A stretch of 64,000 nucleotides of DNA from Bacteroidales bacterium (GTDB lineage: Bacteria > Bacteroidota > Bacteroidia > Bacteroidales > UBA932), in the NCBI GenBank assembly GCA_017550655.1, contig JAFZOK010000013.1:682001-746000 (forward strand), given 5' to 3'. Under the pieces are notes generated by a model. The model was not told the DNA's origin, searched no databases, and saw only the letters and a program-made list of their open reading frames with translations. The position numbers were made by a program, and so were the translations under genes. The number at the start of each line of letters is the position of its first letter. Position 1 is the first letter of the stretch. Shown one piece after another: positions 1-64,000 of this stretch.

Positions 1-1582
1 CCGGAACGCTTTGAGGACAAACCTCGTCCTTCTTCTGCGCAAGGCTGAGCATTGCCTGCAGTTTCTTTGAAGAGAATGGGCAGAACGGCTCGAAGGCGAT
101 GGAAAGGTTGGCGCAAATCTGGAGGCAAAGATTGAGGATTACGGCAACCCTCTTGGGATCTGTCTTGAATACCTTCCAAGGTTCGGTTTCCGTAAGGTAT
201 TTGTTGCCGAGCCTTGCAAGGTTCATTGCTTCCTTTATGGCATCGCGGAACTTGAAGTGTTCCAGGCAGTTGTTGAGGTTTGCCACAATCTCCGGAACGG
301 TCTCCATAAGCTTGCGGTCCTCCGGGGTGAGGTCTTCTTCCGCATAGCCCGGCACAACACCCTCGAAGTACTTGTTGGTAAGCACAAGGGCGCGGTTAAC
401 AAAGTTTCCGTATATGGCAACGAGCTCGCTGTTGTTGCGTGCCTGGAAATCTTTCCAGGTGAAATCGTTGTCCTTGGTCTCGGGAGCGTTGGCGCAGAGA
501 ACATATCTCATCACGTCCTGCTGGCCCGGGAACTGGTCCAGATATTCCTCCAGCCAGATAGCCCAGTTGCGGGAAGTGGAGATCTTGTCTCCCTCAAGGT
601 TCAGGAACTCGTTGGCTGGAACGTTTTCCGGCAGGATGTAGCCGTCTCCGTATGCCTTTAGCATAGACGGGAACACGATGCAGTGGAAGACAATGTTGTC
701 TTTGCCGATGAAGTGTATCATCCTGGTATCAGGGCTCTTCCACCATTTCTCCCAATCATCCGGAAGAAGTTCCCTGGTGTTGGAGATGTATCCGATAGGA
801 GCGTCGAACCACACGTAGAGAACCTTGCCCTTTGCATCCTCCAGCGGAACGGGAACTCCCCAGTCCAAGTCTCTGGTGACGGCTCTAGGCTTTAGGCCTC
901 CGTCTATCCAGCTCTTGCACTGGCCGTAAACGTTGGTCTTCCATTCCTTGTGGCCGTCTATGATCCATTCCTTTAGCCATCCCTCATATTTGTCAAGAGG
1001 AAGGTACCAGTGCCTGGTCATCTTCTTTACCGGTTTTTCTCCGCTGAGCCTGGAGTGAGGGTCAATCAGTTCCTCAGGCGACAGGGTGCTTCCGCACTTT
1101 TCGCACTGGTCTCCGTAAGCCTTGTCATTGCCGCACTTAGGGCAGGTACCCATAATGTAACGGTCCGCCAGGAAAACCTGGGCGGAAGGATCGTAGAACT
1201 GCTCGCTTTCCCTCTCGATGAACTTGCCCTCGTCGTAGAGCTTCTTGAAAAACTCGGAAGCGGTTTCTGCATGAATCTTTGAACTTGTCCTGGAGTAGAT
1301 GCTGAAACTGATTCCAAAACGGTTGAAGGAGTCCTTTATGATTGCGTGATACTTGTCTACGATTTCCTGTGGAGAGCATCCCAGATCTTTGGCTTTGAAG
1401 GTGATAGGAACGCCGTGCTCATCGCTTCCGCAGATGAATAGCACATCCTCTCCCTTCAGGCGGAGAAAACGGACATAGATGTCCGCAGGAACATAAACTC
1501 CTGCAAGGTGGCCGATGTGGACGCTTCCGTTTGCATACGGAAGGGCTGCGGTGATGAGATGTCTCTTGTAGTTCTTTTCCAT
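1..1582 (-). CDS. metG: methionyl-tRNA synthetase (3' end outside window)
   Basis: Charges tRNA-Met in the cytosol. The reading frame begins at the ATG whose complement is at 1580-1582 and is open for 527 codons to the window edge, so the C-terminus is missing. Class I signatures are visible: the HIGH box as VHIGHL near residue 22, the KMSKS box as KISTS at residues 333-337, and a zinc knuckle made of two C-x2-C pairs starting at Cys147. The HIGH-zinc-KMSKS order is that of bacterial MetG. It lies just downstream of dnaG on the same strand with a 6-base gap, so cotranscription with recA and dnaG is likely. A C-terminal tRNA-binding domain, common in this family, cannot be assessed. Confidence 0.97.
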
Positions 1583-1588
1583 GTCTTT

Positions 1589-3574
1589 CTATTTGGCGAA
1601 TTTAGCCTCGCGGAGCAGCCGGCTCTTTATTGTGGACAGCTGCTGGATCTGCTTGGTCAGCTTCTTGCTTTCCTCTTCCTGTGAAGGCTCCAGGCTCAGC
1701 AGTTTGCTCCGAAGGCTTGCAAGGCGCGAATTTATAACTTTTGATTTATATACGTAAACGGTTCTGGGCAAAACTGCAGACAGATTTTTGCCGATGCTCT
1801 CTACAGAGCTCTCTATCTTCTCGCTTCGGAAACGGTAGGAGGAAGACAGAATCTCAATGGCGGTGTCTGAAATCTCCTGTTCCATACTGCTCATGAAAAA
1901 CCGTTCCACTTCCGTGGTGCTGTCTCCTGCCTTGATGTTCTCAAAGTAGAGGTCGAAGATTTTCTTAAGCACAGGATCGGTAATCTGCAGTCCGTCAACC
2001 TGGAGCGTCTGCTGAATATATTCGGATACGGTTGGCTCGTAGACTTTTTCCGCTCCAACCATTGCGTTGTGGAGGTTATGGAGTGTCTGCCTTCCGAATT
2101 TCAGGAGAAGATAGAGCAGGTCCCGCTCGCTTTTGCGGAGTTCGTCGTCCGCCTTGTCTTCAGGGGTCTTCTGCTGGACCGCCTTTCGGTAGGCTGAAGG
2201 ATCCTGCCTGGAAACATACTGCCTCTGCCCGGACTGATAGGTGGCAGCCTGGCTCATCCTTTCCTGCCGGAGGGCGTTGACTTTTTCCGTAAAGTCTTCC
2301 CTTCCGATACCGAGAAGATCGGATGCTTTGGTAATGTAGGCGGAACGGAAACCGGCATCGTCTATCATCGAGACACTTAGGGCAATCTCGTTAATCATCT
2401 TACCTTCCTCGTAAGGGTCTCCGTTGAGGTTCCTTGAAAGGTTTCTGAACTGATAGACGATGAAGTCCTCCTCGCTCTTTTCCAGAAAGTCTTCCAGTTC
2501 CGCCCTGGAATGGGTTCTGGCAAAAGAATCCGGATCCTCTCCGCCCGGAATAAGGACAACTTTCACGTTCATTCCCTTTTGGAGAAATAGGTTGATGCCC
2601 TTCAGCGCGGCGTTTACTCCGGCTTTGTCCCCGTCGTAAATTATGGTGATTTTCTGGGTGAACCTTTTAAGCAGCAGCACTTGCTCTTCTGTAAGGGCGG
2701 TTCCACAACTTGCCACCACATTCTCTATTCCGGCCTGGTGCATGGAGATAACGTCCGTGTAGCCTTCTACCAGATAGCAGTTTTTCCTCTGCGATATGGC
2801 GTTGCGGGCCTCGTAAAGCCCGTAAAGAACCGTCTTCTTGTGATAGATTTCGCTATCCGGAGAATTCATGTACTTGACTGGACTTTTCTCGGAAGAGAGG
2901 ATTCTTCCTCCAAAGGCCACTATCTTGCCGTTTACCGAGCGGATAGGGAAGATTACCCTTTCGTGGAACTTGTCCGTAACCTCTCCGGCATAAGGCCCGT
3001 CCTGCTTTTCTACGGAAAGGCCCAGTTCCAGAAGGAGATTCTTCTTGTATCCTGCAGCAACGGCTTCCTTTGTAAAGGCATCTTTTTCCTTCTTGGAGTA
3101 TCCCAGTTGGAATTCCCTGATAGTCTCGTCCGTAAAGCCTCTTTCCCTGAAATAGGACAGTCCTACGCTGCGGCCCTCTTCCGTGTTCAGAAGGGCGTTG
3201 GTGAAGTACTTGCCGGCGTATTCGTTGATTATAAGGAGAGAATCGCGATGGTTCTTTCTCTGTATTTCCTCAAAGCTTTCCTGGACATCGTTGACCTCTA
3301 TTCCGTATTTGTTGCCAAGCCACTTGAGAGCCTCCACATAGGTCATCTGCTCGTGCTTCATCAGGAAGGATATGGCATTGCCTTTCTCGTGGCATCCGAA
3401 GCAGTTGAAATACTGCCTGGAGGGGGAGACGTGGAAACTCGGTGTCTTCTCCTGGTGGAAAGGACAACATGCCACGTAATCGGAGCCTTGCCTTTTCAAA
3501 GGGACAAAGTCTCCGATTACCTGGACGATGTCTATAGCGTCCCGGATCCTTGCTATGGTAGCCTGGTCTATCAT
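1589..3574 (-). CDS. dnaG: DNA primase DnaG
   Basis: Makes RNA primers for DNA replication at the fork. The 661 residues have the usual primase layout: an N-terminal CHC2 zinc finger with ligands Cys37, His40, Cys58 and Cys61, then the catalytic core with a TOPRIM segment around YLVEGYTDVISM and acidic metal-binding residues in IIYDGDKAG. The C-terminal helical region should contact the DnaB helicase and is poorly conserved, as usual. The start MIDQATI is the normal family start. It sits 8 bases downstream of recA and 6 bases upstream of metG, all on the minus strand, suggesting a recA-dnaG-metG transcript. Confidence 0.98.
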   Translation of the reverse strand: MIDQATIARIRDAIDIVQVIGDFVPLKRQGSDYVACCPFHQEKTPSFHVSPSRQYFNCFGCHEKGNAISFLMKHEQMTYVEALKWLGNKYGIEVNDVQESFEEIQRKNHRDSLLIINEYAGKYFTNALLNTEEGRSVGLSYFRERGFTDETIREFQLGYSKKEKDAFTKEAVAAGYKKNLLLELGLSVEKQDGPYAGEVTDKFHERVIFPIRSVNGKIVAFGGRILSSEKSPVKYMNSPDSEIYHKKTVLYGLYEARNAISQRKNCYLVEGYTDVISMHQAGIENVVASCGTALTEEQVLLLKRFTQKITIIYDGDKAGVNAALKGINLFLQKGMNVKVVLIPGGEDPDSFARTHSRAELEDFLEKSEEDFIVYQFRNLSRNLNGDPYEEGKMINEIALSVSMIDDAGFRSAYITKASDLLGIGREDFTEKVNALRQERMSQAATYQSGQRQYVSRQDPSAYRKAVQQKTPEDKADDELRKSERDLLYLLLKFGRQTLHNLHNAMVGAEKVYEPTVSEYIQQTLQVDGLQITDPVLKKIFDLYFENIKAGDSTTEVERFFMSSMEQEISDTAIEILSSSYRFRSEKIESSVESIGKNLSAVLPRTVYVYKSKVINSRLASLRSKLLSLEPSQEEESKKLTKQIQQLSTIKSRLLREAKFAK

Positions 3575-3582
3575 CCGGAATG

Positions 3583-4626
3583 TCAGTCGTTGACTGTCTT
3601 GAGAGCCTCTCTGACCTTGGCTTCGATTTCCTCGCAGAGTTCAGGATTGTCTCTAAGAAGCTGCTTTACGGCATCTCTTCCCTGGGCCAGTTTGGACTCG
3701 TTGTAGCTGAACCAGCTTCCGCTCTTCTTGATTACGCCGAGCTCTACTCCAAGATCCACGATTTCTCCAAGTTTGGAGATGCCTTCTCCGAAGACGATAT
3801 CGAATTCCGCCTTGCGGAAAGGAGGTGCCATCTTGTTCTTTACAACCTTGACTCTTGCACGGTTTCCGGTAGCGTCGTCTCCGTCCTTGAGCTGCTGTGT
3901 CTTGCGCACGTCCAGACGCACGGAAGCGTAGAACTTGAGGGCGTTTCCGCCGGTTGTGGTCTCAGGATTACCGAACATTATGCCGATCTTCTCCCTGAGC
4001 TGGTTGATGAAGATGCAGCAGGTGTTGGTCTTTGATATGTTGGCGGTAAGCTTCCTAAGGGCCTGGCTCATGAGCCTTGCCTGGAGGCCCACTTTGCTGT
4101 CTCCCATATCTCCCTCGATCTCGGCCTTTGGGGTAAGGGCGGCAACGGAGTCTATTACCACTATGTCTATTGCTCCTGAACGGATCAGGCTGTCTGCAAT
4201 CTCCAGGGCCTGCTCTCCGTTATCCGGCTGGGAAATGAGCAGAGTGTCCACGTTTACGCCCAGTTTCTTGGCGTAAGTGCGGTCAAAGGCGTGCTCCGCG
4301 TCTATCATTGCTGCTATTCCTCCAGCCTTCTGGGCCTCTGCAATGGCGTGGATGGCCAGCGTTGTCTTTCCGCTGCTCTCCGGCCCGTAGATTTCTATTA
4401 CCCTTCCTCTAGGATATCCTCCGATTCCCAACGCGTGGTCAAGTGCAATTGAACCTGTCGGGATAATTGACACGTCGAACTTTGGCTGGTCTCCCAATTT
4501 CATGATAGTTCCCTTGCCGAAATCCTTCTCAATCTTGTCCAATGTGGCCTGCAAGGCCTTCAGCTTCTCGGCGTTTACGCCTCCTGCCTGCTCAGTAGCG
4601 GCAACCTTCTCTTTCTCTTTAGCCAT
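3583..4626 (-). CDS. recA: recombinase RecA
   Basis: Forms the ATP-dependent filament on single-stranded DNA for homologous recombination and DNA repair. The 347 residues match normal RecA length. Walker A is GPESSGKTT at residues 81-89, and the DNA-binding loop and the conserved [13 protein letters not shown] segment are present. It is the first gene of a likely recA-dnaG-metG operon. The gene for the RecA modulator RecX lies 3.5 kb away on the other strand, so the pair is split but still near. A Bacteroidetes -7 box (4659-4666) and a short palindrome (4712-4728) lie upstream, the second being a possible regulatory site. Confidence 0.99.
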
Positions 4627-4658
4627 AATGATATTTTTTAGTTGTGTTTATAACCTTA

Positions 4659-4666
4659 CAAATATA
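4659..4666 (-). promoter_or_regulatory. -7 box of the recA promoter
   Basis: Read on the minus strand this is TATATTTG, a perfect match to the Bacteroidetes -7 element TAnnTTTG, about 33 bases before the recA start. A TTTG at the expected -33 spacing is not obvious; the nearest one is 27 bases away. Confidence 0.6.
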
Positions 4667-4711
4667 ATTAAATCTGTTGTGATTTTCACGATGCAAAAAT
4701 AAAGTCTGGTT

Positions 4712-4728
4712 TTGACAGGTCTTGTCAA
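4712..4728. promoter_or_regulatory. palindrome between recA and rlmN, possible operator
   Basis: TTGACA-N5-TGTCAA is a perfect 6-base inverted repeat in the 162-base divergent region between recA and rlmN. It lies about 45 bases upstream of the recA -7 box and about 35 bases upstream of the rlmN -7 box. The arms do not match the E. coli or Bacillus LexA consensus. Use as an SOS operator is only a guess from its position. Confidence 0.35.
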
Positions 4729-4762
4729 GAAATAAAAATTTTCAAAACGAGTCCCAATGCCT

Positions 4763-4770
4763 TACCTTTG
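4763..4770 (+). promoter_or_regulatory. -7 box of the rlmN promoter
   Basis: TACCTTTG matches TAnnTTTG. The implied transcript start is near 4775, giving a leader of about 14 bases before the rlmN ATG at 4789. No clear TTTG is seen at -33. Confidence 0.6.
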
Positions 4771-4788
4771 TACTGAAGAGGGATTATT

Positions 4789-5844
4789 ATGAAACAGAAA
4801 CTGCTGGGCCTGACACTGGATGAACTCAAAGCGATATGCCTTGAGGAAGGTTTGCCTGCATTTACAGCAAAGCAGATTTGCCAGTGGCTCTACCGGAAAA
4901 GGGTGGTTTCTTTCTCCGCGATGACAAATCTTTCCCTGAAGACAAGGGCTCTGCTGGACGAAAAGTACGAGATAGGGGCCGTGCCTTTCTTCAAGTATGC
5001 CCAGAGCAAGGACGGTACAAAAAAGTATCTGTTTGAAGTTTCTGAAGGCAATTTCATAGAGGCGGTGATGATTCCCGACAAGGACCGCAAGACCCTGTGC
5101 GTGTCTTCCCAGGCCGGCTGCAGGATGAACTGCCGTTTCTGCATGACCGGAAGGCAGGGATTCCACGGCAACCTGGATACGGCACAGATTCTCTCCCAGT
5201 TCTTCTACATCGCTGAGGCGGAAGACCTTACAAATGCCGTTTTTATGGGAATGGGGGAGCCTCTGGACAATCTGGATAATGTGCTAAGAGCTATAGAAGT
5301 TCTGACTTCAGATTGGGGATGCGGCTGGAGCCCGAAGAGGATAACCGTCAGTTCCATTGGGGTAAACAAGGCGGTAAAGGGCGAGGCGAAGTCTCCTTTG
5401 GAAAGATTCCTGGACGAGAGCCGGGCGCATCTGGCCATTAGCCTTCACAACCCGTTCCATCCGGAAAGGCTGGTCCTTATGCCTTCCGAGGCGGCGTTCC
5501 CGTTGGAAGAAACCCTCAGAATAATACGCAGATACGACTTTACCGGCCAGAGAAGGGTGAGTTTCGAGTATATAATGTTCCGCAATCTCAGCGATACCCC
5601 AACTCATGCAGAGGCTTTGGTTTCTCTGCTAAAGGGGCTGGAATGCAGGGTGAACCTCATCCGCTTCCACGACATCGGCGACACGGAATACATTCCTTCA
5701 GACATGAAGGCCGTGGAGCGTTTCCAGCAGATTCTGGGCGCTGCGGGCATTACTGCAACTCTCAGGGCGTCAAGGGGGCAGGATATTGAGGCGGCCTGCG
5801 GAATGCTCAGCGGAAAAGAAAAGAATAACAAAACAAATAAATAG
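4789..5844 (+). CDS. rlmN: dual-specificity 23S rRNA/tRNA adenine-C2 methyltransferase RlmN
   Basis: Radical-SAM enzyme that methylates C2 of A2503 in 23S rRNA (and A37 of some tRNAs). The 351 residues are typical. The [4Fe-4S] cluster motif C-x3-C-x2-C uses Cys111, Cys115 and Cys118. A C-terminal Cys in IEAACGM fits the methyl-carrying cysteine, and the conserved GMGEPLDN segment is present. It heads a plus-strand run, followed after 6 bases by the patatin gene. The start is set by the promoter a few bases upstream and by the RlmN-like N-terminus. Confidence 0.97.
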   Translation: MKQKLLGLTLDELKAICLEEGLPAFTAKQICQWLYRKRVVSFSAMTNLSLKTRALLDEKYEIGAVPFFKYAQSKDGTKKYLFEVSEGNFIEAVMIPDKDRKTLCVSSQAGCRMNCRFCMTGRQGFHGNLDTAQILSQFFYIAEAEDLTNAVFMGMGEPLDNLDNVLRAIEVLTSDWGCGWSPKRITVSSIGVNKAVKGEAKSPLERFLDESRAHLAISLHNPFHPERLVLMPSEAAFPLEETLRIIRRYDFTGQRRVSFEYIMFRNLSDTPTHAEALVSLLKGLECRVNLIRFHDIGDTEYIPSDMKAVERFQQILGAAGITATLRASRGQDIEAACGMLSGKEKNNKTNK

Positions 5845-5850
5845 TTCTCT

Positions 5851-8148
5851 ATGGAAAAACTGAAAAGACTGCTGCTTTCGTTCCTGATATTGCTTATTGC
5901 AGCAGGAACCGTTCCGGCTCAGAAGAAGGCCAAAACCGGCAAGCCGCAGAAGAAGATCCAGGTGGGTCTGGTTCTGTGCGGTGGAGGTGCAAAGGGTGCG
6001 GCTCACATCGGCGCAATCAAAAAGCTGGAAGAAGTGGGAATCCGGCCGGACATCATCACGGGAACTTCTATGGGTGCGCTCATAGGAGGTTTGTATGCAA
6101 TGGGTTACAGTTCCGCCCAGATGGATTCCATCATCTCAAATGCAGACTGGGATTATCTTCTATCCGACAATGTCAAGCGTGAAGATCTGAACTTCGCTGT
6201 AAAGCAGGATGAGGACAAGTTCTTTGCGAACATTCCGTTTTCTTCCCTTGCCATAGAGAATCTGACTTCCAAGCAAAAGAAGGAAAGCGATAAGGGCTTC
6301 CACCTGCCGGGAGGCTTCGTGAGAGGAAACAATGTGCTCAACCTTCTCAACGGACTGGCCTTGGGCTATCAGGATTCCATTGATTTCAAGACACTTCCTA
6401 TACCTTTTGCCTGTCTCGCGACAGACTTGGCCACGGGAGATGAGGTGGTGCTGGACCACGGTTACCTTCCTTTGAGCATGAGGGCCAGTATGGCCATTCC
6501 GGGATTCTTCGCTCCGGTGGAAATAGACGGAAAGGTTCTGGTAGACGGAGGAGTGGTTAACAATTTCCCGGTAGACGTTGCAAAACAGATGGGAGCGGAC
6601 ATAGTGATTGGAGTGGATGTGCAGTCGGACCTCGCCAAGGCCGAAGACCTGAAGAGTATCGATGCTGTCCTTATGCAGCTCATAGGCCTTATGGGGAATG
6701 ACCTGTTTATGGAGAACCAGAAGAAGACAGACATTTATATACGTCCAGACGTGTCCAAGTACGGAACCCTCAGTTTCAGCAAGGAAGCTGTAGACTCTCT
6801 GATGATTAACGGCTACAAGGCTGCAGATGAAAGGGATGAGATGCTTAGGGCTCTGGCAAAGCTTCTTGGAGAAAACCGCGGGGATTCAGGTGTGGAGAAA
6901 GCAGTAGAGATAGACAAGACAATGCTCAAGCTGGGAAAGATAACCTGCGACGGTGTGGATGACTGGGACCGCAACTGGCTTCTCAAGCTTGCCGGCCTCC
7001 AGGAGAATACCGAGGTGAGTGGAGTCCAGATAAACAACGCCCTTTCTCTTTTCACCGGAACACAGGCCTTTTCCCAGGTTACCTACACTCTGACAAAGGA
7101 ACCTTATGTCAAGGACGCTTCCGGACTTCCTGTGTACAACCTCAGGTTCAAATTCGTGAAGGGAGCTTCCAATATGGTGAGTATCGGTGCAAGATACGAC
7201 ACGGAAGAGGCTGCCGCAATGCTTATGAGGCTTAGTGTCAACCAGTCCGCTCTCCACGGCTCCAAGGGAGACCTGACCGCCCGCCTAAGCTTCAACCCTT
7301 ATGTCAAGGTGGGCTACGAATATGTTTTCCGCACCTTCCCTCGCCTGGAGGTTGAATACACGCTGGCAAAGAAAGACGTTAACATCTATTCTGACAAAAC
7401 TTCCAAGAACAACATAGCATTCATTTATAACGGATTGGAAGCGGCATTTGCCAACATCAAGTATTTCAGGGCTTTTGACGTGAGGCTCGGAACGCGTCTG
7501 GAAAACTTCAAGTTCACCAAGTTCATCACCAGCAGGGAAACAGACGAGCACATCAAGGCCAAGAGCTATTTCTCTTTCTTCGGACGTGCCGTGATGGATA
7601 CGCGAGACAGCAAATATTTCTCGGAGAGCGGTTCCTTCATGCAATTTGACGCTTCTGCCTATCTGTTTGGCTTCCACCACGGATTCAAGCCGTTTACTTC
7701 TTTCAGATTAGACTTCAGCACCATTTTCAACTTGGGCAACGGCTATGCCATCCAGCCTCATGTTTACGGAAGAATCAATATCCGCAACCGCCTGGAAGTT
7801 CCTTTCTACAACTTCCTCGGAGGCTCTGAGCCAAGCCGTTATCTTGAGCAGCAGATTCCTTTCATCGGCATCAACTATGCCAACGCCTTTGACAATTCGG
7901 TTTCCGTATTCAGGGCAGACCTCCGCAAGAAAGTAGGCAAGAAGCATTACTTCTATCTGATTGGAAACTACCTGCGTACAGACAAGAGTGCAGACAAGAT
8001 GCTCAGCTTCGACCGCAAAGGTTACTGGGGAGTGGGAGCCCAGTATTCCATGCAGACCAAGCTCGGTCCTCTGACTTTCAACATCCACTGGAGCGACGTC
8101 AACAAGAAGAAGGTAGGAGCTTACCTTTCGTTCGGCTATTTCTTCTAG
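5851..8148 (+). CDS. patatin-like phospholipase with C-terminal outer-membrane beta-barrel
   Basis: A 765-residue exported protein. The N-terminus has a signal peptide ending near VPAQ. Residues about 37-330 form a patatin domain: the oxyanion-hole motif GGGAKG at 44-49, the nucleophile motif GTSMG at 71-75 (Ser73), and the catalytic Asp in DGG at about 232. The second half is rich in alternating aromatic and polar strands and ends in the aromatic GYFF, as expected for a BamA/Omp85-like barrel. This resembles type Vd autotransporters such as PlpD, with lipase activity expected outside the barrel or in the periplasm. Substrate and final location are unknown. It is tightly packed between rlmN and recX. 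Confidence 0.9.
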   Translation: MEKLKRLLLSFLILLIAAGTVPAQKKAKTGKPQKKIQVGLVLCGGGAKGAAHIGAIKKLEEVGIRPDIITGTSMGALIGGLYAMGYSSAQMDSIISNADWDYLLSDNVKREDLNFAVKQDEDKFFANIPFSSLAIENLTSKQKKESDKGFHLPGGFVRGNNVLNLLNGLALGYQDSIDFKTLPIPFACLATDLATGDEVVLDHGYLPLSMRASMAIPGFFAPVEIDGKVLVDGGVVNNFPVDVAKQMGADIVIGVDVQSDLAKAEDLKSIDAVLMQLIGLMGNDLFMENQKKTDIYIRPDVSKYGTLSFSKEAVDSLMINGYKAADERDEMLRALAKLLGENRGDSGVEKAVEIDKTMLKLGKITCDGVDDWDRNWLLKLAGLQENTEVSGVQINNALSLFTGTQAFSQVTYTLTKEPYVKDASGLPVYNLRFKFVKGASNMVSIGARYDTEEAAAMLMRLSVNQSALHGSKGDLTARLSFNPYVKVGYEYVFRTFPRLEVEYTLAKKDVNIYSDKTSKNNIAFIYNGLEAAFANIKYFRAFDVRLGTRLENFKFTKFITSRETDEHIKAKSYFSFFGRAVMDTRDSKYFSESGSFMQFDASAYLFGFHHGFKPFTSFRLDFSTIFNLGNGYAIQPHVYGRINIRNRLEVPFYNFLGGSEPSRYLEQQIPFIGINYANAFDNSVSVFRADLRKKVGKKHYFYLIGNYLRTDKSADKMLSFDRKGYWGVGAQYSMQTKLGPLTFNIHWSDVNKKKVGAYLSFGYFF

Positions 8149-8151
8149 GAT

Positions 8152-8736
8152 ATGGATTCTCAGCAGGCCAGGACTCGTTTGATGGCGGAGTGCTCCAGAA
8201 AGGAAATCTCCGCCCGTCAGGCATGCCAATGGCTGATGAAACACGAGATACCTGAATCTGAAACAAAGCAAATCGTCAACACTCTCGTAAAAGACAAGTA
8301 CATAGACGATTCCCGCTTTGCCAAAGCCTTCACAAGAGACAAGCTCCGATTCTCAAAATGGGGCCCTGAAAAGATTCTCCAGGGCCTCGGCGATGCCGGC
8401 ATTGACAAGTCCATCGCCGAGAAAACCGTCAAAGAAGAAGAGTCTCTCGCCATCCAGATCCTCAGCGACCTTCTTTCAAAAAAACAGAAGGAGCTTGAAA
8501 AGAAGCAGGAAAAGAGAATCGCCGAGACTCAAAATCAGATAGAACTCCTCAAAGATAAACTCGGCGATATTGAAACCCAGAAAGAAAGAGCTTCTTTGCA
8601 AAGGAAAATCTACACACTGCAGACCAAGATCCGCTCCTCAAACCAGCAGACCCGTTCTGCCCTTATGGCCTTCGCTCTCCGCAAAGGTTTCTCCCTAAAA
8701 CAAATATCCTCCGCTTTGAAACAAATTGAAATATGA
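8152..8736 (+). CDS. recX: RecX-like regulator of RecA
   Basis: RecX proteins cap or destabilise RecA filaments. The first 100 residues have the triple-helix repeats expected of the family, including a segment around YIDDSRFAKAF and FSKWGPEKILQGL. Between roughly residues 100 and 165 there is a long, highly charged heptad-like stretch rich in Lys, Glu and Gln (likely a coiled coil), then a final RecX repeat ending in LKQISSAL. At 194 residues it is longer than common 150-residue RecX proteins because of this insert. It starts 3 bases after the patatin gene and its stop overlaps the GH84 start (ATGA). Confidence 0.88.
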   Translation: MDSQQARTRLMAECSRKEISARQACQWLMKHEIPESETKQIVNTLVKDKYIDDSRFAKAFTRDKLRFSKWGPEKILQGLGDAGIDKSIAEKTVKEEESLAIQILSDLLSKKQKELEKKQEKRIAETQNQIELLKDKLGDIETQKERASLQRKIYTLQTKIRSSNQQTRSALMAFALRKGFSLKQISSALKQIEI

Positions 8737-10721
8737 AAAGAATATCCGTATTGTTTGTTGCGCTGACCATTGCAGCGTCTTTGTTCTCAAATATGGCAGT
8801 GAGCCAGTCTTACAGGATATACCCGGTTCCGCATAGGATGGCGGAGGCTGATTATCAGGTTTTTTCCAATATTCCATCCGGAAGTCAACTTAACATAGTT
8901 GCCGAAAAAGGTATAGATGAAGTAACTGTCCGCAGGGCGGAACAGATTATTGTCGAACACGGATATCTGGCAAGTAAATCTGACAAGCCTTCCAAGACAG
9001 GAAATAATCTGTTTCTTGGAATTTCAGGTTCCAAAGGCATAGCCGATTTGATGGCGTTAGTGGTTGATAAAAGTGTGTTTGATATGGAGAATGTCTATGA
9101 CAGACATATCCTTTGTGTTGCGGCACGAGGTTTTTTCGAGAACAATCGGTCCGATGCTTTACATAAGAAAGATATTGAAACCCAAATACTTGTTTTAGGC
9201 GAGAATACAGATGCCGTGTTCTGTGGGCTGGCTTCTTTGGAGCAGATTATGGATCAGGGGATTAACCACTCGGTTATTATCTGTGACTGGGCGGATGTTA
9301 AGCATCGCGGAGTAATTGAAGGGTATTATGGGGTTCCTTATTCCGCTGAAGTTACAAAGGACCTGTTCCGGTTTATGGCCAAGTACAAGTTGAACACATA
9401 TATGTACGGGGCAAAGAGTGATCCTTACCACTCGAGGTATTGGAGCGAGCCTTATCCTACGTCAATTACTCCGGAGCAGGAGAAGGTGGGGTATCTGACT
9501 CAGGAAATGATGAAGGACATAACATCCGTGGCAAAGGAATGCAAGGTGGATTTCATCTGGGCAATCCATCCGGGCAAGGCGTTTGCGGATCCTGAGAACA
9601 AGGATATTATTCAACAGATAATGGGCAAGTTCGAGAGTATGTATGAACTGGGAGTAAGGCAGTTCGGAGTGTTTGTGGATGATGTGGGAGTGCCGTCCGA
9701 CACCAAGGTCCTGAAACTTTGTGCAGACAATCTTGCCGCCCTCCAGAATGCTATAGACCAGAAGTGGAACAGGCCTGGAGTCTCTCCTGCGGATACGGTT
9801 AAGCCACTTCAGTATGTGCCACAGCTCTATGCTTATTCCTGGGTGGACGAGGAAAAGGCAAAGGCCTTCTTCGAGACCCTGAAGCCGGTACCTGAAAAGG
9901 TGGACATCTACATTACCGGAGCAAATGTGTGGTCTGTTCCGAACAACTATGATATCGCCAAGGTCAACGGCTGGCTCGGAAAGAGGACCAGCTGGTGGTG
10001 GAACTATCTGTGCAACGATTCCGATGTTACAAAGCTTTTCATTGCCGATGCATATACGAACTTCAGAGATGAGACGCATATATTCAGTACCTCTTCGCTT
10101 GAGGAAAACCTCGCCGGCACCAACTCCATAATAGTCAATCCGATGCAGCAGGGAATGCTTTCAAGGATAGGACTCTTCAGCACGGCGGACTATACCTGGA
10201 ACACAAGTGCTTTCAATAACTATCGCAGCTGGGAGGCTGCTGTCCGCTCTGTGGGCAGTTCAGCGCTTCTTGCTGACCTGTCTGAAGACTTATTCAACAT
10301 TATTCCGGCTCTGCGATACTATGACAACGACAAATTCGAATACCTGGTTACCCGCTACAAGCAGTCCGTGGAAAAGGGCAAGCCGGCTCCGGGATCTCTC
10401 ATCGCCGAGCTGAAAAAGGTTAATGCTTCCTGTGCCCGGATAGAGAAGAATCTGGTGCTTTCTTCCAAATTGAGCGATGCCCTGTTCTATAGGGACATTA
10501 GTCCTTGGCTTCTGAAGGTTAAGGCTATGACTGAGGAAGCAATTGGCTTGCTGGAGGGCAAGAATCCTGCTCCGGTGGATTACGAAAATGATCCGAGATT
10601 CAGGTTCGAGATCCTTGGCGGAATGGGCGAGCATATAAAAATGGCGGAACGCACCGCAGAGCCTTCCGCCAAATGTCTCCTTCCGTTTATCTATTGGCTT
10701 AGAGAACAGGCAGCCAAATAG
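8733..10721 (+). CDS. GH84 beta-N-acetylglucosaminidase (hyaluronidase/NagJ/OGA family)
   Basis: Exported glycoside hydrolase of 662 residues that should remove N-acetylglucosamine from host or dietary glycans by substrate-assisted catalysis. A signal peptide covers about residues 1-25. An N-terminal alpha/beta domain is followed by the TIM-barrel hallmark RGVIEGYYGVPYS and by the catalytic aspartate pair Asp316-Asp317 in FVDDVG, the residues known to act in BtGH84. The C-terminal third is helical. It overlaps recX by four bases and ends directly against a convergent lipoprotein gene. Linkage to recX looks accidental rather than functional. Confidence 0.95.
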   Translation: MKRISVLFVALTIAASLFSNMAVSQSYRIYPVPHRMAEADYQVFSNIPSGSQLNIVAEKGIDEVTVRRAEQIIVEHGYLASKSDKPSKTGNNLFLGISGSKGIADLMALVVDKSVFDMENVYDRHILCVAARGFFENNRSDALHKKDIETQILVLGENTDAVFCGLASLEQIMDQGINHSVIICDWADVKHRGVIEGYYGVPYSAEVTKDLFRFMAKYKLNTYMYGAKSDPYHSRYWSEPYPTSITPEQEKVGYLTQEMMKDITSVAKECKVDFIWAIHPGKAFADPENKDIIQQIMGKFESMYELGVRQFGVFVDDVGVPSDTKVLKLCADNLAALQNAIDQKWNRPGVSPADTVKPLQYVPQLYAYSWVDEEKAKAFFETLKPVPEKVDIYITGANVWSVPNNYDIAKVNGWLGKRTSWWWNYLCNDSDVTKLFIADAYTNFRDETHIFSTSSLEENLAGTNSIIVNPMQQGMLSRIGLFSTADYTWNTSAFNNYRSWEAAVRSVGSSALLADLSEDLFNIIPALRYYDNDKFEYLVTRYKQSVEKGKPAPGSLIAELKKVNASCARIEKNLVLSSKLSDALFYRDISPWLLKVKAMTEEAIGLLEGKNPAPVDYENDPRFRFEILGGMGEHIKMAERTAEPSAKCLLPFIYWLREQAAK

Positions 10722-11339
10722 TTACTGGATTTTGAAGGTATAGCCGTCCCAGACGAATACAAGTTCTGTATAGTTGTCTTTCCTGTCCCAATACTGGAGG
10801 GTGATGTTTTCATTCTCTGGGCCGGTAGGTATTCTGAGAATGAACTTTGCCAAGCCCTTACGGATGGACATCATTTTGTTGGTAATGATTTCGTTCAGCC
10901 TTTTGCAGGGTACTGCCATTTTCAGCCTGGAATCAAAGGTGAAGAACTGTAAGGATTTTGTGGTTCCTTTTGCGGTTACTTCTACTAGATTGACGCCCAG
11001 AATCTTCTCTCCATTCTTGTCTATCCACATATAAAACTCCAGATAGTTTTCTTCGCTATCGTTTGCATATATTATGGCGTAATTGTTCTCTACGTCTGTT
11101 TTTATTGTAAACAGACTGCTCGAATCTTTTCCCTGAAATATCCTGGCCTTGTCCAAGTCTGTGGTCTTGCAATAATATTTTGCAAAAGAAACCACATCCA
11201 AATCATTAGCCTTCGGCATTGCAGTTGCCTGTGATTGGACCGGTTCCTCCACATCCTTATTGTTTGTCCTGTTTTTGCAGGAAGCCAGAGCAAGTGTGGC
11301 AAATGCCGCAAATGCCAATATCGCGATATGTTTTTTCAT
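10722..11339 (-). CDS. hypothetical lipoprotein
   Basis: Not recognised. The 205 residues begin with a lipoprotein signal peptide, MKKHIAILAFAAF with the lipobox LASC, so it is probably anchored to the inner or outer membrane. I chose the ATG at 11339 rather than an upstream in-frame ATG because only this start gives a clean signal peptide and it lies about 20 bases after a good promoter. The mature part is mixed alpha/beta with no motif I can name. Its stop codon abuts the stop of the convergent GH84 gene. Confidence 0.75.
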   Translation of the reverse strand: MKKHIAILAFAAFATLALASCKNRTNNKDVEEPVQSQATAMPKANDLDVVSFAKYYCKTTDLDKARIFQGKDSSSLFTIKTDVENNYAIIYANDSEENYLEFYMWIDKNGEKILGVNLVEVTAKGTTKSLQFFTFDSRLKMAVPCKRLNEIITNKMMSIRKGLAKFILRIPTGPENENITLQYWDRKDNYTELVFVWDGYTFKIQ

Positions 11340-11363
11340 ATATAATCCTTTTAGTTTCTGATG

Positions 11364-11371
11364 CAAATATA
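11364..11371 (-). promoter_or_regulatory. -7 box of the lipoprotein gene at 10722-11339
   Basis: TATATTTG on the minus strand, 24 bases before the chosen ATG at 11339. It supports that start over the longer one at 11375, which would lie upstream of the promoter. Confidence 0.6.
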
Positions 11372-11415
11372 GCAACTTATGTATAATTCGTTTTGAACTA
11401 ATTAGTGCTGGACTC

Positions 11416-11446
11416 TTTGATTATTCGCATTATATTAATAAATTTG
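11416..11446 (+). promoter_or_regulatory. full Bacteroidetes promoter for the small-peptide/LRR unit
   Basis: TTTG at 11416-11419 and TAAATTTG at 11439-11446 are separated by 19 bases, a close match to the Bacteroidetes housekeeping promoter. The expected transcript would carry the 39-codon gene at 11490 and then the leucine-rich-repeat lipoprotein at 11642. Confidence 0.7.
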
Positions 11447-11489
11447 AAAACTATCAAAATACAATATCTTAATCAAATAACTATATGCT

Positions 11490-11609
11490 ATGAACATCTT
11501 GAAAGAAAAGTATGAAAAACCGTACTTCAAGATTTTTGTGTTTGAAGTACAAGGAATCGTATGTCAATCTCCGGAAAAACCTGAGGAAGGTGATGAATAC
11601 GAGTGGTAG
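11490..11609 (+). CDS. 39-residue peptide gene upstream of LRR lipoprotein
   Basis: A short frame beginning MNILKEKYEKPYFKIF and ending EEGDEYEW. It is placed 44 bases after a full promoter and 32 bases before the LRR lipoprotein ATG, on the same strand. It has a basic N-terminal half, a hydrophobic middle with one Cys (GIVCQS) and an acidic tail. From memory, short proteins with a YEKP-like start and a CxS segment are frequent next to surface-protein genes in Bacteroidales, but I cannot name a family. It could be a small translated leader or an independent peptide. No signal peptide is seen. Confidence 0.55.
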   Translation: MNILKEKYEKPYFKIFVFEVQGIVCQSPEKPEEGDEYEW

Positions 11610-11641
11610 AATTGAAGTTTGTAATTTAAAATGGTAGAGTT

Positions 11642-13498
11642 ATGAAAAAATCAATACTGCTCATAATATCAGCGCTTATTCTGTTTGCCTGCAGCAAGGA
11701 AGACCAGATCGCAGAAGAAGAGATCACTCCTAAGGTTGAGAAACTTACCGTTTTTCATGCAACTACGGAAGGAACTGTCAGTGGCACAAAGGCCTATATG
11801 ACGGAGAACCGCAGTATCCTTTGGAACGCAAAAGACACCATCTCTGTTTTCAACAAGACAACCGAAAATATTAAATTCCGATATTTGGGCCAGGATGGTT
11901 CAACAAACGGCGATTTTTGGCTGGTTCCAAACCAACCGGAGAATCCGGGTACGGATTTAGACCGTTATTATGCTGTATTCCCGTGGAATTCAAGCAACTC
12001 CATTAATGCTGACGGAACCCGTATAACGGTAACTCTCCCTTTTAATCAGAGTTATTATTACCATTCGTTTGGAACAGGATCCAATACAATGGTGGCGGTT
12101 TCCGACGACAATACCTTTAAATTCAAGAACGTTTGCGGTTACTTGAGACTGAAACTCTACGGAAACAATGTAAAGGTTCAATCCATCTATTTTCATGGTA
12201 ACAACAACGAAGGCTTGGCTGGAGAGGCTTATATCACTCCTTCCATTTCCGGGAATCCAACCATAGAAATGGGCGGACGTCCTACCGATAACCTGATTAT
12301 TGAACCGGTTCAGCCAGTGACTATTGGCTCAACAGCAGAAACATATACGGATTTTTACTTCGTGATTCCTCCCGTTACTTTCAGCAATGGCTTTACTATC
12401 ACGATAACGGATAATAACGGAAGCGTTTTTGAAAAGACCACAAACAAGAGCATAACGATAAGCCGCAACAGGATAGAATCAATGGCTCCGCTTGAAGTTG
12501 TAATGCCGGAACCGTTGGTTCTCATTGATTTTGACGATGCTACCTTTAAACAATTCTGTGTGGACAATTACGATGCGGATGGCGATGGCGAGGTTTCCAA
12601 TTATGAGGTTGCGGAAGTGCTTTCTCTGGAAGTCCCTGAAATGGGACTGACTTCTCTTAAAGGTATCAGTTATTTCAAGAAATTAACAACGCTGAATTGC
12701 CGTAAGAACAAATTAACCGGTTTGAATGTCAGGGGAAATACGGCTCTAACTTACTTGGATTGTTCCTGGAATAGTAATATTACGTCATTGGATGTGACAG
12801 ATAATCTGCTTCTTGAATATTTGGATTGCAGTAGAAATAATTTATCATATCTGGATGTAAGCCATAATACTGAACTGAAAACCCTACAATGTGTCGATAA
12901 TGAGAATTTAGAGTCGTTGAATGTTGCAAACAACAGTAAACTGGAGACTTTACACTGCTCCATGTTGAGAAACTTAACCTCGCTGGATGTTACCCATAAT
13001 CCTAACCTTACGACTCTGAACTGCGGCATTTGTAGTATAGAGTCACTTGACATAAGCCATAACCCTGCTCTTACAGTGTTGTATTGCAACGACAACAAAT
13101 TGCAATCTCTTAACCTGAGCGGACATCCTTATATAACCAATCTGTGGTGCGGTGGCAATCAGCTCGAATCTTTGAATATTGGCGAACTTACGTTGTTGAC
13201 CGAGCTGCATTGCCAGCATAATCAACTCAGCACACTTGATATTAGCGCCAATACGGCATTGACCGATTTGAGTTGCTACGATAATTACCTTACCGGCACC
13301 CTTGATGTCAGCGCACATACAAGTTTGTTAGAGTTGCATGCCTGGAATTATTATGCAACTGGTGATTATAGCAGTTATAAGATTACTAAACTCAGGAAGA
13401 AGAGCGGACAATCCATAACTTATTATTCTGGCCCGTTAACAAATATGACTCAATCTCAATTGGAGGCTTGGGGAGTGGAATTTGTGGAAGTTCCATAA
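11642..13498 (+). CDS. surface lipoprotein with fimbrillin-like domain and leucine-rich repeats
   Basis: A 618-residue lipoprotein: signal peptide with lipobox at Cys17 (LILFAC). Residues about 30-285 resemble the fimbrillin-like beta-sandwich domains of Bacteroidales surface proteins. Around residue 311 there is an EF-hand/dockerin-like acidic loop, DADGDGEVSNYE. Residues about 330-585 hold roughly ten repeats of 21-22 residues with the pattern LxxLxC...L.SLdvS.N, close to InlJ-type LRRs with a Cys in each turn. Such proteins are exposed on the outer membrane and bind protein or glycan partners. It shares a promoter with the 39-residue peptide gene. Confidence 0.85.
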   Translation: MKKSILLIISALILFACSKEDQIAEEEITPKVEKLTVFHATTEGTVSGTKAYMTENRSILWNAKDTISVFNKTTENIKFRYLGQDGSTNGDFWLVPNQPENPGTDLDRYYAVFPWNSSNSINADGTRITVTLPFNQSYYYHSFGTGSNTMVAVSDDNTFKFKNVCGYLRLKLYGNNVKVQSIYFHGNNNEGLAGEAYITPSISGNPTIEMGGRPTDNLIIEPVQPVTIGSTAETYTDFYFVIPPVTFSNGFTITITDNNGSVFEKTTNKSITISRNRIESMAPLEVVMPEPLVLIDFDDATFKQFCVDNYDADGDGEVSNYEVAEVLSLEVPEMGLTSLKGISYFKKLTTLNCRKNKLTGLNVRGNTALTYLDCSWNSNITSLDVTDNLLLEYLDCSRNNLSYLDVSHNTELKTLQCVDNENLESLNVANNSKLETLHCSMLRNLTSLDVTHNPNLTTLNCGICSIESLDISHNPALTVLYCNDNKLQSLNLSGHPYITNLWCGGNQLESLNIGELTLLTELHCQHNQLSTLDISANTALTDLSCYDNYLTGTLDVSAHTSLLELHAWNYYATGDYSSYKITKLRKKSGQSITYYSGPLTNMTQSQLEAWGVEFVEVP

Positions 13499-13533
13499 AC
13501 TGAAAATGGAATGGATTTAAGATTATCGCGATT

Positions 13534-14088
13534 ATGAAAACATTCAGGAAGATATTCATCGGAGCACTGGCTCTGCTGTTTGGATCTTGGGTTAACATGC
13601 AGGCCCAGGAAGTGTCTGCAGTTGAGGGCAGCACGGTTGCCAGGGTTGTAAAGCACAAATCTCCAAAATCGCTGAAGCAACAAAGGGCGGAGGCTTTTAT
13701 AGTCAATACCCCTTCGGAAATCGAGTTGGCGATCGGGGTTAAAGTCAGTTATGTTCTGAGTGCGGTTTGCAATAAGAAGAGTTTTACTGTAAAGGCTTCA
13801 GAGGTATTTGTAAATGTTCCGGACGCTCCTCCTGTCCCTTTGTGGAAGGTGAAGGATTATGCAGACGAAAAGACCGCCATGCTCAATGGTTTGGAAAGGG
13901 AGTTTGTGGAACTTAAGCACGACCGTCCCGGAGAGGGTGCAGACAAGTACGCGATGCGTCAGGACCAACTAAAGGAACTTATCTTCAAAATGACATTCCT
14001 GAGAGATATGCGGGATGCCGTTTTGAAAGCGGAGCCTGTAGTCTCCGGTCTTCTGGACAACTTTGCACAGCATATCATTGGAGAATAG
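13534..14088 (+). CDS. hypothetical exported protein
   Basis: Not recognised. The 184 residues begin with a signal peptide cut near NMQAQ, without a lipobox, so a periplasmic protein is likely. The C-terminal half is helical and charged, with DKYAMRQDQLKELIFKM and a second helix around LRDMRDAV. It starts 35 bases after the LRR lipoprotein and ends 42 bases before a strong hairpin terminator, so it may be the last gene of that transcript. Confidence 0.65.
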   Translation: MKTFRKIFIGALALLFGSWVNMQAQEVSAVEGSTVARVVKHKSPKSLKQQRAEAFIVNTPSEIELAIGVKVSYVLSAVCNKKSFTVKASEVFVNVPDAPPVPLWKVKDYADEKTAMLNGLEREFVELKHDRPGEGADKYAMRQDQLKELIFKMTFLRDMRDAVLKAEPVVSGLLDNFAQHIIGE

Positions 14089-14130
14089 GTGGGCGTTTTT
14101 GGTAAGTTCTTGATAATCTGAGCAATAAAT

Positions 14131-14166
14131 AAAGGAGGGGTGCTCTTTTCGGGTACCCCTCCTTTT
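14131..14166. terminator. strong hairpin terminator
   Basis: An 11-base perfect stem, AAAGGAGGGGT pairing with ACCCCTCCTTT, with a 13-base loop and a short T run after it. It lies between the convergent genes ending at 14088 (plus) and 14208 (minus), so it can stop transcripts from both sides. Confidence 0.85.
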
Positions 14167-14207
14167 AGTATTTGCTTAATCCTCAGCGATTTATCCGCCA
14201 CGGGCTC

Positions 14208-15818
14208 CTATTTAAACTGTTGGAAGAAATCGTTGCCCTTGTCGTCCACGAGGATGAAGGCAGGGAAGTCTTCCACTTCGATCTTCCAGATGGCTTCCAT
14301 TCCGAGTTCCGGATATTCCAGGCATTCCACGCTCTTGATGTTGTTCTGGGCGAGGATGGCTGCAGGGCCTCCGATGCTGCCGAGGTAGAAGCCGCCGTGC
14401 TTTTTGCAGGCATCGGTGACTTGCTGGCTGCGGTTACCCTTTGCAAGCATAATCATACTTGCGCCGTGGCTCTGGAAGAGGTCTACGTAAGGGTCCATAC
14501 GAGCCGCTGTGGTAGGGCCGAAGGAGCCGGAAGGCATTCCCTTTGGAGTCTTGGCCGGACCGGCATAGAATACAGGATGGTCCTTGAAGTACTGAGGCAG
14601 GCCTTCTCCGCTGTCCAGTCTCTCCTTGAGCTTGGCATGGGCTATGTCTCTAGCAACCACGATGGTTCCGTTGAGGCTGAGGCGGGTGGAAACAGGATAC
14701 TTGGTGAGAATCTTCAGGATTTCAGGGATAGGCTGGTTGAGGTCTATCTTGACGGCGTTGCCTTCTCCGGCCTGGCGGAGTTCCTCAGGGATGAGGCGTC
14801 CAGGGTTGTCGTCGAGTTTTTCGATCCAGATACCGTCCTTGTTGATCTTGGCCTTGATGTTTCGGTCAGCGGAGCAGCTTACGCCTAGTCCGATAGGGCA
14901 GCTTGCACCGTGGCGCGGCAGGCGGATGATCCTGATGTCGTGAGCCAGATACTTGCCGCCGAACTGTGCGCCGAGGCCGATCTTCCAGGCCTCTTCCAGA
15001 ACCTGCTTCTCGAGTTCAATGTCGCGGAAAGCCCTTCCGCTCTCGTTGCCGGTGGTAGGGAGGCTATCGTAGAACTTGGCTGAGGCGAGTTTAACTGTCA
15101 AAAGGTTCTTCTCGGCTGAGGTTCCGCCGATTACAAAGGCGATGTGGTAAGGAGGGCAGGCTGCTGTTCCCAGGCTCTTTATCTTCTCGATAAGGAACGG
15201 AACCAGGGTGTCAGGGTTCAGGACGGCCTTGGTCATCTGGTAGAGGTAGCTCTTGTTGGCGCTGCCGCCACCCTTTACAACGCAGAGGAAACGGTATTCC
15301 ATTCCCTCGGATGCCTCGATGTCTATCTGTGCCGGAAGGTTGCACTTGGTGTTAACCTCCTTGTACATTGTAAGCGGAGCGTTCTGGCTGTAGCGAAGGT
15401 TCTCCTCCGTGTAGGTCTTGTAAACACCGTCGGATAAAGCCTCGGCATCGTCGAAACCGGTCCAGACCTGCTGGCCTTTTTCGGCGTGGATGATGGCGGT
15501 TCCGGTATCCTGGCAGAAAGGAAGCTTGCCCTTGGCGGCAACCTCGGCATTGCGCAGGAACTGGAGGGCCACATACTTGTCGTTGTCTGATGCCTCGGGA
15601 TCGCTGAGGATTTTTGCAACCTGGTTGTTGTGCTCCGGACGGAGGAGGAAGTTTACATCCCTGAATGCCTGGTTTGCAAGCATCTTCAGGCCTTCTGCAT
15701 CAACCTTCAGCATAGGGTGGCCTTCAAACTCTCCCACGCTTACGTGGTCTTTTGTCAAAAGATAGTATTCAGTGGTGTCTTCACCAAGCTGAAACATAGG
15801 TTCGTATTTGTATGCCAT
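14208..15818 (-). CDS. class I (iron-sulfur) fumarate hydratase
   Basis: Interconverts fumarate and malate, in the reductive branch to succinate typical of Bacteroidales. The 536 residues cover both the N-terminal catalytic and C-terminal beta domains, fused as in E. coli FumA/FumB. Candidate [4Fe-4S] ligands are the Cys in PFCQDTG, the Cys in TAACPPYH and a Cys of the [11 protein letters not shown] segment. The conserved [13 protein letters not shown] and [11 protein letters not shown] motifs are also present. It lies 37 bases downstream of prfB on the same strand and ends before a shared terminator. The oxygen-sensitive cluster fits an anaerobe. Confidence 0.95.
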
Positions 15819-15855
15819 AATGTTATGTTATTTTGTTGTTCTTAATTGCTTCTGG

Positions 15856-16942
15856 TTATTCAAGGTCTTCTCCGATGTCTTTGTCGCCTCTTTTCTTGCC
15901 CATCAGGAAGGCCTTCATGAATTCGTTCAGGTCTCCATCCAGAACGGCCTGGGTATCGGCGGTCTCCACTCCGGTACGCAGGTCCTTGACCATCTTGTAG
16001 GGATGAAGGACGTAGGAGCGGATTTGGCTTCCCCATTCGATTCTCTTTTTCTGGCCCTCCAGTTCCGCCTGCTTTGCCCTTTTCTTCTGGAGTTCCAGTT
16101 CATAGAGGTGGCTCTTCAGGATGCGCAGGGCGTTCTGGCGGTTGTCCAGCTGGGAGCGGGTTTCTGTGTTCTCAACCACGATTCCCGTTGGGATATGCCT
16201 TACCCTCACTCCGGTTTCAACCTTGTTAACGTTCTGGCCGCCGGCACCGGATGAACGGAAAGTGTCCCACTCCAGGTCTGCCGGATTGATTACGATTTCA
16301 ATGCTTTCATCCACAAGCGGATACACGAATACGGAAGAGAATGTTGTCTGGCGTTTGCCCTGTGCGTTGTAAGGGGAGATTCTCACCAGGCGGTGAACAC
16401 CGTTCTCGGCCTTCAGATAGCCGTAGGCATAGTCTCCCTCAATCTGCAGGGTAGCGGATTTGATGCCGGCCTCGTCTCCTTCCAGAAGATCGGTGACAGT
16501 AACCTTGTAGCCGTTCCTTTCTCCCCATCGGGAGTACATTCTCATAAGCATCGAGCTCCAGTCGTTGGCTTCCGTGCCGCCCGCTCCGGAATTTATCTTT
16601 ACCAGAGCACCGAGGTTGTCTCCCTCATTGGATAGCATGCTTTTGAACTCCACATCCTCAAGATGGGTTTCAAGTGCCTTTTCCGCCTCTGCGATTTCTT
16701 CCTGGGAGGCTTCCATCTCTTTAAGCACGTCGAGGTCCTCTCCCTCGCTTTTGAGGGAGTCCAGTTCCTTTACCCAGTATTTTACGGCGGAAAGTTTCTT
16801 TACGAAAGCTTCTGCCTCCTTAGGGTCGTCCCAGAAGCCTGCAGATGTTGTAACTTTTTCTTTTTCAGCTATCTCCTTAACCTTGCCATCGTAGTCAAAG
16901 AGACCTCCTTAACGCAGCCAGGCGTTCCTTGAAGTTTTCCAT
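15856..16942 (-). CDS. prfB: peptide chain release factor 2, expressed by programmed +1 frameshift
   Basis: Terminates translation at UGA and UAA. The frame from the ATG at 16942 reads MENFKERLAALRRSL and stops at an in-frame TGA (16897-16895). The sequence there is AGGAGG-TCT-CTT-TGA-C: an internal Shine-Dalgarno three bases before CTT TGA C, the classic RF2 autoregulatory site. After a +1 slip the frame continues DYDGKVKEIA and stays open to 15856, giving about 361 residues. The peptidyl-release motif GGQ is in GAGGQNVNK. The stop-recognition tripeptide, SPF in E. coli, reads SPY here. The long uninterrupted frame alone starts only at 16728 and would lack the N-terminal domain. Confidence 0.95.
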
Positions 16943-17033
16943 GATATGCTATGCCTAATTATTTCTTACCTTTACAGCCCCTTTGCGGATTGCTTCCCGC
17001 TTTCCGGCAAGGACAAAGTTAGCAAATTCTGAT

Positions 17034-18542
17034 ATGAAACTGTTGTTTTTCTCCGCGATTCTCCTGTTGTCAACCGCCTGCAGGGGAGGCAAGGCTCCCG
17101 AGGCGCAGACGGGAGGGGAAGATACTCTGGCAAAACCTCTCACTCTGGAGGAACTGTTTCTTCCGGACACCTTGTACGCATCTGTCCAGAAAGTACATTT
17201 TGTGGTAGAGCAGGAAGATACCCTGGATTATTTCCTTAAGGATGTGGATGACCGCTATGCGGCCACCTGGTCTTCCTTCACCTTCAGAAGGAATATGCTC
17301 CGCGACGCATCCTTCGGGGGAACTCTGGAAAAGAGGCCGGAAACCGTGGAGATCGCCTGGCAGTTCAACACGCCGGAAGACAATTTTTCCACCCATCTCG
17401 GAAACTGGGGAGGAGGAACCGGTTGGACCGGACAGCCGATTTACGTGAAAGACGGAGACAAGGAGGAAATCATTTTCACATCGCTGAACTCAAAGGCTTA
17501 TTTCCTGGATTTCAATACGGGCAAAAGAAGCCGTCCGGACCTGGACGTGCTGAATACCATAAAGGGTTCTCCTTCTCTGGATCCGGAACTGAAGAACCTC
17601 TATATAGGTCAGGGCGTTTCCAGAAAAACTCCTATGTGCCTTCTTGTGGTGGATCTTCTCCAGCACAAGATAACTTACCAGTTCCTGGACAAGAAAGCCT
17701 GGAGGAACTGGGGCGCGTTCGATTCTTCTCCGGTTGTGGCGGGAGGCTATCTTATCTGGCCTGGAGAGAACGGAAGCATATACAAGTTTGCAAGGGAGCA
17801 GGGAAAACTGACTCTCCTCCAGACTCTGCGATACAAGGTTAACGGAGCGGCTCCGGGTATAGAATCCAGCATTGCAATCTGGAGAAATTACGGCTGGGTG
17901 CAGGACAATGCGGGAAACATCCTCTGCATTAACCTCAACACAATGAAGCCTGTATGGCATTATTCCAACCACGACGATTCGGACGGAACGGTTGTCTGCC
18001 GCATAGAGGACGGAGTACCGTTTGTTTATGCTGCCAGCGAGGTGGACCGCCAGGGAATGAGCGGCAGTTGCTTCTTCATAAAAATCAACGGATTGAATGG
18101 AGAAGTTGTCTGGGAGCAGAAGATTCCTTGCCGCAGGATAGACCTTGGTGGAAAGATTCTGGACGGCGGAATGTACTCCACGCCTCTACTTGGAGCAGGA
18201 AACTGCGACGGGATGATTTTTGCAAACGTATGCCGTAACAGGGCGGCCAAGACCAACGGAGAATTTATGGCTCTGTCCACTTTAGACGGAAGCATACTGT
18301 ACAGCGTTCCTCTGAAGCAGTTCTGCTGGTCTTCACCGGTTGCCTTCTACGACAAGGAAAACAATATGTACATATTCACGGGAGACGGAGAAGGAAACAT
18401 TTACCTGATCGAGGGCAAGACCGGGCAGGTCATCTATACAAAGAAAGTGGCCTACAACTTCGAGTCTTCTCCAACCGTAGCCGGAAATGCCGCGGTGGTA
18501 GGTTCCAGGGTGAACGGCATTTTCAAGTTCGTGATAAAATAG
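17034..18542 (+). CDS. lipoprotein with PQQ-like beta-propeller
   Basis: The 502 residues start at MKLLFFSAILLLSTAC, a lipoprotein signal with Cys at the lipobox. An upstream in-frame ATG at 16983 gives no signal peptide and was rejected. The mature protein contains repeated blade-like segments with DG, GxxY and W patterns, for example LYIGQGVSR, SSPVVAGGYLIWPGENG and MYIFTGDGEGNIYLIEGKTG, which resemble PQQ or BamB-type propeller blades. A scaffold or binding role at the envelope is likely; no catalytic residues are evident. It is 6 bases before the esterase gene and probably cotranscribed with it. Confidence 0.75.
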   Translation: MKLLFFSAILLLSTACRGGKAPEAQTGGEDTLAKPLTLEELFLPDTLYASVQKVHFVVEQEDTLDYFLKDVDDRYAATWSSFTFRRNMLRDASFGGTLEKRPETVEIAWQFNTPEDNFSTHLGNWGGGTGWTGQPIYVKDGDKEEIIFTSLNSKAYFLDFNTGKRSRPDLDVLNTIKGSPSLDPELKNLYIGQGVSRKTPMCLLVVDLLQHKITYQFLDKKAWRNWGAFDSSPVVAGGYLIWPGENGSIYKFAREQGKLTLLQTLRYKVNGAAPGIESSIAIWRNYGWVQDNAGNILCINLNTMKPVWHYSNHDDSDGTVVCRIEDGVPFVYAASEVDRQGMSGSCFFIKINGLNGEVVWEQKIPCRRIDLGGKILDGGMYSTPLLGAGNCDGMIFANVCRNRAAKTNGEFMALSTLDGSILYSVPLKQFCWSSPVAFYDKENNMYIFTGDGEGNIYLIEGKTGQVIYTKKVAYNFESSPTVAGNAAVVGSRVNGIFKFVIK

Positions 18543-18548
18543 TTTTTT

Positions 18549-19487
18549 ATGAAAGAAGCGAGAAAGATAATTCTGTTAGGCGCTGCATTGTTTGCGGGTT
18601 TGAATCTTCAGGCTCAGACAAATGACCAGCAGGAAGTTAAGGATACGCTAAAGACCGTTTTGGCAGAGCAGAAAGACAGCACCGCCGTTAAAGATACCGT
18701 AGAAGTCAAGCAGGTAAAGCCAAAGAAGATGACGGAGCCCGTTCTCAGGGCGATGCGCAAGAAAGTTGAGGGCAGCTACAATTTCTGGCTCTACACTCCG
18801 GACGGATATGACAGGAAAGACACGCTCTCAAAGGAAACTCCGCTGGTGCTGTTCCTTCACGGAAAGAGCCTCTGCGGAAACGATCTTGAGAAGGTTCGCC
18901 GATACGGCAGCATAGACTGCCTGGAAAGGGGACGGAAGATACCGGCTCTGGTGGTGGCCCCGCAGAATCCCGGCGAGTGGTGGAACCCGAAAAAACTCTG
19001 TGCCATCCTTGATTATCTGAAAGTGGAATATCCATACGATACCGCAAGAGTATATGTCCTTGGAATGAGCCTGGGCGGATACGGAACCCTGGACTTTGTG
19101 GCCGCATGCCCGGAAAGAGTTGCCGCTGCCGTTGCTCTTTGCGGAGGAACTACCGCAAAGGACGTGAGCCCTATGGGGCAGGTTCCGCTCTGGATTATCC
19201 ACGGAACTGCAGACAATCTGGTAAGCATCAAGGCTTCCCAGGTTATTGTCAAGGAACTTGAAAGCAAGCATCTGGCTTCCCGTCTCAGATACGAGTGGCT
19301 GATAGGGGCTTCGCACTCCTATCTTGCCAGATATTTCTATATGGAGAAGATTTACGACTGGCTCCTTTCCCATTCCCTCAACGACGAGGACCGTCCGGTT
19401 AACAGGGATGTGAAGATAAGCAAGGAAGACCAGAAGACAGTCTATTCCGGATGGGGCAAAAAGCCTAATCTCAAGACTATAAGATAG
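18549..19487 (+). CDS. secreted alpha/beta-hydrolase (esterase/peptidase-like)
   Basis: A 312-residue exported enzyme with a signal peptide ending near NLQAQ, then a Thr/Lys-rich linker to about residue 60. The alpha/beta-hydrolase core shows the oxyanion segment LFLHGKSLCG, the nucleophile elbow GMSLGGYG, the acid in HGTADNLV and the catalytic His in GASHSYL, giving an intact Ser-Asp-His triad. The fold is closest to the feruloyl-esterase/dienelactone or S9 peptidase-like hydrolases. Substrate is not predictable. It follows the propeller lipoprotein by 6 bases. Confidence 0.85.
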   Translation: MKEARKIILLGAALFAGLNLQAQTNDQQEVKDTLKTVLAEQKDSTAVKDTVEVKQVKPKKMTEPVLRAMRKKVEGSYNFWLYTPDGYDRKDTLSKETPLVLFLHGKSLCGNDLEKVRRYGSIDCLERGRKIPALVVAPQNPGEWWNPKKLCAILDYLKVEYPYDTARVYVLGMSLGGYGTLDFVAACPERVAAAVALCGGTTAKDVSPMGQVPLWIIHGTADNLVSIKASQVIVKELESKHLASRLRYEWLIGASHSYLARYFYMEKIYDWLLSHSLNDEDRPVNRDVKISKEDQKTVYSGWGKKPNLKTIR

Positions 19488-19490
19488 GGG

Positions 19491-20531
19491 TTACCAGCTG
19501 CCGCCGGCTCCTCCGCCGGAGAATCCTCCACCGCCGAAGCCTCCGAACCCGCCTCCAAGTCCGCCTCCACCCCAACCGCCTGAGGAACCTCCACGGCCGA
19601 ATCCGCCGCGTGTGAGGCTGTTGAGCAGGTTCCCGAGTATGTATCCGGTGGTAAAGTCCTCGTGCCTTCTGTTTCCGCTGCCGAAGTTATTGTTCTTGTT
19701 GTCGGATGAGAAAGCTATGATTACCATAGCGATGAAGAAGATAAACATCAGAACCGCCAATGCAGAAATGCCGTCATCATCCTCGCTGTTTGCAAACTCG
19801 TCTGTGGAAACTTCTCCGCTGGCAACCGGGAAAATTATGTTGAGGGCATCGTTGATGCCGTTGAAATAGTCGTTTTCCTTGAATGCCGGAATAACCCTCA
19901 ATTCGATGATTCTCTTTGTGAAAGCATCGGTGAGGACCGGTTCCAGGCCTCTGCCGGGGGCAATGAAAACCTCTCCGGCCTCGTCTCCGACTTTTGGCTT
20001 TACCAGAAATACCACTCCGTTGTCGAATTTGCCCTGCCCGACGCCCCAGGAGGATCCTATCTTGTAGGCCGCGTCTGCACGGTTAAGTCCGTAGAGATAT
20101 GGCAGGATCACAATGGCAACTTGGTTGGATGTCTTGTTTGCAAACTGGTTGCAGCGTATTGTGAGCTGGTCTATCTGATCCTGGGTGAGGATGCCGGTAA
20201 AGTCGTTTACAAGTTTTGGCGGATTTGGCCTGGAAGGAAGTCCGGATTTAGCCTTGCGGGCTTTTTTCAGGGCTTCTTCAGCATTTTTCAGATATTCTTT
20301 GGAGACTGGAACATAAGGATTTGTGGCGGTTGTAGGGCCCCAGGATGTTCCTATAAGATTTCCCTCGCTATCGCGTTTGACAACATCCTGAAGGGTCTTC
20401 TCCGCTGCCTGGCGGGAGACCTCGTTCAAGGAATCCAGAATTCCCCTCTGGGCAAAACAGGCCCCGCCTGCAGTCAGCAGGGCCCAGACAAGCAAAAGTC
20501 TGTGCAGCCTATTTGCCGTAGGAGATTTCAT
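19491..20531 (-). CDS. TPM-domain membrane protein with glycine-rich tail (YgcG-like)
   Basis: A 346-residue protein with a signal peptide (LLTAGGACFAQ), a TPM domain at about residues 105-230 (LVNDFTGILTQDQIDQL, VAIVILPYLYG, GQGKFDNGVVFLV), one transmembrane helix near 253-275 (ALAVLMFIFFIAMVIIAF) and a C-terminal tail of Gly, Phe and Ser repeats. This is the standard YgcG/Psb32 layout; TPM proteins are membrane-associated and their biochemical role is poorly defined. It is the last gene of a lemA-TPM-TPM operon, its start overlapping the previous gene by 23 bases. Confidence 0.9.
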   Translation of the reverse strand: MKSPTANRLHRLLLVWALLTAGGACFAQRGILDSLNEVSRQAAEKTLQDVVKRDSEGNLIGTSWGPTTATNPYVPVSKEYLKNAEEALKKARKAKSGLPSRPNPPKLVNDFTGILTQDQIDQLTIRCNQFANKTSNQVAIVILPYLYGLNRADAAYKIGSSWGVGQGKFDNGVVFLVKPKVGDEAGEVFIAPGRGLEPVLTDAFTKRIIELRVIPAFKENDYFNGINDALNIIFPVASGEVSTDEFANSEDDDGISALAVLMFIFFIAMVIIAFSSDNKNNNFGSGNRRHEDFTTGYILGNLLNSLTRGGFGRGGSSGGWGGGGLGGGFGGFGGGGFSGGGAGGSW

Positions 20532-20952
20532 CCGGTTGTTCGTTAGGGTTGTCTTCCGTTGCCGGGAAGTGTTCCTTGAGAATCTTTCCCGTCTGGTTTA
20601 CGGCCTCGATAATGCCTTCCGTAATCTGTCCTTTTGAGAAGAAAGAGGAAAGTTCATCCTTGATTCCGTTCCAGAAATCCTGAGGTATCACGGCATTGAT
20701 TCCCACATCGCCGAGAATGGCAAACATTCTGGATTTGAGGGATATATAGATAAGCACTCCGGTTCTTTCCCTGGTGTCGAACATCCCGATGGCATCGAAG
20801 ATGAAGATGGCCCTGGCCACAGGGTCTCCCTCCTTGCACCACCTTTCTATATGCACACGGATTTCCCCGGAAGTATCTTTCTCGGCCTCTTTAATCGCCG
20901 AGACGATCTTCCTTTCCTCGCTCTTCTTTATCAGCCTGTGATGGAAGAACAC
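20509..20952 (-). CDS. short TPM-domain protein
   Basis: A 147-residue TPM-domain protein (conserved core around TSGEIRVHIERWCKEGDP and RTGVLIYISLKSRMFAILGD) without signal peptide or transmembrane helix at the N-terminus. It lies between lemA (11-base gap) and the longer TPM gene (23-base overlap). The lemA plus two TPM genes order is common in Bacteroidetes and points to one envelope-related unit of unknown function. Confidence 0.88.
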   Translation of the reverse strand: MFFHHRLIKKSEERKIVSAIKEAEKDTSGEIRVHIERWCKEGDPVARAIFIFDAIGMFDTRERTGVLIYISLKSRMFAILGDVGINAVIPQDFWNGIKDELSSFFSKGQITEGIIEAVNQTGKILKEHFPATEDNPNEQPDEISYGK

Positions 20953-20963
20953 GGCTAGGGAAA

Positions 20964-21551
20964 TTAGAACTGAACCTTAGGAGCTTCTGCGGAGCCTTCC
21001 GCAGCCTTGAAGTATGCCTTGGATGCGAATCCTGTGATCTTTGCCACAAGGTTTGCAGGGAATACCTTTATTGCGGTGTTGTAGGTCTGGGCTGCGCTGT
21101 TGAAGGCGTCGCGTGCGTTGTTGATGCGGTTCTCGGTTCCTTCCAGCTGGCTCTGGAGTTCCAGGAAATTCTCGTTGGCCTTCAGGTCAGGATACCTTTC
21201 CACGGAAACAAGGAGTTTTCCAAGGGCACTGCCGAGTTCTCCCTGTGCCTGCTGGTACTGCTGGATGCTCTCTTCCGTGAGGTTCTTGGCGTCAACCTGA
21301 ACGCTGGTGGCCTTGGCCCTTGCCTCGATCACGTTCTGGAGTGTTTCGCTTTCGTGAGCGGCATAGCCCTTAACGGTTTCTACAAGGTTAGGAATGAGGT
21401 CTGCCCTTCTCTGGTACTGGTTCTCCACGTCAGACCATGCTCTTTCCACATTCTGCTCCTCCTTTACCAGGGAGTTGTATTTTCCAAAGCCCCAGAGGAC
21501 TACAATGATAAGCGCAATCAGGATAATTGCGAGACATCCGAGTTTTTTCAT
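20964..21551 (-). CDS. lemA: LemA family protein
   Basis: The 195 residues have one N-terminal transmembrane helix (LGCLAIILIALIIVVLWGF) followed by a long helical domain with the family signature EQNVERAWSDVENQYQRRAD and DLIPNLVETVKGYA. The family is membrane-anchored with the helical part outside the cytoplasm; function is not settled. It is the first gene of the lemA-TPM-TPM operon. Confidence 0.95.
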   Translation of the reverse strand: MKKLGCLAIILIALIIVVLWGFGKYNSLVKEEQNVERAWSDVENQYQRRADLIPNLVETVKGYAAHESETLQNVIEARAKATSVQVDAKNLTEESIQQYQQAQGELGSALGKLLVSVERYPDLKANENFLELQSQLEGTENRINNARDAFNSAAQTYNTAIKVFPANLVAKITGFASKAYFKAAEGSAEAPKVQF

Positions 21552-21582
21552 ATTTGAAGTTTTTAGAGTTGATTCGGTGAAA

Positions 21583-22593
21583 CTATTTCTTCTTGACGCA
21601 TCTTACGGAAAATCCCACGCCGTCCTTTCCGGTATAGCCGAACGGGAAGTCCGGAAGATCGTAGTACAGATATCTGTAATAAGCATTGTCAGAGTCCTTT
21701 TCCGAAGAACTCCAGAAGTATGCATAGTTGAGCAGACCTTCGAAATTGTGGTGGTCGTGCTGGCTCATTCCTCCGGACAGGGCGTTCCATCCGGAAGATG
21801 TATCGAAACTTGTGTTGATGCTGAACGGCCAGAAACGGTCTCCGTTAAAGGTGGCTTCGTTCATCACGTAGTTACCTACTCCACTCCACTTGCTTTGGAA
21901 AGGATGGTCCTCTCCGCTAAGAGCCTTTGCAAGATCCTCCCAGTCTTCATTTGTAGGAACGGTCCATCCGCTAGGGCACGCTCCCTGTGGGCCTCCGCCC
22001 AGTCCTGTTCCACTCTCGCCACCGGTGGCTTCCTTCCAGTTGTACAGTCTTCCGGTAATAAATCCAATGTCGTCTGCCCCTTCATAACCACTTCCACTGC
22101 CGTAATAATTCAGGTTTTCTGCAAACCAGACTAGATTTCCAAGTTCAACGATGTGGTAGAACTGCTCGTCTCTTGCATCCTGAACGGAGTCTATCGGTTC
22201 CGGGAGATCTTTGATGGAACCTCCCAGCCAAGGCATTATGCCAGTGACATAGGCAACGTAGATGTCGTTATAGTATCCGTCTGCAACGGCTGTTTCAAAT
22301 ATTGAATACTTTGCAAGGCTGTCCGGAACTACAAAGTAGAACACCTGGCCCGCTTCTCTCCAGGTGGTGTCGCTGGTGTGGAAACTGTCTGTCCAATAAT
22401 ACTTTACTCCGGAGGACGGAACCGTGATGCCTCCCGTCTTGCAGATAACGGCTGTTCCACACACCTTGTAGGCAGGGACTTGAGGATCCAAATTGCCTTC
22501 CATATATATCTTGTCCTTGTCTTTCTTGTGGCAGGCGGCCGCCAAAAGCACCATTCCCAGCACCAGGAGCAGATATCTGAAACTTATTCTCAT
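21583..22593 (-). CDS. FISUMP-domain lipoprotein
   Basis: A 336-residue lipoprotein (lipobox LAAAC in the first 21 residues). The C-terminal half matches the Fibrobacter succinogenes major paralogous domain: GNLVWFAENLNY, GRLYNWKEA, CPSGWTVPTNEDWEDL, YFWSSSEKDSD and a final FSVRCVKK. These domains occur on surface proteins of Bacteroidetes and Fibrobacteres with unknown ligands. The N-terminal 130 residues are unique. It is divergent from apbE with 114 bases between the starts. Confidence 0.85.
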   Translation of the reverse strand: MRISFRYLLLVLGMVLLAAACHKKDKDKIYMEGNLDPQVPAYKVCGTAVICKTGGITVPSSGVKYYWTDSFHTSDTTWREAGQVFYFVVPDSLAKYSIFETAVADGYYNDIYVAYVTGIMPWLGGSIKDLPEPIDSVQDARDEQFYHIVELGNLVWFAENLNYYGSGSGYEGADDIGFITGRLYNWKEATGGESGTGLGGGPQGACPSGWTVPTNEDWEDLAKALSGEDHPFQSKWSGVGNYVMNEATFNGDRFWPFSINTSFDTSSGWNALSGGMSQHDHHNFEGLLNYAYFWSSSEKDSDNAYYRYLYYDLPDFPFGYTGKDGVGFSVRCVKKK

Positions 22594-22648
22594 CTTTCAA
22601 AAATTGATATATCGCACAAATTTAAGAAAAAATGTACGAACATTTGCG

Positions 22649-22656
22649 TAACTTTG
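22649..22656 (+). promoter_or_regulatory. -7 box of the apbE promoter
   Basis: TAACTTTG, a match to TAnnTTTG, 51 bases before the ATG at 22708. It lies downstream of the in-frame ATG at 22378, ruling out that longer start. Confidence 0.55.
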
Positions 22657-22707
22657 TTCCGAAGGGTAGTTTCAACGAAAATCGTGCCACCTCAAATTTT
22701 GAAAATT

Positions 22708-23739
22708 ATGTCAAAGGACAATCTTTTTATTATGGCAATTGCCTTGCTTTTGGCTTGTGCGGGATGTTCCAGGGAAAACCGTTACTACACCATAGACGGA
22801 ACAGCCCAGGGAACGACTTTCCATATAGTTTTCCAGCCGGTTGTAAGTTCCGACTCTTCCTTTGCAGCCGTCAGGGACAGTGTAAACGCCATATTGGACA
22901 GGATAGACTTTTCCGTCAGCGGATACAACAAGGAATCTGTCCTTACTGCCTTCAACGAGGAAGGTAATCCTCACATAGACAAGATTTTCCTGGATAATTT
23001 CCTCGCCTCTAAGAAAATGACGGAGGAAAGCGGGGGGATGTTCGACGCTTCCGCGGCTCCGCTTTTCGACCTCTGGGGTTTCGGTTTCAAGACCGGAACG
23101 GAGGTTACACACTCAATGATAGACAGTGTGCTCCAGTTTGTGGGAATGGAGCATTTCAAAGTGGATTCCCTCAAGACGGCAAGCGGACAGGACAGTATTC
23201 TCATTCTCCGCGATGACCCACGCTGCAAGCTCAACTTCAACGCAATAGCGCAGGGCTACACATCAGACCTGATTGCCGCAAAGTTTTCCGAGATGGGTAT
23301 GGAGAACTTTCTTGTGGAACTAGGCGGAGAGGTTTATGCCAAAGGTGTAAACCCTAAAGGAAAGCTTTGGAATGTTGGCATAGACCGCCCTGTGGACGGC
23401 AACAATTCCCCGGGAGCGGATATACAGGCGGTGGTCCAGATATCCGGGAAAGGCCTTGTCACCAGCGGAGACTACCGCAAGTTCTATATCAAGGACGGCA
23501 AGAAGATATCCCATTCCATAAATCCTAAAACCGGTTATCCTGTTGAACATAATCTTCTGAGCGCTACCGTTGTTGCGGAAAACGCCACAATCGCGGACGG
23601 TTATGCCACCTATCTGATGGTACTCGGTTTTGACAAGGCCAGGGAGGTTGTGGAATCAAATGAAAATATCGAGGCCCTTCTCATATTCAGCGATGGTGAC
23701 AGCCTTAAGGTCTGGATGAGCGACGGAATTATTTATTAA
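22708..23739 (+). CDS. apbE: FAD:protein FMN transferase (ApbE)
   Basis: Transfers FMN from FAD to Thr of exported flavoproteins such as Rnf and Nqr subunits. The 343 residues begin with a lipoprotein signal peptide (LLLACAGC). Family motifs are visible: TIDGTAQGTTFHIVF, GGMFDASAAPLFDLWGFG, NFNAIAQGYTSDLIA, VELGGEVYAKG and HSINPKTGYP followed by TVVAENATIADGYAT, with the metal and FAD-binding residues in these segments. The longer open frame from 22378 runs antisense through the neighbouring gene and has no signal peptide, so it is rejected. Confidence 0.95.
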   Translation: MSKDNLFIMAIALLLACAGCSRENRYYTIDGTAQGTTFHIVFQPVVSSDSSFAAVRDSVNAILDRIDFSVSGYNKESVLTAFNEEGNPHIDKIFLDNFLASKKMTEESGGMFDASAAPLFDLWGFGFKTGTEVTHSMIDSVLQFVGMEHFKVDSLKTASGQDSILILRDDPRCKLNFNAIAQGYTSDLIAAKFSEMGMENFLVELGGEVYAKGVNPKGKLWNVGIDRPVDGNNSPGADIQAVVQISGKGLVTSGDYRKFYIKDGKKISHSINPKTGYPVEHNLLSATVVAENATIADGYATYLMVLGFDKAREVVESNENIEALLIFSDGDSLKVWMSDGIIY

Positions 23740-23774
23740 CTTTGAAAGCATAACGGAAAATCAAAACACATAAT

Positions 23775-25487
23775 ATGGAAAAGAAAGAAAACCAGAAAAG
23801 CATCTCCAGGAGAAACTTCCTGAAGGCTTCAATCGTTTTGGGCGGAGCGGCTTCCTTTGCCGCCATTGGCGGAAAGGCCTTTGCCGGCAATGGCTTTGCA
23901 CGTGGTTTCACCACCAAGGAGAAGTTCGACACAATCATCGCCAACGGTATGGTTTACAGCGGAGAAATCGCTGAGCCGATAAGGGCTGATGTGGGAATCC
24001 GGGGCGGCAAGATCACGGCAATCGCAAAGCTCGGAAAGAACTGCGACAACTGGGTTGACGCTTCCGGAAGGGTGGTTTGCCCTGGCTTCATAGATATTCA
24101 CGGCCATACCGACACCAACCTTCTTGAGGCTCCGCTGGGAGACAGCAAAATCCATCAGGGTATCACAACCGATATCGGAGGAAACTGCGGCTACTCTCCG
24201 TTCCCGTTCTCCGACGAGGAATATGAAAGGAGGAAGAATACCCTCCGGTTCGGATATCCGTTCTGGCAGAATATAGACGGTTTCTACGATGCTCTGAGAA
24301 AGAACACTATAGGCATAAACTACGGAAGTTATGTGGGCCATGGTGATATCCGCCACGTTGTGGTTGGAGACAACGATGTTGCCGCCACTCCGGAGCAGCT
24401 TAAGCAGATGTGCAGGATTCTGGACAAGCAGCTGGAGATGGGTGCTGTGGGACTTTCATTCGGTCTGGAATACACTCCTGGTTCCTACGGAAGAACCGAG
24501 GAATTCATTGCCCTGCTGAAGGTTGTGGCAAAGCACGATGCCCTCTACGCCATACACATGAGAAACGAGGACGACAGGGTGGAGGAAGCCATCGCCGAGG
24601 CAATTTCCCTTGCAAGGCAATCCGGCGCAAGGCTGGAGATTTCTCACCTTAAGGCCCAGAACCAGAACAACTGGCACAAGGTTCCAAGTATGCTTAAGCT
24701 CATCCACGATGCCGAGGCGAGCGGAATGGACATTCATTTTGACCGTTACCCGTACACCGCATTCTCGACCGGACTGGACTGCTTCATTCCTCTGGCCCAG
24801 AGGCAGGGATCTTCTGCAGAGATTCTGGCCAGACTGGACAATCCGGCAACTGAAAAGATAATCCGCGAGTATGCCCTTTCAAGAGTCAAGAGGCTCGGCG
24901 GTCCAGAGTGCATCCTGATAGCGGCCTGCTTTGCTCCGGGCAACGAGAAATATACCGGTAAATATCTTAACGAGTGTTGCCAGCTTTCAGGAAAGGACGA
25001 GTGGGAGACCATCAAGCATCTGCTCAAGAGCGAGAAGCTCGGCGTGAACATGGCCGGCTTTGCTATGAAGGAGGAAAATCTGAGGACTCTGCTCAACGAT
25101 CCTCTGGCAATGGTGATTACGGACGGAAGCGTTTACTCTCCTAAGGGAAGGCTTGGAGAGGAGGCACCGCATCCTCGCTCCTATGGATCTTTCACCAACT
25201 ATATCGGCAAGTATGTGCGCGACCAGAAGTTCTGCGACCTCCAGACTGCCATATCCAAGTGCACCAGTCTTCCTGCCCACCAGCTCAAGTTGAAGGACAG
25301 GGGACTTCTCAAGGAGGGCTACTGCGCAGACGTGCTGGTAATCAACTATGACACTATTGCAGACGTTGCAACATACGGGCAGCCTCACCAGTTCTCCGCA
25401 GGTATAGACCACGTGTTCGTAAACGGAGTCCATACCCTCAAGAACGGAGAGTACACAGGCTGCAAGCTCGCTGGAGTGATTATCTAG
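23775..25487 (+). CDS. Tat-exported N-acyl-D-amino acid deacylase family amidohydrolase
   Basis: A 570-residue metal-dependent amidohydrolase. The N-terminus SISRRNFLKASIVLGGAAS is a twin-arginine signal, so it is exported folded. The core begins with the metal motif GFIDIHGHTD and has the D-aminoacylase segments TDIGGNCGYSPFP, GLEYTPGSYG, IHMRNEDDRVEEAI, LEISHLKAQ and the late Asp in MVITDGSVYSPKG. Likely hydrolyses N-acylated D-amino acids or related peptidoglycan-derived compounds; substrate is inferred from family only. It starts 35 bases after apbE and ends 3 bases before a convergent phoH. Confidence 0.9.
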   Translation: MEKKENQKSISRRNFLKASIVLGGAASFAAIGGKAFAGNGFARGFTTKEKFDTIIANGMVYSGEIAEPIRADVGIRGGKITAIAKLGKNCDNWVDASGRVVCPGFIDIHGHTDTNLLEAPLGDSKIHQGITTDIGGNCGYSPFPFSDEEYERRKNTLRFGYPFWQNIDGFYDALRKNTIGINYGSYVGHGDIRHVVVGDNDVAATPEQLKQMCRILDKQLEMGAVGLSFGLEYTPGSYGRTEEFIALLKVVAKHDALYAIHMRNEDDRVEEAIAEAISLARQSGARLEISHLKAQNQNNWHKVPSMLKLIHDAEASGMDIHFDRYPYTAFSTGLDCFIPLAQRQGSSAEILARLDNPATEKIIREYALSRVKRLGGPECILIAACFAPGNEKYTGKYLNECCQLSGKDEWETIKHLLKSEKLGVNMAGFAMKEENLRTLLNDPLAMVITDGSVYSPKGRLGEEAPHPRSYGSFTNYIGKYVRDQKFCDLQTAISKCTSLPAHQLKLKDRGLLKEGYCADVLVINYDTIADVATYGQPHQFSAGIDHVFVNGVHTLKNGEYTGCKLAGVII

Positions 25488-25490
25488 CGG

Positions 25491-26447
25491 TTATTTCTCG
25501 AAAGCCGAGACGATCTTACTTACAAGGGGATGGCGGACGATATCTTCCGTGCTGAAGTTTATCACCGCTATCCCTTTTATTTTGCCCAGCATCTTGATGC
25601 CTTTCTCAAGGCCTGAGTCCTCCTTGTTCGGGAGGTCTATCTGGGTCATATCCCCCGTTACTATGAACTTGGAGTTGTTGCCCATACGGGTAAGGAACAT
25701 CTTAAGCTGTCCGAGAGAGGTATTCTGCGCCTCGTCCAGGATCACGAACGCGTTTTCCAGGGTTCTTCCCCTCATATAGGCGAGCGGGGCAATCTGGATT
25801 ATGCCTTCCTCCATAAGTTCCTTGAGCTTGGACTGGGCTATCATGTCTCCCAGCGCATCGTACAGCGGCTGAAGGTACGGATCCAGTTTTTCCTTCAGGT
25901 CTCCTGGAAGGAATCCAAGCCTTTCTCCGGCTTCAACCGCAGGGCGGGTGAGAATCAGGCGCCTTACTTCCTTGTTCTGCAATGCCCTTACCGCCAGGGC
26001 GATGGCGGTGTAAGTCTTTCCTGTTCCGGCAGGTCCCAGTGCAAATACAAGATCGTGAGTGGCATAGTCTTTCACAAGCTGTTTCTGATGCTTGGTCCTG
26101 GCGGAAATGACCTTGCCGCTCTGGCCCATCACTATCATGTCTTTCTGGTCTTGGCTCATGACGGCAGGCTTGCTTTCCTTGGTTTTCTTATCTGTCTTTG
26201 CAAGGAAGATGCTGTCCACGTCATCGGTGTTCAGATGGCGTTTGTGCATCCTTATTTTTGTAAGCGCTTCAATTGCGTTCTGGAACGTGTCCATATCCTT
26301 GTAGGTACCCTTGAGCTTTATGGTGCTGTCTCTAGGAGTAACTTTAAGGTCAGGGAAATATGAGCAAAGGTGATTGATTATCCGGTCGTTGATGCCATAG
26401 ATGTCAATAGGATCTATGTTCTGAAGCTGAATCTTTTTTTCTGCCAT
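25491..26447 (-). CDS. phoH: PhoH family ATPase
   Basis: A 318-residue cytosolic P-loop protein with an N-terminal KH-like region (residues 10-90) and Walker A GPAGTGKT at 138-145, then RPAVEAGERLGFLPGD, the Walker B segment FVILDEAQN and TGDMTQIDLP. Length and order match PhoH/PhoL (YbeZ), which acts with YbeY in rRNA processing. YbeY is not in this window. Followed after 6 bases by the CapA gene on the same strand. Confidence 0.95.
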   Translation of the reverse strand: MAEKKIQLQNIDPIDIYGINDRIINHLCSYFPDLKVTPRDSTIKLKGTYKDMDTFQNAIEALTKIRMHKRHLNTDDVDSIFLAKTDKKTKESKPAVMSQDQKDMIVMGQSGKVISARTKHQKQLVKDYATHDLVFALGPAGTGKTYTAIALAVRALQNKEVRRLILTRPAVEAGERLGFLPGDLKEKLDPYLQPLYDALGDMIAQSKLKELMEEGIIQIAPLAYMRGRTLENAFVILDEAQNTSLGQLKMFLTRMGNNSKFIVTGDMTQIDLPNKEDSGLEKGIKMLGKIKGIAVINFSTEDIVRHPLVSKIVSAFEK

Positions 26448-26453
26448 AAAAGT

Positions 26454-27638
26454 TTATCTGTAAACTACCTTTATCAGGTCTCTCTTTTTTATCTGCCGGC
26501 TGAAGTCTTCAAGTGCCTTGAAGGCCTGCTGCTGTTCGGTTGTCTTTCCTCCGCGATGAAATTCTTCTGAAGACAGGAAATCATCTATCGGAACCACGGT
26601 GTAGTCTTCCGTGTACTGGCCTGGCCTGAAACACCAGAGGTATTTCCACCGTGGCATAAGCATCTTGACCTTGCCGGTTGCCCTGTCTCTTGTGAACGAG
26701 AGGGTTATGAGCATTCCTGTAGAGGTCCATCCGCTGCGTGTCATATTGGAGATGTAGTTGCCCATGGAGTAGAAAACCATCCTTTCCACGCTGTCTTTCG
26801 CCATTGGGCCCTGCTGTTTTTTTACATAGATGTAGCCTTCTTCGGGAACGTGAGGGTGCCCGCCGATTATGGCGTTGACTCCTTCCCTGAACATCATCCT
26901 GGCATATTGTTTCTGCTCTGCGACAGGTTCAAGCACATATTCTATTCCCCAGTGAGGAAGGGCGATGATGATGTCCGCGCCCATATCCTTTGCCTGGCGG
27001 ATGTGCTTCTTGATTTCAGTACTGTCCTGAAGGTTAATGTAGTATGGATCCGGAACAGGAAGACCGTTTGTATCGTATGTGTAGTTGAACATGGCGAATT
27101 TCATCCCCTTGAGTTCCACCAGGATCACGCTTGTAGTGTCTGCCTGGGCTTTGTTCCGGTAGGCTCCCAGTGTCGGCATTTCAAGGGCCGAATATGCCGC
27201 AATAGTGTTCTTGAAGCCGGTTGCTCCCTTGTCGCAGATATGGTTGTTTGCCATCAGGAAAAGGTCTATTCCGCTCCTTTTTGCCGCCTCGGCGATTTCT
27301 TTTGGAGCGGAGAAGCAAGGGTATCCGGTGAAAGGCCTGGTGCCTACCGTAAACTCCATGTTTGCAACCATATAGTCAGCCTGCTTAAAGAGCGGGGCCA
27401 TATATTTGAAAGCATCTGCATAGTTGTAACGCTTTCCTCCTCCCTGCTTAAGTGCGGAGTTTATCTGCGCCCCGTGCTGCATCACGTCTCCAGTGAAGGA
27501 AATGGTTACGGTATCGCGGCGGAGGAAAAAGTCCACATCCCCGAACGGCCTTGCCTTTGGCAGAGGGCCTGTGTCCACCTGCTGCGCCGAGGCTCCGGCT
27601 CCCAAAAGCAGCAGAACAAAAACCAATAGTTTCTTCAT
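26454..27638 (-). CDS. CapA family exported protein (poly-gamma-glutamate capsule synthesis-like)
   Basis: A 394-residue exported protein with signal peptide (LLLGAGASAQ). The PGA_cap metallophosphatase-like domain shows ISFTGDVMQHG, MVANMEFTVG, LFLMANNHICDKG, ALPHWGIEY, GGHPHVPEEG and SMGNYISN, which keep the Asp/Asn/His residues typical of the calcineurin-like fold. True capsule genes (capB, capC) are absent, so a general envelope role is likelier than poly-gamma-glutamate synthesis. Probably cotranscribed upstream of phoH. Confidence 0.88.
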   Translation of the reverse strand: MKKLLVFVLLLLGAGASAQQVDTGPLPKARPFGDVDFFLRRDTVTISFTGDVMQHGAQINSALKQGGGKRYNYADAFKYMAPLFKQADYMVANMEFTVGTRPFTGYPCFSAPKEIAEAAKRSGIDLFLMANNHICDKGATGFKNTIAAYSALEMPTLGAYRNKAQADTTSVILVELKGMKFAMFNYTYDTNGLPVPDPYYINLQDSTEIKKHIRQAKDMGADIIIALPHWGIEYVLEPVAEQKQYARMMFREGVNAIIGGHPHVPEEGYIYVKKQQGPMAKDSVERMVFYSMGNYISNMTRSGWTSTGMLITLSFTRDRATGKVKMLMPRWKYLWCFRPGQYTEDYTVVPIDDFLSSEEFHRGGKTTEQQQAFKALEDFSRQIKKRDLIKVVYR

Positions 27639-27693
27639 ACCTCAAAGATAATTCAAATCTTTTCTTAACTTGCAAAAGTTTATGGGATATCTT

Positions 27694-28221
27694 ATGAGAA
27701 CATATAGGCTAATTCAAGGATTCCGGGTGCTTGGCCTGGCTACGCTGTTTGCTTTCTGCCCGGCGCTTATACAGGCTCAGGATGTGGAGGATTTTGGAGA
27801 AGACGTGTATGTGTCGCAACCTTTGTTTAAAGGTCAGCTGTTTCAGTATGCTGTCAAGCAATACATAGAGAAAACTATCCGTTCCAGGACCTCCGCAACA
27901 AAAACCGTCTTTTATGAGGCGGAAATAAAGATCACGCTCAAGGAAACCGGAGCGCTTAAGAAAGTCGAGATAATTAATTCTACAGGATCCGATTATCTGG
28001 ACAGGCAAATCATCGTGAATTGCCGCGATTTTGTCCGCAAAAAGCATATGACGCCGGCCAAAGCGGACGGCAACCCCATAGAATACAGTATGATTGTGCC
28101 TCTGATGATTGAATTCCGCGACCTTAACGAAAACCAGAACTCTCCGAGGTATTACAATTGGGGCACCAGTTACCGTGGCGTTACTCCAAGCACCGTTACG
28201 AGTCCATACTATAGCAGGTAA
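27694..28221 (+). CDS. exported TonB C-terminal-like protein
   Basis: I use the ATG at 27694 (175 residues), which gives the signal peptide MRTYRLIQGFRVLGLATLFA cut near IQAQ. ATG 27682 and TTG 27670 are possible longer starts, but a promoter-like TAACTTGC at 27666-27673 would put the transcript start at about 27678. The middle carries a TonB-C-like pattern (ETGALKKVEIINSTGSDYLD, then a conserved RDFVRKKHMTPAKADGNPI). Without an N-terminal anchor this is likely a periplasmic member rather than an energy transducer. Confidence 0.65.
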   Translation: MRTYRLIQGFRVLGLATLFAFCPALIQAQDVEDFGEDVYVSQPLFKGQLFQYAVKQYIEKTIRSRTSATKTVFYEAEIKITLKETGALKKVEIINSTGSDYLDRQIIVNCRDFVRKKHMTPAKADGNPIEYSMIVPLMIEFRDLNENQNSPRYYNWGTSYRGVTPSTVTSPYYSR

Positions 28222-28238
28222 TCATAGATTATTTTTGT

Positions 28239-28246
28239 TAAATTTG
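28239..28246 (+). promoter_or_regulatory. -7 box of the SPOR lipoprotein promoter
   Basis: TAAATTTG, 18 bases before the ATG at 28264, matching TAnnTTTG. No clear -33 TTTG. Confidence 0.55.
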
Positions 28247-28263
28247 TCCAGTTTATACATTGT

Positions 28264-28791
28264 ATGAATATGGACAGGAAAATTCTTGCCGTTTTGGCAC
28301 TGACAATGGCTTTGGCTTCCGGTTGCGACTGGATAAGGGCAAAGCTGGATATGCCTACATCTGAAGACATTGCAAAAAAGAAGGAGCTGATTGCCCAAAA
28401 AGAGGCCGCAACCAGGGCGGCAGATACCCTGCTGGCGGTTGATTCAACGGGACAAGCCTCTATCGATGAGGCAAATACCACCAATGCGGAAAATCCTGTT
28501 TCAAAACCTGAGGTACAGAAGCCTGAGCCAACCGCTTCCGGCCTGAACATAATTCCGCATTCAAATCTGGACAAGACATATTACATAATCGTGGGTGCTT
28601 TCAAGACGGATGAACTCGTAAAGGCTAGCCTGAAGCAGCACGAGGGGATTCTTGAAACCCCGTTCGTTTTTTCAGGCAACGGGCTTAAATATGTGTCCAT
28701 TGGAGGATATGCCACTCTTGAAGAAGCCAGGGCTGCCCTTTCACAGGCACACCAGAAGGTTCCTGAAGCCTGGGTATGGAAGAAAAAATGA
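28264..28791 (+). CDS. SPOR-domain lipoprotein
   Basis: The 175 residues start with a lipoprotein signal (LALTMALASGC). A charged, low-complexity linker follows to about residue 95, then a SPOR-type domain, YYIIVGAFKTDELVKAS through GLKYVSIGGYATLEEARAAL. SPOR domains bind denuded glycan strands at the division septum, so a peptidoglycan-linked envelope role is likely. It is followed after 25 bases by gcvT. Confidence 0.85.
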   Translation: MNMDRKILAVLALTMALASGCDWIRAKLDMPTSEDIAKKKELIAQKEAATRAADTLLAVDSTGQASIDEANTTNAENPVSKPEVQKPEPTASGLNIIPHSNLDKTYYIIVGAFKTDELVKASLKQHEGILETPFVFSGNGLKYVSIGGYATLEEARAALSQAHQKVPEAWVWKKK

Positions 28792-28816
28792 TAATCAATA
28801 ATCAACGATAAACAAT

Positions 28817-29923
28817 ATGAAGACAACAGCTTATACTCAGAAACACATTGAACTCGGAGCCAAGATGGTTCCGTTTGCAGGATTCAACATGCCTCTGGAA
28901 TATACCGGAATCAGGGCAGAGCACCTGGCCGTAAGGCAGAGCGTGGGCGTATTTGACGTATCCCACATGGGAGAGTTTACCGTAAAGGGCCCTAACGCGC
29001 TGAAGTTCATACAGTATGTTACAAGCAACGACGCTTCCGTGCTGTTCCCCGGAAAGGTCCAGTACTCCTGCCTTCCTAACGGAAAGGGCGGCATTGTGGA
29101 CGACCTTTTGGTTTACTGCATCAATCCGGAAAGCTATATGCTGGTGCCGAATGCGGCCAACATAGACAAGGACTTTGCACACCTTTGCCAGTATGCTCCA
29201 AAGTTCGGCCTTACTCCGGGAGTTGATTTCTGCAACATTTCAGACCAGATCAGCCAGCTGGCGGTCCAGGGTCCTAACGCGATGAAGGTTATGCAGAAAC
29301 TCTGCAAGGAGGATGTCCTGGGAATGGAATACTACACGTTCAAGATTCTGGAAGTTGCCGGAGTAAAGGACGTAATCCTTTCAACCACAGGCTACACCGG
29401 AGCAGGCGGATGCGAGGTTTATATGAAGAACGGGGATGCTCTCAAGATATTTGACGCCATCTTCGAGGCCGGAAAGGAATTCGACATTGTTCCTGCAGGA
29501 CTGGGATGCCGCGACACTCTCCGCCTGGAGATGGGCTTCTGCCTCTACGGAAACGATATTGACGACGACCACTCTCCTCTGGAGGCAAACCTTGGCTGGA
29601 TCACCAAGTTCAACGATGTGAAGGGAGACTTTGTGGACAAGGACTATATGCTCAAGCAGAAGGCTGAGGGCCTGAAGAGAAGGCTTTGCGGTTTTGAGCT
29701 CATCGACAGGGGAGTTCCACGCCACGGATATGAGATTTGCAACGCTGAGGGAAGGGTTATCGGTAACGTGACCAGCGGCAGTTTGACTCCTTGCTGTGCC
29801 CGCGCGATCGGAATGGGTTATGTTGAAGCTCCTTTGTACAAGCTTGACACTGAAATCTATATCAAGGTCCGCGACAAGCTTCTTAAGGCCGTTGTGGTAA
29901 GACCTCCGTTCTATAAGGGATAA
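28817..29923 (+). CDS. gcvT: glycine cleavage system T protein (aminomethyltransferase)
   Basis: Transfers the aminomethyl group of glycine from the H-protein lipoyl arm to tetrahydrofolate. The 368 residues have the expected blocks: [45 protein letters not shown] and a C-terminal barrel ending [14 protein letters not shown]. The conserved folate-site Asp is in the N-terminal block. The P and H genes are not nearby. Followed after 6 bases by the M28-like/TonB-C gene. Confidence 0.97.
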
Positions 29924-29929
29924 TTGGCG

Positions 29930-31288
29930 ATGAACCGTACCGGAAGATTCTTTTTGGGTTTGGCCTGCCTGCTTATGCTTGGCGGCGGTGATTATGCCCT
30001 GGCACAGGACATAGGCGGCAGCCGTCCTTCGTCGCAGAGGAATATTCAGGACTCCCTGAAAAAGGAAGTGGGCTTTCTCTGTTCAGAGTCTCTGAAGGGA
30101 AGGGGAGCCGGCAGCCAGGGAGAGAAAGAGGCCGCAGCCTACATCTACGATTTCATGCAAAGCATAGGCGCGATGATGCTTTCTCCAAGGGACGGGGACG
30201 ATTTCGGCATAGCAAATCCGGTAACCGGAGATACGCTCCACTCCCGTAATATCATAGGAATCATTCCGGGATACGACTCTAAAATGGCCGGGGAGTTCAT
30301 TCTCCTGGGAACCCAGCTGGACGGTCCCGGCTGCGAGAGCGTTACTGTCAACGGAGTACGTCAGGAAAGAATCCTTCCCGGAGCATACTCCAACGCCAGC
30401 GGAACGGCAATCCTGATGCAGGTGGCAAGGATGGTTGCCGAGAACAAGTTCATGTTCCGCCGCCCGGTTATGATTGCCTTCTTCGGAGCAGGCAATTTTT
30501 CCCAGGCCGGAAGCTGGTATTTCCTCAACCGCTCGTTTGCGGACAAGGACAAGATCCGGTTTATGGTGGATGTGAATTCCATAGGAAGAGACAGCGGTCC
30601 CAACACCTTCCAGGCTTTCATAGGCCTGCCGGACAAGGGGATACTCAAAGACATCTTCACGGTGGAAGAGCGCCCGTTCTCGCTTTCCGTAAAGATCGCG
30701 GAGCAGGAACCTCTTCCGGCGGATTACCGCAACTTCCATTCGGAAGATATTCCGTTCACCCTCTTTACAACGGGTGACAGTCCAATCCGGGGAACCATCC
30801 ACGACACTCCGGCTATGCTGGATTACGTGCAGATGGCGCAGGCTGTGGAATTCATTTATTCCTACGCCCTTACGCTTTCCTGCAAAGACAGTTTCCAGAA
30901 GAAGGAAGACGCGGAAACGGAAGATTCATACGACCGCATCTACTCTCAGCTGGAAGTGGACCGCAGGGCATCCTTCTTCAAGGGAGACGAGAGGACCTTC
31001 CTCAAGGACTGGGTATATCACTATGTGAAATATCCTGAAAGCGCAATCGCTTCCCATACGGAGGGAACCGAGGTCGCCGAGTTTGTTGTTGACAAGGACG
31101 GAAAGGTAAAGGATGTAAAGATAACCGCCAGCCTCAGCGATGACATTGACAATGAGGTCCTGAAAGTTATCAAGGCTTCCCCGAAATGGACTCCGGCGCA
31201 GCTGAACGGACGCAAGGTGCCGGTCAAGATTTCCATAGCCATAGAGTTCAAGCTGGCGCAAGGATCTAAGGTCGGGTTTAACAGATAG
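29930..31288 (+). CDS. degenerate M28-type peptidase domain fused to TonB C-terminal domain
   Basis: A 452-residue exported protein; I use ATG 29930 rather than TTG 29924. After a signal peptide (to about DYALAQ), residues 35-310 align by pattern with M28 zinc aminopeptidases, but the metal ligands are changed: Gln129 where His is expected (GTQLDG), Ser154 for Asp (GAYSNASG), Gly188-Asn189 for the Glu-Glu pair (FFGAGNF), Asn216 for Asp (VDVNSIG). Only the late His (IHDTP) remains. The C-terminal about 90 residues are a TonB-C domain (VAEFVVDKDGKVKDVKITAS, SPKWTPAQLNGRKVPVKISI). A non-catalytic binding or scaffold role is the likeliest reading. Confidence 0.8.
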   Translation: MNRTGRFFLGLACLLMLGGGDYALAQDIGGSRPSSQRNIQDSLKKEVGFLCSESLKGRGAGSQGEKEAAAYIYDFMQSIGAMMLSPRDGDDFGIANPVTGDTLHSRNIIGIIPGYDSKMAGEFILLGTQLDGPGCESVTVNGVRQERILPGAYSNASGTAILMQVARMVAENKFMFRRPVMIAFFGAGNFSQAGSWYFLNRSFADKDKIRFMVDVNSIGRDSGPNTFQAFIGLPDKGILKDIFTVEERPFSLSVKIAEQEPLPADYRNFHSEDIPFTLFTTGDSPIRGTIHDTPAMLDYVQMAQAVEFIYSYALTLSCKDSFQKKEDAETEDSYDRIYSQLEVDRRASFFKGDERTFLKDWVYHYVKYPESAIASHTEGTEVAEFVVDKDGKVKDVKITASLSDDIDNEVLKVIKASPKWTPAQLNGRKVPVKISIAIEFKLAQGSKVGFNR

Positions 31289-31309
31289 ATAAAAACAGTT
31301 TAATATACA

Positions 31310-34105
31310 ATGGATTACAAGTTTAACGAAATTGAAGCCAAATGGCAGAAGTATTGGGCTGAGCACAAGACATTCTCCGCAAAGACGGATCCTTCCAAGC
31401 CCAAGTATTATGTTCTGGATATGTTCCCTTACCCTTCAGGTGCAGGATTGCACGTTGGGCATCCTCTAGGCTACATAGCCAGCGACATCTATTCCCGCTA
31501 CAAGAGACTGCGCGGCTTCAATGTCCTTCATCCGATGGGTTACGACGCATTCGGCCTTCCGGCAGAGCAGTATGCAATCCAGACCGGACAGCATCCGCAC
31601 GTAACCACTATGGCAAACATAGACCGTTACCGCAGCCAGCTGGACAGGATTGGTTTCTCGTTTGACTGGGACAGGGAAGTAAAGACTTGCGATCCGCCGT
31701 ATTACAAGTGGACACAGTGGGCCTTCCTGAAAATGTTCGACAGCTGGTACAATACGGAATCCGATTCCGCAGAACCAATTACCGAACTCGTGGCCCGTTT
31801 TGAGGAAGACGGAAACCGGAAAGTAAAGGCTGCCTGCGGGGATGTGCCGTCATTCGATGCAGAGCAGTGGAAAGGCTTCTCGGAGAAAGAGAAGGCCGAC
31901 ATACTGATGCAGTACAGAATTGCCTATCAGGGAGAGACTTCCGTAAACTGGTGCCCGGCTCTGGGAACCGTTCTGGCAAACGACGAGGTAAAGGAAGGGC
32001 TTTCCGTCCGCGGAGGCTATCCTGTGGAGCAGAAGAAGATGAAGCAGTGGCAGCTGAGGGTTTCCGCATACGCCGGAAGGCTGCTGGACGATCTCGAGAG
32101 CCTGGAGTGGAGCGATGCTCTCAAGGAGATGCAGCGCAACTGGATAGGCCGCTCTTACGGAGCCCAGATGGTGTTCAAGGTAATCAATCCGGACCCTGCA
32201 GACGGAAGCAAGGCCGGGAAGGAGTACGATATGGAGATCTTCACCACACGTGCAGATACCGTATTCGGCGTAACCTTCATGGTGGTTGCCCCGGAGAGCG
32301 ACTGGACGGAAAAGCTTACCACTGCAGCCCAGAAAGAGGCTGTGGACGAATACATCAGGCAGGTAAAGAAAAAGACGGAGAGGGAGAGAATCGCCGAGAC
32401 AAAGACCGTAACCGGTGTGTTCTCGGGTTCCTGGGCTGTGAATCCGTTTACCGGCGAGAAGGTTCCGGTTTGGATTGCGGAATATGTTCTGGCCGGTTAC
32501 GGAACCGGCGCCATCATGGCTGTTCCGGCTCACGACAGCAGAGACTACGCCTTTGCCAAGAAGTTCGGACTCAAGATAATCCCTCTGATAGAAGGATGCG
32601 ATGTAAGCAACGAGAGTTTTGACGCCAAGGAAGGCATTATGACAAACAGCGGTTTCCTTTCCGGAATGAGCGTGAAGGAAGCAATTCCGGCTGCAATCGA
32701 AGAAGTGGAGAAGAGGGGAATCGGCCACCGCACAATCAATTACAGGCTCCGCGATGCAATTTTCTCCCGCCAGAGATATTGGGGAGAGCCGTTCCCGATT
32801 TGCTACAAGGACGGAATCGCGACTCCGCTTCCTGAAAGCGCGCTTCCTCTGGAGCTCCCGGAGGTTGAATCCTTCAAGCCGGCAGACAGCGGAGAACCTC
32901 CATTGGCAAGGGCCAAGAACTGGAACTATGAAGGTTATCCTCTGGAAAAGAGCACTATGCCTGGCTTTGCAGGAAGTTCCGCCTACTATCTCAGATACAT
33001 GGATCCGCACAACAACGAGGCTCTTGTAAGCACCGAGGCGGACCAGTACTGGAGAAACGTGGACCTCTATGTTGGCGGAACAGAGCACGCTACCGGGCAC
33101 CTAATCTATTCCCGTTTCTGGAACAAGTTCCTCTACGACCTTGGATATGTTTGCGAGAAGGAGCCGTTCAAGAAGCTCGTAAATCAGGGAATGATTCAGG
33201 GAAGGTCCAACTTCGTATATCGTATAAAGAATACAAACACCTTCGTATCCTGCGGTCTGAAAGACAAATACGACACTACCGAAATCCACGTGGATGTGAA
33301 TATCGTCTACAATGACCGTCTGGACATTGAGGCGTTCAAGAAGTGGAGGCCGGAATTCGAGACGGCGGAATTCATTCTCGAGGACGGGGAATACATCTGC
33401 GGCTGGGCCATCGAGAAGATGAGCAAGAGTATGTTCAACGTGGTTAATCCGGATAGCATATGCGACAACTACGGAGCAGACACACTCCGTCTGTACGAGA
33501 TGTTCCTCGGCCCTGTTGAAATGAGCAAGCCTTGGGATACCAAGGGAATAGACGGAGTCCACCGCTTCCTGAAGAAATTCTGGAGACTGTTCTTCGGCGG
33601 CGGGGAAGGTCTGGGAGATTTCAGCCTCAGCGATGCGGATCCTACTCCTGCCGAGCTCAAGATTCTCCACAAGCTCATCCACAAGGTGGAGACCGATATC
33701 GAGACTTTCTCCTACAACACTTCCGTTTCCGCATTTATGGTGGCTATCAACGAATTGGGAGCTCTCAAGTGCAACAAGAGAAAGGTGCTGGAGCCTATGA
33801 TAGTGCTCCTTTCCCCGTTCGCTCCTCACATCGCGGAGGAACTCTGGCAGTTGTGCGGCCACGGGGAGAGCATTTCGTTTGCATCCTTCCCGATGTACCA
33901 CGAGGAGTACACAAGGGAAGACACATTCGACTATCCGGTTTCCTTCAACGGAAGGACAAGGTTCAAGATCACCCTGTCCAAGACCGTTTCCAGGGAAGAT
34001 GCCGAGAAGGCCGTGCTTGCCGCGCCTGAGACAGCCAAGTATCTGACCGGTCCGGTCAAGAAAGTTATCGTGGTTCCCGGAAGAATCATCAACATAGTGG
34101 TTTAG
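31310..34105 (+). CDS. leuS: leucyl-tRNA synthetase
   Basis: Charges tRNA-Leu. The 931 residues contain the HIGH box as HVGH (48-51), the CP1 editing domain with [18 protein letters not shown] and [10 protein letters not shown], and KMSKS exactly at 703-707. The usual WNxxxD-like and anticodon-binding segments follow. The protein is about 60 residues longer than E. coli LeuS, with an extra stretch around residues 150-200, a common Bacteroidetes feature. It starts 21 bases after the M28-like gene and precedes the yitT pair by 2 bases. Confidence 0.98.
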
Positions 34106-34107
34106 GT

Positions 34108-35076
34108 ATGCCGGACAAAAAGAAGGTTTCCTTAAAGAAACTGATACTGGATTACATACTCATCACGATAGGTGTTTTCGTCTACACCTTTTCGTGGCAG
34201 GCCTTTGTGGTTCCTACGGGAATCTCAGGCGGAGGCCTGGTGGGTCTTTGCACCGTGCTCAACTACGCCACGGGCATTCCGATTCCGGTATTCTTCGGAA
34301 CCATCAACGCCGCGCTCCTGGTTATCGGAACAATAGTCCTCGGAAGGGGCTTCGGTTTCAAGACCATATACAGTATCATCCTTTCCACAATCTTCTTTGC
34401 TATACTTCCGGGAGTGGAATGGATTTACAATATCGGGCTTACCACCATCCCTCCGGACAGCCCTCAGGCTCCGTTGCGCTATCTGGTGAACCCGATTATC
34501 GGAGGCTTTCTCTGCGCTGCCGGAATAGCGCTGATTTTCAAGCGTAACGGAAGCACTGGAGGAACGGACATCGTGGCCCTTATCATAAACAAGTACAGGA
34601 ACATCTCTCCGGGAAAGGTCTTCATGTACAGCGACTTCATCATAGTTGCATCCATAATCCTGCTTCCGGAAAAGCATCTGAGCGACGTGATCCTTGGCTA
34701 CATCTTCACCATTGCCTTCTCCTATATGGTGGACCTGATTCTGACAGGCAGCGAGCAGAGCGTCCAGATAATAATCTTCTCCCAGAAATATCAGGAAGTG
34801 GCGGACAATCTTATGACGGAACAGCACAGGGGAGTTACCGCCCTGGACAGTGTGGGCTGGTATTCAAAGCAGGAAGGCAAGGTGCTGATCGTGGTTGCCC
34901 GCAAGCAGCAGCTCAACGATATTACCCAGGCAGTCAAGGCGGTGGACCCGAAGGCCTTCATCTCCATTTCCACCGTTTCCGCAGTGTACGGGCTTGGCTT
35001 CGCCGAGATTAAGGGAAAGGCCAGAAAATCTTCAGACAGCCGCCTTAAAAGGCTTCTGAAGTGGATAGACAGCTGA
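34108..35076 (+). CDS. YitT family membrane protein (first of a tandem pair)
   Basis: A 322-residue integral membrane protein with about five hydrophobic segments in residues 10-215 (YILITIGVFVYTFSW, the second near GGLVGLCTVLNY) and a soluble C-terminal DUF2179 domain (SVQIIIFSQKYQEVADNL, LDSVGWYSKQEGKVLIVVARK). The GGSTGGTD-like motif GSTGGTDIVALIINKY is a family hallmark. Transported substrate is unknown. It overlaps the alternative GTG start of the next gene, a clear paralogue. Confidence 0.9.
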   Translation: MPDKKKVSLKKLILDYILITIGVFVYTFSWQAFVVPTGISGGGLVGLCTVLNYATGIPIPVFFGTINAALLVIGTIVLGRGFGFKTIYSIILSTIFFAILPGVEWIYNIGLTTIPPDSPQAPLRYLVNPIIGGFLCAAGIALIFKRNGSTGGTDIVALIINKYRNISPGKVFMYSDFIIVASIILLPEKHLSDVILGYIFTIAFSYMVDLILTGSEQSVQIIIFSQKYQEVADNLMTEQHRGVTALDSVGWYSKQEGKVLIVVARKQQLNDITQAVKAVDPKAFISISTVSAVYGLGFAEIKGKARKSSDSRLKRLLKWIDS

Positions 35077-35078
35077 TT

Positions 35079-36008
35079 ATGAACACAAGAAAGATATTAC
35101 TCGGAGTCAAGAGCTATTTCATCATCACGCTCGGCCTGCTGTGCTATGTGCTTGGCTGGGTAATCTTCCTGATTCCAAACAATCTGGTTGGAGGCGGAGT
35201 AACCGGTATCTCCTCCATTGTGCTCTATGCTTTCGGAGTTCCCATCTCCGTCACGTACTTTTCCATAAACATAATCCTGCTGCTTATAGCCCTAAGGGTG
35301 CTGGGCAAGAGTTTCGGTGCCAAGACCGTGTACGCAATTGCTGCCACAACTCTCTTCTTCCAGTTTGTCCCTGCGTTCATTCCACAGGACTTTATCCAGG
35401 AAATTGCAATCTCCAACGGCAGGCTCCTCAGCGCCATCTTCGGCGGCGTGATGAGCGGCTTCGGAATAGGCATCAGCTTCTCCCAGGGCGGAAGTACCGG
35501 AGGAACTGACATTGTGGCGCTTATGGTTGCAAAATACCATAACATAGCCCCTGGCAGAATGATTCTCTACATGGATCTTGTCATTATAGCATCATCCTTG
35601 CTTATTCCTGCAAAGGAAGTTATGGACGCTTCCGGTAACCTTGTCAGGGAGACTTGGGGAATGAGGCTAGCCACAGTCCTTTACGGCTATATGCTGATAG
35701 CATCCTGCTCCCAGATTGTTGATATGATGGTGGCCGGCAGCCGTCAGAGTGTTCAGGTATTCATTTTCTCCAAGAATTACGAGAGGATTGCGGATATTAT
35801 AACCCAGGAAATGGGGCACGGAGTCACGGTCATTACCGGCGAGGGCTGGTACACCAGAACAGAGAACAAGATGCTGATGGTCCTTATCCACAAGACGGAG
35901 GTCAGCAAAATGCACAACCTGATAAAGGAGGTGGACAGAGACGCTTTCATCTCCATGGCTCCGGTTACCGGAGTATGGGGAAGAGGCTTCCAGCAGATAG
36001 GCAAATAG
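35079..36008 (+). CDS. YitT family membrane protein (second of a tandem pair)
   Basis: A 309-residue paralogue of the preceding protein with the same membrane domain, the same GSTGGTDIVALMVAKY hallmark and a C-terminal DUF2179 domain (SVQVFIFSKNYERIADII, EGWYTRTENKMLMVLIHK). I use ATG 35079; the GTG at 35061 lies inside the previous gene. The two may form a heteromeric complex, as their gene order is contiguous with a 2-base gap. Transcription likely ends in the palindrome and hairpin-rich region after 36008. Confidence 0.9.
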   Translation: MNTRKILLGVKSYFIITLGLLCYVLGWVIFLIPNNLVGGGVTGISSIVLYAFGVPISVTYFSINIILLLIALRVLGKSFGAKTVYAIAATTLFFQFVPAFIPQDFIQEIAISNGRLLSAIFGGVMSGFGIGISFSQGGSTGGTDIVALMVAKYHNIAPGRMILYMDLVIIASSLLIPAKEVMDASGNLVRETWGMRLATVLYGYMLIASCSQIVDMMVAGSRQSVQVFIFSKNYERIADIITQEMGHGVTVITGEGWYTRTENKMLMVLIHKTEVSKMHNLIKEVDRDAFISMAPVTGVWGRGFQQIGK

Positions 36009-36017
36009 CACATTTCC

Positions 36018-36060
36018 GTACAATTCCAGGATTGTACTTTTGTACGATTCCAGAATCGAC
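36018..36060. repeat. two consecutive palindromes, candidate operators
   Basis: GTACAAT-TCCAGG-ATTGTAC at 36018-36037 has perfect 7-base arms. After four bases a second copy, GTACGAT-TCCAGA-ATCGAC at 36042-36060, has the same layout with slightly altered arms. Centres are about 23 bases apart, roughly two helical turns. They lie about 95-135 bases upstream of the first AraC-type gene. The same palindrome appears in the island at 49759-49778. Confidence 0.7.
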
Positions 36061-36085
36061 AATAAGTTTGAGTCAATTGTAGTTC

Positions 36086-36102
36086 AGGCCTTTCCGAGGC
36101 CT
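36086..36102. terminator. short hairpin after yitT pair
   Basis: AGGCCT-N5-AGGCCT can form a GC-rich stem; a T-rich run (GTTTATTTTTGTG) begins about 8 bases later. It could stop the yitT transcript or be part of the AraC leader. Confidence 0.35.
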
Positions 36103-36151
36103 AAGGGCTCGTTTATTTTTGTGCTTTCTTTCCGCGCAAAAATGAAGACCT

Positions 36152-36748
36152 ATGAACGCAACAGCTTTTGATTTTTATAGTTTTATTCTTTGGGCGGTCT
36201 TGATTCTGCTCATCGTCCAGACAGTTTTCATACTGTGGCTTTCTATCCGTGCCAGAAAACTCAGAAAGAGACTTAAGAACAAACCCAAGGCAGGGCGGAA
36301 AACCTATCAGCCACACACGGAAGACGCATCCCTTCTCTACGAGAGCAACGAGCTCTATTACATAGCCAACCAGGCAGTGCACGTGATGGAGGTAAAGAAA
36401 CTCTTTCTCAATCCGCAGCTCAGGATAGCGGACTTGAGCAAGGCGGTAGGCACTAACCGCAATTACCTGAGCAAGGCCATCAACGATTGCTTTATGCTGA
36501 ATTTCAGCCAGCTCTGCAACTACTTCAGGGTAAAGGAAGCCTGTGTGCTTTATCTTTCCCAGCCTGGCATTTCCCGCAGGGAGTGGGTGGACCGCTCCGG
36601 ATTCAAATCCTTCTCTTCCTTCTCCAACGCCTTCGGAAACTTCACCAAGCGCTCTCCCGTCAAATGGCAGAGGGAGGTTCGCCAGCGCCTGAAGAACAAG
36701 GAAACCATATCTGTCTATGATTACATAAAGGATTTGACCAAAGTATGA
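36152..36748 (+). CDS. membrane-anchored AraC-type HTH protein
   Basis: The 198 residues begin with one transmembrane helix (about 8-32, FILWAVLILLIVQTVFILWL) and a basic stop-transfer segment, then a linker, then an AraC-type double HTH domain from about residue 85: LRIADLSKAVGTNRNYLSKAI for the first helix-turn-helix and GFKSFSSFSNAFGNFTKRSP for the second. No sensor domain is visible. A DNA-binding domain tethered to the inner membrane resembles one-component membrane regulators. It overlaps the next gene by 4 bases (ATGA) and has the double palindrome upstream, a possible autoregulatory site. Confidence 0.75.
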   Translation: MNATAFDFYSFILWAVLILLIVQTVFILWLSIRARKLRKRLKNKPKAGRKTYQPHTEDASLLYESNELYYIANQAVHVMEVKKLFLNPQLRIADLSKAVGTNRNYLSKAINDCFMLNFSQLCNYFRVKEACVLYLSQPGISRREWVDRSGFKSFSSFSNAFGNFTKRSPVKWQREVRQRLKNKETISVYDYIKDLTKV

Positions 36749-37260
36749 GAAAGTTTCTTAGCAGAATCATATTCGGCCTCTGCGACAGGATGTACAGTCT
36801 TGCCCTTAGGATAGGCAAGGACAAAATCCGGGAAGAAGAGCTTCTGCGATATCCGGAGTGCCTCATAATGAGTTCCAAGGCCCAGGCAATGAAGAACCTG
36901 AGCGACCGCCTGGAGGATTACATAGAGAGGAAGAAACTCTATCTGGACCCTTATATTAGCCTCTCCAGAGTAGCCTCCCTGGTGGGAAGCAACCGAACCT
37001 ATATCTCCAACATCCTTGCTTCCAGGAACGGGTTCAAGAATTACCTGAACGAGCTGAGGTTCAAGCATATTTTCCAACAGATAGCGGCTCTTCCGTCCAA
37101 CCAGGCCGGAATGCTCCGGGAGGGTGGCGAAAGGGAGGACGCTGCAGAATATGCCTTCATCATCCTGAGGAGCGGATTCGCTGACCTGAGGACATTCCGC
37201 AGACAGCTCTCAGTCATTAGCGGAGAGTGGGCCTCGCGGCTGAGGAGTATTCTGTACTGA
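36745..37260 (+). CDS. second AraC-like HTH protein
   Basis: The 171 residues contain an AraC-type HTH, ISLSRVASLVGSNRTYISNIL, with a weaker second motif near IILRSGFADLRTFRRQLSV ending in SGEW where the family has PxxW/F. The N-terminal region (MRKFLSRIIFGLCDRMYSLALRI) is amphipathic and might associate with the membrane but is less convincing than its neighbour. Translationally coupled to the preceding HTH gene, suggesting that they act together. It ends 2 bases before the convergent trkA. Confidence 0.7.
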   Translation: MRKFLSRIIFGLCDRMYSLALRIGKDKIREEELLRYPECLIMSSKAQAMKNLSDRLEDYIERKKLYLDPYISLSRVASLVGSNRTYISNILASRNGFKNYLNELRFKHIFQQIAALPSNQAGMLREGGEREDAAEYAFIILRSGFADLRTFRRQLSVISGEWASRLRSILY

Positions 37261-37262
37261 TT

Positions 37263-38615
37263 CTACAGGAAGAACTTGTTCACCTTGGCAAGAACCTGAG
37301 GCAGAGCGAATACCACAACCCTGTCATACGGCATCACTACAGTGTTGCCGTTGGCGATTATGCTCTCTTCTCCGCGGATAATTCCGCCGATAATTGCCTC
37401 TTTCGGGAACTTGAGATCCTTGATAGGGGCCTTTGTGATTGTGCTTTCCGGATTGGCGATGAATTCCAGCACTTCAGCGTCGCTTCCGTTGAGGCACTTG
37501 ATGGACCTTACCTTGTTGCTGAGGGTGAATCGGAATATCCTGCCGGCTGTAACGAGTTTCTTGTTGATGACGGCATCAACGCCCATATCCTCGGCGAGCT
37601 TGATGTATTCTATGTTCTCCACCTCCGCAATTACCTTAGGCACGCCCATATTCTTTACTGCCACGCAGGAGAGGATGTTGGTTTCGCTGGACGAGGTTAC
37701 GGCAACAAAGGCGTCGTAGCCTCCTGCGTCCTCTTCCACCAGAAGGTCAGTGTTCCTTCCATCACCGTTGATTACCACAACGTCCGGCAGGGCCTCTGCC
37801 AGATATTCGCACCTTTCCTTGCGGGCTTCTATCACCTTGATATGGTCAACCTTGCGCAGCATCTTGCGGCAAAGCATCTCGGCGATTCTTCCACCTCCCA
37901 CAACCATAAGGTTCTTTACGTCTATGTCGTATTTTCCGGAGTGGCTCATAAGTTCCTGGAAGCCTTCCTTCTTGCATACCATAAACACCAGGTCTCCCTG
38001 GAGGAACTTGGTGTCGGCATCCGGGATTATGGTCTCGTTTCCCCTGGCAATGGCAACTGGCTTGAAAGGCTTGCTGTCCGGCTTTCCGTCGCTGAGCAGA
38101 TTCAGAGTCTTGTTGATCAGAGGAGCTCCGTCGTCCAGACGGAACACGGCCATCTGGAGCTTGCCTCTTGCAAAGTCCATGAACTCGCTGGTGCCGGTTT
38201 CTTTCAGGAGGTCTATGATCTCGTAAGCCGCCATTTTCTCCGGATAGAATAGCAGGTCTATTCCCAGTTCCGTGAATATGAGCTTGTTGTCGTGTTCAAG
38301 ATACTCGTCGTTATTTATTCTGGCGGTAACTTTCTTGGCTCCCATCTTCTTTGCCAGAAGGGCGGAGATGATGTTGGTGTTCTGAGTCTGGGCCGGGCCT
38401 ACCGCTATGAACAGGTCTGCCTTGGCGGCTCCGGCCTGGCGGAGTACGGGTATGGAAGTTGGGTCTCCGTGCACGGTTACCACGTCGGCAAGTTCGCTGA
38501 GCTTGTCCAGTTTGCTCTCGTCACTCTCAATGATAGTAAGGTCGCTCCCCTCTCGGCTGAGCATCTTGGCCAGGTGGCTGCCCACTTCTCCGGCTCCGGC
38601 AATTATTATCTTCAT
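37263..38615 (-). CDS. trkA: Trk potassium uptake regulatory protein TrkA
   Basis: Cytosolic NAD-binding subunit that gates TrkH-type K+ transporters. The 450 residues contain two Rossmann/RCK units: the first begins MKIIIAGAGEVGSHLAKML, the second VKNLMVVGGGRIAEMLCRKM, each followed by a TrkA-C domain. The acidic strand ends (TIIESDE and VIEARKE) fit NAD(H) binding. The membrane partner trkH is not within the window on either side. Confidence 0.95.
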   Translation of the reverse strand: MKIIIAGAGEVGSHLAKMLSREGSDLTIIESDESKLDKLSELADVVTVHGDPTSIPVLRQAGAAKADLFIAVGPAQTQNTNIISALLAKKMGAKKVTARINNDEYLEHDNKLIFTELGIDLLFYPEKMAAYEIIDLLKETGTSEFMDFARGKLQMAVFRLDDGAPLINKTLNLLSDGKPDSKPFKPVAIARGNETIIPDADTKFLQGDLVFMVCKKEGFQELMSHSGKYDIDVKNLMVVGGGRIAEMLCRKMLRKVDHIKVIEARKERCEYLAEALPDVVVINGDGRNTDLLVEEDAGGYDAFVAVTSSSETNILSCVAVKNMGVPKVIAEVENIEYIKLAEDMGVDAVINKKLVTAGRIFRFTLSNKVRSIKCLNGSDAEVLEFIANPESTITKAPIKDLKFPKEAIIGGIIRGEESIIANGNTVVMPYDRVVVFALPQVLAKVNKFFL

Positions 38616-38640
38616 ATCGGTTGTCTGAAATTAAAATCTT

Positions 38641-39315
38641 TTAAAATTCTGCCAAAGGATCATCCGCGTCCCATCCGCCTCTCACGATTCCGTCTGCGGT
38701 GTAATCTATTCTGCGGCTGAGTTTTCCCTTTGAGTCATAGGTATATCTGGAGTGTTCGCACTGAATCTCCTTTTCCTCAATGTAAATTAAAAGCTTTTGG
38801 AAGATTCCCCTTACGGCCTCCATAAATAACCGGTCTTTCTCCGCGATAGGGTTGTCAAGATAATTGACTATTGAAATCTGGTGCCCGTCCTTGTACTTGA
38901 TCCTTATCAGCCAGCGGTCCCTGTTCTTGTCTTCCTTGTCCAGGGGTGTGTAAGGATACTTGTCAAGGGAATAATCTTTCACGGCCTTTTCAAAATCTGC
39001 ATAAATGTCTCCCGCATCGAAATGTCCCATTCCCGTAGCGTTGAAGTTACCAATCTTGCGCCAATAAAGATAGCTGCCGGATTCGCTCAGGCTCAGGGAA
39101 TAGACTTCCGAATCAAAGAAGGATTTCCCTGTAAAGGACTCATATCTGAATGACGTGATACTGTCTCCTGGGCCATCTATGGTATTTTCTTCTTCTGAGA
39201 TTACCTCGGGACTTGGCACTGCCTGGGCATTTGCCTTCCTTGAGCAGGAAAGAATGATCGCCGTGCAGGCTGCGATAGCGGCGATTATGCCCATTGCAAT
39301 AAAGATCTTGTTCAT
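38641..39315 (-). CDS. hypothetical lipoprotein
   Basis: Not recognised. The 224 residues start with a lipoprotein signal (AACTAIILSC, Cys24). The mature region has beta-rich segments and ends with a pattern reminiscent of the YwqK/MORN-like repeat, YDSKGKLSRRIDYTADG. It is upstream of trkA on the same strand (25 bases) and divergent from the HprK-like operon. Confidence 0.7.
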   Translation of the reverse strand: MNKIFIAMGIIAAIAACTAIILSCSRKANAQAVPSPEVISEEENTIDGPGDSITSFRYESFTGKSFFDSEVYSLSLSESGSYLYWRKIGNFNATGMGHFDAGDIYADFEKAVKDYSLDKYPYTPLDKEDKNRDRWLIRIKYKDGHQISIVNYLDNPIAEKDRLFMEAVRGIFQKLLIYIEEKEIQCEHSRYTYDSKGKLSRRIDYTADGIVRGGWDADDPLAEF

Positions 39316-39353
39316 ACAGACTTGTTCTACATGGCAAAATTAGTAAAAAATGG

Positions 39354-39361
39354 TATTTTTG
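39354..39361 (+). promoter_or_regulatory. -7 box of the HprK/PqqD/ABC operon
   Basis: TATTTTTG matches TAnnTTTG. The implied transcript start near 39366 excludes the upstream ATGs at 39322 and 39331 and favours ATG 39379 (or 39370). Confidence 0.6.
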
Positions 39362-39378
39362 TAATCAGGATGGCTTAT

Positions 39379-40257
39379 ATGAAAAAGACGTACGAAATAG
39401 CGGGGCATATAGTTTCTCTGGAAATGCCGGAGGATGGAGTGTGGCGGCAGATGAAGAATCTGGTGCCGTTCGAGACGGCGGAACAGGAGCCTCTAATTGC
39501 TTTCCGCCAGGTGGAAAGTCTTGGAGAGCAGGCTCCGGAGCCGCTTCTTGTGAGCGACGACGACGGCTTTCCGCTGATTACCATAGGCAAGACAGGGAGC
39601 GGCAAGTGGTTCTTCACGATGGCTCCGCTCAACACTGCTCCAATCAGCTGCAACTGCCTGGCTTCCGAAGATTTTTCGGTGGTTGACTTCCAGCTTCTTG
39701 GCCAGAAGCAGGCGGCTTTTTCCATCAATAACACAATGATGCTGCTTTTTGCGCTCAGAACCGCGCCTTTGTACACTCTGGAAATACACGCTTCCGTTAT
39801 AATGAAGGGGGGAAAGGGCTTTGCTTTTCTGGGCAAGAGCGGAACCGGCAAGAGCACCCACAGCCGTATGTGGCTGGAGAATATTCCGGGAACAGAATTG
39901 CTCAACGACGACAATCCTATTATAAGGATAAAGGACGGAAAAGCAAGGATTTACGGCTCTCCTTGGAGTGGAAAGACACCTTGCTACAAGCAGAAGTCCG
40001 CGGATCTTGGAGCGATTGTACGCATAGTGAGGGCTCCGTCCAACTATGCGGAAAGGCTTTCCGTTGCCCAGAGTTACGCCTGCCTCTACCCTTCCGTTTC
40101 TGCCTACCGTCCGGAGCGTACGATTGCGGACGGGGTGCACAACACGATAGTGGGAGTGGTTACAATGGTTCCTTGCTACAATATGCATTGCCTGCCGGAC
40201 GGTGATGCCGCAAAGGTTTGCTGCAATACGGTTTATGGACAAGAAGACGATTCCTAA
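39379..40257 (+). CDS. HPr-kinase-like P-loop protein (HprK-related)
   Basis: The 292 residues carry, after an about 145-residue N-terminal domain, an HprK/PckA-type P-loop GKSGTGKST at 152-160 followed by HSRMWLEN, then LLNDDNPIIRI, where acidic residues take the place of the HprK Walker B, and GSPWSGKTPCYKQKSADLGAI. These segments match the HprK-related kinases found with PqqD proteins in RiPP and polysaccharide loci, not true HPr kinase, which has a longer N-terminus. Its substrate is unknown. It overlaps the peptidase gene by 23 bases, heading a four-gene operon. Confidence 0.8.
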   Translation: MKKTYEIAGHIVSLEMPEDGVWRQMKNLVPFETAEQEPLIAFRQVESLGEQAPEPLLVSDDDGFPLITIGKTGSGKWFFTMAPLNTAPISCNCLASEDFSVVDFQLLGQKQAAFSINNTMMLLFALRTAPLYTLEIHASVIMKGGKGFAFLGKSGTGKSTHSRMWLENIPGTELLNDDNPIIRIKDGKARIYGSPWSGKTPCYKQKSADLGAIVRIVRAPSNYAERLSVAQSYACLYPSVSAYRPERTIADGVHNTIVGVVTMVPCYNMHCLPDGDAAKVCCNTVYGQEDDS

Positions 40258-40675
40258 CGATATACTTATTCCCGAAATAGGAAAGCTTCTGGCTGAGGGC
40301 AGAGAAGTGGAACTGCGCCCCAAGGGGAACAGCATGCTGCCTTTCATACGACAGGAAAAGGACAGCGTTGTCCTTCTCAAGAAGCCGGGTGTGGAAGTAG
40401 GGGACATTGTCCTTGCCAAGACCGGCGGAAGGTTTGTCCTTCACCGTGTCTATAAAATGGAGGGAACGGCCCTTACCCTTATGGGAGACGGAAATGTTGC
40501 AGGAACCGAAAGATGCACAGTAGACGATGTTCTGGGTACAGTCATAAGAATCATCCGCCCCGGCGGAAAGAGCGTAATCCCTTCAAAGGGAATGCTTTGG
40601 AAAGCCCTTAAACCAATAAGGAGATACCTTTTGGCTTTTTACCGCAGGATCTGGACCAGAATTTGCCATCGCTGA
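40235..40675 (+). CDS. S26-like signal-peptidase-family protein (Ser-His type)
   Basis: The 146 residues have the S24/S26 nucleophile box RPKGNSMLPF with Ser33, then VGDIVLAK, then FVLHRVYK with His70 where bacterial enzymes have Lys, and LMGDGN with Asp85. Ser-His-Asp in this spacing is the pattern of SipW/ER-type signal peptidases. No N-terminal membrane helix is visible, so it may act in the cytosol or at the membrane face; C-terminal LLAFYRRIW is only weakly amphipathic. I use ATG 40235. Position between the HprK-like and PqqD genes suggests that it cleaves a peptide handled by PqqD. Confidence 0.75.
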   Translation: MDKKTIPNDILIPEIGKLLAEGREVELRPKGNSMLPFIRQEKDSVVLLKKPGVEVGDIVLAKTGGRFVLHRVYKMEGTALTLMGDGNVAGTERCTVDDVLGTVIRIIRPGGKSVIPSKGMLWKALKPIRRYLLAFYRRIWTRICHR

Positions 40676-40692
40676 ATACAAAAATTTGAGAT

Positions 40693-40962
40693 ATGAAGAT
40701 TAAGAAAGGATTTGTGCTCCGCCAGCTTCTCGGCGAGTACGTGGTTACCGGAGAGGGCCTGGAGAGGGTTAATTTCAACAAGATAATCTCTCTCAACGCT
40801 ACCGCCGCCTACCTGTGGGAGCAGGTTCAGGACAAGGATTTTACCGTTGAGGACCTTGCCAACCTTCTTACGGAAAAGTATGAAGTTTCCGCCGAGACCG
40901 CTCTCAACGATTCCAGGACTCTTGCAGACTCCTGGAAAGATGCCGGCCTGATAGACGAATAA
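40693..40962 (+). CDS. PqqD-like peptide-binding protein
   Basis: An 89-residue protein with the PqqD winged-helix fold pattern: LGEYVVTGEGL, FNKIISLNATAAYLWEQV and DFTVEDLANLLTEKYEVS, ending DSWKDAGLID. PqqD domains are RiPP recognition elements that bind leader peptides and present them to enzymes. Here the free-standing form sits between the peptidase (17-base gap) and the ABC exporter (11-base gap). No radical-SAM enzyme, cyclase or short precursor frame is visible within several genes. Confidence 0.88.
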   Translation: MKIKKGFVLRQLLGEYVVTGEGLERVNFNKIISLNATAAYLWEQVQDKDFTVEDLANLLTEKYEVSAETALNDSRTLADSWKDAGLIDE

Positions 40963-40973
40963 ACCCAAGGCAA

Positions 40974-42617
40974 ATGAAGAGCGTTGGATACTGCCTTAGG
41001 GCAGCCATAAGGATGAGCCGCCCCGCAAGATGGAGGATGCTGGTCAGTTTCCTGATCGGCCTGGTCCAGATTGCCGCATCGCTTTCCTTTGTGTGGATAA
41101 GCAAGGCTCTGGTGGACGTGGCCACGGGAGACCGCAGCGGTTCCCTGTGGTTCTATGTCATTCTTATGGCGTCCATTATGCTTGCCCAGATTGCTCTTCG
41201 CCTGTTTGCCGCCTGGTGGGAGAAGATGAACGTGGTCAAGACGCAGAACATTCTGAGAAGAAGCCATTTCTCCCACGTTCTGTTCTCTACCTGGAGAGGC
41301 AAGGAGATGTTCCACAGCGCGGATACCGTAAACCGCCTGGAGGAAGACATAAGGGTTGTGACGGAACTTCTGTGCGTCAGGATTCCGGATGTGTTTGTTA
41401 CCGTGTGCCAGCTGGTTGCGGCTTCCATCTATGCCGTGATTCTGGCTCCGGGCCTTATCTGGATGGTGATAGTCCTTATGATTATCGCTATCGTTGGCTC
41501 CCGCCTGTTCTTCCGCAAACTTCGCAGCCTTACAGACAATATCCGAAAGAAAGACAGCCGCGTGCAGCAGCTTTTCCAGGATAACCTCCGCCTTAGGGAT
41601 CTGGTGCTTATGCTTTTCGGCCCGTCCAAGGTTATGGGCCGGCTGGACAGCGAGCAGAAAGATATCGAGAACCTTACCCGCAAGCGTCTGCTCCTGAATG
41701 TGGTAGCCAGAGGCTTCATGGGAGTCGGCTTCATGGGCGGTTACGCCGCCGCCTTCTTTTGGGGAGTCTTCGGAATTGCTGCAGGAACGGTGACATACGG
41801 TATGATGACCGCCATGCTCCAGCTGGTTGGGCAGGTTCAGAGGCCGATTTCAGATATCGGCAGAGCCATACCTGCATTCATCCACGCTGTAACTTCCATA
41901 GAGAGGCTCTCCGAACTGACAGACCTTCAGCAGGAAGAGCAGGGAGAGGGCGTTGTCTTTGAAGACGCTCCTCAGATTACCCTCAGCGATGTAAGCTTCT
42001 CCTATCCCGATTCGGATGAACTTGTCCTGAAGGATTTTTCCTGCACATTCCCGAGCGGAAGCCTTACTGCCATAATGGGTCTTACCGGAGCCGGAAAGAG
42101 CACGCTTATGCGCATTGTCATGGGGCTTCTTTCCCCAACCAAAGGAACGGTGGAGATCTCCGGAGAAAAGGGCGGAAAACGGCAAACGGAAACAATTTCC
42201 GCCAAGACCAGGGAGAACTTCATGTATGTTCCGCAGGGCAACACCCTTCTTTCCGGAACTATCCGTGAAAACCTGAAACTTGTGGATCCTGATGCTGATG
42301 ACAATCTTCTGAAAGAAGTCCTAAAAAGAGCCGAAGCGGGCTTTGTGCTCGATCTTCCGGAAGGGATGGACACCAGGTGCGGAGAAGACGGAACCGGCCT
42401 TTCAGAGGGCCAGTGCCAGCGAATCGCCATAGCCAGGGCATTGCTGAAAAAAGGCGGAGTGCTTCTTCTGGATGAAGCCACCTCCGCCCTCGACAGTGCA
42501 ACTGAAGGCCGTCTGCTGGATAACATCTGCAATTTCTATCGCGGAAAAAAGACAATCATCTTCATTTCCCATCGCGATGCGGTTGCAAGTGCCGCAGACA
42601 ATATCCTCCGCCTTTAA
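40974..42617 (+). CDS. ABC transporter, fused membrane and ATPase domains
   Basis: A 547-residue exporter half: membrane domain in about 1-320 with several helices (LVSFLIGLVQIAASLSFVWI, LWFYVILMASIMLAQIALRL), then an ATPase with Walker A GLTGAGKST at 369-377, signature LSEGQ at 476-480 and Walker B VLLLDEATSALD. It would act as a homodimer. There is no N-terminal C39 peptidase domain, in line with a separate peptidase in the operon. Cargo is unknown; a processed peptide is the simplest guess. Its stop abuts the stop of the convergent lipoprotein gene. Confidence 0.9.
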   Translation: MKSVGYCLRAAIRMSRPARWRMLVSFLIGLVQIAASLSFVWISKALVDVATGDRSGSLWFYVILMASIMLAQIALRLFAAWWEKMNVVKTQNILRRSHFSHVLFSTWRGKEMFHSADTVNRLEEDIRVVTELLCVRIPDVFVTVCQLVAASIYAVILAPGLIWMVIVLMIIAIVGSRLFFRKLRSLTDNIRKKDSRVQQLFQDNLRLRDLVLMLFGPSKVMGRLDSEQKDIENLTRKRLLLNVVARGFMGVGFMGGYAAAFFWGVFGIAAGTVTYGMMTAMLQLVGQVQRPISDIGRAIPAFIHAVTSIERLSELTDLQQEEQGEGVVFEDAPQITLSDVSFSYPDSDELVLKDFSCTFPSGSLTAIMGLTGAGKSTLMRIVMGLLSPTKGTVEISGEKGGKRQTETISAKTRENFMYVPQGNTLLSGTIRENLKLVDPDADDNLLKEVLKRAEAGFVLDLPEGMDTRCGEDGTGLSEGQCQRIAIARALLKKGGVLLLDEATSALDSATEGRLLDNICNFYRGKKTIIFISHRDAVASAADNILRL

Positions 42618-43325
42618 CTACTTGGAGATTTCTGCCTTTACCTGCTCCTGAACCTTTGGATCGGACAGAATCTTTTCCGCCTCTGCCATAGACTCGTCCA
42701 GGCTCTTCTGCAGTCCTCTGTAAATCTGTACCCGTGCCTTGCAAGGTACGTCGTTTCCGTCAACCTTCTTGTCTTTCCTTTCCATTGAAACATGGTAGAA
42801 GACTCCGTCCTTGATGTAGGACCAGCCGTACATTCCCATATAGAAATCCACGCCAAAGAGCTTTCCGCCCTTGCCGTCCTCTATCATCTTGTCAAAGTCC
42901 TTCTCCCGGGACGCTTCTTCCAGAGTGTTCTTCTCCTCAAAGCCGTAAACGTTTATGCCGTTGTCCGCAATGCCCTTTGTTACATCGTAAACCTTGCGTA
43001 CATACTTGATGTACTCGTCTTTGGAGAGTTCTCCCTCCTTAACGGTGAAAGTTGCTGTGGCTACGTGCCCGTCGTCTCCGTAGAAGTCGTACTTGTCTGC
43101 CTCTCCCAGAGCAAAGTCCGGGGTGATGGAAGAAAAGTCAACTCCATAGTTTTTCCTGAAGCAGAATTCCGCAGCCTCCTGGCTGTCTTTAGGCCCGTCG
43201 AAAACAGCCTCTTCTCCAGGGGCAGTCTTCTTTTCCGCGGTACCGGCAGAAGATTTCTTTCCTCCGCAGGCTGCAACCATCATCGCAGAGGCTGCAACCA
43301 TCATGATCAGATAAATCCTTTTCAT
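42618..43325 (-). CDS. hypothetical lipoprotein
   Basis: Not recognised. The 235 residues begin MKRIYLIMMVAASAMMVAAC, a lipoprotein signal nearly identical to that of the next gene upstream. The mature part is alpha/beta with an acidic N-terminal linker and a helical, charged tail (SLDESMAEAEKIL). The sequence after the signal shows no likeness to its neighbour, so only the leader is shared. It lies 21 bases downstream of the TapB-like gene. Confidence 0.7.
   Translation of the reverse strand: MKRIYLIMMVAASAMMVAACGGKKSSAGTAEKKTAPGEEAVFDGPKDSQEAAEFCFRKNYGVDFSSITPDFALGEADKYDFYGDDGHVATATFTVKEGELSKDEYIKYVRKVYDVTKGIADNGINVYGFEEKNTLEEASREKDFDKMIEDGKGGKLFGVDFYMGMYGWSYIKDGVFYHVSMERKDKKVDGNDVPCKARVQIYRGLQKSLDESMAEAEKILSDPKVQEQVKAEISK
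43264..43325 (-). repeat. duplicated signal-peptide DNA, copy 1
   Basis: A 62-base stretch covering the start codon and the first 20 codons matches 43999-44060 at 61 of 62 positions. The match stops sharply at the lipobox Cys codon region, where the two proteins diverge completely. Within it, GCTGCAACCATCAT occurs twice. Confidence 0.85.
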
Positions 43326-43346
43326 AGAAAATAATGGAATCCGCGA

Positions 43347-44060
43347 TTAATCAATGGCAATAAGTTCCTGAACCAGAGTAGGATTGCCGTCTTCTCCGTT
43401 CAGAACGTTCTTGACCACTCCAATGCCTTTTTTCATCCACATCTTGACGGTTCCGGCCTGCTTGATGTTCATTATGAAATTAACTTCAGAGGTATAGTCG
43501 TATTCAAGAACCCAGCATTTGAATTTTCCTGCCGGAGTTTCAATCTCCTCCTGCCCGGTGAATCTTACATTGTGGAAAGTGCCGGTGGTACCGAGCGCTT
43601 CAATCACAATCTTGCTGTCTCCCAGATCTTCACCGACTTTCGGTTCTTCTGGAATGACGGGGCCGTGCCCTTTAACGCTGAAAGCAGGGCCGTACTGTCC
43701 CATCATTGCCTTGGCGTTTGTATGGAAATAGCCGTCTTCAGTCCAAACGTCGCATCCTACAGGCTGCTGTGCCACTCCTTTGATTGATTCTATCACCACA
43801 TTGAAGGTGATGGTTTTCTTGTTGCCTTCGGTATTGCTTCCTACGATGTTGTACTTGAAGATGTCGTTGGTGGTTCCGCTCTGTTTATAGGTCAATACTG
43901 TGCCGGGAGTTTCGCAGAACCAGGTTCCTTCTTCTTTTGCGACCTCCTCCTGCTGTTCTTCGGCTTCAGTGCCGCCTTGGTTATTGCCTGAGTTTGAGCC
44001 GCAGGCTGCAACCATCATCGCAGAGGCTGCAACCATCATGATCAGATAAATCTTTTTCAT
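43347..44060 (-). CDS. TapB/DUF3108-like lipoprotein
   Basis: A 237-residue lipoprotein starting MKKIYLIMMVAASAMMVAAC. After an acidic linker the domain is beta-rich, with GTVLTYKQSGTTNDIFKY, ETPAGKFKCWVLEYDYTS and TVKMWMKKGIGVVKNVL, a pattern I associate with the DUF3108/TapB-like family of periplasmic beta-barrel proteins. Function is not established. It follows the OmpA-family gene by 15 bases on the same strand, forming a probable three-gene lipoprotein operon. Confidence 0.65.
   Translation of the reverse strand: MKKIYLIMMVAASAMMVAACGSNSGNNQGGTEAEEQQEEVAKEEGTWFCETPGTVLTYKQSGTTNDIFKYNIVGSNTEGNKKTITFNVVIESIKGVAQQPVGCDVWTEDGYFHTNAKAMMGQYGPAFSVKGHGPVIPEEPKVGEDLGDSKIVIEALGTTGTFHNVRFTGQEEIETPAGKFKCWVLEYDYTSEVNFIMNIKQAGTVKMWMKKGIGVVKNVLNGEDGNPTLVQELIAID
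43999..44060 (-). repeat. duplicated signal-peptide DNA, copy 2
   Basis: Second copy of the 62-base leader described at 43264-43325; the single difference is one C/T near the start codon. Confidence 0.85.
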
Positions 44061-44075
44061 AAAACTAAAATCGGA

Positions 44076-45452
44076 TTACTTCTTGATGAATTCTACGCGG
44101 CGGTTCTTTGCCCTGCCTGCTTCTGTGGAGTTGTCTGCAACTGGCTCGTGGCTTCCCTTGCCCACAGCCCTGAGGTTGAATGAATCGACTCCCATTCCCT
44201 CAAGTGCCTTGACAACGGCTTCTGCTCTCTGCTGAGAAAGCGGATCGTTCACCTTGTCAGAGCCCTGGTTGTCGCAGTGTCCCTGAACTTCGAACCTTAC
44301 GTTAGGGTTCTTCTTCATATAGTCAGCCACCTTCTTGATTTCCTCCATACTCTCTGGCTTTAGATCTGCCTTTCCGGAAACGAACAGAATGTTGTTTGTA
44401 ACAAATTTTCCGCTCTCAGCGATGGCCTTTGAAACAGCATCCATATCTGTTACAGTCTGATCATAGAGATCCATAGCGCCTTTGGCATAGCGGAAGTTTG
44501 TTACATAATTATTGTTGCCGTTGAATCCGCCCCATTCTGCCTGATGGATTATCATACGCACAGCTGGTCTGCAATTAGGGATGTTAATAACACGCTTGTT
44601 GTTAACATAGATCTTTAGGGCACGCTTGTTGAAAGACAAAGCAAAGTGGCTCCAGTCATTCTTCTTCAACTCCCAAGTCTTGCCGTCGCCAGAATCTCTC
44701 CAGTCACCTGCGGTAGATAAGTAACGGCATGTTACTGATAGTTTGTCATAACTTTCGCCAATTCTAATTTCATAAGCATCATCACCCTGCGCATCCTTGA
44801 ACTCAAGCTCATAGCAGTTGCTAAGTTCTGTCTTAGGGTCGTTCATCCAGAAATCGAACTCTAAAGTGAATACATCCGGGATATAACTCTTTTGATTGGT
44901 CATCAGAGGTTCAACCCTTGACCCCGGTTCAAAATGGAGGCACTTAAAACCTTTTAAATTAGCCACATCCGCAGAGCCCTCGATTAGATCCCATTTAGAC
45001 GGGAACTCGCCCATCTGCTCAGTCTTCAAATCATCTTCAAAGAAAGCAACAGCTCCAGGCACGAAGTCGCTTTGTTCGTATTGAGCTTCAGCAGGGGTAT
45101 TGTCCGGGCGTTTGGTTCCGCACTGGTCGCAGAACTTTCCGGTGTTGCCCTTGTGGCCGCACTCTGGGTTAGGGCAAGTCCAGGTGCCAGGCTTGGCAAC
45201 TGTTACTTCCTCGCCATCGTCTTCATCCTCGTCGTCACTGTCCTTGGATTTCTTGTCCTTGTCTTTTTTCTTTCCGCTTAGAAGCCCGCCTATGCCGTCA
45301 AAAACTTTGTCAACGGCCTGGTCTACGGTCTCTTCGGTCTTGTTCTCGGTTTTGTCCTTAACTGCCTTGCCAATTTTCTTCAGGAAACCCTGTGCACTAG
45401 CTGCTGTGCAGACCAGCATCATGGCAACAAGAAGCATAATCAACTTTTTCAT
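44076..45452 (-). CDS. OmpA-family protein with zinc ribbon
   Basis: A 458-residue exported protein. Signal peptide to about ASAQ; a Lys/Asp/Glu-rich low-complexity segment (residues 30-82); a zinc-ribbon motif with Cys93, Cys98, Cys108 and Cys111; a LamG-like beta region (about 130-330, with ALKIYVNNKRVINIPN); and a C-terminal OmpA peptidoglycan-binding domain (FEVQGHCDNQGSDKVNDPLSQQRAEAVV, shown here only by its key stretch NDPLSQQRA and by the final NRRVEF). Zinc ribbons are usual in cytosolic proteins, so one after a Sec signal is odd. Bases 44500-45000, which encode the LamG-like part, are richer in A+T than the rest, hinting at a domain acquired separately. Confidence 0.85.
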   Translation of the reverse strand: MKKLIMLLVAMMLVCTAASAQGFLKKIGKAVKDKTENKTEETVDQAVDKVFDGIGGLLSGKKKDKDKKSKDSDDEDEDDGEEVTVAKPGTWTCPNPECGHKGNTGKFCDQCGTKRPDNTPAEAQYEQSDFVPGAVAFFEDDLKTEQMGEFPSKWDLIEGSADVANLKGFKCLHFEPGSRVEPLMTNQKSYIPDVFTLEFDFWMNDPKTELSNCYELEFKDAQGDDAYEIRIGESYDKLSVTCRYLSTAGDWRDSGDGKTWELKKNDWSHFALSFNKRALKIYVNNKRVINIPNCRPAVRMIIHQAEWGGFNGNNNYVTNFRYAKGAMDLYDQTVTDMDAVSKAIAESGKFVTNNILFVSGKADLKPESMEEIKKVADYMKKNPNVRFEVQGHCDNQGSDKVNDPLSQQRAEAVVKALEGMGVDSFNLRAVGKGSHEPVADNSTEAGRAKNRRVEFIKK

Positions 45453-45520
45453 ACCTGTTGTATTTTAATAATTAATGAATTTGCGTTATCAAATGAGTAC
45501 AATAAACCAACTTAATTGCT

Positions 45521-45528
45521 CAAATATA
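45521..45528 (-). promoter_or_regulatory. -7 box upstream of the OmpA-family gene
   Basis: TATATTTG on the minus strand, about 70 bases before the start at 45452. A -33 element at the right distance is not seen. Confidence 0.45.
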
Positions 45529-45560
45529 CGAAAATACTCTAACAAATGCTATTCCAAAGC

Positions 45561-45806
45561 CTAAACAGTCTTGGTTCCTATTCTATCTATCAAGAGAAGC
45601 CGGGCTTCTTCAGGTTTTTCGTAGGCGTTGCAGGATTTCAGATAAGCATCCAATTCGTAAAAATCTTCACCCCAAAGGGGCCTATGCCTCTTGAAAGCCT
45701 GCGGAGTGAAAGCAGATAATCTTCTCAGCCATAAATTTTTGCGATTAAGAGAGTGTGGGGTATTTTCTTCTAATTTTCTGTTCTTTACAAAAAGAATGAG
45801 GCGTCC
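45561..45806 (-). pseudogene. possible gene remnant without start codon
   Basis: An 82-codon stop-free frame on the minus strand without an ATG in a useful place. The translation looks protein-like in composition (LSAFTPQAFKRHRPLWGEDF, then ELDAYLKSCNAYEKPEEARL), ending IGTKTV. It begins 8 bases inside the att copy at 45814. It may be the 3' part of a gene truncated by island integration or simply a chance frame. Family unknown. Confidence 0.3.
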
Positions 45807-45813
45807 TTATAGC

Positions 45814-45835
45814 CTAGTACTCATCCTCGTTGAAG
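45814..45835. repeat. att copy 1 (left end of island)
   Basis: Contains TACTCATCCTCGTTGAAG exactly as in the intact DUF2795 gene at 57038-57059; 21 of 22 bases match that copy. On the minus strand it reads FNEDEY-stop. It marks the junction of chromosome and island. Confidence 0.8.
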
Positions 45836-45961
45836 TTGTAGTGTGTTTTGTGTATAATACACATTGTCAATATATTACCATTGTGTTCAAAAACTGGGGA
45901 TAGCTACAGGGGTAGTCTGATGTAGCTTAATTGCAACTAATTGGATTGATGAGCCCCATTT

Positions 45962-47287
45962 TTACTCTCCTTGCTCCGGAACAGGAATCCCTGCGGCGCG
46001 GAGAAATCCTTCGATTGCGTACAGAGGAAGATTCTCCATCCAGCCTTGGTCGATGTAGTTCAACATTGAGAGCCGGAGGCCTTTCAGGTTGGGATGTTCA
46101 TCAATGTATGTCTTAAGAGATTTAGCTTTGACATTTTCCTCAGCCTTAGCCTCAATGGGGACAACACGCTTTTCTGTCTGGACGGCGAAGTCTATCTCCA
46201 CTTCAGATTCGTTGGTGGAATAGTAGAAGGTGGGAATCTGGATACGGGCTAATTGCTCATTGACATAGCACTCAGTGAAGGCTCCTTTGAACTCCTTGAA
46301 GATATTGTCGCCAACCAGCATCTGGGAAGCGGGAACATCTGTCATAGCCCCGAGCAAGCCCACATCCAATGGGAAAACCTTGAATACATCGAAATCTTCG
46401 TAAAAACTGAGCGGGTATTCAATCTTGGAGACGCGATGTACTTTATAGATGAGACCGGCATCTTTGAGCCAAGTAATGGCTATTTCAAAGTCCTTGGCCC
46501 TGGCGCCTTTACGTATGGCTCCATAGATGAGCTTCTTGTTCTCTTTTGCCAGATGGGAAGGGAGAGAATCCCAAACCATTTCGATTCGTGGTACTTCCTT
46601 CTTGGGTGCGTGCTTTGAAAAGTCTTTGCGGTAGCCGGCAAGGATATCTTTATGGATCTTGCGGACGGCATTGAGCCCTTTACCGGCGATGTAACCGGCA
46701 ACGGCTTCGGGCATACCGCCTACGTAATAATACTGCCTGAGGAGGTCTATATACTTTTGACTCAAGGTGTTTACTGCGATCCAGTCACATTCCAGGAGCA
46801 ACTGCGTCAGTTTCTCGTTGCCTGTAGCGTTCAGGAATTCGTGCAGGGACATCGGGAACATCCGGACAAGTTCTACCATTCCGACTGGGAAGGACTGGTC
46901 TTCGTGGATAGAGATGCCAAGGAGAGAGCCTGCGACAGCCACATCATACTCCGGGAAGTCTTCCTTGAAGTATTTGAGGCAGCCCAGGGCTGCAGCGCTT
47001 TCCTGAATTTCATCGATGATAATAAGCGTATCCTTAGGGACGATATCCACGCCTGTATGGGCAGACAACGTACGGATGATTCTCTTGATGTCGTGATCTG
47101 GCTCAAAGATAGATTTGGCCACGGCCTCTTTATCCAAGTTGACATAGGAGACGCTTTTGTACTCCTTTGCACCGAACTCTTTGAGAATATAGGTTTTGCC
47201 AACCTGACGTGCACCATCAAGGACAAGGGGCTTATGGTCTCTACGAGACTGCCAATCAAGTAATTTTTGGTATATATCTCGTTTCAT
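45962..47287 (-). CDS. AAA ATPase with DUF4143 domain
   Basis: The 441 residues start at MKRDIYQKLLDW (ATG 47287; a longer start at 47314 is possible). Walker A is GARQVGKT at 25-32, Walker B LIIIDEIQES, then a sensor-like VAVAGSLLG. The C-terminal DUF4143 region has a nuclease-like stretch, STNESEVEIDFAVQTEKRVVPIEAKAE, with D and E-A-K placed like a PD-(D/E)xK core. Such ATPases are very common in anaerobes, often in islands; their function is unproven, with defence or toxin-like roles suggested. Two 17-base direct repeats flank its -7 box. Confidence 0.9.
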   Translation of the reverse strand: MKRDIYQKLLDWQSRRDHKPLVLDGARQVGKTYILKEFGAKEYKSVSYVNLDKEAVAKSIFEPDHDIKRIIRTLSAHTGVDIVPKDTLIIIDEIQESAAALGCLKYFKEDFPEYDVAVAGSLLGISIHEDQSFPVGMVELVRMFPMSLHEFLNATGNEKLTQLLLECDWIAVNTLSQKYIDLLRQYYYVGGMPEAVAGYIAGKGLNAVRKIHKDILAGYRKDFSKHAPKKEVPRIEMVWDSLPSHLAKENKKLIYGAIRKGARAKDFEIAITWLKDAGLIYKVHRVSKIEYPLSFYEDFDVFKVFPLDVGLLGAMTDVPASQMLVGDNIFKEFKGAFTECYVNEQLARIQIPTFYYSTNESEVEIDFAVQTEKRVVPIEAKAEENVKAKSLKTYIDEHPNLKGLRLSMLNYIDQGWMENLPLYAIEGFLRAAGIPVPEQGE

Positions 47288-47324
47288 ATCACACAAATTA
47301 TGACGAATAAACAAGTATAATCAA

Positions 47325-47374
47325 CAAAAATTCCGACGAATCTTTGCCGCAAATATACAAAAATTCCGACGAAT
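47325..47374 (-). promoter_or_regulatory. promoter of the DUF4143 ATPase between two direct repeats
   Basis: CAAAAATTCCGACGAAT occurs exactly twice, at 47325-47341 and 47358-47374, 33 bases apart (about three helical turns). Between them at 47350-47357 lies TATATTTG (minus strand), the -7 box. A protein binding both repeats would block the promoter, so autoregulation is likely. Confidence 0.65.
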
Positions 47375-47513
47375 GCCGATGCACGGAAAGAACCTTCTGA
47401 AGTGTCCCGCTTGTGGAGTCAAAAAAACACAAATCATTGCTCCCTGTCACAGGTTATTGCAAATATACACTTTTTGCGTGTAATTCTTTTTCTTTGGTTT
47501 ACAACAGATAATC

Positions 47514-47888
47514 TCAATCATCATTTGATAAGAATCTCCATTTCATACTGCTGGCCAGAATAACGTCCGAGCCATTTTGGAATTCGACTAATCCATCTGT
47601 AAAGTGTAGCTGTAAGTTCGTGATAGTCTTATCCTTGAAATCATTGGAGACGTTAATGGTATCGACTTCGGCCAGTTCTATGCACAACATGGCAAATTGC
47701 CAGAGGCCACAATCTATTGCAAGCCTCAGATAGACGATTTTACGGGATTCATAGTAATAGAATTCCATAACCATAATGTCTCTCCCAGACAGATGCCCAT
47801 CGAAAATAGCCAGAAGTTTGTCAAGACCAACCTGACTGGTGCATTTGTGCCAGCGGTTTAAAGAATTAGCGAGATATGAGACCGGCAT
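47514..47888 (-). CDS. hypothetical protein
   Basis: Not recognised. A 124-residue frame, MPVSYLANSLNRWHKCTSQ, with alpha/beta composition and no signal or membrane segment. It starts 17 bases after the PLD-like fragment on the same strand and belongs to element B. Coding potential is plausible from length and composition only; it may be a fragment like its neighbours. Confidence 0.5.
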   Translation of the reverse strand: MPVSYLANSLNRWHKCTSQVGLDKLLAIFDGHLSGRDIMVMEFYYYESRKIVYLRLAIDCGLWQFAMLCIELAEVDTINVSNDFKDKTITNLQLHFTDGLVEFQNGSDVILASSMKWRFLSNDD

Positions 47889-47905
47889 AATGTATAACGA
47901 ATTTC

Positions 47906-48304
47906 TTATGATTCTCCCAATATGTACCCCATCATCTCCGACGCAATTACCGGCGCCAGCACACGCATGACATTATCCTCCTCCTTGTGATGGCTTCCTG
48001 CCAAATCGATACTGCCAAACCAGAGTAAGGACCGGTCAATAACGGCAGCTCGGATGGGTTGTTTATCAGTTTGGACTAGTTTTATCCCCGCCTTGGTGAA
48101 GTCTTCGTCCCGAGAAGATGGCTTTCGGATAATAATACAGCACTCCACACCAAGGTATTGCAAGGCGCTCCCTTTCTCCTCTATTGCCCGGAACGGAGTA
48201 AATCGCGGAATCAAAACTCTACTGAACGACTGCCTGGACATCTGAGCCTTTGCATCAGACTTGTAACGAATCGGCCCGCACTGCATGAACACAATTGGCG
48301 TCAT
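47906..48304 (-). pseudogene. fragment with PLD-like C-terminal domain
   Basis: A 132-residue frame; the stop-free stretch extends about 18 codons upstream of the ATG at 48304 without another start. The segment IRAAVIDRSLLWFGSIDLAG followed by EEDNVMRV resembles the C-terminal PLD-nuclease core of some helicases and restriction-like proteins (HxK...D..LWxGS.N), but the His of the HxK motif is not clear. It is probably the 3' piece of a larger defence or helicase gene, joined to integrase remains at 48324. Confidence 0.45.
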
Positions 48305-48323
48305 CCCGTCCTGACGGGTGTAA

Positions 48324-48875
48324 TCAAGAAAAAGTATGAGCTTTTTGTACTTTATCTTGATTTTTTGGCGAGAAAAAGTACATTAAGGTCTCAATTATGA
48401 GTGCGCATAATGATTTGTCACGACCTCCACTAAACAAAACATGCCTTTTCACATCTCCATCAGCTTCCTCGCCTCCTCTTCTATGGTGCTTATTATGCCG
48501 CCATTCCATCCGATATTGAATAAAAGCCTCAAAGGTTTCGGGATTCAGTTTCATCAGCGTCATCGACTTGCCTCCGGTATGGAATCTCTCAAAGTCTGAA
48601 AACACTCGCAGATAACTCCGGTGGTTGTAGTAGGTCTGATAGGTGATTTGTTTCTTGAGGAACCTTGACTCCAGATATTCCAGCGCAAAATCGACAAGCG
48701 TTACCATCCTGGGGCGGTCTTCCTCTGCCACATGTGTCCCCTTAAGGATTGAACCAATGAGCGTAATCGTCAGGTTTTCAGGTTTACACTTCCCGTGTTG
48801 CTCCATAATGCCTGCCTTGAAAGCCGCCAGTTCCGCATTGATGGATAGTGACTCTTCAGTATTCCCGGTTGCCAT
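48324..48875 (-). pseudogene. degenerate tyrosine recombinase (integrase) of element B
   Basis: The frame keeps the end of the arm-binding domain (a WDSRREMATGN-like segment runs upstream of the ATG without a start codon) and a SAM-like core-binding domain up to about residue 128 (YQTYYNHRSYLRVFSDFERF, LNPETFEAFIQYRMEW). From there the translation turns to low-complexity HNKHHRRGGEE; in another frame WNGGIISTIEEEARKLMEM-stop continues, so a frameshift is likely. The catalytic domain with R-H-R-H-Y is missing. Inactive as an integrase. Confidence 0.7.
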
Positions 48876-49100
48876 TTCCCTCCGGCTGTCCCATAGGTCC
48901 GGCTCGATGGAAACTCCTGATGGAGGAGGAATACTGCCACAAATCAGCAGCTCAAAAAAGAGGGTAAAACAGTGGGCAAAAAAGAGGACAAAACAAATAG
49001 AAAAACGGCCCCAGAGCGCACTCTAAGGCCGATTTTAACAAATAACCGCCCATAAAGAGGGTAACTTTATGTCGGTCATAAATCTCTAATATTCAACGAG

Positions 49101-49122
49101 TTAGTACTCGTCCTCGTTGAAG
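49101..49122. repeat. att copy 2 (junction of the two elements)
   Basis: TACTCGTCCTCGTTGAAG, one base different from the other two copies in this core. On the minus strand it again reads FNEDEY-stop (TAA instead of TAG). It is the shared boundary of elements B and A. Confidence 0.8.
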
Positions 49123-49178
49123 AGTTTTTTATAAAAGTTAAACTATTTATTATCAGCATAATGAAGTTTTGTCAATCT

Positions 49179-49194
49179 GAAATAGACAAGGATA
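49179..49194. repeat. candidate integrase arm site, left end of element A
   Basis: GAAATAGACAAGGATA, identical over 16 bases to 56919-56934 near the right end. It lies 57 bases inside the left att copy. Confidence 0.6.
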
Positions 49195-49211
49195 AGCACC
49201 CCAAAAACAAG

Positions 49212-49240
49212 AAAAGGCAAGGAGTTTTTCCCTGCCTTTT
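49212..49240. terminator. hairpin terminator
   Basis: AAAAGGCAAGG pairs with CCCTGCCTTTT with one mismatch around a 7-base loop. It follows the minus-strand HTH gene by 19 bases and has T-rich flanks on both sides, so it may act in both directions. Confidence 0.6.
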
Positions 49241-49258
49241 CGCCTGTAAAACAAGTTC

Positions 49259-49492
49259 TTATGCAATGTCCCTACAATGTGGGTAAAAGAACCTTTCGTC
49301 ATTCAGAAAATCAATAATGTGTTGTTGCTGAATGTACTTTTTGTTGCTCCCAGGTACTTGGGAATAACTTATCCACCCGTTGTTAATCCACTTCCTAAAA
49401 GTATTGTCCTTAATATGGAGTAGCAACTTAACTTCTTCCGCGGTGAATACAGGCTTTGTCCAATCAACTTTCTTTTCATCATCTTCCTGCAT
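49259..49492 (-). CDS. excisionase-like helix-turn-helix protein
   Basis: A 77-residue protein of the HTH_17/excisionase type: FTAEEVKLLLHIKDNTFRKW as the winged HTH, then INNGWISYSQVPGSNKKYIQ as the wing and QQHIIDFLND. Bacteroidetes integrative elements usually carry such a gene, which may bend DNA for excision or act as a repressor. A -7 box at 49591-49598 would give a leader of about 95 bases. It lies close to the left end of element A, away from the integrase. Confidence 0.8.
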   Translation of the reverse strand: MQEDDEKKVDWTKPVFTAEEVKLLLHIKDNTFRKWINNGWISYSQVPGSNKKYIQQQHIIDFLNDERFFYPHCRDIA

Positions 49493-49590
49493 TTTAAGTT
49501 AATTTTTTCTCTTTATTCTTATGACGCCTTCGTGCCTCATTATTGCTTTCGCAAAGGTTTGGTATAGCACAGGTGCGCGTCAAACCTACA

Positions 49591-49598
49591 CAAATATA
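49591..49598 (-). promoter_or_regulatory. -7 box of the HTH gene
   Basis: TATATTTG on the minus strand, about 100 bases before the HTH start at 49492. The -33 element is not clear. Confidence 0.45.
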
Positions 49599-49664
49599 CA
49601 AAAAATTTCGGAGAAAGTCAATGGAATTGCCGATGGCGGTATCTTGTCCGCCCCTCCAAATTTT

Positions 49665-49811
49665 GATAATCCTGCGATTGTACCATAATTTTTGGGATAA
49701 TCTCGGAATTTTGGGATAATCCTGTGATTTGTCCGCCCTGTTCGGAAAATGTTTTATTGTACAATCTCGGAATTGTACCATGAATTTGGGCGAATCTTGG
49801 AATTGTACCAT
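49665..49811. repeat. five imperfect repeats of an AATC-N4-GATT/ATTGTACCAT unit
   Basis: Units start at 49665, 49695, 49714, 49759 and 49790. Consensus is close to RATAATCYYGSRATTGTACC. The 49759-49778 unit is a full palindrome, GTACAAT-CTCGGA-ATTGTAC. Spacing is irregular (20-45 bases). TTGTCCGCC blocks flank the cluster on both sides in opposite orientation. It could be operators, iterons or a palindromic mobile repeat. Confidence 0.75.
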
Positions 49812-49919
49812 CAAGCGGACAAAGGCGGACAATGTGCCACTTTTACCCCGCTGAGGTGGTATCTGAAACCTCAGCGACGGGCTAAAAAACTATCGTGTTG
49901 ATTAAGTGCGATTTGGATA

Positions 49920-49966
49920 TTTCACTTCTGCGATTGGTGAAACACCTAAAAAAAACGTATCTTTAC
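49920..49966 (+). promoter_or_regulatory. promoter region of the putative restriction gene with inverted repeat
   Basis: TTTCAC-N11-GTGAAA (49920-49942) is a perfect 6-base inverted repeat placed about 16 bases before a -7-like TATCTTTA (49959-49966). The ATG is at 49988. The repeat overlaps the expected -33 site, a position suited to repression. Confidence 0.45.
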
Positions 49967-49987
49967 AACATTAAACTCAGGTGAGAG

Positions 49988-50623
49988 ATGAGTCTTCTTG
50001 TTGATTACAATTTGGCAACCAATGCCAATCACAAATCTGTCCGTATATTTGAAGGGCTGTTCAACGATTATTCTTTTTTGACACTTCCTTATAAGTGTCC
50101 ATCGGAGTATGTAGAAAAGTATTGGACTGCTTATGAGAATTATCAAAATCTCCACAATCCGAATAATTCTATAAATGGACTGATATTTGAATTTATAATT
50201 GAGACATTGTTTATTCGCGAAGGAATAACGCCATTCTATACCCAAGCGGAAATTTCTTTTGTTCCTGCTACTTGGTTTGATATGGTGCTTTATAACGAGA
50301 CGGACGATAGTATAGCCCCGTATAGTATTTCTCTTAAATCAAGTTTAAGGGAACGTTGGAAACAGGCGGATTTGGAAGCGGCTTTCTTAAAGAATGTTCA
50401 TCGTAAGTCAAAATGCTATCTGCTAACCATTAATCGGGAAGAAGCGGCATCCATCAACAACAAAATTCAAAGAGGAGATGCGATAGGTTTAGATGCCGTA
50501 GTTTATTGCTTGTCAGAAGAATTGAATAGTTTTATCAAAAAGATAAAGAAAGTTCGGTTTTCTGAAAGCCTACCTGATATTAAGGTGGTAAAGAGCGGTG
50601 CTTTTATTAATCCGCAAGAATAA
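49988..50623 (+). CDS. putative type II restriction endonuclease
   Basis: A 211-residue protein next to a cytosine-5 methylase and Vsr. A nuclease-like core is visible: an acidic residue in FEFIIETLFIREG, Asp in TWFDMVLYNE, then SISLKSSLRERWKQADLEAA, where SLK takes the place of the ExK of PD-(D/E)xK enzymes. The following LKNVHRKSKCYLLTIN fits the next core strand. I recall similar SLKTSLRER segments in type II enzymes but cannot name the specificity. Its 3' end overlaps the convergent vsr gene by 17 bases. It is AT-rich like the rest of the cassette. Confidence 0.7.
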   Translation: MSLLVDYNLATNANHKSVRIFEGLFNDYSFLTLPYKCPSEYVEKYWTAYENYQNLHNPNNSINGLIFEFIIETLFIREGITPFYTQAEISFVPATWFDMVLYNETDDSIAPYSISLKSSLRERWKQADLEAAFLKNVHRKSKCYLLTINREEAASINNKIQRGDAIGLDAVVYCLSEELNSFIKKIKKVRFSESLPDIKVVKSGAFINPQE

Positions 50624-51029
50624 TCTTTATTATTTTGCTAATGGTGCTTTCAAAGACTGATTTTTTAAGTTCGCATTCCCATACTACAACCGTTTTCCAT
50701 CCGTCTCGTTCAAGACTATTGGTAATATAAGCATCTCGTTTGCGATTCTTGTCAATTTTATCACGCCAAAAGTCTGTATTTGTCTCGGGGAGTTTTGCTT
50801 TCTTGCAATTCTCGTGTCCGTGCCAAAAACATCCATTGACGAAAATAACAACATTGTATTTTGGTAATACTATATCAGGACACCCGCAAAGATTACTGAC
50901 ATTGATACGATACCGAAATCCTTGCTTAAAAAGAGCCTTTCTTACAAGGATTTCAGGTTTTGTGCCTTTACTCTTAATATGAGACATACACCTATGTCTC
51001 TGTTCTTGGGTAAATCTATCTGCCATCAA
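50607..51029 (-). CDS. vsr: very short patch repair endonuclease Vsr
   Basis: Nicks 5' of T in T:G mismatches that arise when 5-methylcytosine is deaminated. The 140 residues show the family core: RHRCMSHIKSKGTKPEILVR, FRYRINVSNLCGCPDIVLPK (catalytic Asp in PDI) and FVNGCFWHGHENC with the zinc and active-site His and Cys residues, ending DGWKTVVVWECEL. It lies 18 bases downstream of the methylase gene, its natural partner. The second Met (51026) is an equally good start. Confidence 0.97.
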   Translation of the reverse strand: MMADRFTQEQRHRCMSHIKSKGTKPEILVRKALFKQGFRYRINVSNLCGCPDIVLPKYNVVIFVNGCFWHGHENCKKAKLPETNTDFWRDKIDKNRKRDAYITNSLERDGWKTVVVWECELKKSVFESTISKIIKIILAD

Positions 51030-51047
51030 TAATGAGGAACCTTGCCT

Positions 51048-52055
51048 CTACTGCTTACCAATCAAAACTGATTTTATATTCTTTGCGATAGCCTCAATGA
51101 CATTTATGCTAACACTATTTCCAAATTGTTTGTAAAGGTGAACATCCGCTAACGGCAAAACGAAGGTATCAGGAAAACCCTGCAACCGAGCCCATTCTCT
51201 TGGTGTCATTTTACGAATGCTCTCATTGTTAATTTCTCCCTTTATATGTGTACTTGGTTTCATAGAGTGCGGACGCTCATCTTTTATAAGATTACCCTCT
51301 CGCCCCATTCCGCCGCAAACGATAGTCCCTGCTATTCCATCTAAATCTCTAACAACGTATCCGAATCCATGTCCTTTTGCTTCGTGTCTCGCTTTATGTG
51401 CTTTTAATGTATTCAGATAAACATTGCTCAAATAGTATTTTGAATCAATAGGTGCTTCTTCAAGAATATCCCTTATACATACGTTTTTTTTGTTGCCCTC
51501 TGGAAACAAAAATTCTGTTGGGGCAATGTCATTTCTAAAACATACAATATAAATTCTTTCTCTATTTTGAGGAACGCCGAAATCCTTGCTGTTAAGTATC
51601 TTTGAAAATACCTTATATCCAAGTTTTTCAAAAGTATCCACAATTACCTTAAATGTCCTTCCCTTATCGTGAATTGTTAAGCCTTTTACGTTTTCGCAAA
51701 AAATAACTTTTGGTTTATGATAGTCGCAAATTCTTGCCACATCTAAAAATAAAGTTCCACGACACATTCCCTTATAATCATCGTTAAATCCTTGGTGTTT
51801 CCCTGCCATAGAAAATGCTTGACAAGGGAAACCTGCTAAACAAATGTCAAAAGGAGGAATATCTTGTTCTTTAATTTGGGTAATATCACCTGCTATGTCA
51901 AAATCATCCTTAAAATTTGCCTTGTATGTAAGTTGGGCATACTTGTCCCATTCGCTTACAAAAATGGTTTTAACACTCTTTCCAAAAGCATTGTCAAAAC
52001 CTAATCTAATCCCGCCGATACCCGCAAATAAATCTATTGTTGTAAAATGTTTCAT
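51048..52055 (-). CDS. DNA (cytosine-5-)-methyltransferase
   Basis: A 335-residue type II methylase. Motif I is DLFAGIGG (8-15), motif IV GFPCQAFS with catalytic Cys78, motif VI FCENVKGL, motif VIII QNRERIYIV, motif IX within TPREWARLQGFPD and motif X QFGNSVS. The target-recognition region lies between VIII and IX. I use ATG 52055 because a -7 box ends about 19 bases upstream; the frame from 52076 begins before the predicted transcript start. With Vsr and the adjacent putative nuclease it forms a restriction-modification cassette. Confidence 0.97.
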   Translation of the reverse strand: MKHFTTIDLFAGIGGIRLGFDNAFGKSVKTIFVSEWDKYAQLTYKANFKDDFDIAGDITQIKEQDIPPFDICLAGFPCQAFSMAGKHQGFNDDYKGMCRGTLFLDVARICDYHKPKVIFCENVKGLTIHDKGRTFKVIVDTFEKLGYKVFSKILNSKDFGVPQNRERIYIVCFRNDIAPTEFLFPEGNKKNVCIRDILEEAPIDSKYYLSNVYLNTLKAHKARHEAKGHGFGYVVRDLDGIAGTIVCGGMGREGNLIKDERPHSMKPSTHIKGEINNESIRKMTPREWARLQGFPDTFVLPLADVHLYKQFGNSVSINVIEAIAKNIKSVLIGKQ

Positions 52056-52073
52056 ATTCAAAATCACTACAAG

Positions 52074-52081
52074 CAAAAATA
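52074..52081 (-). promoter_or_regulatory. -7 box of the methylase-vsr operon
   Basis: TATTTTTG on the minus strand, 19 bases before the methylase ATG at 52055. Confidence 0.55.
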
Positions 52082-52092
52082 AGGAAAAAACT

Positions 52093-52323
52093 CTATATTG
52101 CTATTAAATCTCCTTTCAAAACCACCCTTGTTGAGCCGAGAGCCCAACGCCAATTTAAGTCTTTGACAAGACACCTGTCGCTGTCCTCTCCATAGTCATC
52201 AATGACAAGCATTCGGACACTTTCATCGCCTGGGTCAATCACTTCTTTAAACCTAACATACATCCCTGTACGGATTGGTTCATCTTGTATATCGCTCATA
52301 TCCTTAAAATTGTAAATCATCAT
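52093..52323 (-). CDS. small hypothetical protein
   Basis: A 76-residue acidic protein, MSDIQDEPIRTGMYVRFKEV then IDDYGEDSDRCLVKDL. The frame begins with ATGATG overlapping the end of the recombinase gene by 20 bases; a start at 52299 would avoid the overlap. The beta-rich pattern (GMYVRF, RMLVIDDY, STRVVLKGDLIAI) suggests a small barrel. Family unknown. Tight linkage to the recombinase suggests cotranscription. Confidence 0.6.
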   Translation of the reverse strand: MMIYNFKDMSDIQDEPIRTGMYVRFKEVIDPGDESVRMLVIDDYGEDSDRCLVKDLNWRWALGSTRVVLKGDLIAI

Positions 52324-52903
52324 AAACTTCTCCGAGTTCCTGCTGGCGTAAGCCGATATATCTACGGGTAATGGACGGGGAGGTGTGGTTCATTATCTCG
52401 CTCAATTTCAGCAAGGCGAGTTCTCCACGTCCTGCATTGTTTTCCCGTTCCCATATCTGCCTTGCCCAAGTCTTTCGGAGTGTGTGGGTGCTAAAATTAG
52501 CGATTTTCAGATTATACTGCACCCTCATCCACTTAAAGTGCCTATTTATCATTTGAACGGAGGTTGTAGAGCCGAAACGATTAAGGAAACAAGGCTCATC
52601 CATTTCCGCATCCCCGATACCGAGAGCCTCAGCACAATCCTTAATGTGTCCTTGATACCCCTTATTTATTCGTATAACCCTCCTTTTTTTGGTTTTCTGT
52701 TCTGTAATGACGAATTCCTCGGCATTGTAAATCTGACGCCACGAAATGGCTAATAAATCGCCTATTCTAATTCCAAAAAAGAAACCACATCCAACAAGCA
52801 AGGAAAGGCGAAATTTGCCATCCTTGTAGAGTTTGCGAACAAGGTTCATTGCGGTTTCCCAAGGCAAGTAATCGGCGGTGGTGTATGAGTGTTTTACTGA
52901 CAT
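52304..52903 (-). CDS. catalytic-domain-only tyrosine recombinase
   Basis: A 199-residue protein consisting of just the catalytic domain. The active-site residues are all present: Arg46 (FFGIRIGDLL), Lys72/73, His140 and Arg143 (STHTLRKTWA), His173 (MNHTSPSITRR) and Tyr182. There is no arm-binding or SAM-like domain, unlike the full integrase at 55447-56820. Short recombinases like this can act as invertases or helpers. It has its own promoter region after the DUF2693-like gene. Role is open: second integrase, resolvase or DNA inversion. Confidence 0.85.
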   Translation of the reverse strand: MSVKHSYTTADYLPWETAMNLVRKLYKDGKFRLSLLVGCGFFFGIRIGDLLAISWRQIYNAEEFVITEQKTKKRRVIRINKGYQGHIKDCAEALGIGDAEMDEPCFLNRFGSTTSVQMINRHFKWMRVQYNLKIANFSTHTLRKTWARQIWERENNAGRGELALLKLSEIMNHTSPSITRRYIGLRQQELGEVYDDLQF

Positions 52904-53017
52904 ATCTGCTTGTTTTGTTTATGTTGGTTAAACTTGATACTTCTTTCTAAAAATTAATCTGTAATGTCTTAAAAGTCAATACTAATTTCATTTCTGATAG
53001 AGGTGGGATATGAGGCA

Positions 53018-53359
53018 TTAAGCCCCATACCCGATAAAACTACCAATGCGCATTGATTTCCATTCTCCGCTCTCGCAATCAATAAACGGAATCTGTCCGT
53101 AGCGGAGTTTCGGTTCTGTGCCTATACGAGACGCTGTCTTGACATTTGCAAGACTTCTCATTGTAGTACCCCAAAACTCCCTGATTGTGCCATCAACCTT
53201 CTGAAAGTAGCCATGTACGATACCTGTGCGGAGGCGATTAACCAACTCGTTGCATTTGCTCATCTGTAATGCGGCGGCAAAACCATCAACGCTTCTCATA
53301 GCGGAATACTTGGCGATTGTCATTTCCTGATTGCTCAATGTCATAATCTGTGTTCTCAT
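53018..53359 (-). CDS. small DUF2693-like protein
   Basis: I use ATG 53359 (113 residues, MRTQIMTLSNQEM); a start at 53434 lies upstream of the promoter. The stretch VHGYFQKVDGTIREFWGTTM is typical of small DUF2693-like proteins of Bacteroidetes mobile elements, in which a DGT-R-GT pattern recurs. Function unknown. It is divergent from the gene at 53507 with a regulated-looking region between. Confidence 0.6.
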   Translation of the reverse strand: MRTQIMTLSNQEMTIAKYSAMRSVDGFAAALQMSKCNELVNRLRTGIVHGYFQKVDGTIREFWGTTMRSLANVKTASRIGTEPKLRYGQIPFIDCESGEWKSMRIGSFIGYGA

Positions 53360-53420
53360 AACTTGATACTTTTTAGTGGTAAAAAATGTATTATCTATCT
53401 GTCTTTCTCTTTCAACACCA

Positions 53421-53498
53421 CAAAGATATGGCAAATTAGGCTAATCTGCAAATAAAATTAGGCTAACTTGCCATATAATATGTAATTTTTTACCTTTG
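53421..53498. promoter_or_regulatory. divergent promoters with paired operators
   Basis: Minus strand: TTTG (53449-53452) and TATCTTTG (53421-53428) separated by 20 bases. Plus strand: CTTG (53467-53470) and TACCTTTG (53491-53498), also 20 bases apart. AAATTAGGCTAA occurs twice, at 53433-53444 and 53455-53466, 22 bases apart. Outside them ATATGGCAA and TTGCCATAT form an inverted pair. One bound regulator could close both promoters. Confidence 0.7.
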
Positions 53499-53506
53499 CT
53501 CCCGAT

Positions 53507-53776
53507 ATGGATAATGAAAAGTTTGAGAAAAAGGTTATTCACCTGATTTTTAAGGGTAAAACACGTGCTGCCGATAAGCATTATTACTTTGGGAGCGTTG
53601 CCTGTATTTATGAACATTTCTCTGCCGAGGATATTGGTATAACTCACGGCTCATTAAGGAATTACCGCATTACCGAAGTCAAACCATACGAAAACAACCA
53701 GGTGATTATACGACAGGGCAAACTCCACACAAAACTTTTGTCCAAGCCCCGTGAGAAAAAGCCTAAAAAAGAGTAG
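53507..53776 (+). CDS. small basic hypothetical protein
   Basis: An 89-residue basic protein, MDNEKFEKKVIHLIFKGKTR. The ATG lies only about 8 bases after the -7 box, so the mRNA is nearly leaderless. SAEDIGITHGSLRNYRI could be a weak HTH-like segment. Tail is Lys/Pro-rich. No family recognised. Opposite in direction to almost all other genes of element A, which makes it a candidate regulator. Confidence 0.6.
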   Translation: MDNEKFEKKVIHLIFKGKTRAADKHYYFGSVACIYEHFSAEDIGITHGSLRNYRITEVKPYENNQVIIRQGKLHTKLLSKPREKKPKKE

Positions 53777-53782
53777 ATTAGG

Positions 53783-54718
53783 TTATTCTAACCTGTGTAG
53801 AATGTCATTCCAATAGTCTTTTTCGGTTCCCTGGGCACTTTGTTCCATTAAGTCCCGATATGGTTTCATTTTGTTCTTAATACTTGTGCCCCGCGTTGGG
53901 TAAATGCTTCTAATCTTTGCCTCAACTTTCTCCAAATCATAATCGCAATCTCGTAATACTAACGACATTGTATAAGTCCTCATATCAGAGTAATGTTGTT
54001 CGTTTCCGTCGGGCTCTCTTATAGCCGATTTTAGGAAATCAATAATTGGATTAGCGGTTGATTTCAAGACGGATAACAACTTGTTGTCTGATATCTTCAA
54101 TGATTTTCGTACTTGCTCCTTGGTGTTCAAATTTATCTCAAATCGGCACACATCATTAAACTCTCCGTCAAACCCATTTGCCGTTTTATACTTTCTATTC
54201 TTTGCTAAATTCATTTCCCGTTCTTTGTCATAAATTGTTATTCTCTTTTTCATATCCCGCGTATCCACATTCTTTTCCAAATCAAAATTCCCATTTTTGT
54301 GCTTTGTGCTTTTAAATGATTGGTAGTTGATAATGTGGCTTTTAATAAAAGGGATTAGTCTTTTGTAATCTACCCCCTTAATATCTTTTGTGTAGTCTGC
54401 TTTTACCACTTCCGCTTGCATCATTGCTTCTATATCTATCTTGCATATTCCCATAGCATTGATATTGTTGAAACATTCCGTAATCGTGTCTAACGAAATG
54501 AGTTGCGGATAATGCTTCCCTAACACTTTGCCCGTAAATTCCAATACTACTTCTCCGTTCTCAAAATCAACTTTGATTAGGATTTCATTAGGTTTGTCCT
54601 GATAATATCGGAGCGAGATAACCCTGCCTCCTTGTTCTATCATTTGAAATGCTTCGGGTTTGATAATAGTTATGGAATTTAGCCCTGCCACCAATTTTAA
54701 CTTGTCAAATGTTTGCAC
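53783..54718 (-). CDS. putative replication initiation (Rep-like) protein
   Basis: A 311-residue protein with features of rolling-circle Rep proteins of the Rep_trans / phage gene II-X type: a conserved RITIYDKEREMNLAKNRKY block, then DVCRFEINLNTKEQVRKSL. The usual catalytic Tyr cannot be fixed by eye. In integrative elements such proteins can act as replication initiators or relaxases, allowing transfer with a helper. It lies about 55 bases downstream of the NUMOD3-like gene on the same strand. Confidence 0.55.
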   Translation of the reverse strand: MQTFDKLKLVAGLNSITIIKPEAFQMIEQGGRVISLRYYQDKPNEILIKVDFENGEVVLEFTGKVLGKHYPQLISLDTITECFNNINAMGICKIDIEAMMQAEVVKADYTKDIKGVDYKRLIPFIKSHIINYQSFKSTKHKNGNFDLEKNVDTRDMKKRITIYDKEREMNLAKNRKYKTANGFDGEFNDVCRFEINLNTKEQVRKSLKISDNKLLSVLKSTANPIIDFLKSAIREPDGNEQHYSDMRTYTMSLVLRDCDYDLEKVEAKIRSIYPTRGTSIKNKMKPYRDLMEQSAQGTEKDYWNDILHRLE

Positions 54719-54773
54719 TCTTATCTATCTTTCTGCATTATTTTTTTAACCAACTTCCTCTTGATAAGTGGTG

Positions 54774-54947
54774 TTATAGTGTCTCTCCTGAAATAGGTTT
54801 GTTCGGCACATCCTTCCAATAATCCAACATCCCTTGGGAGATATGCTGCTTGTGGGTTTCGGATTTCTTTTTGCCTTTGTTTGCTTGGGAGATTTTTTGC
54901 TTTGTCTCTGGCTCCAACTCCCGAAATTGTCTTTTGTAGTCGCTCAT
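54774..54947 (-). CDS. 57-residue NUMOD3-like protein
   Basis: MSDYKRQFRELEPETKQKIS followed by QANKGKKKSETHKQHISQGM is the NUMOD3 pattern (S-E-T-K-x-K-I-S repeats), a DNA-contacting helix-loop motif normally found in homing endonucleases. Here no nuclease domain is attached. The longer open frame upstream to 55283 has AT-rich, unlikely coding content. A start at 54977 (MNNIKNTLI) is possible. It might aid the Rep-like protein or integrase in DNA binding. Confidence 0.55.
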   Translation of the reverse strand: MSDYKRQFRELEPETKQKISQANKGKKKSETHKQHISQGMLDYWKDVPNKPISGETL

Positions 54948-54977
54948 AATCAATGTGTTTTTAATGTTATTCATAAA

Positions 54978-55446
54978 TAAATAGTACGATAAGTAGAAAA
55001 AGTTAGTATAGTAGAAACTTTTTTTTCGTTTTTTAAAAGAACATTCTCGGAAAGCACAGAGAATGAGCATACTGCACTTTCTAAATTTTTGAGTTCGGAG
55101 GGGGACAACGCCAAATTTGTTTCTCGGTAAGATGCCCGACAGTTCCCTCGTACTAAAACTATTACTATTGGGGCTTTGAAATAAGGCGGGATAGAAATGT
55201 AAGTTATTGAAAATAAGAAGGTAGGGAGGGCGGGAGGTGCTATTTTCTAAATTATAGGAGTTTGAGGCACAAATTTTTCGCAAGCATCTGATTAAAAGCC
55301 GTTTTTAGCCTCTTCGCGGAGGTAAATAAATAAGCAATAATCAAATCTTTGTAAGGTGCTTGTTTATAGGAACTTAGCCATATCTTATGAGAAAACGCCC
55401 TTTTTGGCAGGATATTACCCCTTGGCTCTCGGAGATTTAACTATGG
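54978..55446. other. 469-base non-coding stretch in element A
   Basis: AT-rich with G-rich patches near 55095 and 55220 (GGAGGGGGAC, GGTAGGGAGGGCGGGAGG) and a 9-base inverted pair TTAGCCATA (55374-55382) / TATGGCTAA (55442-55450) at the end of the integrase gene. It lies next to the Rep-like and NUMOD3-like genes, so an origin of replication or transfer is possible; nothing decisive is seen. Confidence 0.4.
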
Positions 55447-56820
55447 CTAAATTTCTTGAAAATCAGGCAAAAAAGAGTAGTTGAGTTTGGATAGTTCTTT
55501 TTCAAGAGAGGTTTGTGTATATTCCGAATATACTTGCTCGGTAATATCGGTAGAACTATGCCCAAGCATACGACTAACGACAGAAAGGCTCATACCATCG
55601 TTGAGAGCACGAACGGCAAATGAGTGCCGAGCAAGGTGAAAATGGAGTTTGAAAGGTAGCCCCATCTTCTCCCCGACAACATCTAATGCTTGGTTAATCT
55701 TCGCATTGCACGAGTTGCGTGTACGGTACAAGAGTTCCTGGTCGTTTATGTCAAAATCATCACTGACTAAATCAAAAACAAACTTCTTCCTGCGGTTCTT
55801 TGCCTTCCATCTTTCAAGAATTTTGATGGCGGCATTGCTGAGGGGTATGGTATGGCGGGGCTTATTACCTTTGGCGGTTTTGATTAGGATTTTCTTCAAT
55901 TCTTTCTTCTCAAAATTGATATTGCTCCACATTAGGGTAAGGGTATCCACAAGCCTCAGCCCGCCCGCGTGAAATGCAAACAAGAACATTTCAATATACT
56001 CTTTTCTTCGTGGCTCGGTGTCTTTGTTGTAAAACTCTACTAACTTGTTTAACTGCTCTTTGGTTAAGTCCTTTCCGTCGTAGATTTCATTGTCAAGGTT
56101 CGGGGTTTCCTCTACCCTACAATCCTTGATTTGGGCATACACGCTGCCTTCTATCAGTCCTTCATCTTTTGCCCGCTCGCAAGCGTTTATAATTGGTGTC
56201 AAGGCGTGGTTGATAGTGGCATCGGAGTTATTCTTATCCCGTCGATATTGGATGTAATCATCTATGAGAGCCAACGATATATCCCCAAGGTACAATGCGG
56301 AATTGTTGTTGTATGTTCCTTTCTTCTTTGCTTTTAGGAACTGTTCAAATCCGTTCATACAACTTATGCCATTCTCATAGCGGCTCTTGCCGATTTTGTT
56401 GCGTGTGTATTTGGATTTGAGATTGTCAAGAACATACTGAACAAAATCCTTACCTCCATCCTTCCTTGTCAGTGGTTTGTCGTTGAGGATACCCTTGATT
56501 ACGCCCAATGTCATTTGGTGGGGGTGCTTCTGACTATATTCTTGGAGGCAGGTATCGTAATGGCTAAGTTTTCCGTGCAGGAGGTTATTTTGCCGTTGGG
56601 CATCTCTCCCATAGGAGGCTCGGAGTTCTCCCTTGCCCGAGGAACCCTTCTCGTTCCAATCATCTACCCTTACCCTTATACCCGTATCCTTGCGGATTGG
56701 AGCGGCATCAAGCCAAGTGTATTCGTAGTAGAGGGTGTATGCCTTATTCTTATCGTAGCCGTCTTTGGGATACTTTAACCTTAATTTTCCTGTGGGATAT
56801 TCCCGCCTGTGCCTACCCAT
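55447..56820 (-). CDS. tyrosine recombinase (integrase) of element A
   Basis: A full-length 457-residue integrase: N-terminal arm-binding domain (1-70, ending DTGIRVRVDDWNEKG), SAM-like core-binding domain (120-235), catalytic domain with Arg289 (HAGGLRLVDTLTL), Lys317, His395 and Arg398 (FHLARHSFA), His421 (LGHSSTDITE) and Tyr431. All catalytic residues are intact, so it should be active. Its start is 218 bases from the att copy in the DUF2795 gene. Candidate arm sites overlap and lie upstream of its promoter, which suggests self-repression. Confidence 0.97.
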   Translation of the reverse strand: MGRHRREYPTGKLRLKYPKDGYDKNKAYTLYYEYTWLDAAPIRKDTGIRVRVDDWNEKGSSGKGELRASYGRDAQRQNNLLHGKLSHYDTCLQEYSQKHPHQMTLGVIKGILNDKPLTRKDGGKDFVQYVLDNLKSKYTRNKIGKSRYENGISCMNGFEQFLKAKKKGTYNNNSALYLGDISLALIDDYIQYRRDKNNSDATINHALTPIINACERAKDEGLIEGSVYAQIKDCRVEETPNLDNEIYDGKDLTKEQLNKLVEFYNKDTEPRRKEYIEMFLFAFHAGGLRLVDTLTLMWSNINFEKKELKKILIKTAKGNKPRHTIPLSNAAIKILERWKAKNRRKKFVFDLVSDDFDINDQELLYRTRNSCNAKINQALDVVGEKMGLPFKLHFHLARHSFAVRALNDGMSLSVVSRMLGHSSTDITEQVYSEYTQTSLEKELSKLNYSFLPDFQEI

Positions 56821-56854
56821 TGTATGTGTGTTTTAATATGGACGAGGATTTTCA

Positions 56855-56862
56855 CAAAGGTA
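56855..56862 (-). promoter_or_regulatory. -7 box of the integrase gene
   Basis: TACCTTTG on the minus strand, 35 bases before the integrase ATG. A candidate arm site begins two bases upstream (56864), between the -7 and -33 regions. Confidence 0.55.
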
Positions 56863-56863
56863 A

Positions 56864-56973
56864 GAAAATAGACAAGGAAATCGCTCCTCAAAAAGCAAAA
56901 TGTGCCACAGGGGTATCGGAAATAGACAAGGATATGTGCCACTTTTTTGAGCAAAAAGAATGGGACAAGGAAA
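56864..56973. repeat. three candidate integrase arm sites, right end of element A
   Basis: GAAAATAGACAAGGAAA (56864-56880), GAAATAGACAAGGATA (56919-56934) and ATGGGACAAGGAAA (56960-56973) share the core GACAAGG. All lie in the same orientation in the 218 bases between integrase start and att. The middle one equals the site at 49179-49194. Confidence 0.65.
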
Positions 56974-57037
56974 TTACTCCTTATCCCACTCTCTTAATTT
57001 TCAGTACAGTAGAATTTTTCGCGCGGCTCCGAAACGC

Positions 57038-57059
57038 CTAATACTCATCCTCGTTGAAG
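57038..57059. repeat. att copy 3 (right end, within DUF2795 gene)
   Basis: Contains TACTCATCCTCGTTGAAG; forms the last seven codons (FNEDEY plus stop) of the DUF2795 gene. This is the reconstituted gene end expected after integration. Confidence 0.8.
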
Positions 57060-57259
57060 AAAAAATCTTCCTTGCTCGGATAGTCAGGCCAAAGGTCTTC
57101 AATGTTGTCGAATACCTCTTCCTCGTCTTCAATGTCGTTGAGGTTCTCTATAACCTCGTCTGGAGCGCCGGAACGCATCGCATAGTCTAACAGCTCGCTT
57201 TTTGTGGCTGGGAATGGGGCATCTTCCAGTTTTGATGCTAACTCTAAAGTCCAGTACAT
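57038..57259 (-). CDS. DUF2795 family protein, integration target
   Basis: A 73-residue acidic protein, MYWTLELASKLEDAPFPATK then SELLDYAMRSGAPDEVIENL, ending FFFNEDEY. This matches the DUF2795 family common in Bacteroidetes, a short helical protein of unknown function. The gene is intact although the island begins at its 3' end; the element supplies identical terminal codons. It has a -7 box at 57285-57292. Confidence 0.9.
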   Translation of the reverse strand: MYWTLELASKLEDAPFPATKSELLDYAMRSGAPDEVIENLNDIEDEEEVFDNIEDLWPDYPSKEDFFFNEDEY

Positions 57260-57284
57260 TTCTCTTCTTCTCTAAAATGGGGTG

Positions 57285-57292
57285 CAAATATA
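57285..57292 (-). promoter_or_regulatory. -7 box of the DUF2795 gene
   Basis: TATATTTG on the minus strand, 26 bases before the ATG at 57259. It lies after the end of the adenosyltransferase gene, so the DUF2795 gene has its own start. Confidence 0.6.
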
Positions 57293-57322
57293 TACACTAT
57301 TTTCAAATATGCAACCAAATTT

Positions 57323-57901
57323 TTATGGAAGCCAGAAAACTTCCGGGGTGCTGGTTACCGTATTGAAAAATCGTGCCAGAGTAAACAGATAGTCACTCAG
57401 GCGGTTAAGGTATTGCTTGCACTTGGAGAGATTGTTTTCAAGATTCTGGTCTGTGGAGTGGAGATTGATGGATCTTCTTTCCACCCGGCGGCAGATTGTA
57501 CGTGCAACGTGGCAATGGGCGGCCTGGATAGGAGCTCCGGGAATAACGAATGCCTTGAGCGGCGGAATCTGGCCTGTCATCTCGTCTATGCTTTGCTCCA
57601 GGAAAGTTATCTCTTCATCTTCCATCGGCTTAAGGGCTTTGCCCGTACCTTCTTCAGGCATAGCGAAGAAGGCGGAAACCTTCATAAGGACCTGCTGGAT
57701 ACGGAGAAGGTCCTTGCGGATTTTTGTGGCGGTCTCCGCAGTGTTTGCGGGATTTTCGCTCTCGGCGATGATGAGGCCGAGATAGGAGATCAGCTCATCC
57801 GCATCTCCGTAGGCCTCAACCCTGGGGTCGTTCTTGAAAACTCTCTTTCCTCCAACCAGAGAAGTGGTTCCCTGGTCTCCGGTCTTGGTGTATATCTTCA
57901 T
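57323..57901 (-). CDS. cob(I)alamin adenosyltransferase, PduO type
   Basis: Adds the adenosyl group of ATP to cob(I)alamin to make coenzyme B12. The 192 residues have the PduO signature: MKIYTKTGDQGTTSLVGGKR (ATP-binding loop), VEAYGDADELISYLG, FVIPGAPIQAAHCHVARTIC and the C-terminal RLSDYLFTLARF. A B12-using enzyme such as methylmalonyl-CoA mutase would be its customer; none is in the window. It starts 4 bases after the ABC ATPase gene. Confidence 0.95.
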   Translation of the reverse strand: MKIYTKTGDQGTTSLVGGKRVFKNDPRVEAYGDADELISYLGLIIAESENPANTAETATKIRKDLLRIQQVLMKVSAFFAMPEEGTGKALKPMEDEEITFLEQSIDEMTGQIPPLKAFVIPGAPIQAAHCHVARTICRRVERRSINLHSTDQNLENNLSKCKQYLNRLSDYLFTLARFFNTVTSTPEVFWLP

Positions 57902-57905
57902 ATTG

Positions 57906-58628
57906 TTATTGTGCTAAAGTTGGTTTAGGATTAGGGGTGTCGCTCTCGATTTTCCCGTCGCGGAGACGGACAATTCTCCTTGCAAAGCGGGAAATGTCTT
58001 CCTCGTGGGTTACGATGATGATGGTGTTGCCCTGTCTCCAGATCTTCTCGAAGATGTTCATTATCTCGATGGAGGTCTTGGTGTCCAGGTTGCCGGTAGG
58101 CTCGTCTGCCAGGATGATGGTAGGGTTGTTGATTATGGCTCTGGCGATGGCCACTCTCTGCCTCTGGCCGCCGGACAGCTCGTTGGGCTTGTGGTCCATC
58201 CTGTCCGAAAGCCCCACAACCTCCAGGGCCTTGGTTCCAAGGTCTATCCTTTCCCTTTCTGGAGTTCCGCAGTAAATCAGGGGCAGGGCCACGTTCTCAA
58301 GGGCGGAATACCTCGGAAGAAGGTTGAAGGACTGGAACACGAAGCCGATCTGGCGGTTTCTGACATCTGCAAGCTCGGAGTCTTCCATCTGGCTTACGTC
58401 CGTTCCGCCGAGAATGTATTTGCCGGAGGTCGGGGTATCCAGGCAGCCTAGGATGTTCATCATCGTGGACTTGCCGCTGCCGGAAGGGCCCATAATGGCG
58501 ATGTAGTCGTTTTTCCTTATGGACAGGGAAACTCCGTCCAGGGCGTTAACCTGCTGGTTCCCCAGAATGTATGTCTTGTGGAGGTCTTCGATTCTGATAA
58601 CCTCGCTTTGGGTTCCGTTTTCTTCCAT
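57906..58628 (-). CDS. ABC transporter ATP-binding protein (LolD/MacB type)
   Basis: A 240-residue ATPase with Walker [10 protein letters not shown], signature LSGGQRQR, Walker [13 protein letters not shown] and H-loop VTHE. The [16 protein letters not shown] and [18 protein letters not shown] stretches place it with LolD/MacB-type ATPases, which drive lipoprotein release or mechanotransmission rather than substrate passage. The permease partner is not adjacent. It lies between mqnB and the adenosyltransferase with 4-base gaps. Confidence 0.92.
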
Positions 58629-58632
58629 TTTG

Positions 58633-59319
58633 TTATGCTATCTGTCTGAAGAACTCCTTGAGGGCTTCCTTGAGGGCATCGAGAGCCTTCGGGGTATCCC
58701 ACTTGGAAGTATCTTCCTCTCCCACACGGTTGGAGACACTGCGGATCTCCATGAACTTGACATCCTCGTTAAGGCAGACATAGAAGAAGCCGGCTCCTTC
58801 CATAGTCTCGATCTGAGGCGAGTATTTGTCTATGATTCTTTTTATTGTCTTTTCTTCTCCGGTAATGGTCTGGATGGTAATGCCGGTGGCCTTTCTGTAA
58901 GACTTTGAAATATTGTCGAAGAACTCGAGCAGAGGAAGCATTTCCAGCGCTCCGTCCTTGAATGGGAACAGGTTGGCGTCCAGTGTCTTGGAATCAAACA
59001 ATGTCTGAAATCCGGATGCTGTCATAAAGCCAAGGTCTCCGAAGAATTCCTTTTCTACAAGGGCGGTACTGCCTATCGGGAATTTCTCCAGGTCGTAACT
59101 GCCGGCTATGCCTATGTTGATGGCCAGGGAGTAAGGGTTGCCTTCCGCGGAGGCTTCCACGATTTTCTTGGTGGTGCGGTAGCAGGCGGATGTGGTTCCT
59201 ATGCCGGTTAGCATAAAATCTATCTGGAATCGTCCGGCAATTTTGCTTTCATACAGACGGAGCGCCTGGATCGCGCAATCCAGCTCTTCCTGTTCGGCAG
59301 CACAAATCAAAATTCTCAT
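58633..59319 (-). CDS. mqnB: futalosine hydrolase MqnB
   Basis: Removes hypoxanthine from futalosine in the futalosine pathway to menaquinone. The 228 residues show the nucleosidase fold: [57 protein letters not shown], then [19 protein letters not shown] and [13 protein letters not shown], with the purine-binding Glu-Gly and catalytic Asp segments. MTA/SAH nucleosidase is the alternative, but IAGSYD and EFFGDLGF favour MqnB. Other mqn genes are outside the window. Confidence 0.85.
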
Positions 59320-59345
59320 AATTCAAGTGTTTTCTTGTTTGTTTG

Positions 59346-59945
59346 TCAGTGAAGCGGAGAACCTATCAGACGCAGGAATTCCTCCCTGGTCTTGCGGTTG
59401 TTGAGGAAAGCTCCCGTGAAGGCGGAGGTGGTGGTTACTGAGTTCTGCTTCTGAACGCCCCTTAGCTGCATGCACATGTGGGCGGCCTCGATTACCACTG
59501 CAACTCCCAGAGGCTTGAGTGTCTTCTGGATACAGTCTCTGATCTGAACCGTAAGCCTCTCCTGGACCTGGAGACGGCGGGCGAAGGCGTCCACAACCCT
59601 CGGAATCTTGCTCAACCCTGTAATGTAGCCGTTTGGAATATAGGCAACATGAGCCTTGCCGTAGAACGGCAGAAGATGGTGCTCGCACATCGAGTACAGT
59701 TCTATATCCTTTACCAGAACTATCTGCTGGTACTCTTCCTTGAACATCGCGCTCTTGAGAATTGCAACAGGATCTGTCTGGTAGCCCTGCATCAGAAACT
59801 GCATGCTCTTTGCCACTCTCTCCGGGGTTTTCAGAAGTCCTTCCCTGGAAGAATCCTCGCCGATCAGATCGAGGATGGCTTTGTAATGCTCTGAGAGTTG
59901 ACGGGTTGTTTCCGGCGTGAAGATTTCCTTTTTCTTGTATGTCAT
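59346..59945 (-). CDS. folE: GTP cyclohydrolase I
   Basis: Converts GTP to dihydroneopterin triphosphate, the first step to folate. The 199 residues carry the zinc and active-site segments [40 protein letters not shown] and [17 protein letters not shown]. Zinc ligands are the Cys and His of CEHH and the later Cys in HMCMQ. It is divergent from the response-regulator gene with 56 bases between. Confidence 0.97.
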
Positions 59946-59988
59946 AAACCGCTTCTTTTCAAACAGGGCATAAAGTTAATAATTATAT

Positions 59989-59996
59989 TATATTTG
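59989..59996 (+). promoter_or_regulatory. -7 box of the two-component operon, near-leaderless
   Basis: TATATTTG ends 6 bases before the response-regulator ATG at 60002, so the transcript probably starts at or next to the start codon. Confidence 0.55.
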
Positions 59997-60001
59997 CAAT
60001 T

Positions 60002-60784
60002 ATGGAAGAGTCAAAGAATAAAGCCAGGATACTGGTAATCGACGATGAGGAGGATATCTGCGAGATACTCCAGTACAATCTTGAGAAGGCGGGATATCAG
60101 GTCAAGACGGTCTTCAGTGCCGAGGAAGCCCTGTCTGAAATTGCAGCGCAGAAGTTCGACCTTCTGCTGCTGGACATTATGCTTGGAGGAATCAGCGGCC
60201 TGAAACTGGCGAAACTGCTCAGGGAAGACTACAAAAGCAACGTTCCGATAATCTTTGTGACTGCGCTGGACACAGAGGATGATATCCTCAAGGGGTTCCG
60301 CACAGGAGGAGACGATTACATATCCAAGCCTTTCTCCGTAAACGAGGTGATTGCAAGGGTGGGTGCGGTGCTTTCCCGCAGCGGCAGGAAGATGCAGACA
60401 GAAGCTTCTTCCTCAGCCTGGAAAAGGGCGGATTCCGGAACTCCGGATTCTGAGCAGGCATCTTCCGAAGATGTTCTCCAGACAGAATTTGACTTTGGAT
60501 CCCTAAAAGTGAATGCTGCTGAGAATCACGTTGTTGCCAATGGGGTGGAAGTGTTCCTTACCCGCAAGGAAATGGATATACTGCTTCTGCTGGCCCGCTC
60601 GGCCGGAAAGATTTTCTCCAGAGAAGATATCCTTAAAAAAGTCTGGAGGGACGATAGCTTTGTGCTTCAGAGAACCGTTGATGTCCATATCGCCAGGCTG
60701 AGGAAAAAACTCGGGAAGGCCGGAGAACTGATACAGAACCGTTCCGGCTACGGCTATTGCATCCAGAAGCCTCATTCCGCTTAA
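60002..60784 (+). CDS. OmpR/PhoB-type response regulator
   Basis: The 260 residues contain a receiver domain (10-120: acidic pair Asp14-Asp15, phosphate-accepting Asp58 in LLLLDIM, Thr87, Lys109), a longer-than-usual linker rich in Ser and Glu (about 125-165) and a winged-helix trans_reg_C domain (LTRKEMDILLLLARSAGKIF to the final RSGYGYCIQ). Its stop lies 5 bases before the kinase start. It resembles the RprY-type pair of Bacteroides, but target genes are unknown. Confidence 0.95.
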   Translation: MEESKNKARILVIDDEEDICEILQYNLEKAGYQVKTVFSAEEALSEIAAQKFDLLLLDIMLGGISGLKLAKLLREDYKSNVPIIFVTALDTEDDILKGFRTGGDDYISKPFSVNEVIARVGAVLSRSGRKMQTEASSSAWKRADSGTPDSEQASSEDVLQTEFDFGSLKVNAAENHVVANGVEVFLTRKEMDILLLLARSAGKIFSREDILKKVWRDDSFVLQRTVDVHIARLRKKLGKAGELIQNRSGYGYCIQKPHSA

Positions 60785-60789
60785 GGCAA

Positions 60790-62217
60790 ATGTCCAGACT
60801 CAAGCTTAAATACCGCTACAGGCTTGTAATCTACCTGCTCATACTGCTGACTCTGTTGGCGCTGTTCTTTTTGCTCTATGTGTCCAGGCAGAGCCGCGGA
60901 TACAGCATTTCCGCTCTTCAGACCGAGCTCAGCGATGCCGTAAAGCAGGTGGAGGACAGCCTTTCCCACAGAAAACGCCCGGAAAGCATCATCCTGGAAG
61001 GCGGTATGGGCTTTACCCTGATAGATACTCTGGGAGAAGTGGTTTACGACTCCCGCCAGAACGACATTTCCATACCGGACAATGTTCTGAGTGCCACGGA
61101 GGTGGCAAACGCCCTGGCCTCAGGAGAGGGGAGCGCCCTGAGGAGTTCCGTTGGAGAGCCGGGCACGGAATACCTTTATTTTGCAAGAAGATCGGGAGAC
61201 AGGATAATCCGTTCCTACTCCAAGTTCGAGATCAGCCGTCCTGCCCAGGTGGAAAAGGACAACAATTATTTTATACTCATCGCGATACTCCTTTTTGCGC
61301 TAATTGCGGCCTTCGTTTATGTGTTGAGAAGGCTATCCAAACCGATCAGCACCTATAGCGAACTGGTTGGAGCAATAAAGGAAAAGGACAATGCCAACCG
61401 CCTGGCCGAGATTAAGTTCGGCAACGACGAGCTTGGAGATATGGGAAAGGAGATTGCATCTACCTTCAGCCAGCTGGAACAGGCCAAGAAATACAAGCAG
61501 CAGCTAAGCCACAACATAGCGCACGAGCTCAAGACTCCGCTTACGGGGATCAAGGCCTATCTGGAGACGATAATGAATTCAGAGGATATGACTCCGGAGC
61601 AGATGAGAAAGTTTGTGGGAAAAGCCTATTCCCAGACTCTCCGTCTGGCAGACCTTGTAGGCGAGGTTTCCACCCTCAACAAGCTGGACGAGTCTTCTGA
61701 ACTTGGAAAGCGGTCCGAGGCCCTTTACAAGATAGAGGAAGTGAACATCAAGAACTGTCTCGACGATATACTGGAGGAAATAGGCTACAAGCTGGAGAAA
61801 AACAACGTGACCTTTACTCCGAGAGTCAGTAGCCGCCTGAAGATAAACGGATGCTACAATCTGATATACTCTCTTTTCAAGAACCTGATAGACAACTCTA
61901 TAGAACATGGCGGAGAAGGCACTGACATCAGTCTTGACGCCGGCATAGAGCAGGTTTCCGGAGAGGGACGCTACAAGATAAACTTCACCTATACCGATAC
62001 AGGAAAGGGCGTTCCGGCGGAAGCTCTGGAAAGGATTTTCGAAAGGTTTTACCGCGTGGAGGAAGGCCGTACCCGCCGTACCGGAGGAAGCGGCCTGGGG
62101 CTGTCAATTGTAAAGAACGCCGTCCTCTTCCATAAGGGAACAATAACCGCCTCCGAAAGAGAGGGAGGCGGCATCATATTCAAGTTCAGTCTTTATTCTC
62201 TGGACAAGGAAGCCTAG
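60790..62217 (+). CDS. sensor histidine kinase
   Basis: A 475-residue membrane kinase with two transmembrane helices (about 11-31, LVIYLLILLTLLALFFLLYV; and 159-178, YFILIAILLFALIAAFVYVL) around a short periplasmic sensor. A HAMP-like linker, HisKA with His245 (AHELKTPLTG), and a HATPase domain with N box (LFKNLIDNSIEHGG), G1 (TDTGKGVP) and G2 (GGSGLGLSIV) follow. I use ATG 60790; a longer frame begins inside the regulator gene. RprX-like in layout. Confidence 0.94.
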   Translation: MSRLKLKYRYRLVIYLLILLTLLALFFLLYVSRQSRGYSISALQTELSDAVKQVEDSLSHRKRPESIILEGGMGFTLIDTLGEVVYDSRQNDISIPDNVLSATEVANALASGEGSALRSSVGEPGTEYLYFARRSGDRIIRSYSKFEISRPAQVEKDNNYFILIAILLFALIAAFVYVLRRLSKPISTYSELVGAIKEKDNANRLAEIKFGNDELGDMGKEIASTFSQLEQAKKYKQQLSHNIAHELKTPLTGIKAYLETIMNSEDMTPEQMRKFVGKAYSQTLRLADLVGEVSTLNKLDESSELGKRSEALYKIEEVNIKNCLDDILEEIGYKLEKNNVTFTPRVSSRLKINGCYNLIYSLFKNLIDNSIEHGGEGTDISLDAGIEQVSGEGRYKINFTYTDTGKGVPAEALERIFERFYRVEEGRTRRTGGSGLGLSIVKNAVLFHKGTITASEREGGGIIFKFSLYSLDKEA

Positions 62218-63047
62218 AACCAGATATCTATCCTTCCGACTTCCTCTCCCTTGCATCCGGCCTGGACAATCATAACTTTCTTTCCTGTTTTGCTTTCTAC
62301 TATAGCAGGCTGCTTTACGAAAGTGTGCGAGTGTCCGCCGATGATAATGTCCACGCCTTCTGTGTTGGCGGCAATCATCTGGTCGTCTGGATTCTGCTCC
62401 TTTCCGTCCGAGAATCCGCAGTGGCTCAGAAGGATGACAAGGTCGCACTTTTCCCTCTTGCGCAGATGGCGGGCAAGTTTGTTCACGATTTTATAAGGAT
62501 GGAGGTACTTCATTCCCTCTATGCGGCTCGGGCTTACAAGTCCGGCGAGCCTTACGCTGAGGCCTATGACTCCGATTCTCTTTCCTCCGCGCTCAATCAC
62601 GGTGTATGGAGCAATCAGCCCCTCGAGCGGAGTGCCGTCCATCTTGTAGTTGGCGTTAAGGAGAGGGAAGTTCATCATCTTGATTCTGCGGGCAAGTTCG
62701 GCCAGTCCGTTATCGAACTCGTGGTTTCCGAAGGTTGCGGCGTCGTAGCCCATCGCGTTCATAAGCTCGACTTCCGCATCTCCCTTGAACAGAGTGAAGT
62801 ACGGAGTGCCCTGAGAGAAATCTCCAGCATCCAGGAGGATGACGTTTTTGTTCTCCGCCCTTACGCTGCGGATGTATTTCTCCCTGCGGTCCGCTCCGCC
62901 AAGTCCCTTGTAGTTTCCGGAGGAAAGCGGCTCGATCTGGCTGTGCGTGTCGTTAGTGTGGAGAATCACAAGGTCCTGCCCAGTCGCTGAGGAAAAAGAA
63001 AGGAGCAGAGCTGCAGCCAAAAGCAATAATGTCTGTTTCATGGTCAT
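62214..63047 (-). CDS. 5'-nucleotidase family metallophosphatase domain (separate catalytic protein)
   Basis: A 277-residue exported protein (signal to about SSATGQ) equal to the N-terminal catalytic domain of UshA-type 5'-nucleotidases. The calcineurin-like motifs are DLVILHTNDTHSQIEP, VILLDAGDFSQGTPYF, ATFGNHEFDNG, VILLSHCGF and IIGGHSHTF. The substrate-specificity domain usually fused behind it is encoded by the preceding gene, so the enzyme is split. The start (63047, or 63041) overlaps that gene's stop by 4 bases. Confidence 0.92.
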   Translation of the reverse strand: MTMKQTLLLLAAALLLSFSSATGQDLVILHTNDTHSQIEPLSSGNYKGLGGADRREKYIRSVRAENKNVILLDAGDFSQGTPYFTLFKGDAEVELMNAMGYDAATFGNHEFDNGLAELARRIKMMNFPLLNANYKMDGTPLEGLIAPYTVIERGGKRIGVIGLSVRLAGLVSPSRIEGMKYLHPYKIVNKLARHLRKREKCDLVILLSHCGFSDGKEQNPDDQMIAANTEGVDIIIGGHSHTFVKQPAIVESKTGKKVMIVQAGCKGEEVGRIDIWF

Positions 63048-63874
63048 TTCTTTTTGTTTTCAACGACAAGCCTGTTATCCAAAGATTTTTCGATCTTCTT
63101 TCCCTGGGCTGTCAGGTTCTGTATGTATTCTATGAAGATGTCCATCATCTTCTTGCGGGTATCCACCATCCAGTTGCTGTACTTGAGAGGGTAGAGATTG
63201 TCTCCTCCCTGGTAGAGGAAGTCTATTGTGGCAACCACGTACTTGCGGTTGTCGTCAATGGGCTTTCCGCCTATAAGACATTCCTTTACGGTGTCTCCGT
63301 CTATGTGGAGATACACATTTGAAAGTACCTGTCCCTTGGTCTTTGCAAAGAACTCCATCAGCATCCTGACCTTGTCTCCGTCCATCTCCTCAATCACGAG
63401 ATAATTGTCGAACGGGAAGATGGAAAGGATGTCGTACTTGGAGACATTTCCCTTAGGCATCTCGGTTCTTATTCCGCCAAAGTTCATCAGCGCAAAGTCT
63501 ATCCTGGCGTTCTTGTCAATGTCTGTGCGGGAAGTGGTGTCTATCCAGTTTTGGGCATATTCCCTGAAGGCGTCAACCGCCCAGGAAGACATAGGGGCAA
63601 CTGGATAGCCTCTCAGAAGTCCGGTAGGGCAGACGCCGATAGGTTCGCAGTATTTGTCAACCTCCGGCTTGTACTTTGCTATCACAGGGGACGTTGCAAG
63701 ATTGTCTTCCCTGGAGACCACGTAACGCTTGTCCATTGTTACGGTTGTCCAGGTAATCTTGCTGAAGTCCTTGTTGTTCAGCTGTGCCGAAGTGTACTCC
63801 GCCTTTTTCACCCGCTGGGCCTGGAGGCTCAGCGATGCTGTAACGGCAAGAATGCACAGTAGAATCCTTTTCAT
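63044..63874 (-). CDS. 5'-nucleotidase C-terminal domain protein
   Basis: A 276-residue exported protein (signal to about LSLQAQ) equal to the C-terminal domain of UshA-type nucleotidases: VDAFREYAQNWIDTTSRTDI, DFALMNFGGIRTEMPKGNVS, ILSIFPFDNYLVIEEMDG and KYVVATIDFLYQGGDNLYPL hold the substrate-binding Asn, Arg and Phe-type residues. It has no metal site and needs the next gene's product for catalysis. The four-base overlap suggests coupled translation in equal amounts. Confidence 0.9.
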   Translation of the reverse strand: MKRILLCILAVTASLSLQAQRVKKAEYTSAQLNNKDFSKITWTTVTMDKRYVVSREDNLATSPVIAKYKPEVDKYCEPIGVCPTGLLRGYPVAPMSSWAVDAFREYAQNWIDTTSRTDIDKNARIDFALMNFGGIRTEMPKGNVSKYDILSIFPFDNYLVIEEMDGDKVRMLMEFFAKTKGQVLSNVYLHIDGDTVKECLIGGKPIDDNRKYVVATIDFLYQGGDNLYPLKYSNWMVDTRKKMMDIFIEYIQNLTAQGKKIEKSLDNRLVVENKKK

Positions 63875-63887
63875 TTTATTGTGTGTG

Positions 63888-64000
63888 TTAGTCCTTGAAC
63901 TTCATCCATTTGAATATTTCCTTCCATCCGGCTTTCTTTCCGTAGGAGAGGATTCCGATGCGGTAAATCTTGCCGCTTATCCATCCCATAAGCAGGAAGG
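63888..64000 (-). CDS. C-terminal fragment of an ABC-2-type permease (5' part outside window)
   Basis: Only the last 36 codons are visible: FLLMGWISGKIYRIGILSYG, then KKAGWKEIFKWMKFKD-stop. A final membrane helix followed by IYRIGIL-YGKK and a short basic tail is the ending I recall for ABC-2/NatB-like permeases in Bacteroidales. It is 13 bases upstream of the 5'-nucleotidase pair on the same strand. Confidence 0.55.
   Translation of the reverse strand, partial: FLLMGWISGKIYRIGILSYGKKAGWKEIFKWMKFKD

What the first reader, a model, noticed from the sequence alone, without database searches (positions are those of the whole stretch)
45814..57059. Two tandem integrative elements at the 3' end of a DUF2795 gene, marked by three att copies
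An 18-22 base sequence encoding FNEDEY-stop occurs at 45814, 49101 and 57038. Only the last belongs to a complete gene. In both intervals an integrase gene begins about 220 bases inside the right-hand copy (218 and 226). Tyrosine integrases using the 3' end of a gene as attB are well known, but a DUF2795 gene as target is not one I have seen described. The pattern implies repeated use of the same site.
Basis: partly seen in the sequence, partly recalled or inferred. Interest (0 to 1): 0.75.

Follow-up and report, generated by a model that had tools for sequence, protein, structure and literature searches.

The report
Gene-end landing site for mobile DNA
A small mobile DNA element has inserted itself, by its own integrase, exactly at the 3' end of a short conserved gene, next to the decayed remains of an earlier one, and related integrases use this same gene end in many gut bacteria of the order Bacteroidales.

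Summary
A 20-22 bp sequence encoding FNEDEY-stop lies at 45814, 49101 and 57038 (0.02 copies expected by chance); only the last completes a gene (DUF2795). The right-hand interval (7937 bp) is a complete-looking element: the near-identical genome G014 lacks exactly these bases, and SNPs place the exchange in or beside a 5-bp stretch (GAGTA). G015 carries a relative of it alone (integrase 94%, arm-type repeats at both ends) with a different restriction-modification cassette. The left-hand interval is a relic: its integrase has lost the catalytic domain; a full-length relative sits at the same gene in another genus. Beyond the genus, 73 of 80 named integrase relatives lie just after a DUF2795 gene (194-277 bp in 72). 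Of the other 7, three have a bare att core, two are cut by contig ends, one by a scaffold gap, one apparently by another insertion. The mechanism (tyrosine integrase at a gene 3' end, tandem accretion) is known. The target looks new: of the papers searchable here only two hold 'DUF2795', neither on mobile DNA by title and opening of abstract. Excision and transfer are inferred.

The parts
57038..57259 (-). DUF2795 gene (73 aa), the target; its 3' end is the attachment site
   Evidence: PF11387 E 2e-17; found in 36 of 39 genomes searched in the genus, own included
57039..57058 (-). att core copy C (gene-proximal end of element 2; completes the gene)
49102..49121 (-). att core copy B (junction between element 2 and the element 1 relic)
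   Evidence: its flank sits at the gene end in G014
45815..45834 (-). att core copy A (far end of the element 1 relic)
   Evidence: same junction in G014
49102..57038 (.). element 2: 7937-bp site-specific insertion
   Evidence: absent from G014, matching blocks overlap by 22 bp; relative alone at the site in G015
55447..56820 (-). tyrosine integrase INT (457 aa) of element 2
   Evidence: Phage_integrase 6e-24 and Phage_int_SAM_5 5e-08; invariant columns R289, H395, R398, H421 and Y431 fit the catalytic set recalled for this family
56865..56880 (+). arm-type repeat, copy 1, between core C and INT
   Evidence: counterpart with 2 mismatches in G015
56919..56934 (+). arm-type repeat, copy 2
   Evidence: counterpart with 1 mismatch in G015
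56958..56973 (+). degenerate arm-type repeat (3 mismatches), uncertain
49179..49194 (+). arm-type repeat at the other end of element 2
   Evidence: same orientation; counterpart with 2 mismatches in G015
49259..49492 (-). small HTH protein, candidate excisionase
   Evidence: HTH_17 1.1e-4, below Pfam's cut-off; weak PHROG excisionase match E 0.013; 60% identical in G015
49988..50623 (+). candidate restriction endonuclease (211 aa)
   Evidence: weak only: RE_BsaWI E 0.0076, below cut-off; PADLOC REase_II 7e-4
50607..51029 (-). Vsr mismatch endonuclease
   Evidence: TIGR00632 2.1e-43, over cut-off
51048..52076 (-). C5-cytosine DNA methyltransferase
   Evidence: PF00145 2.6e-96
52304..52903 (-). 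second, short tyrosine recombinase INT2 (199 aa)
   Evidence: PF00589 8.9e-15; 91% identical in G015
53018..53434 (-). WYL_2-domain protein of the backbone
   Evidence: PF10902 1.9e-13
53507..53776 (+). small backbone protein, phrog_10608
   Evidence: 8.4e-20
53783..54718 (-). REP, probable rolling-circle-type initiator (311 aa)
   Evidence: of 18 aligned members 6 match Phage_CRI (best 6.3e-05) and 5 Rep_trans (best 4.1e-04); the window protein itself has no Pfam match at E 0.1; model pLDDT 89.5; fold comparison could not be run
54774..55283 (-). small backbone protein with homing-endonuclease-associated motif; true start probably further in
   Evidence: phrog_314 2.1e-05; NUMOD3 in a homologue, 1.6e-04
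45835..49101 (.). element 1 relic between copies A and B
   Evidence: present alone at the gene in G014, where the cores are 2491 bases apart against 3287 here
48324..48875 (-). truncated integrase of element 1 (183 aa, N-terminal part only)
   Evidence: SAM_5 1.8e-4, no catalytic domain; first 129 aa 92% identical to an integrase at the same gene in G333, there 443 aa
45962..47314 (-). AAA_14/DUF4143 ATPase, cargo of element 1
   Evidence: PF13635 4.4e-32, PF13173 3.6e-26; PADLOC candidate PDC-S01 3.5e-171
44076..45452 (-). OmpA-family gene, chromosomal neighbour beyond the islands
   Evidence: PF00691 6.5e-23; an OmpA-family gene follows DUF2795 directly in five congeners

Best explanation
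The last 20 or so bases of a DUF2795 gene are the chromosomal attachment site (attB) of a group of tyrosine integrases found, in the searches made, almost only in Bacteroidales records. Element 2 (7937 bp) is an integrated element. Its 457-aa integrase, probably binding arm-type repeats near both ends, recombined the element's copy of the gene end with the chromosomal copy, so the gene stays intact (insertion and intact gene are shown by sequence comparison; the enzymology is inferred). Strand exchange took place in or next to the 5-bp GAGTA of the core (inferred from two SNPs). Element 1 arrived earlier by the same route, lost the catalytic part of its integrase, and kept both att ends. Element 2 then entered the gene-proximal att site of element 1, giving the order gene - element 2 - element 1 - OmpA (G014 shows the intermediate state). 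Cargo is exchangeable, here and in G015 restriction-modification genes. Excision and helper-driven transfer of element 2 are inferred, not shown; no canonical relaxase was recognised in it.
For: Exact 7937-bp difference with a 22-bp overlap against G014; SNP-mapped exchange; relative alone at the site in G015 with INT 94% identical and a different methyltransferase plus NgoBV-type endonuclease; arm-type repeats near both ends with counterparts in G015; relative of the element 1 integrase, full length, at the same gene in another genus; 29 of 30 family-level loci (own included) and 9 of 11 order-level loci beside DUF2795; 73 of 80 named loci, gap 194-277 bp in 72; two or more same-strand cores on one contig in 14 of 20 further genomes, reversed control 0; contig ends within 1.5 kb on the 3' side of the gene in 8 of 34 congeners against 1 of 34 on the 5' side; identical or nearly identical integrases in different families.
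Against: No circle, excision or transfer was observed. Mob_Pre and DUF3987, found among ORFs of relatives, were not found among the 11 element 2 ORFs sent to Pfam. The crossover interval rests on two SNPs between two assemblies. Ends of most relatives could not be delimited: 10 of 124 stretches (8 distinct sites) show a second core within the DNA held. In the genus most sites carry no relative of these elements: BLAST hits to INT in 3 of 34 fetched stretches. The integrase tree was sampled by similarity, so its clean split is partly built in.
Confidence: 0.93

Rival explanations
1. The three copies are an ordinary dispersed short repeat that happens to lie near integrases.
For: The unit is short (20-22 bp).
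Against: 3 copies in the own genome, all here; 0-2 in each of the other 38 congeners (0 in 7 of them), mostly at the DUF2795 gene end; reversed control 0. In 20 other genomes 19 have it, with 1-4 copies, and 14 have two or more same-strand copies on one contig.
Confidence: 0.01
2. The whole A-C interval (11.2 kb) arrived as one composite element, and the inner core is a by-product of internal rearrangement.
For: Cores A and C could still recombine and move both parts together; transfer of such composites is known (PMC5704250, passages).
Against: G014 carries only A-B at the gene and G015 only a B-C relative. INT and the integrase of G333, which is the relative of element 1's, lie in different subclades.
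Confidence: 0.05
3. Element 2 is a prophage or a phage satellite rather than a mobilizable or integrative element.
For: It carries a replication-initiator-like protein and small proteins that match PHROG families; the small NUMOD-like ORF has one weak tail-protein match, E 0.08.
Against: No structural or packaging family among the 11 element 2 ORFs sent to Pfam or the 8 sent to PHROGs, that weak match apart; the 112-aa ORF at 49494-49832 was sent to neither. The pattern-based scans of viral contigs confirmed no relative of INT or REP. In phage records INT matches 33 records, the 5 shown at 24.7-28.8% identity.
Confidence: 0.07
4. The tandem is an assembly or binning artefact of a draft genome.
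For: The genome is a 42-contig, 88%-complete assembly; relatives often break near this site (scaffold gap in L152).
Against: Element 1 junctions are the same in the independent G014 assembly and the ends of element 2 resemble those of G015. The window lies inside a 781-kb contig.
Confidence: 0.03

Closest known systems
IME with tyrosine integrase using the 3' end of a housekeeping gene, and CIME-IME accretion (review PMC5704250, passages read)
   Same: att direct repeat restores the gene; decayed element with retained att ends; newer element entered at the att site that holds the gene end; type II RM systems in IMEs are mentioned there
   Different: Target is a DUF2795 gene; no canonical relaxase recognised in element 2, whereas that review calls all the few Bacteroidetes IMEs it knew canonical
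SGI1 of Salmonella at the thdF 3' end (PMC2297512, passages read)
   Same: 18-bp site at the 3' end of a protein gene; tandem arrays
   Different: Different host phylum and target; SGI1 arrays are copies of one element, here an element plus a different relic
NBU1-type Bacteroides mobilizable elements (named in PMC5704250; gene layout recalled)
   Same: Bacteroidales elements; some relatives at this site carry a relaxase and a DUF3987 (primase-like, label recalled) gene
   Different: NBU1 uses a tRNA gene end (recalled) and a MobP relaxase; relatives here carry Mob_Pre (MobV-type, label recalled)
Rep-type elements of the same bacterial family with serine recombinases (L276-L290)
   Same: REP, and in part phrog_10608, WYL_2 and the small NUMOD-like gene
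   Different: There serine recombinases in 13 of 15 contexts, a large and a small one in 10; here two tyrosine recombinases

Membership tests
Site-specific integrative element using a gene 3' end | Direct repeat at both ends, one copy completing the target gene | tested here: met
Site-specific integrative element using a gene 3' end | Precise empty site in a close relative | tested here: met
   G014 for element 2; for element 1 only looser empties in five congeners
Site-specific integrative element using a gene 3' end | Own integrase next to one end, with arm-type repeats | tested here: met
   binding itself untested
Site-specific integrative element using a gene 3' end | Excision as a circle | not testable with these tools
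   no reads or bench data
IME (integrative and mobilizable element), canonical | Own canonical relaxase | tested here: not met
   no relaxase family among the 11 element 2 ORFs sent to Pfam; among ORFs of relatives 7 of 120 match Mob_Pre
IME with non-canonical, Rep-type relaxase | RCR-initiator-like protein acting as relaxase on an oriT | tested here: inconclusive
   REP family resembles Phage_CRI/Rep_trans weakly; activity untested; fold search unavailable
CIME (decayed element with both att ends), for element 1 | att ends kept, integration and transfer genes lost | tested here: met
   integrase truncated to 183 aa, no transfer family among its 4 ORFs sent to Pfam
Prophage or satellite | Structural or packaging genes, or phage relatives | tested here: not met
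   with the gaps named under the rival

The most novel reading that the evidence does not exclude
The DUF2795 3' end is a general docking site for mobile DNA in Bacteroidales, held by one old integrase superclade. Element 2 would be the first of a Bacteroidales type that moves with a Rep-like, non-canonical relaxase: a backbone that elsewhere rides on serine recombinases has here taken over the DUF2795-specific tyrosine integrase module and uses REP for nicking and helper-driven transfer.
Probability: 0.2. Interest if true: 0.65.

Novelty: new member of a known kind. Interest (0 to 1): 0.48.

Why it matters
It defines an attachment site, usually single-copy in the genus, that is used in several Bacteroidales families, with two different restriction-modification cassettes found on related elements at this locus within one genus. 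That gives a fixed address at which to look for new defence cargo and mobilizable elements in gut Bacteroidales, a set of integrases with a known target, and a likely reason for recurrent assembly breaks after this gene. It does not change the known mechanism.

Tried and rejected
Dispersed-repeat reading rejected. Prophage reading not supported. INT in plasmids: 71 records match, the 5 shown at 23-25% identity. REP: no relative confirmed in viral contigs, none in plasmids, no convincing PDB sequence match (best E 0.2). A third, older remnant beyond copy A was considered: 69 bases including the core are 77% identical to the G015 flank, but without the core the alignment score barely beat shuffles (40 against a shuffled maximum of 37) and the comparison with the window's own copy-C flank failed (23 against 39), so it is left open. 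Rfam and tRNA scans of the window were empty. A paper search for Bacteroidales hotspots gave 65 papers, 20 listed, none on this site by title and opening of abstract; two further searches likewise.
Full report
Observation. The three copies are real and specific. In the 64-kb window the core is found 3 times with up to 3 mismatches, against 0.02 expected. In the own genome the degenerate pattern occurs 3 times, all here; in the other 38 congeners 0-2 times (0 in 7); the reversed control pattern never. Only copy C ends a DUF2795 gene. The distances of 218 and 226 bases to the integrase starts are as reported. The left integrase is a 183-aa N-terminal piece without a catalytic domain.

Empty and intermediate sites. 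G014 is nearly identical to the host here: 99.6% over a 5.75-kb block covering part of element 1 and the DNA beyond it, 98.6% over 962 bases on the gene side. It joins the DUF2795 gene end directly to the copy-B flank: 7937 bp are missing and the two matching blocks share 22 bp. G014 therefore holds element 1 alone, with cores 2491 bases apart against 3287 in the window, a difference of 796. G015 holds only a relative of element 2, with cores 7562 bases apart: INT 94%, INT2 91%, WYL_2 protein 85%, HTH protein 60% identical, but a different cassette, a C5-methyltransferase with an NgoBV-type endonuclease. Five other congeners (G003, G012, G022, G023, G027) run from the gene end to an OmpA-family gene within about 110-210 bases; in the remaining fetched stretches the next DNA differs or the contig ends.

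Crossover. G014's site reads ..GGATGAGTACTAACTC, copy C ..GGATGAGTATTAGGCG and copy B ..GGACGAGTACTAACTC. Copy C has the chromosomal left part and another right part, copy B the reverse, so exchange lies in or beside GAGTA. This rests on two SNPs and is an inference.

Arm sites. A repeat found (49175-49194 and 56915-56934) was turned into the pattern RAAATAGACAAGGAWA. It matches exactly at 49179, 56865 and 56919 and nowhere else in the window; with up to 3 mismatches there are 10 matches against 2.2 expected (0 of 100 shuffles reach 10), of which 6 lie away from the two ends. The pattern was made from these sites, so the exact matches are not independent; the counterparts at the same ends in G015, with 1-2 mismatches, are better support. 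This is the layout expected of an integrase that binds both core and arm sites; that comparison is recalled.

Breadth. Genus: the gene was found in 36 of 39 genomes, own included; 34 downstream stretches were fetched (own genome and G001 left out). BLAST hits to INT lie there in 3 of 34 (G015 94%, G029 33%, G033 52% identity) and relics in G014 and G021; unrelated integrases would not be seen by this. Family: 40 of 398 genomes, own included, have an INT match at E 1e-40 or better; of the 30 loci returned (own included), 29 hold DUF2795. The exception, G093, has its integrase at the far end of an 11-kb core-to-core interval that starts at DUF2795. Order: 11 of 393 genomes match, own included; of 11 other loci from 10 genomes, 9 hold DUF2795 and two (L123, L125) a bare core. 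Named collection: 133 relatives were found and the best 80 kept; 73 of 80 have DUF2795 upstream on the same strand, 72 with a gap of 194-277 bases and one (L130) with the gene cut by its contig end. The 7 others: L136, L171 and L182 have a bare core; L185 and L189 begin 168 and 68 bases before the integrase; L152 has a run of N ending right after the core position, and its genome's DUF2795 match stops at residue 66 of 73 on another contig; in L158 the flank shared with relatives ends about 96 bases before the integrase and other DNA follows. Record titles are Bacteroidales, Bacteroidia or lower ranks, save two MAGs labelled Saccharibacteria (L130) and Clostridiales (L147) and one record titled only 'bacterium F082' (L191); binning or naming issues are likely for the two (inference).

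In 20 genomes behind named loci the core pattern was found in 19, with 1-4 copies and reversed control 0. In 14 of 20 two or more same-strand copies share a contig; in 11 of these it is one pair 11.6-27.9 kb apart, for example 16.2 kb in Bacteroides ilei and 27.9 kb in Muribaculum sp. An289. The one genome without a match is the scaffold-gap case. Contig ends fall within 1.5 kb on the 3' side of the gene in 8 of 34 congeners against 1 of 34 on the 5' side (own genome and G001 not counted), as expected for a variable repeat-flanked site.

Integrase group. 79 loci were asked for integrase ORFs; 9 gave none. On a tree of the 70 (66 different), 50 from DUF2795-site searches and 20 other-site integrases picked from the genus list separate on one fully supported branch. 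Of the 50, I labelled 47 as DUF2795-site, among them L171 and L182 (bare core) and L087 (integrase at the far end), and three (L113, L152, L158) as no gene seen. DUF2795-site integrases score 165 or more and the 20 others 70.5 or less with a profile of INT, and none of the 20 stretches has an att core with at most 1 mismatch. The sets were chosen by similarity, so this shows a distinct group, not an unbiased test of one origin; the program also warned of long branches. Identical or nearly identical integrases in different families (Bacteroides ilei and Ca. Alistipes avicola; G341 and G484) indicate recent transfer.

Cargo and backbone. 120 of 142 ORFs of 130 aa or more, integrases mostly left out, from 18 DUF2795-site stretches were scanned (four further stretches were lost by a script slip, see Tried and rejected). 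8 match DUF3987, 7 Mob_Pre, 6 DUF6371, and several match restriction-modification families such as DpnII, EcoRV, NgoBV and type I specificity subunits (25 of 67 families shown); PADLOC lists methyltransferases and specificity subunits too (25 of 228 shown). So at least some relatives are mobilizable elements with defence cargo; L209 and L215 each have a Mob_Pre protein. No such mobilisation gene was recognised in element 2. REP has homologues in 24 of 398 family genomes, own included; 15 contexts were fetched. The small NUMOD-like, phrog_10608 and WYL_2 genes recur in part of them. 13 of 15 contexts hold members of one recombinase cluster, a large and a small member in 10; the three members sent to Pfam are serine recombinases. 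Element 2 thus looks like a Rep-type backbone joined to a DUF2795-specific tyrosine integrase (inference). Of 18 REP family members 6 match Phage_CRI and 5 Rep_trans weakly, with other weak matches that look like noise; the model is confident but could not be compared with solved folds.

Element 1. Its gene-proximal end and integrase start are 88-89% identical in DNA to an element at DUF2795 in G333, a different genus, whose integrase ORF has 443 aa. Its far end is 69% identical to that of the G021 relic over 156 bases. Element 1 is therefore best read as the relic of an independent arrival.

Known context. [quoted passage not shown] SGI1 at the thdF 3' end is a studied analogue (PMC2297512, passages). 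In the 5.39-million-paper library 'DUF2795' is in 2 papers, both proteomics by title and opening of abstract (listing only), and 'PF11387' in none. The main texts of the Integrase-On-Demand paper (PMC12884075) and the TIGER/Islander paper (PMC12424338) hold no word starting with DUF (term search only); their data tables may well list this site, and most subscription papers are not in the library. The claim of a new target is limited to that.

Noticed in passing
53018-55283, and L276-L290: REP-type backbone shared with elements of the same bacterial family that have serine recombinases (13 of 15 contexts), suggesting exchange of the integration module.
   Followed up: partly
49668-49814: Four related 22-nt repeats (spacing 31, 64, 30) between the HTH gene and the cargo of element 2; possible origin or regulatory iterons.
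   Followed up: no
49988-52076: C5-methyltransferase, Vsr and a weakly matched endonuclease candidate form a probable type II restriction-modification cassette; a different one occupies the relative in G015.
   Followed up: partly
L221 (G801) and L217/L218 (G797): Arrays of three and four att cores on one contig, spaced 2.1 to 43.9 kb, suggesting repeated accretion at one site.
   Followed up: no
G011:C34:3161, G028:C169:15560, G029:C12:529, G033:C9:86334: Extra att cores on contigs other than that of the DUF2795 gene, possibly far ends of elements split by assembly.
   Followed up: no
45766-45813: Short stretch beyond copy A that resembles the G015 flank only marginally once the core is left out; possible third, older remnant.
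   Followed up: partly
11642-13498: Low-GC stretch (39% at 11001-13000) with a 618-aa lipoprotein-like ORF that looks leucine-rich-repeat-like by eye.
   Followed up: no
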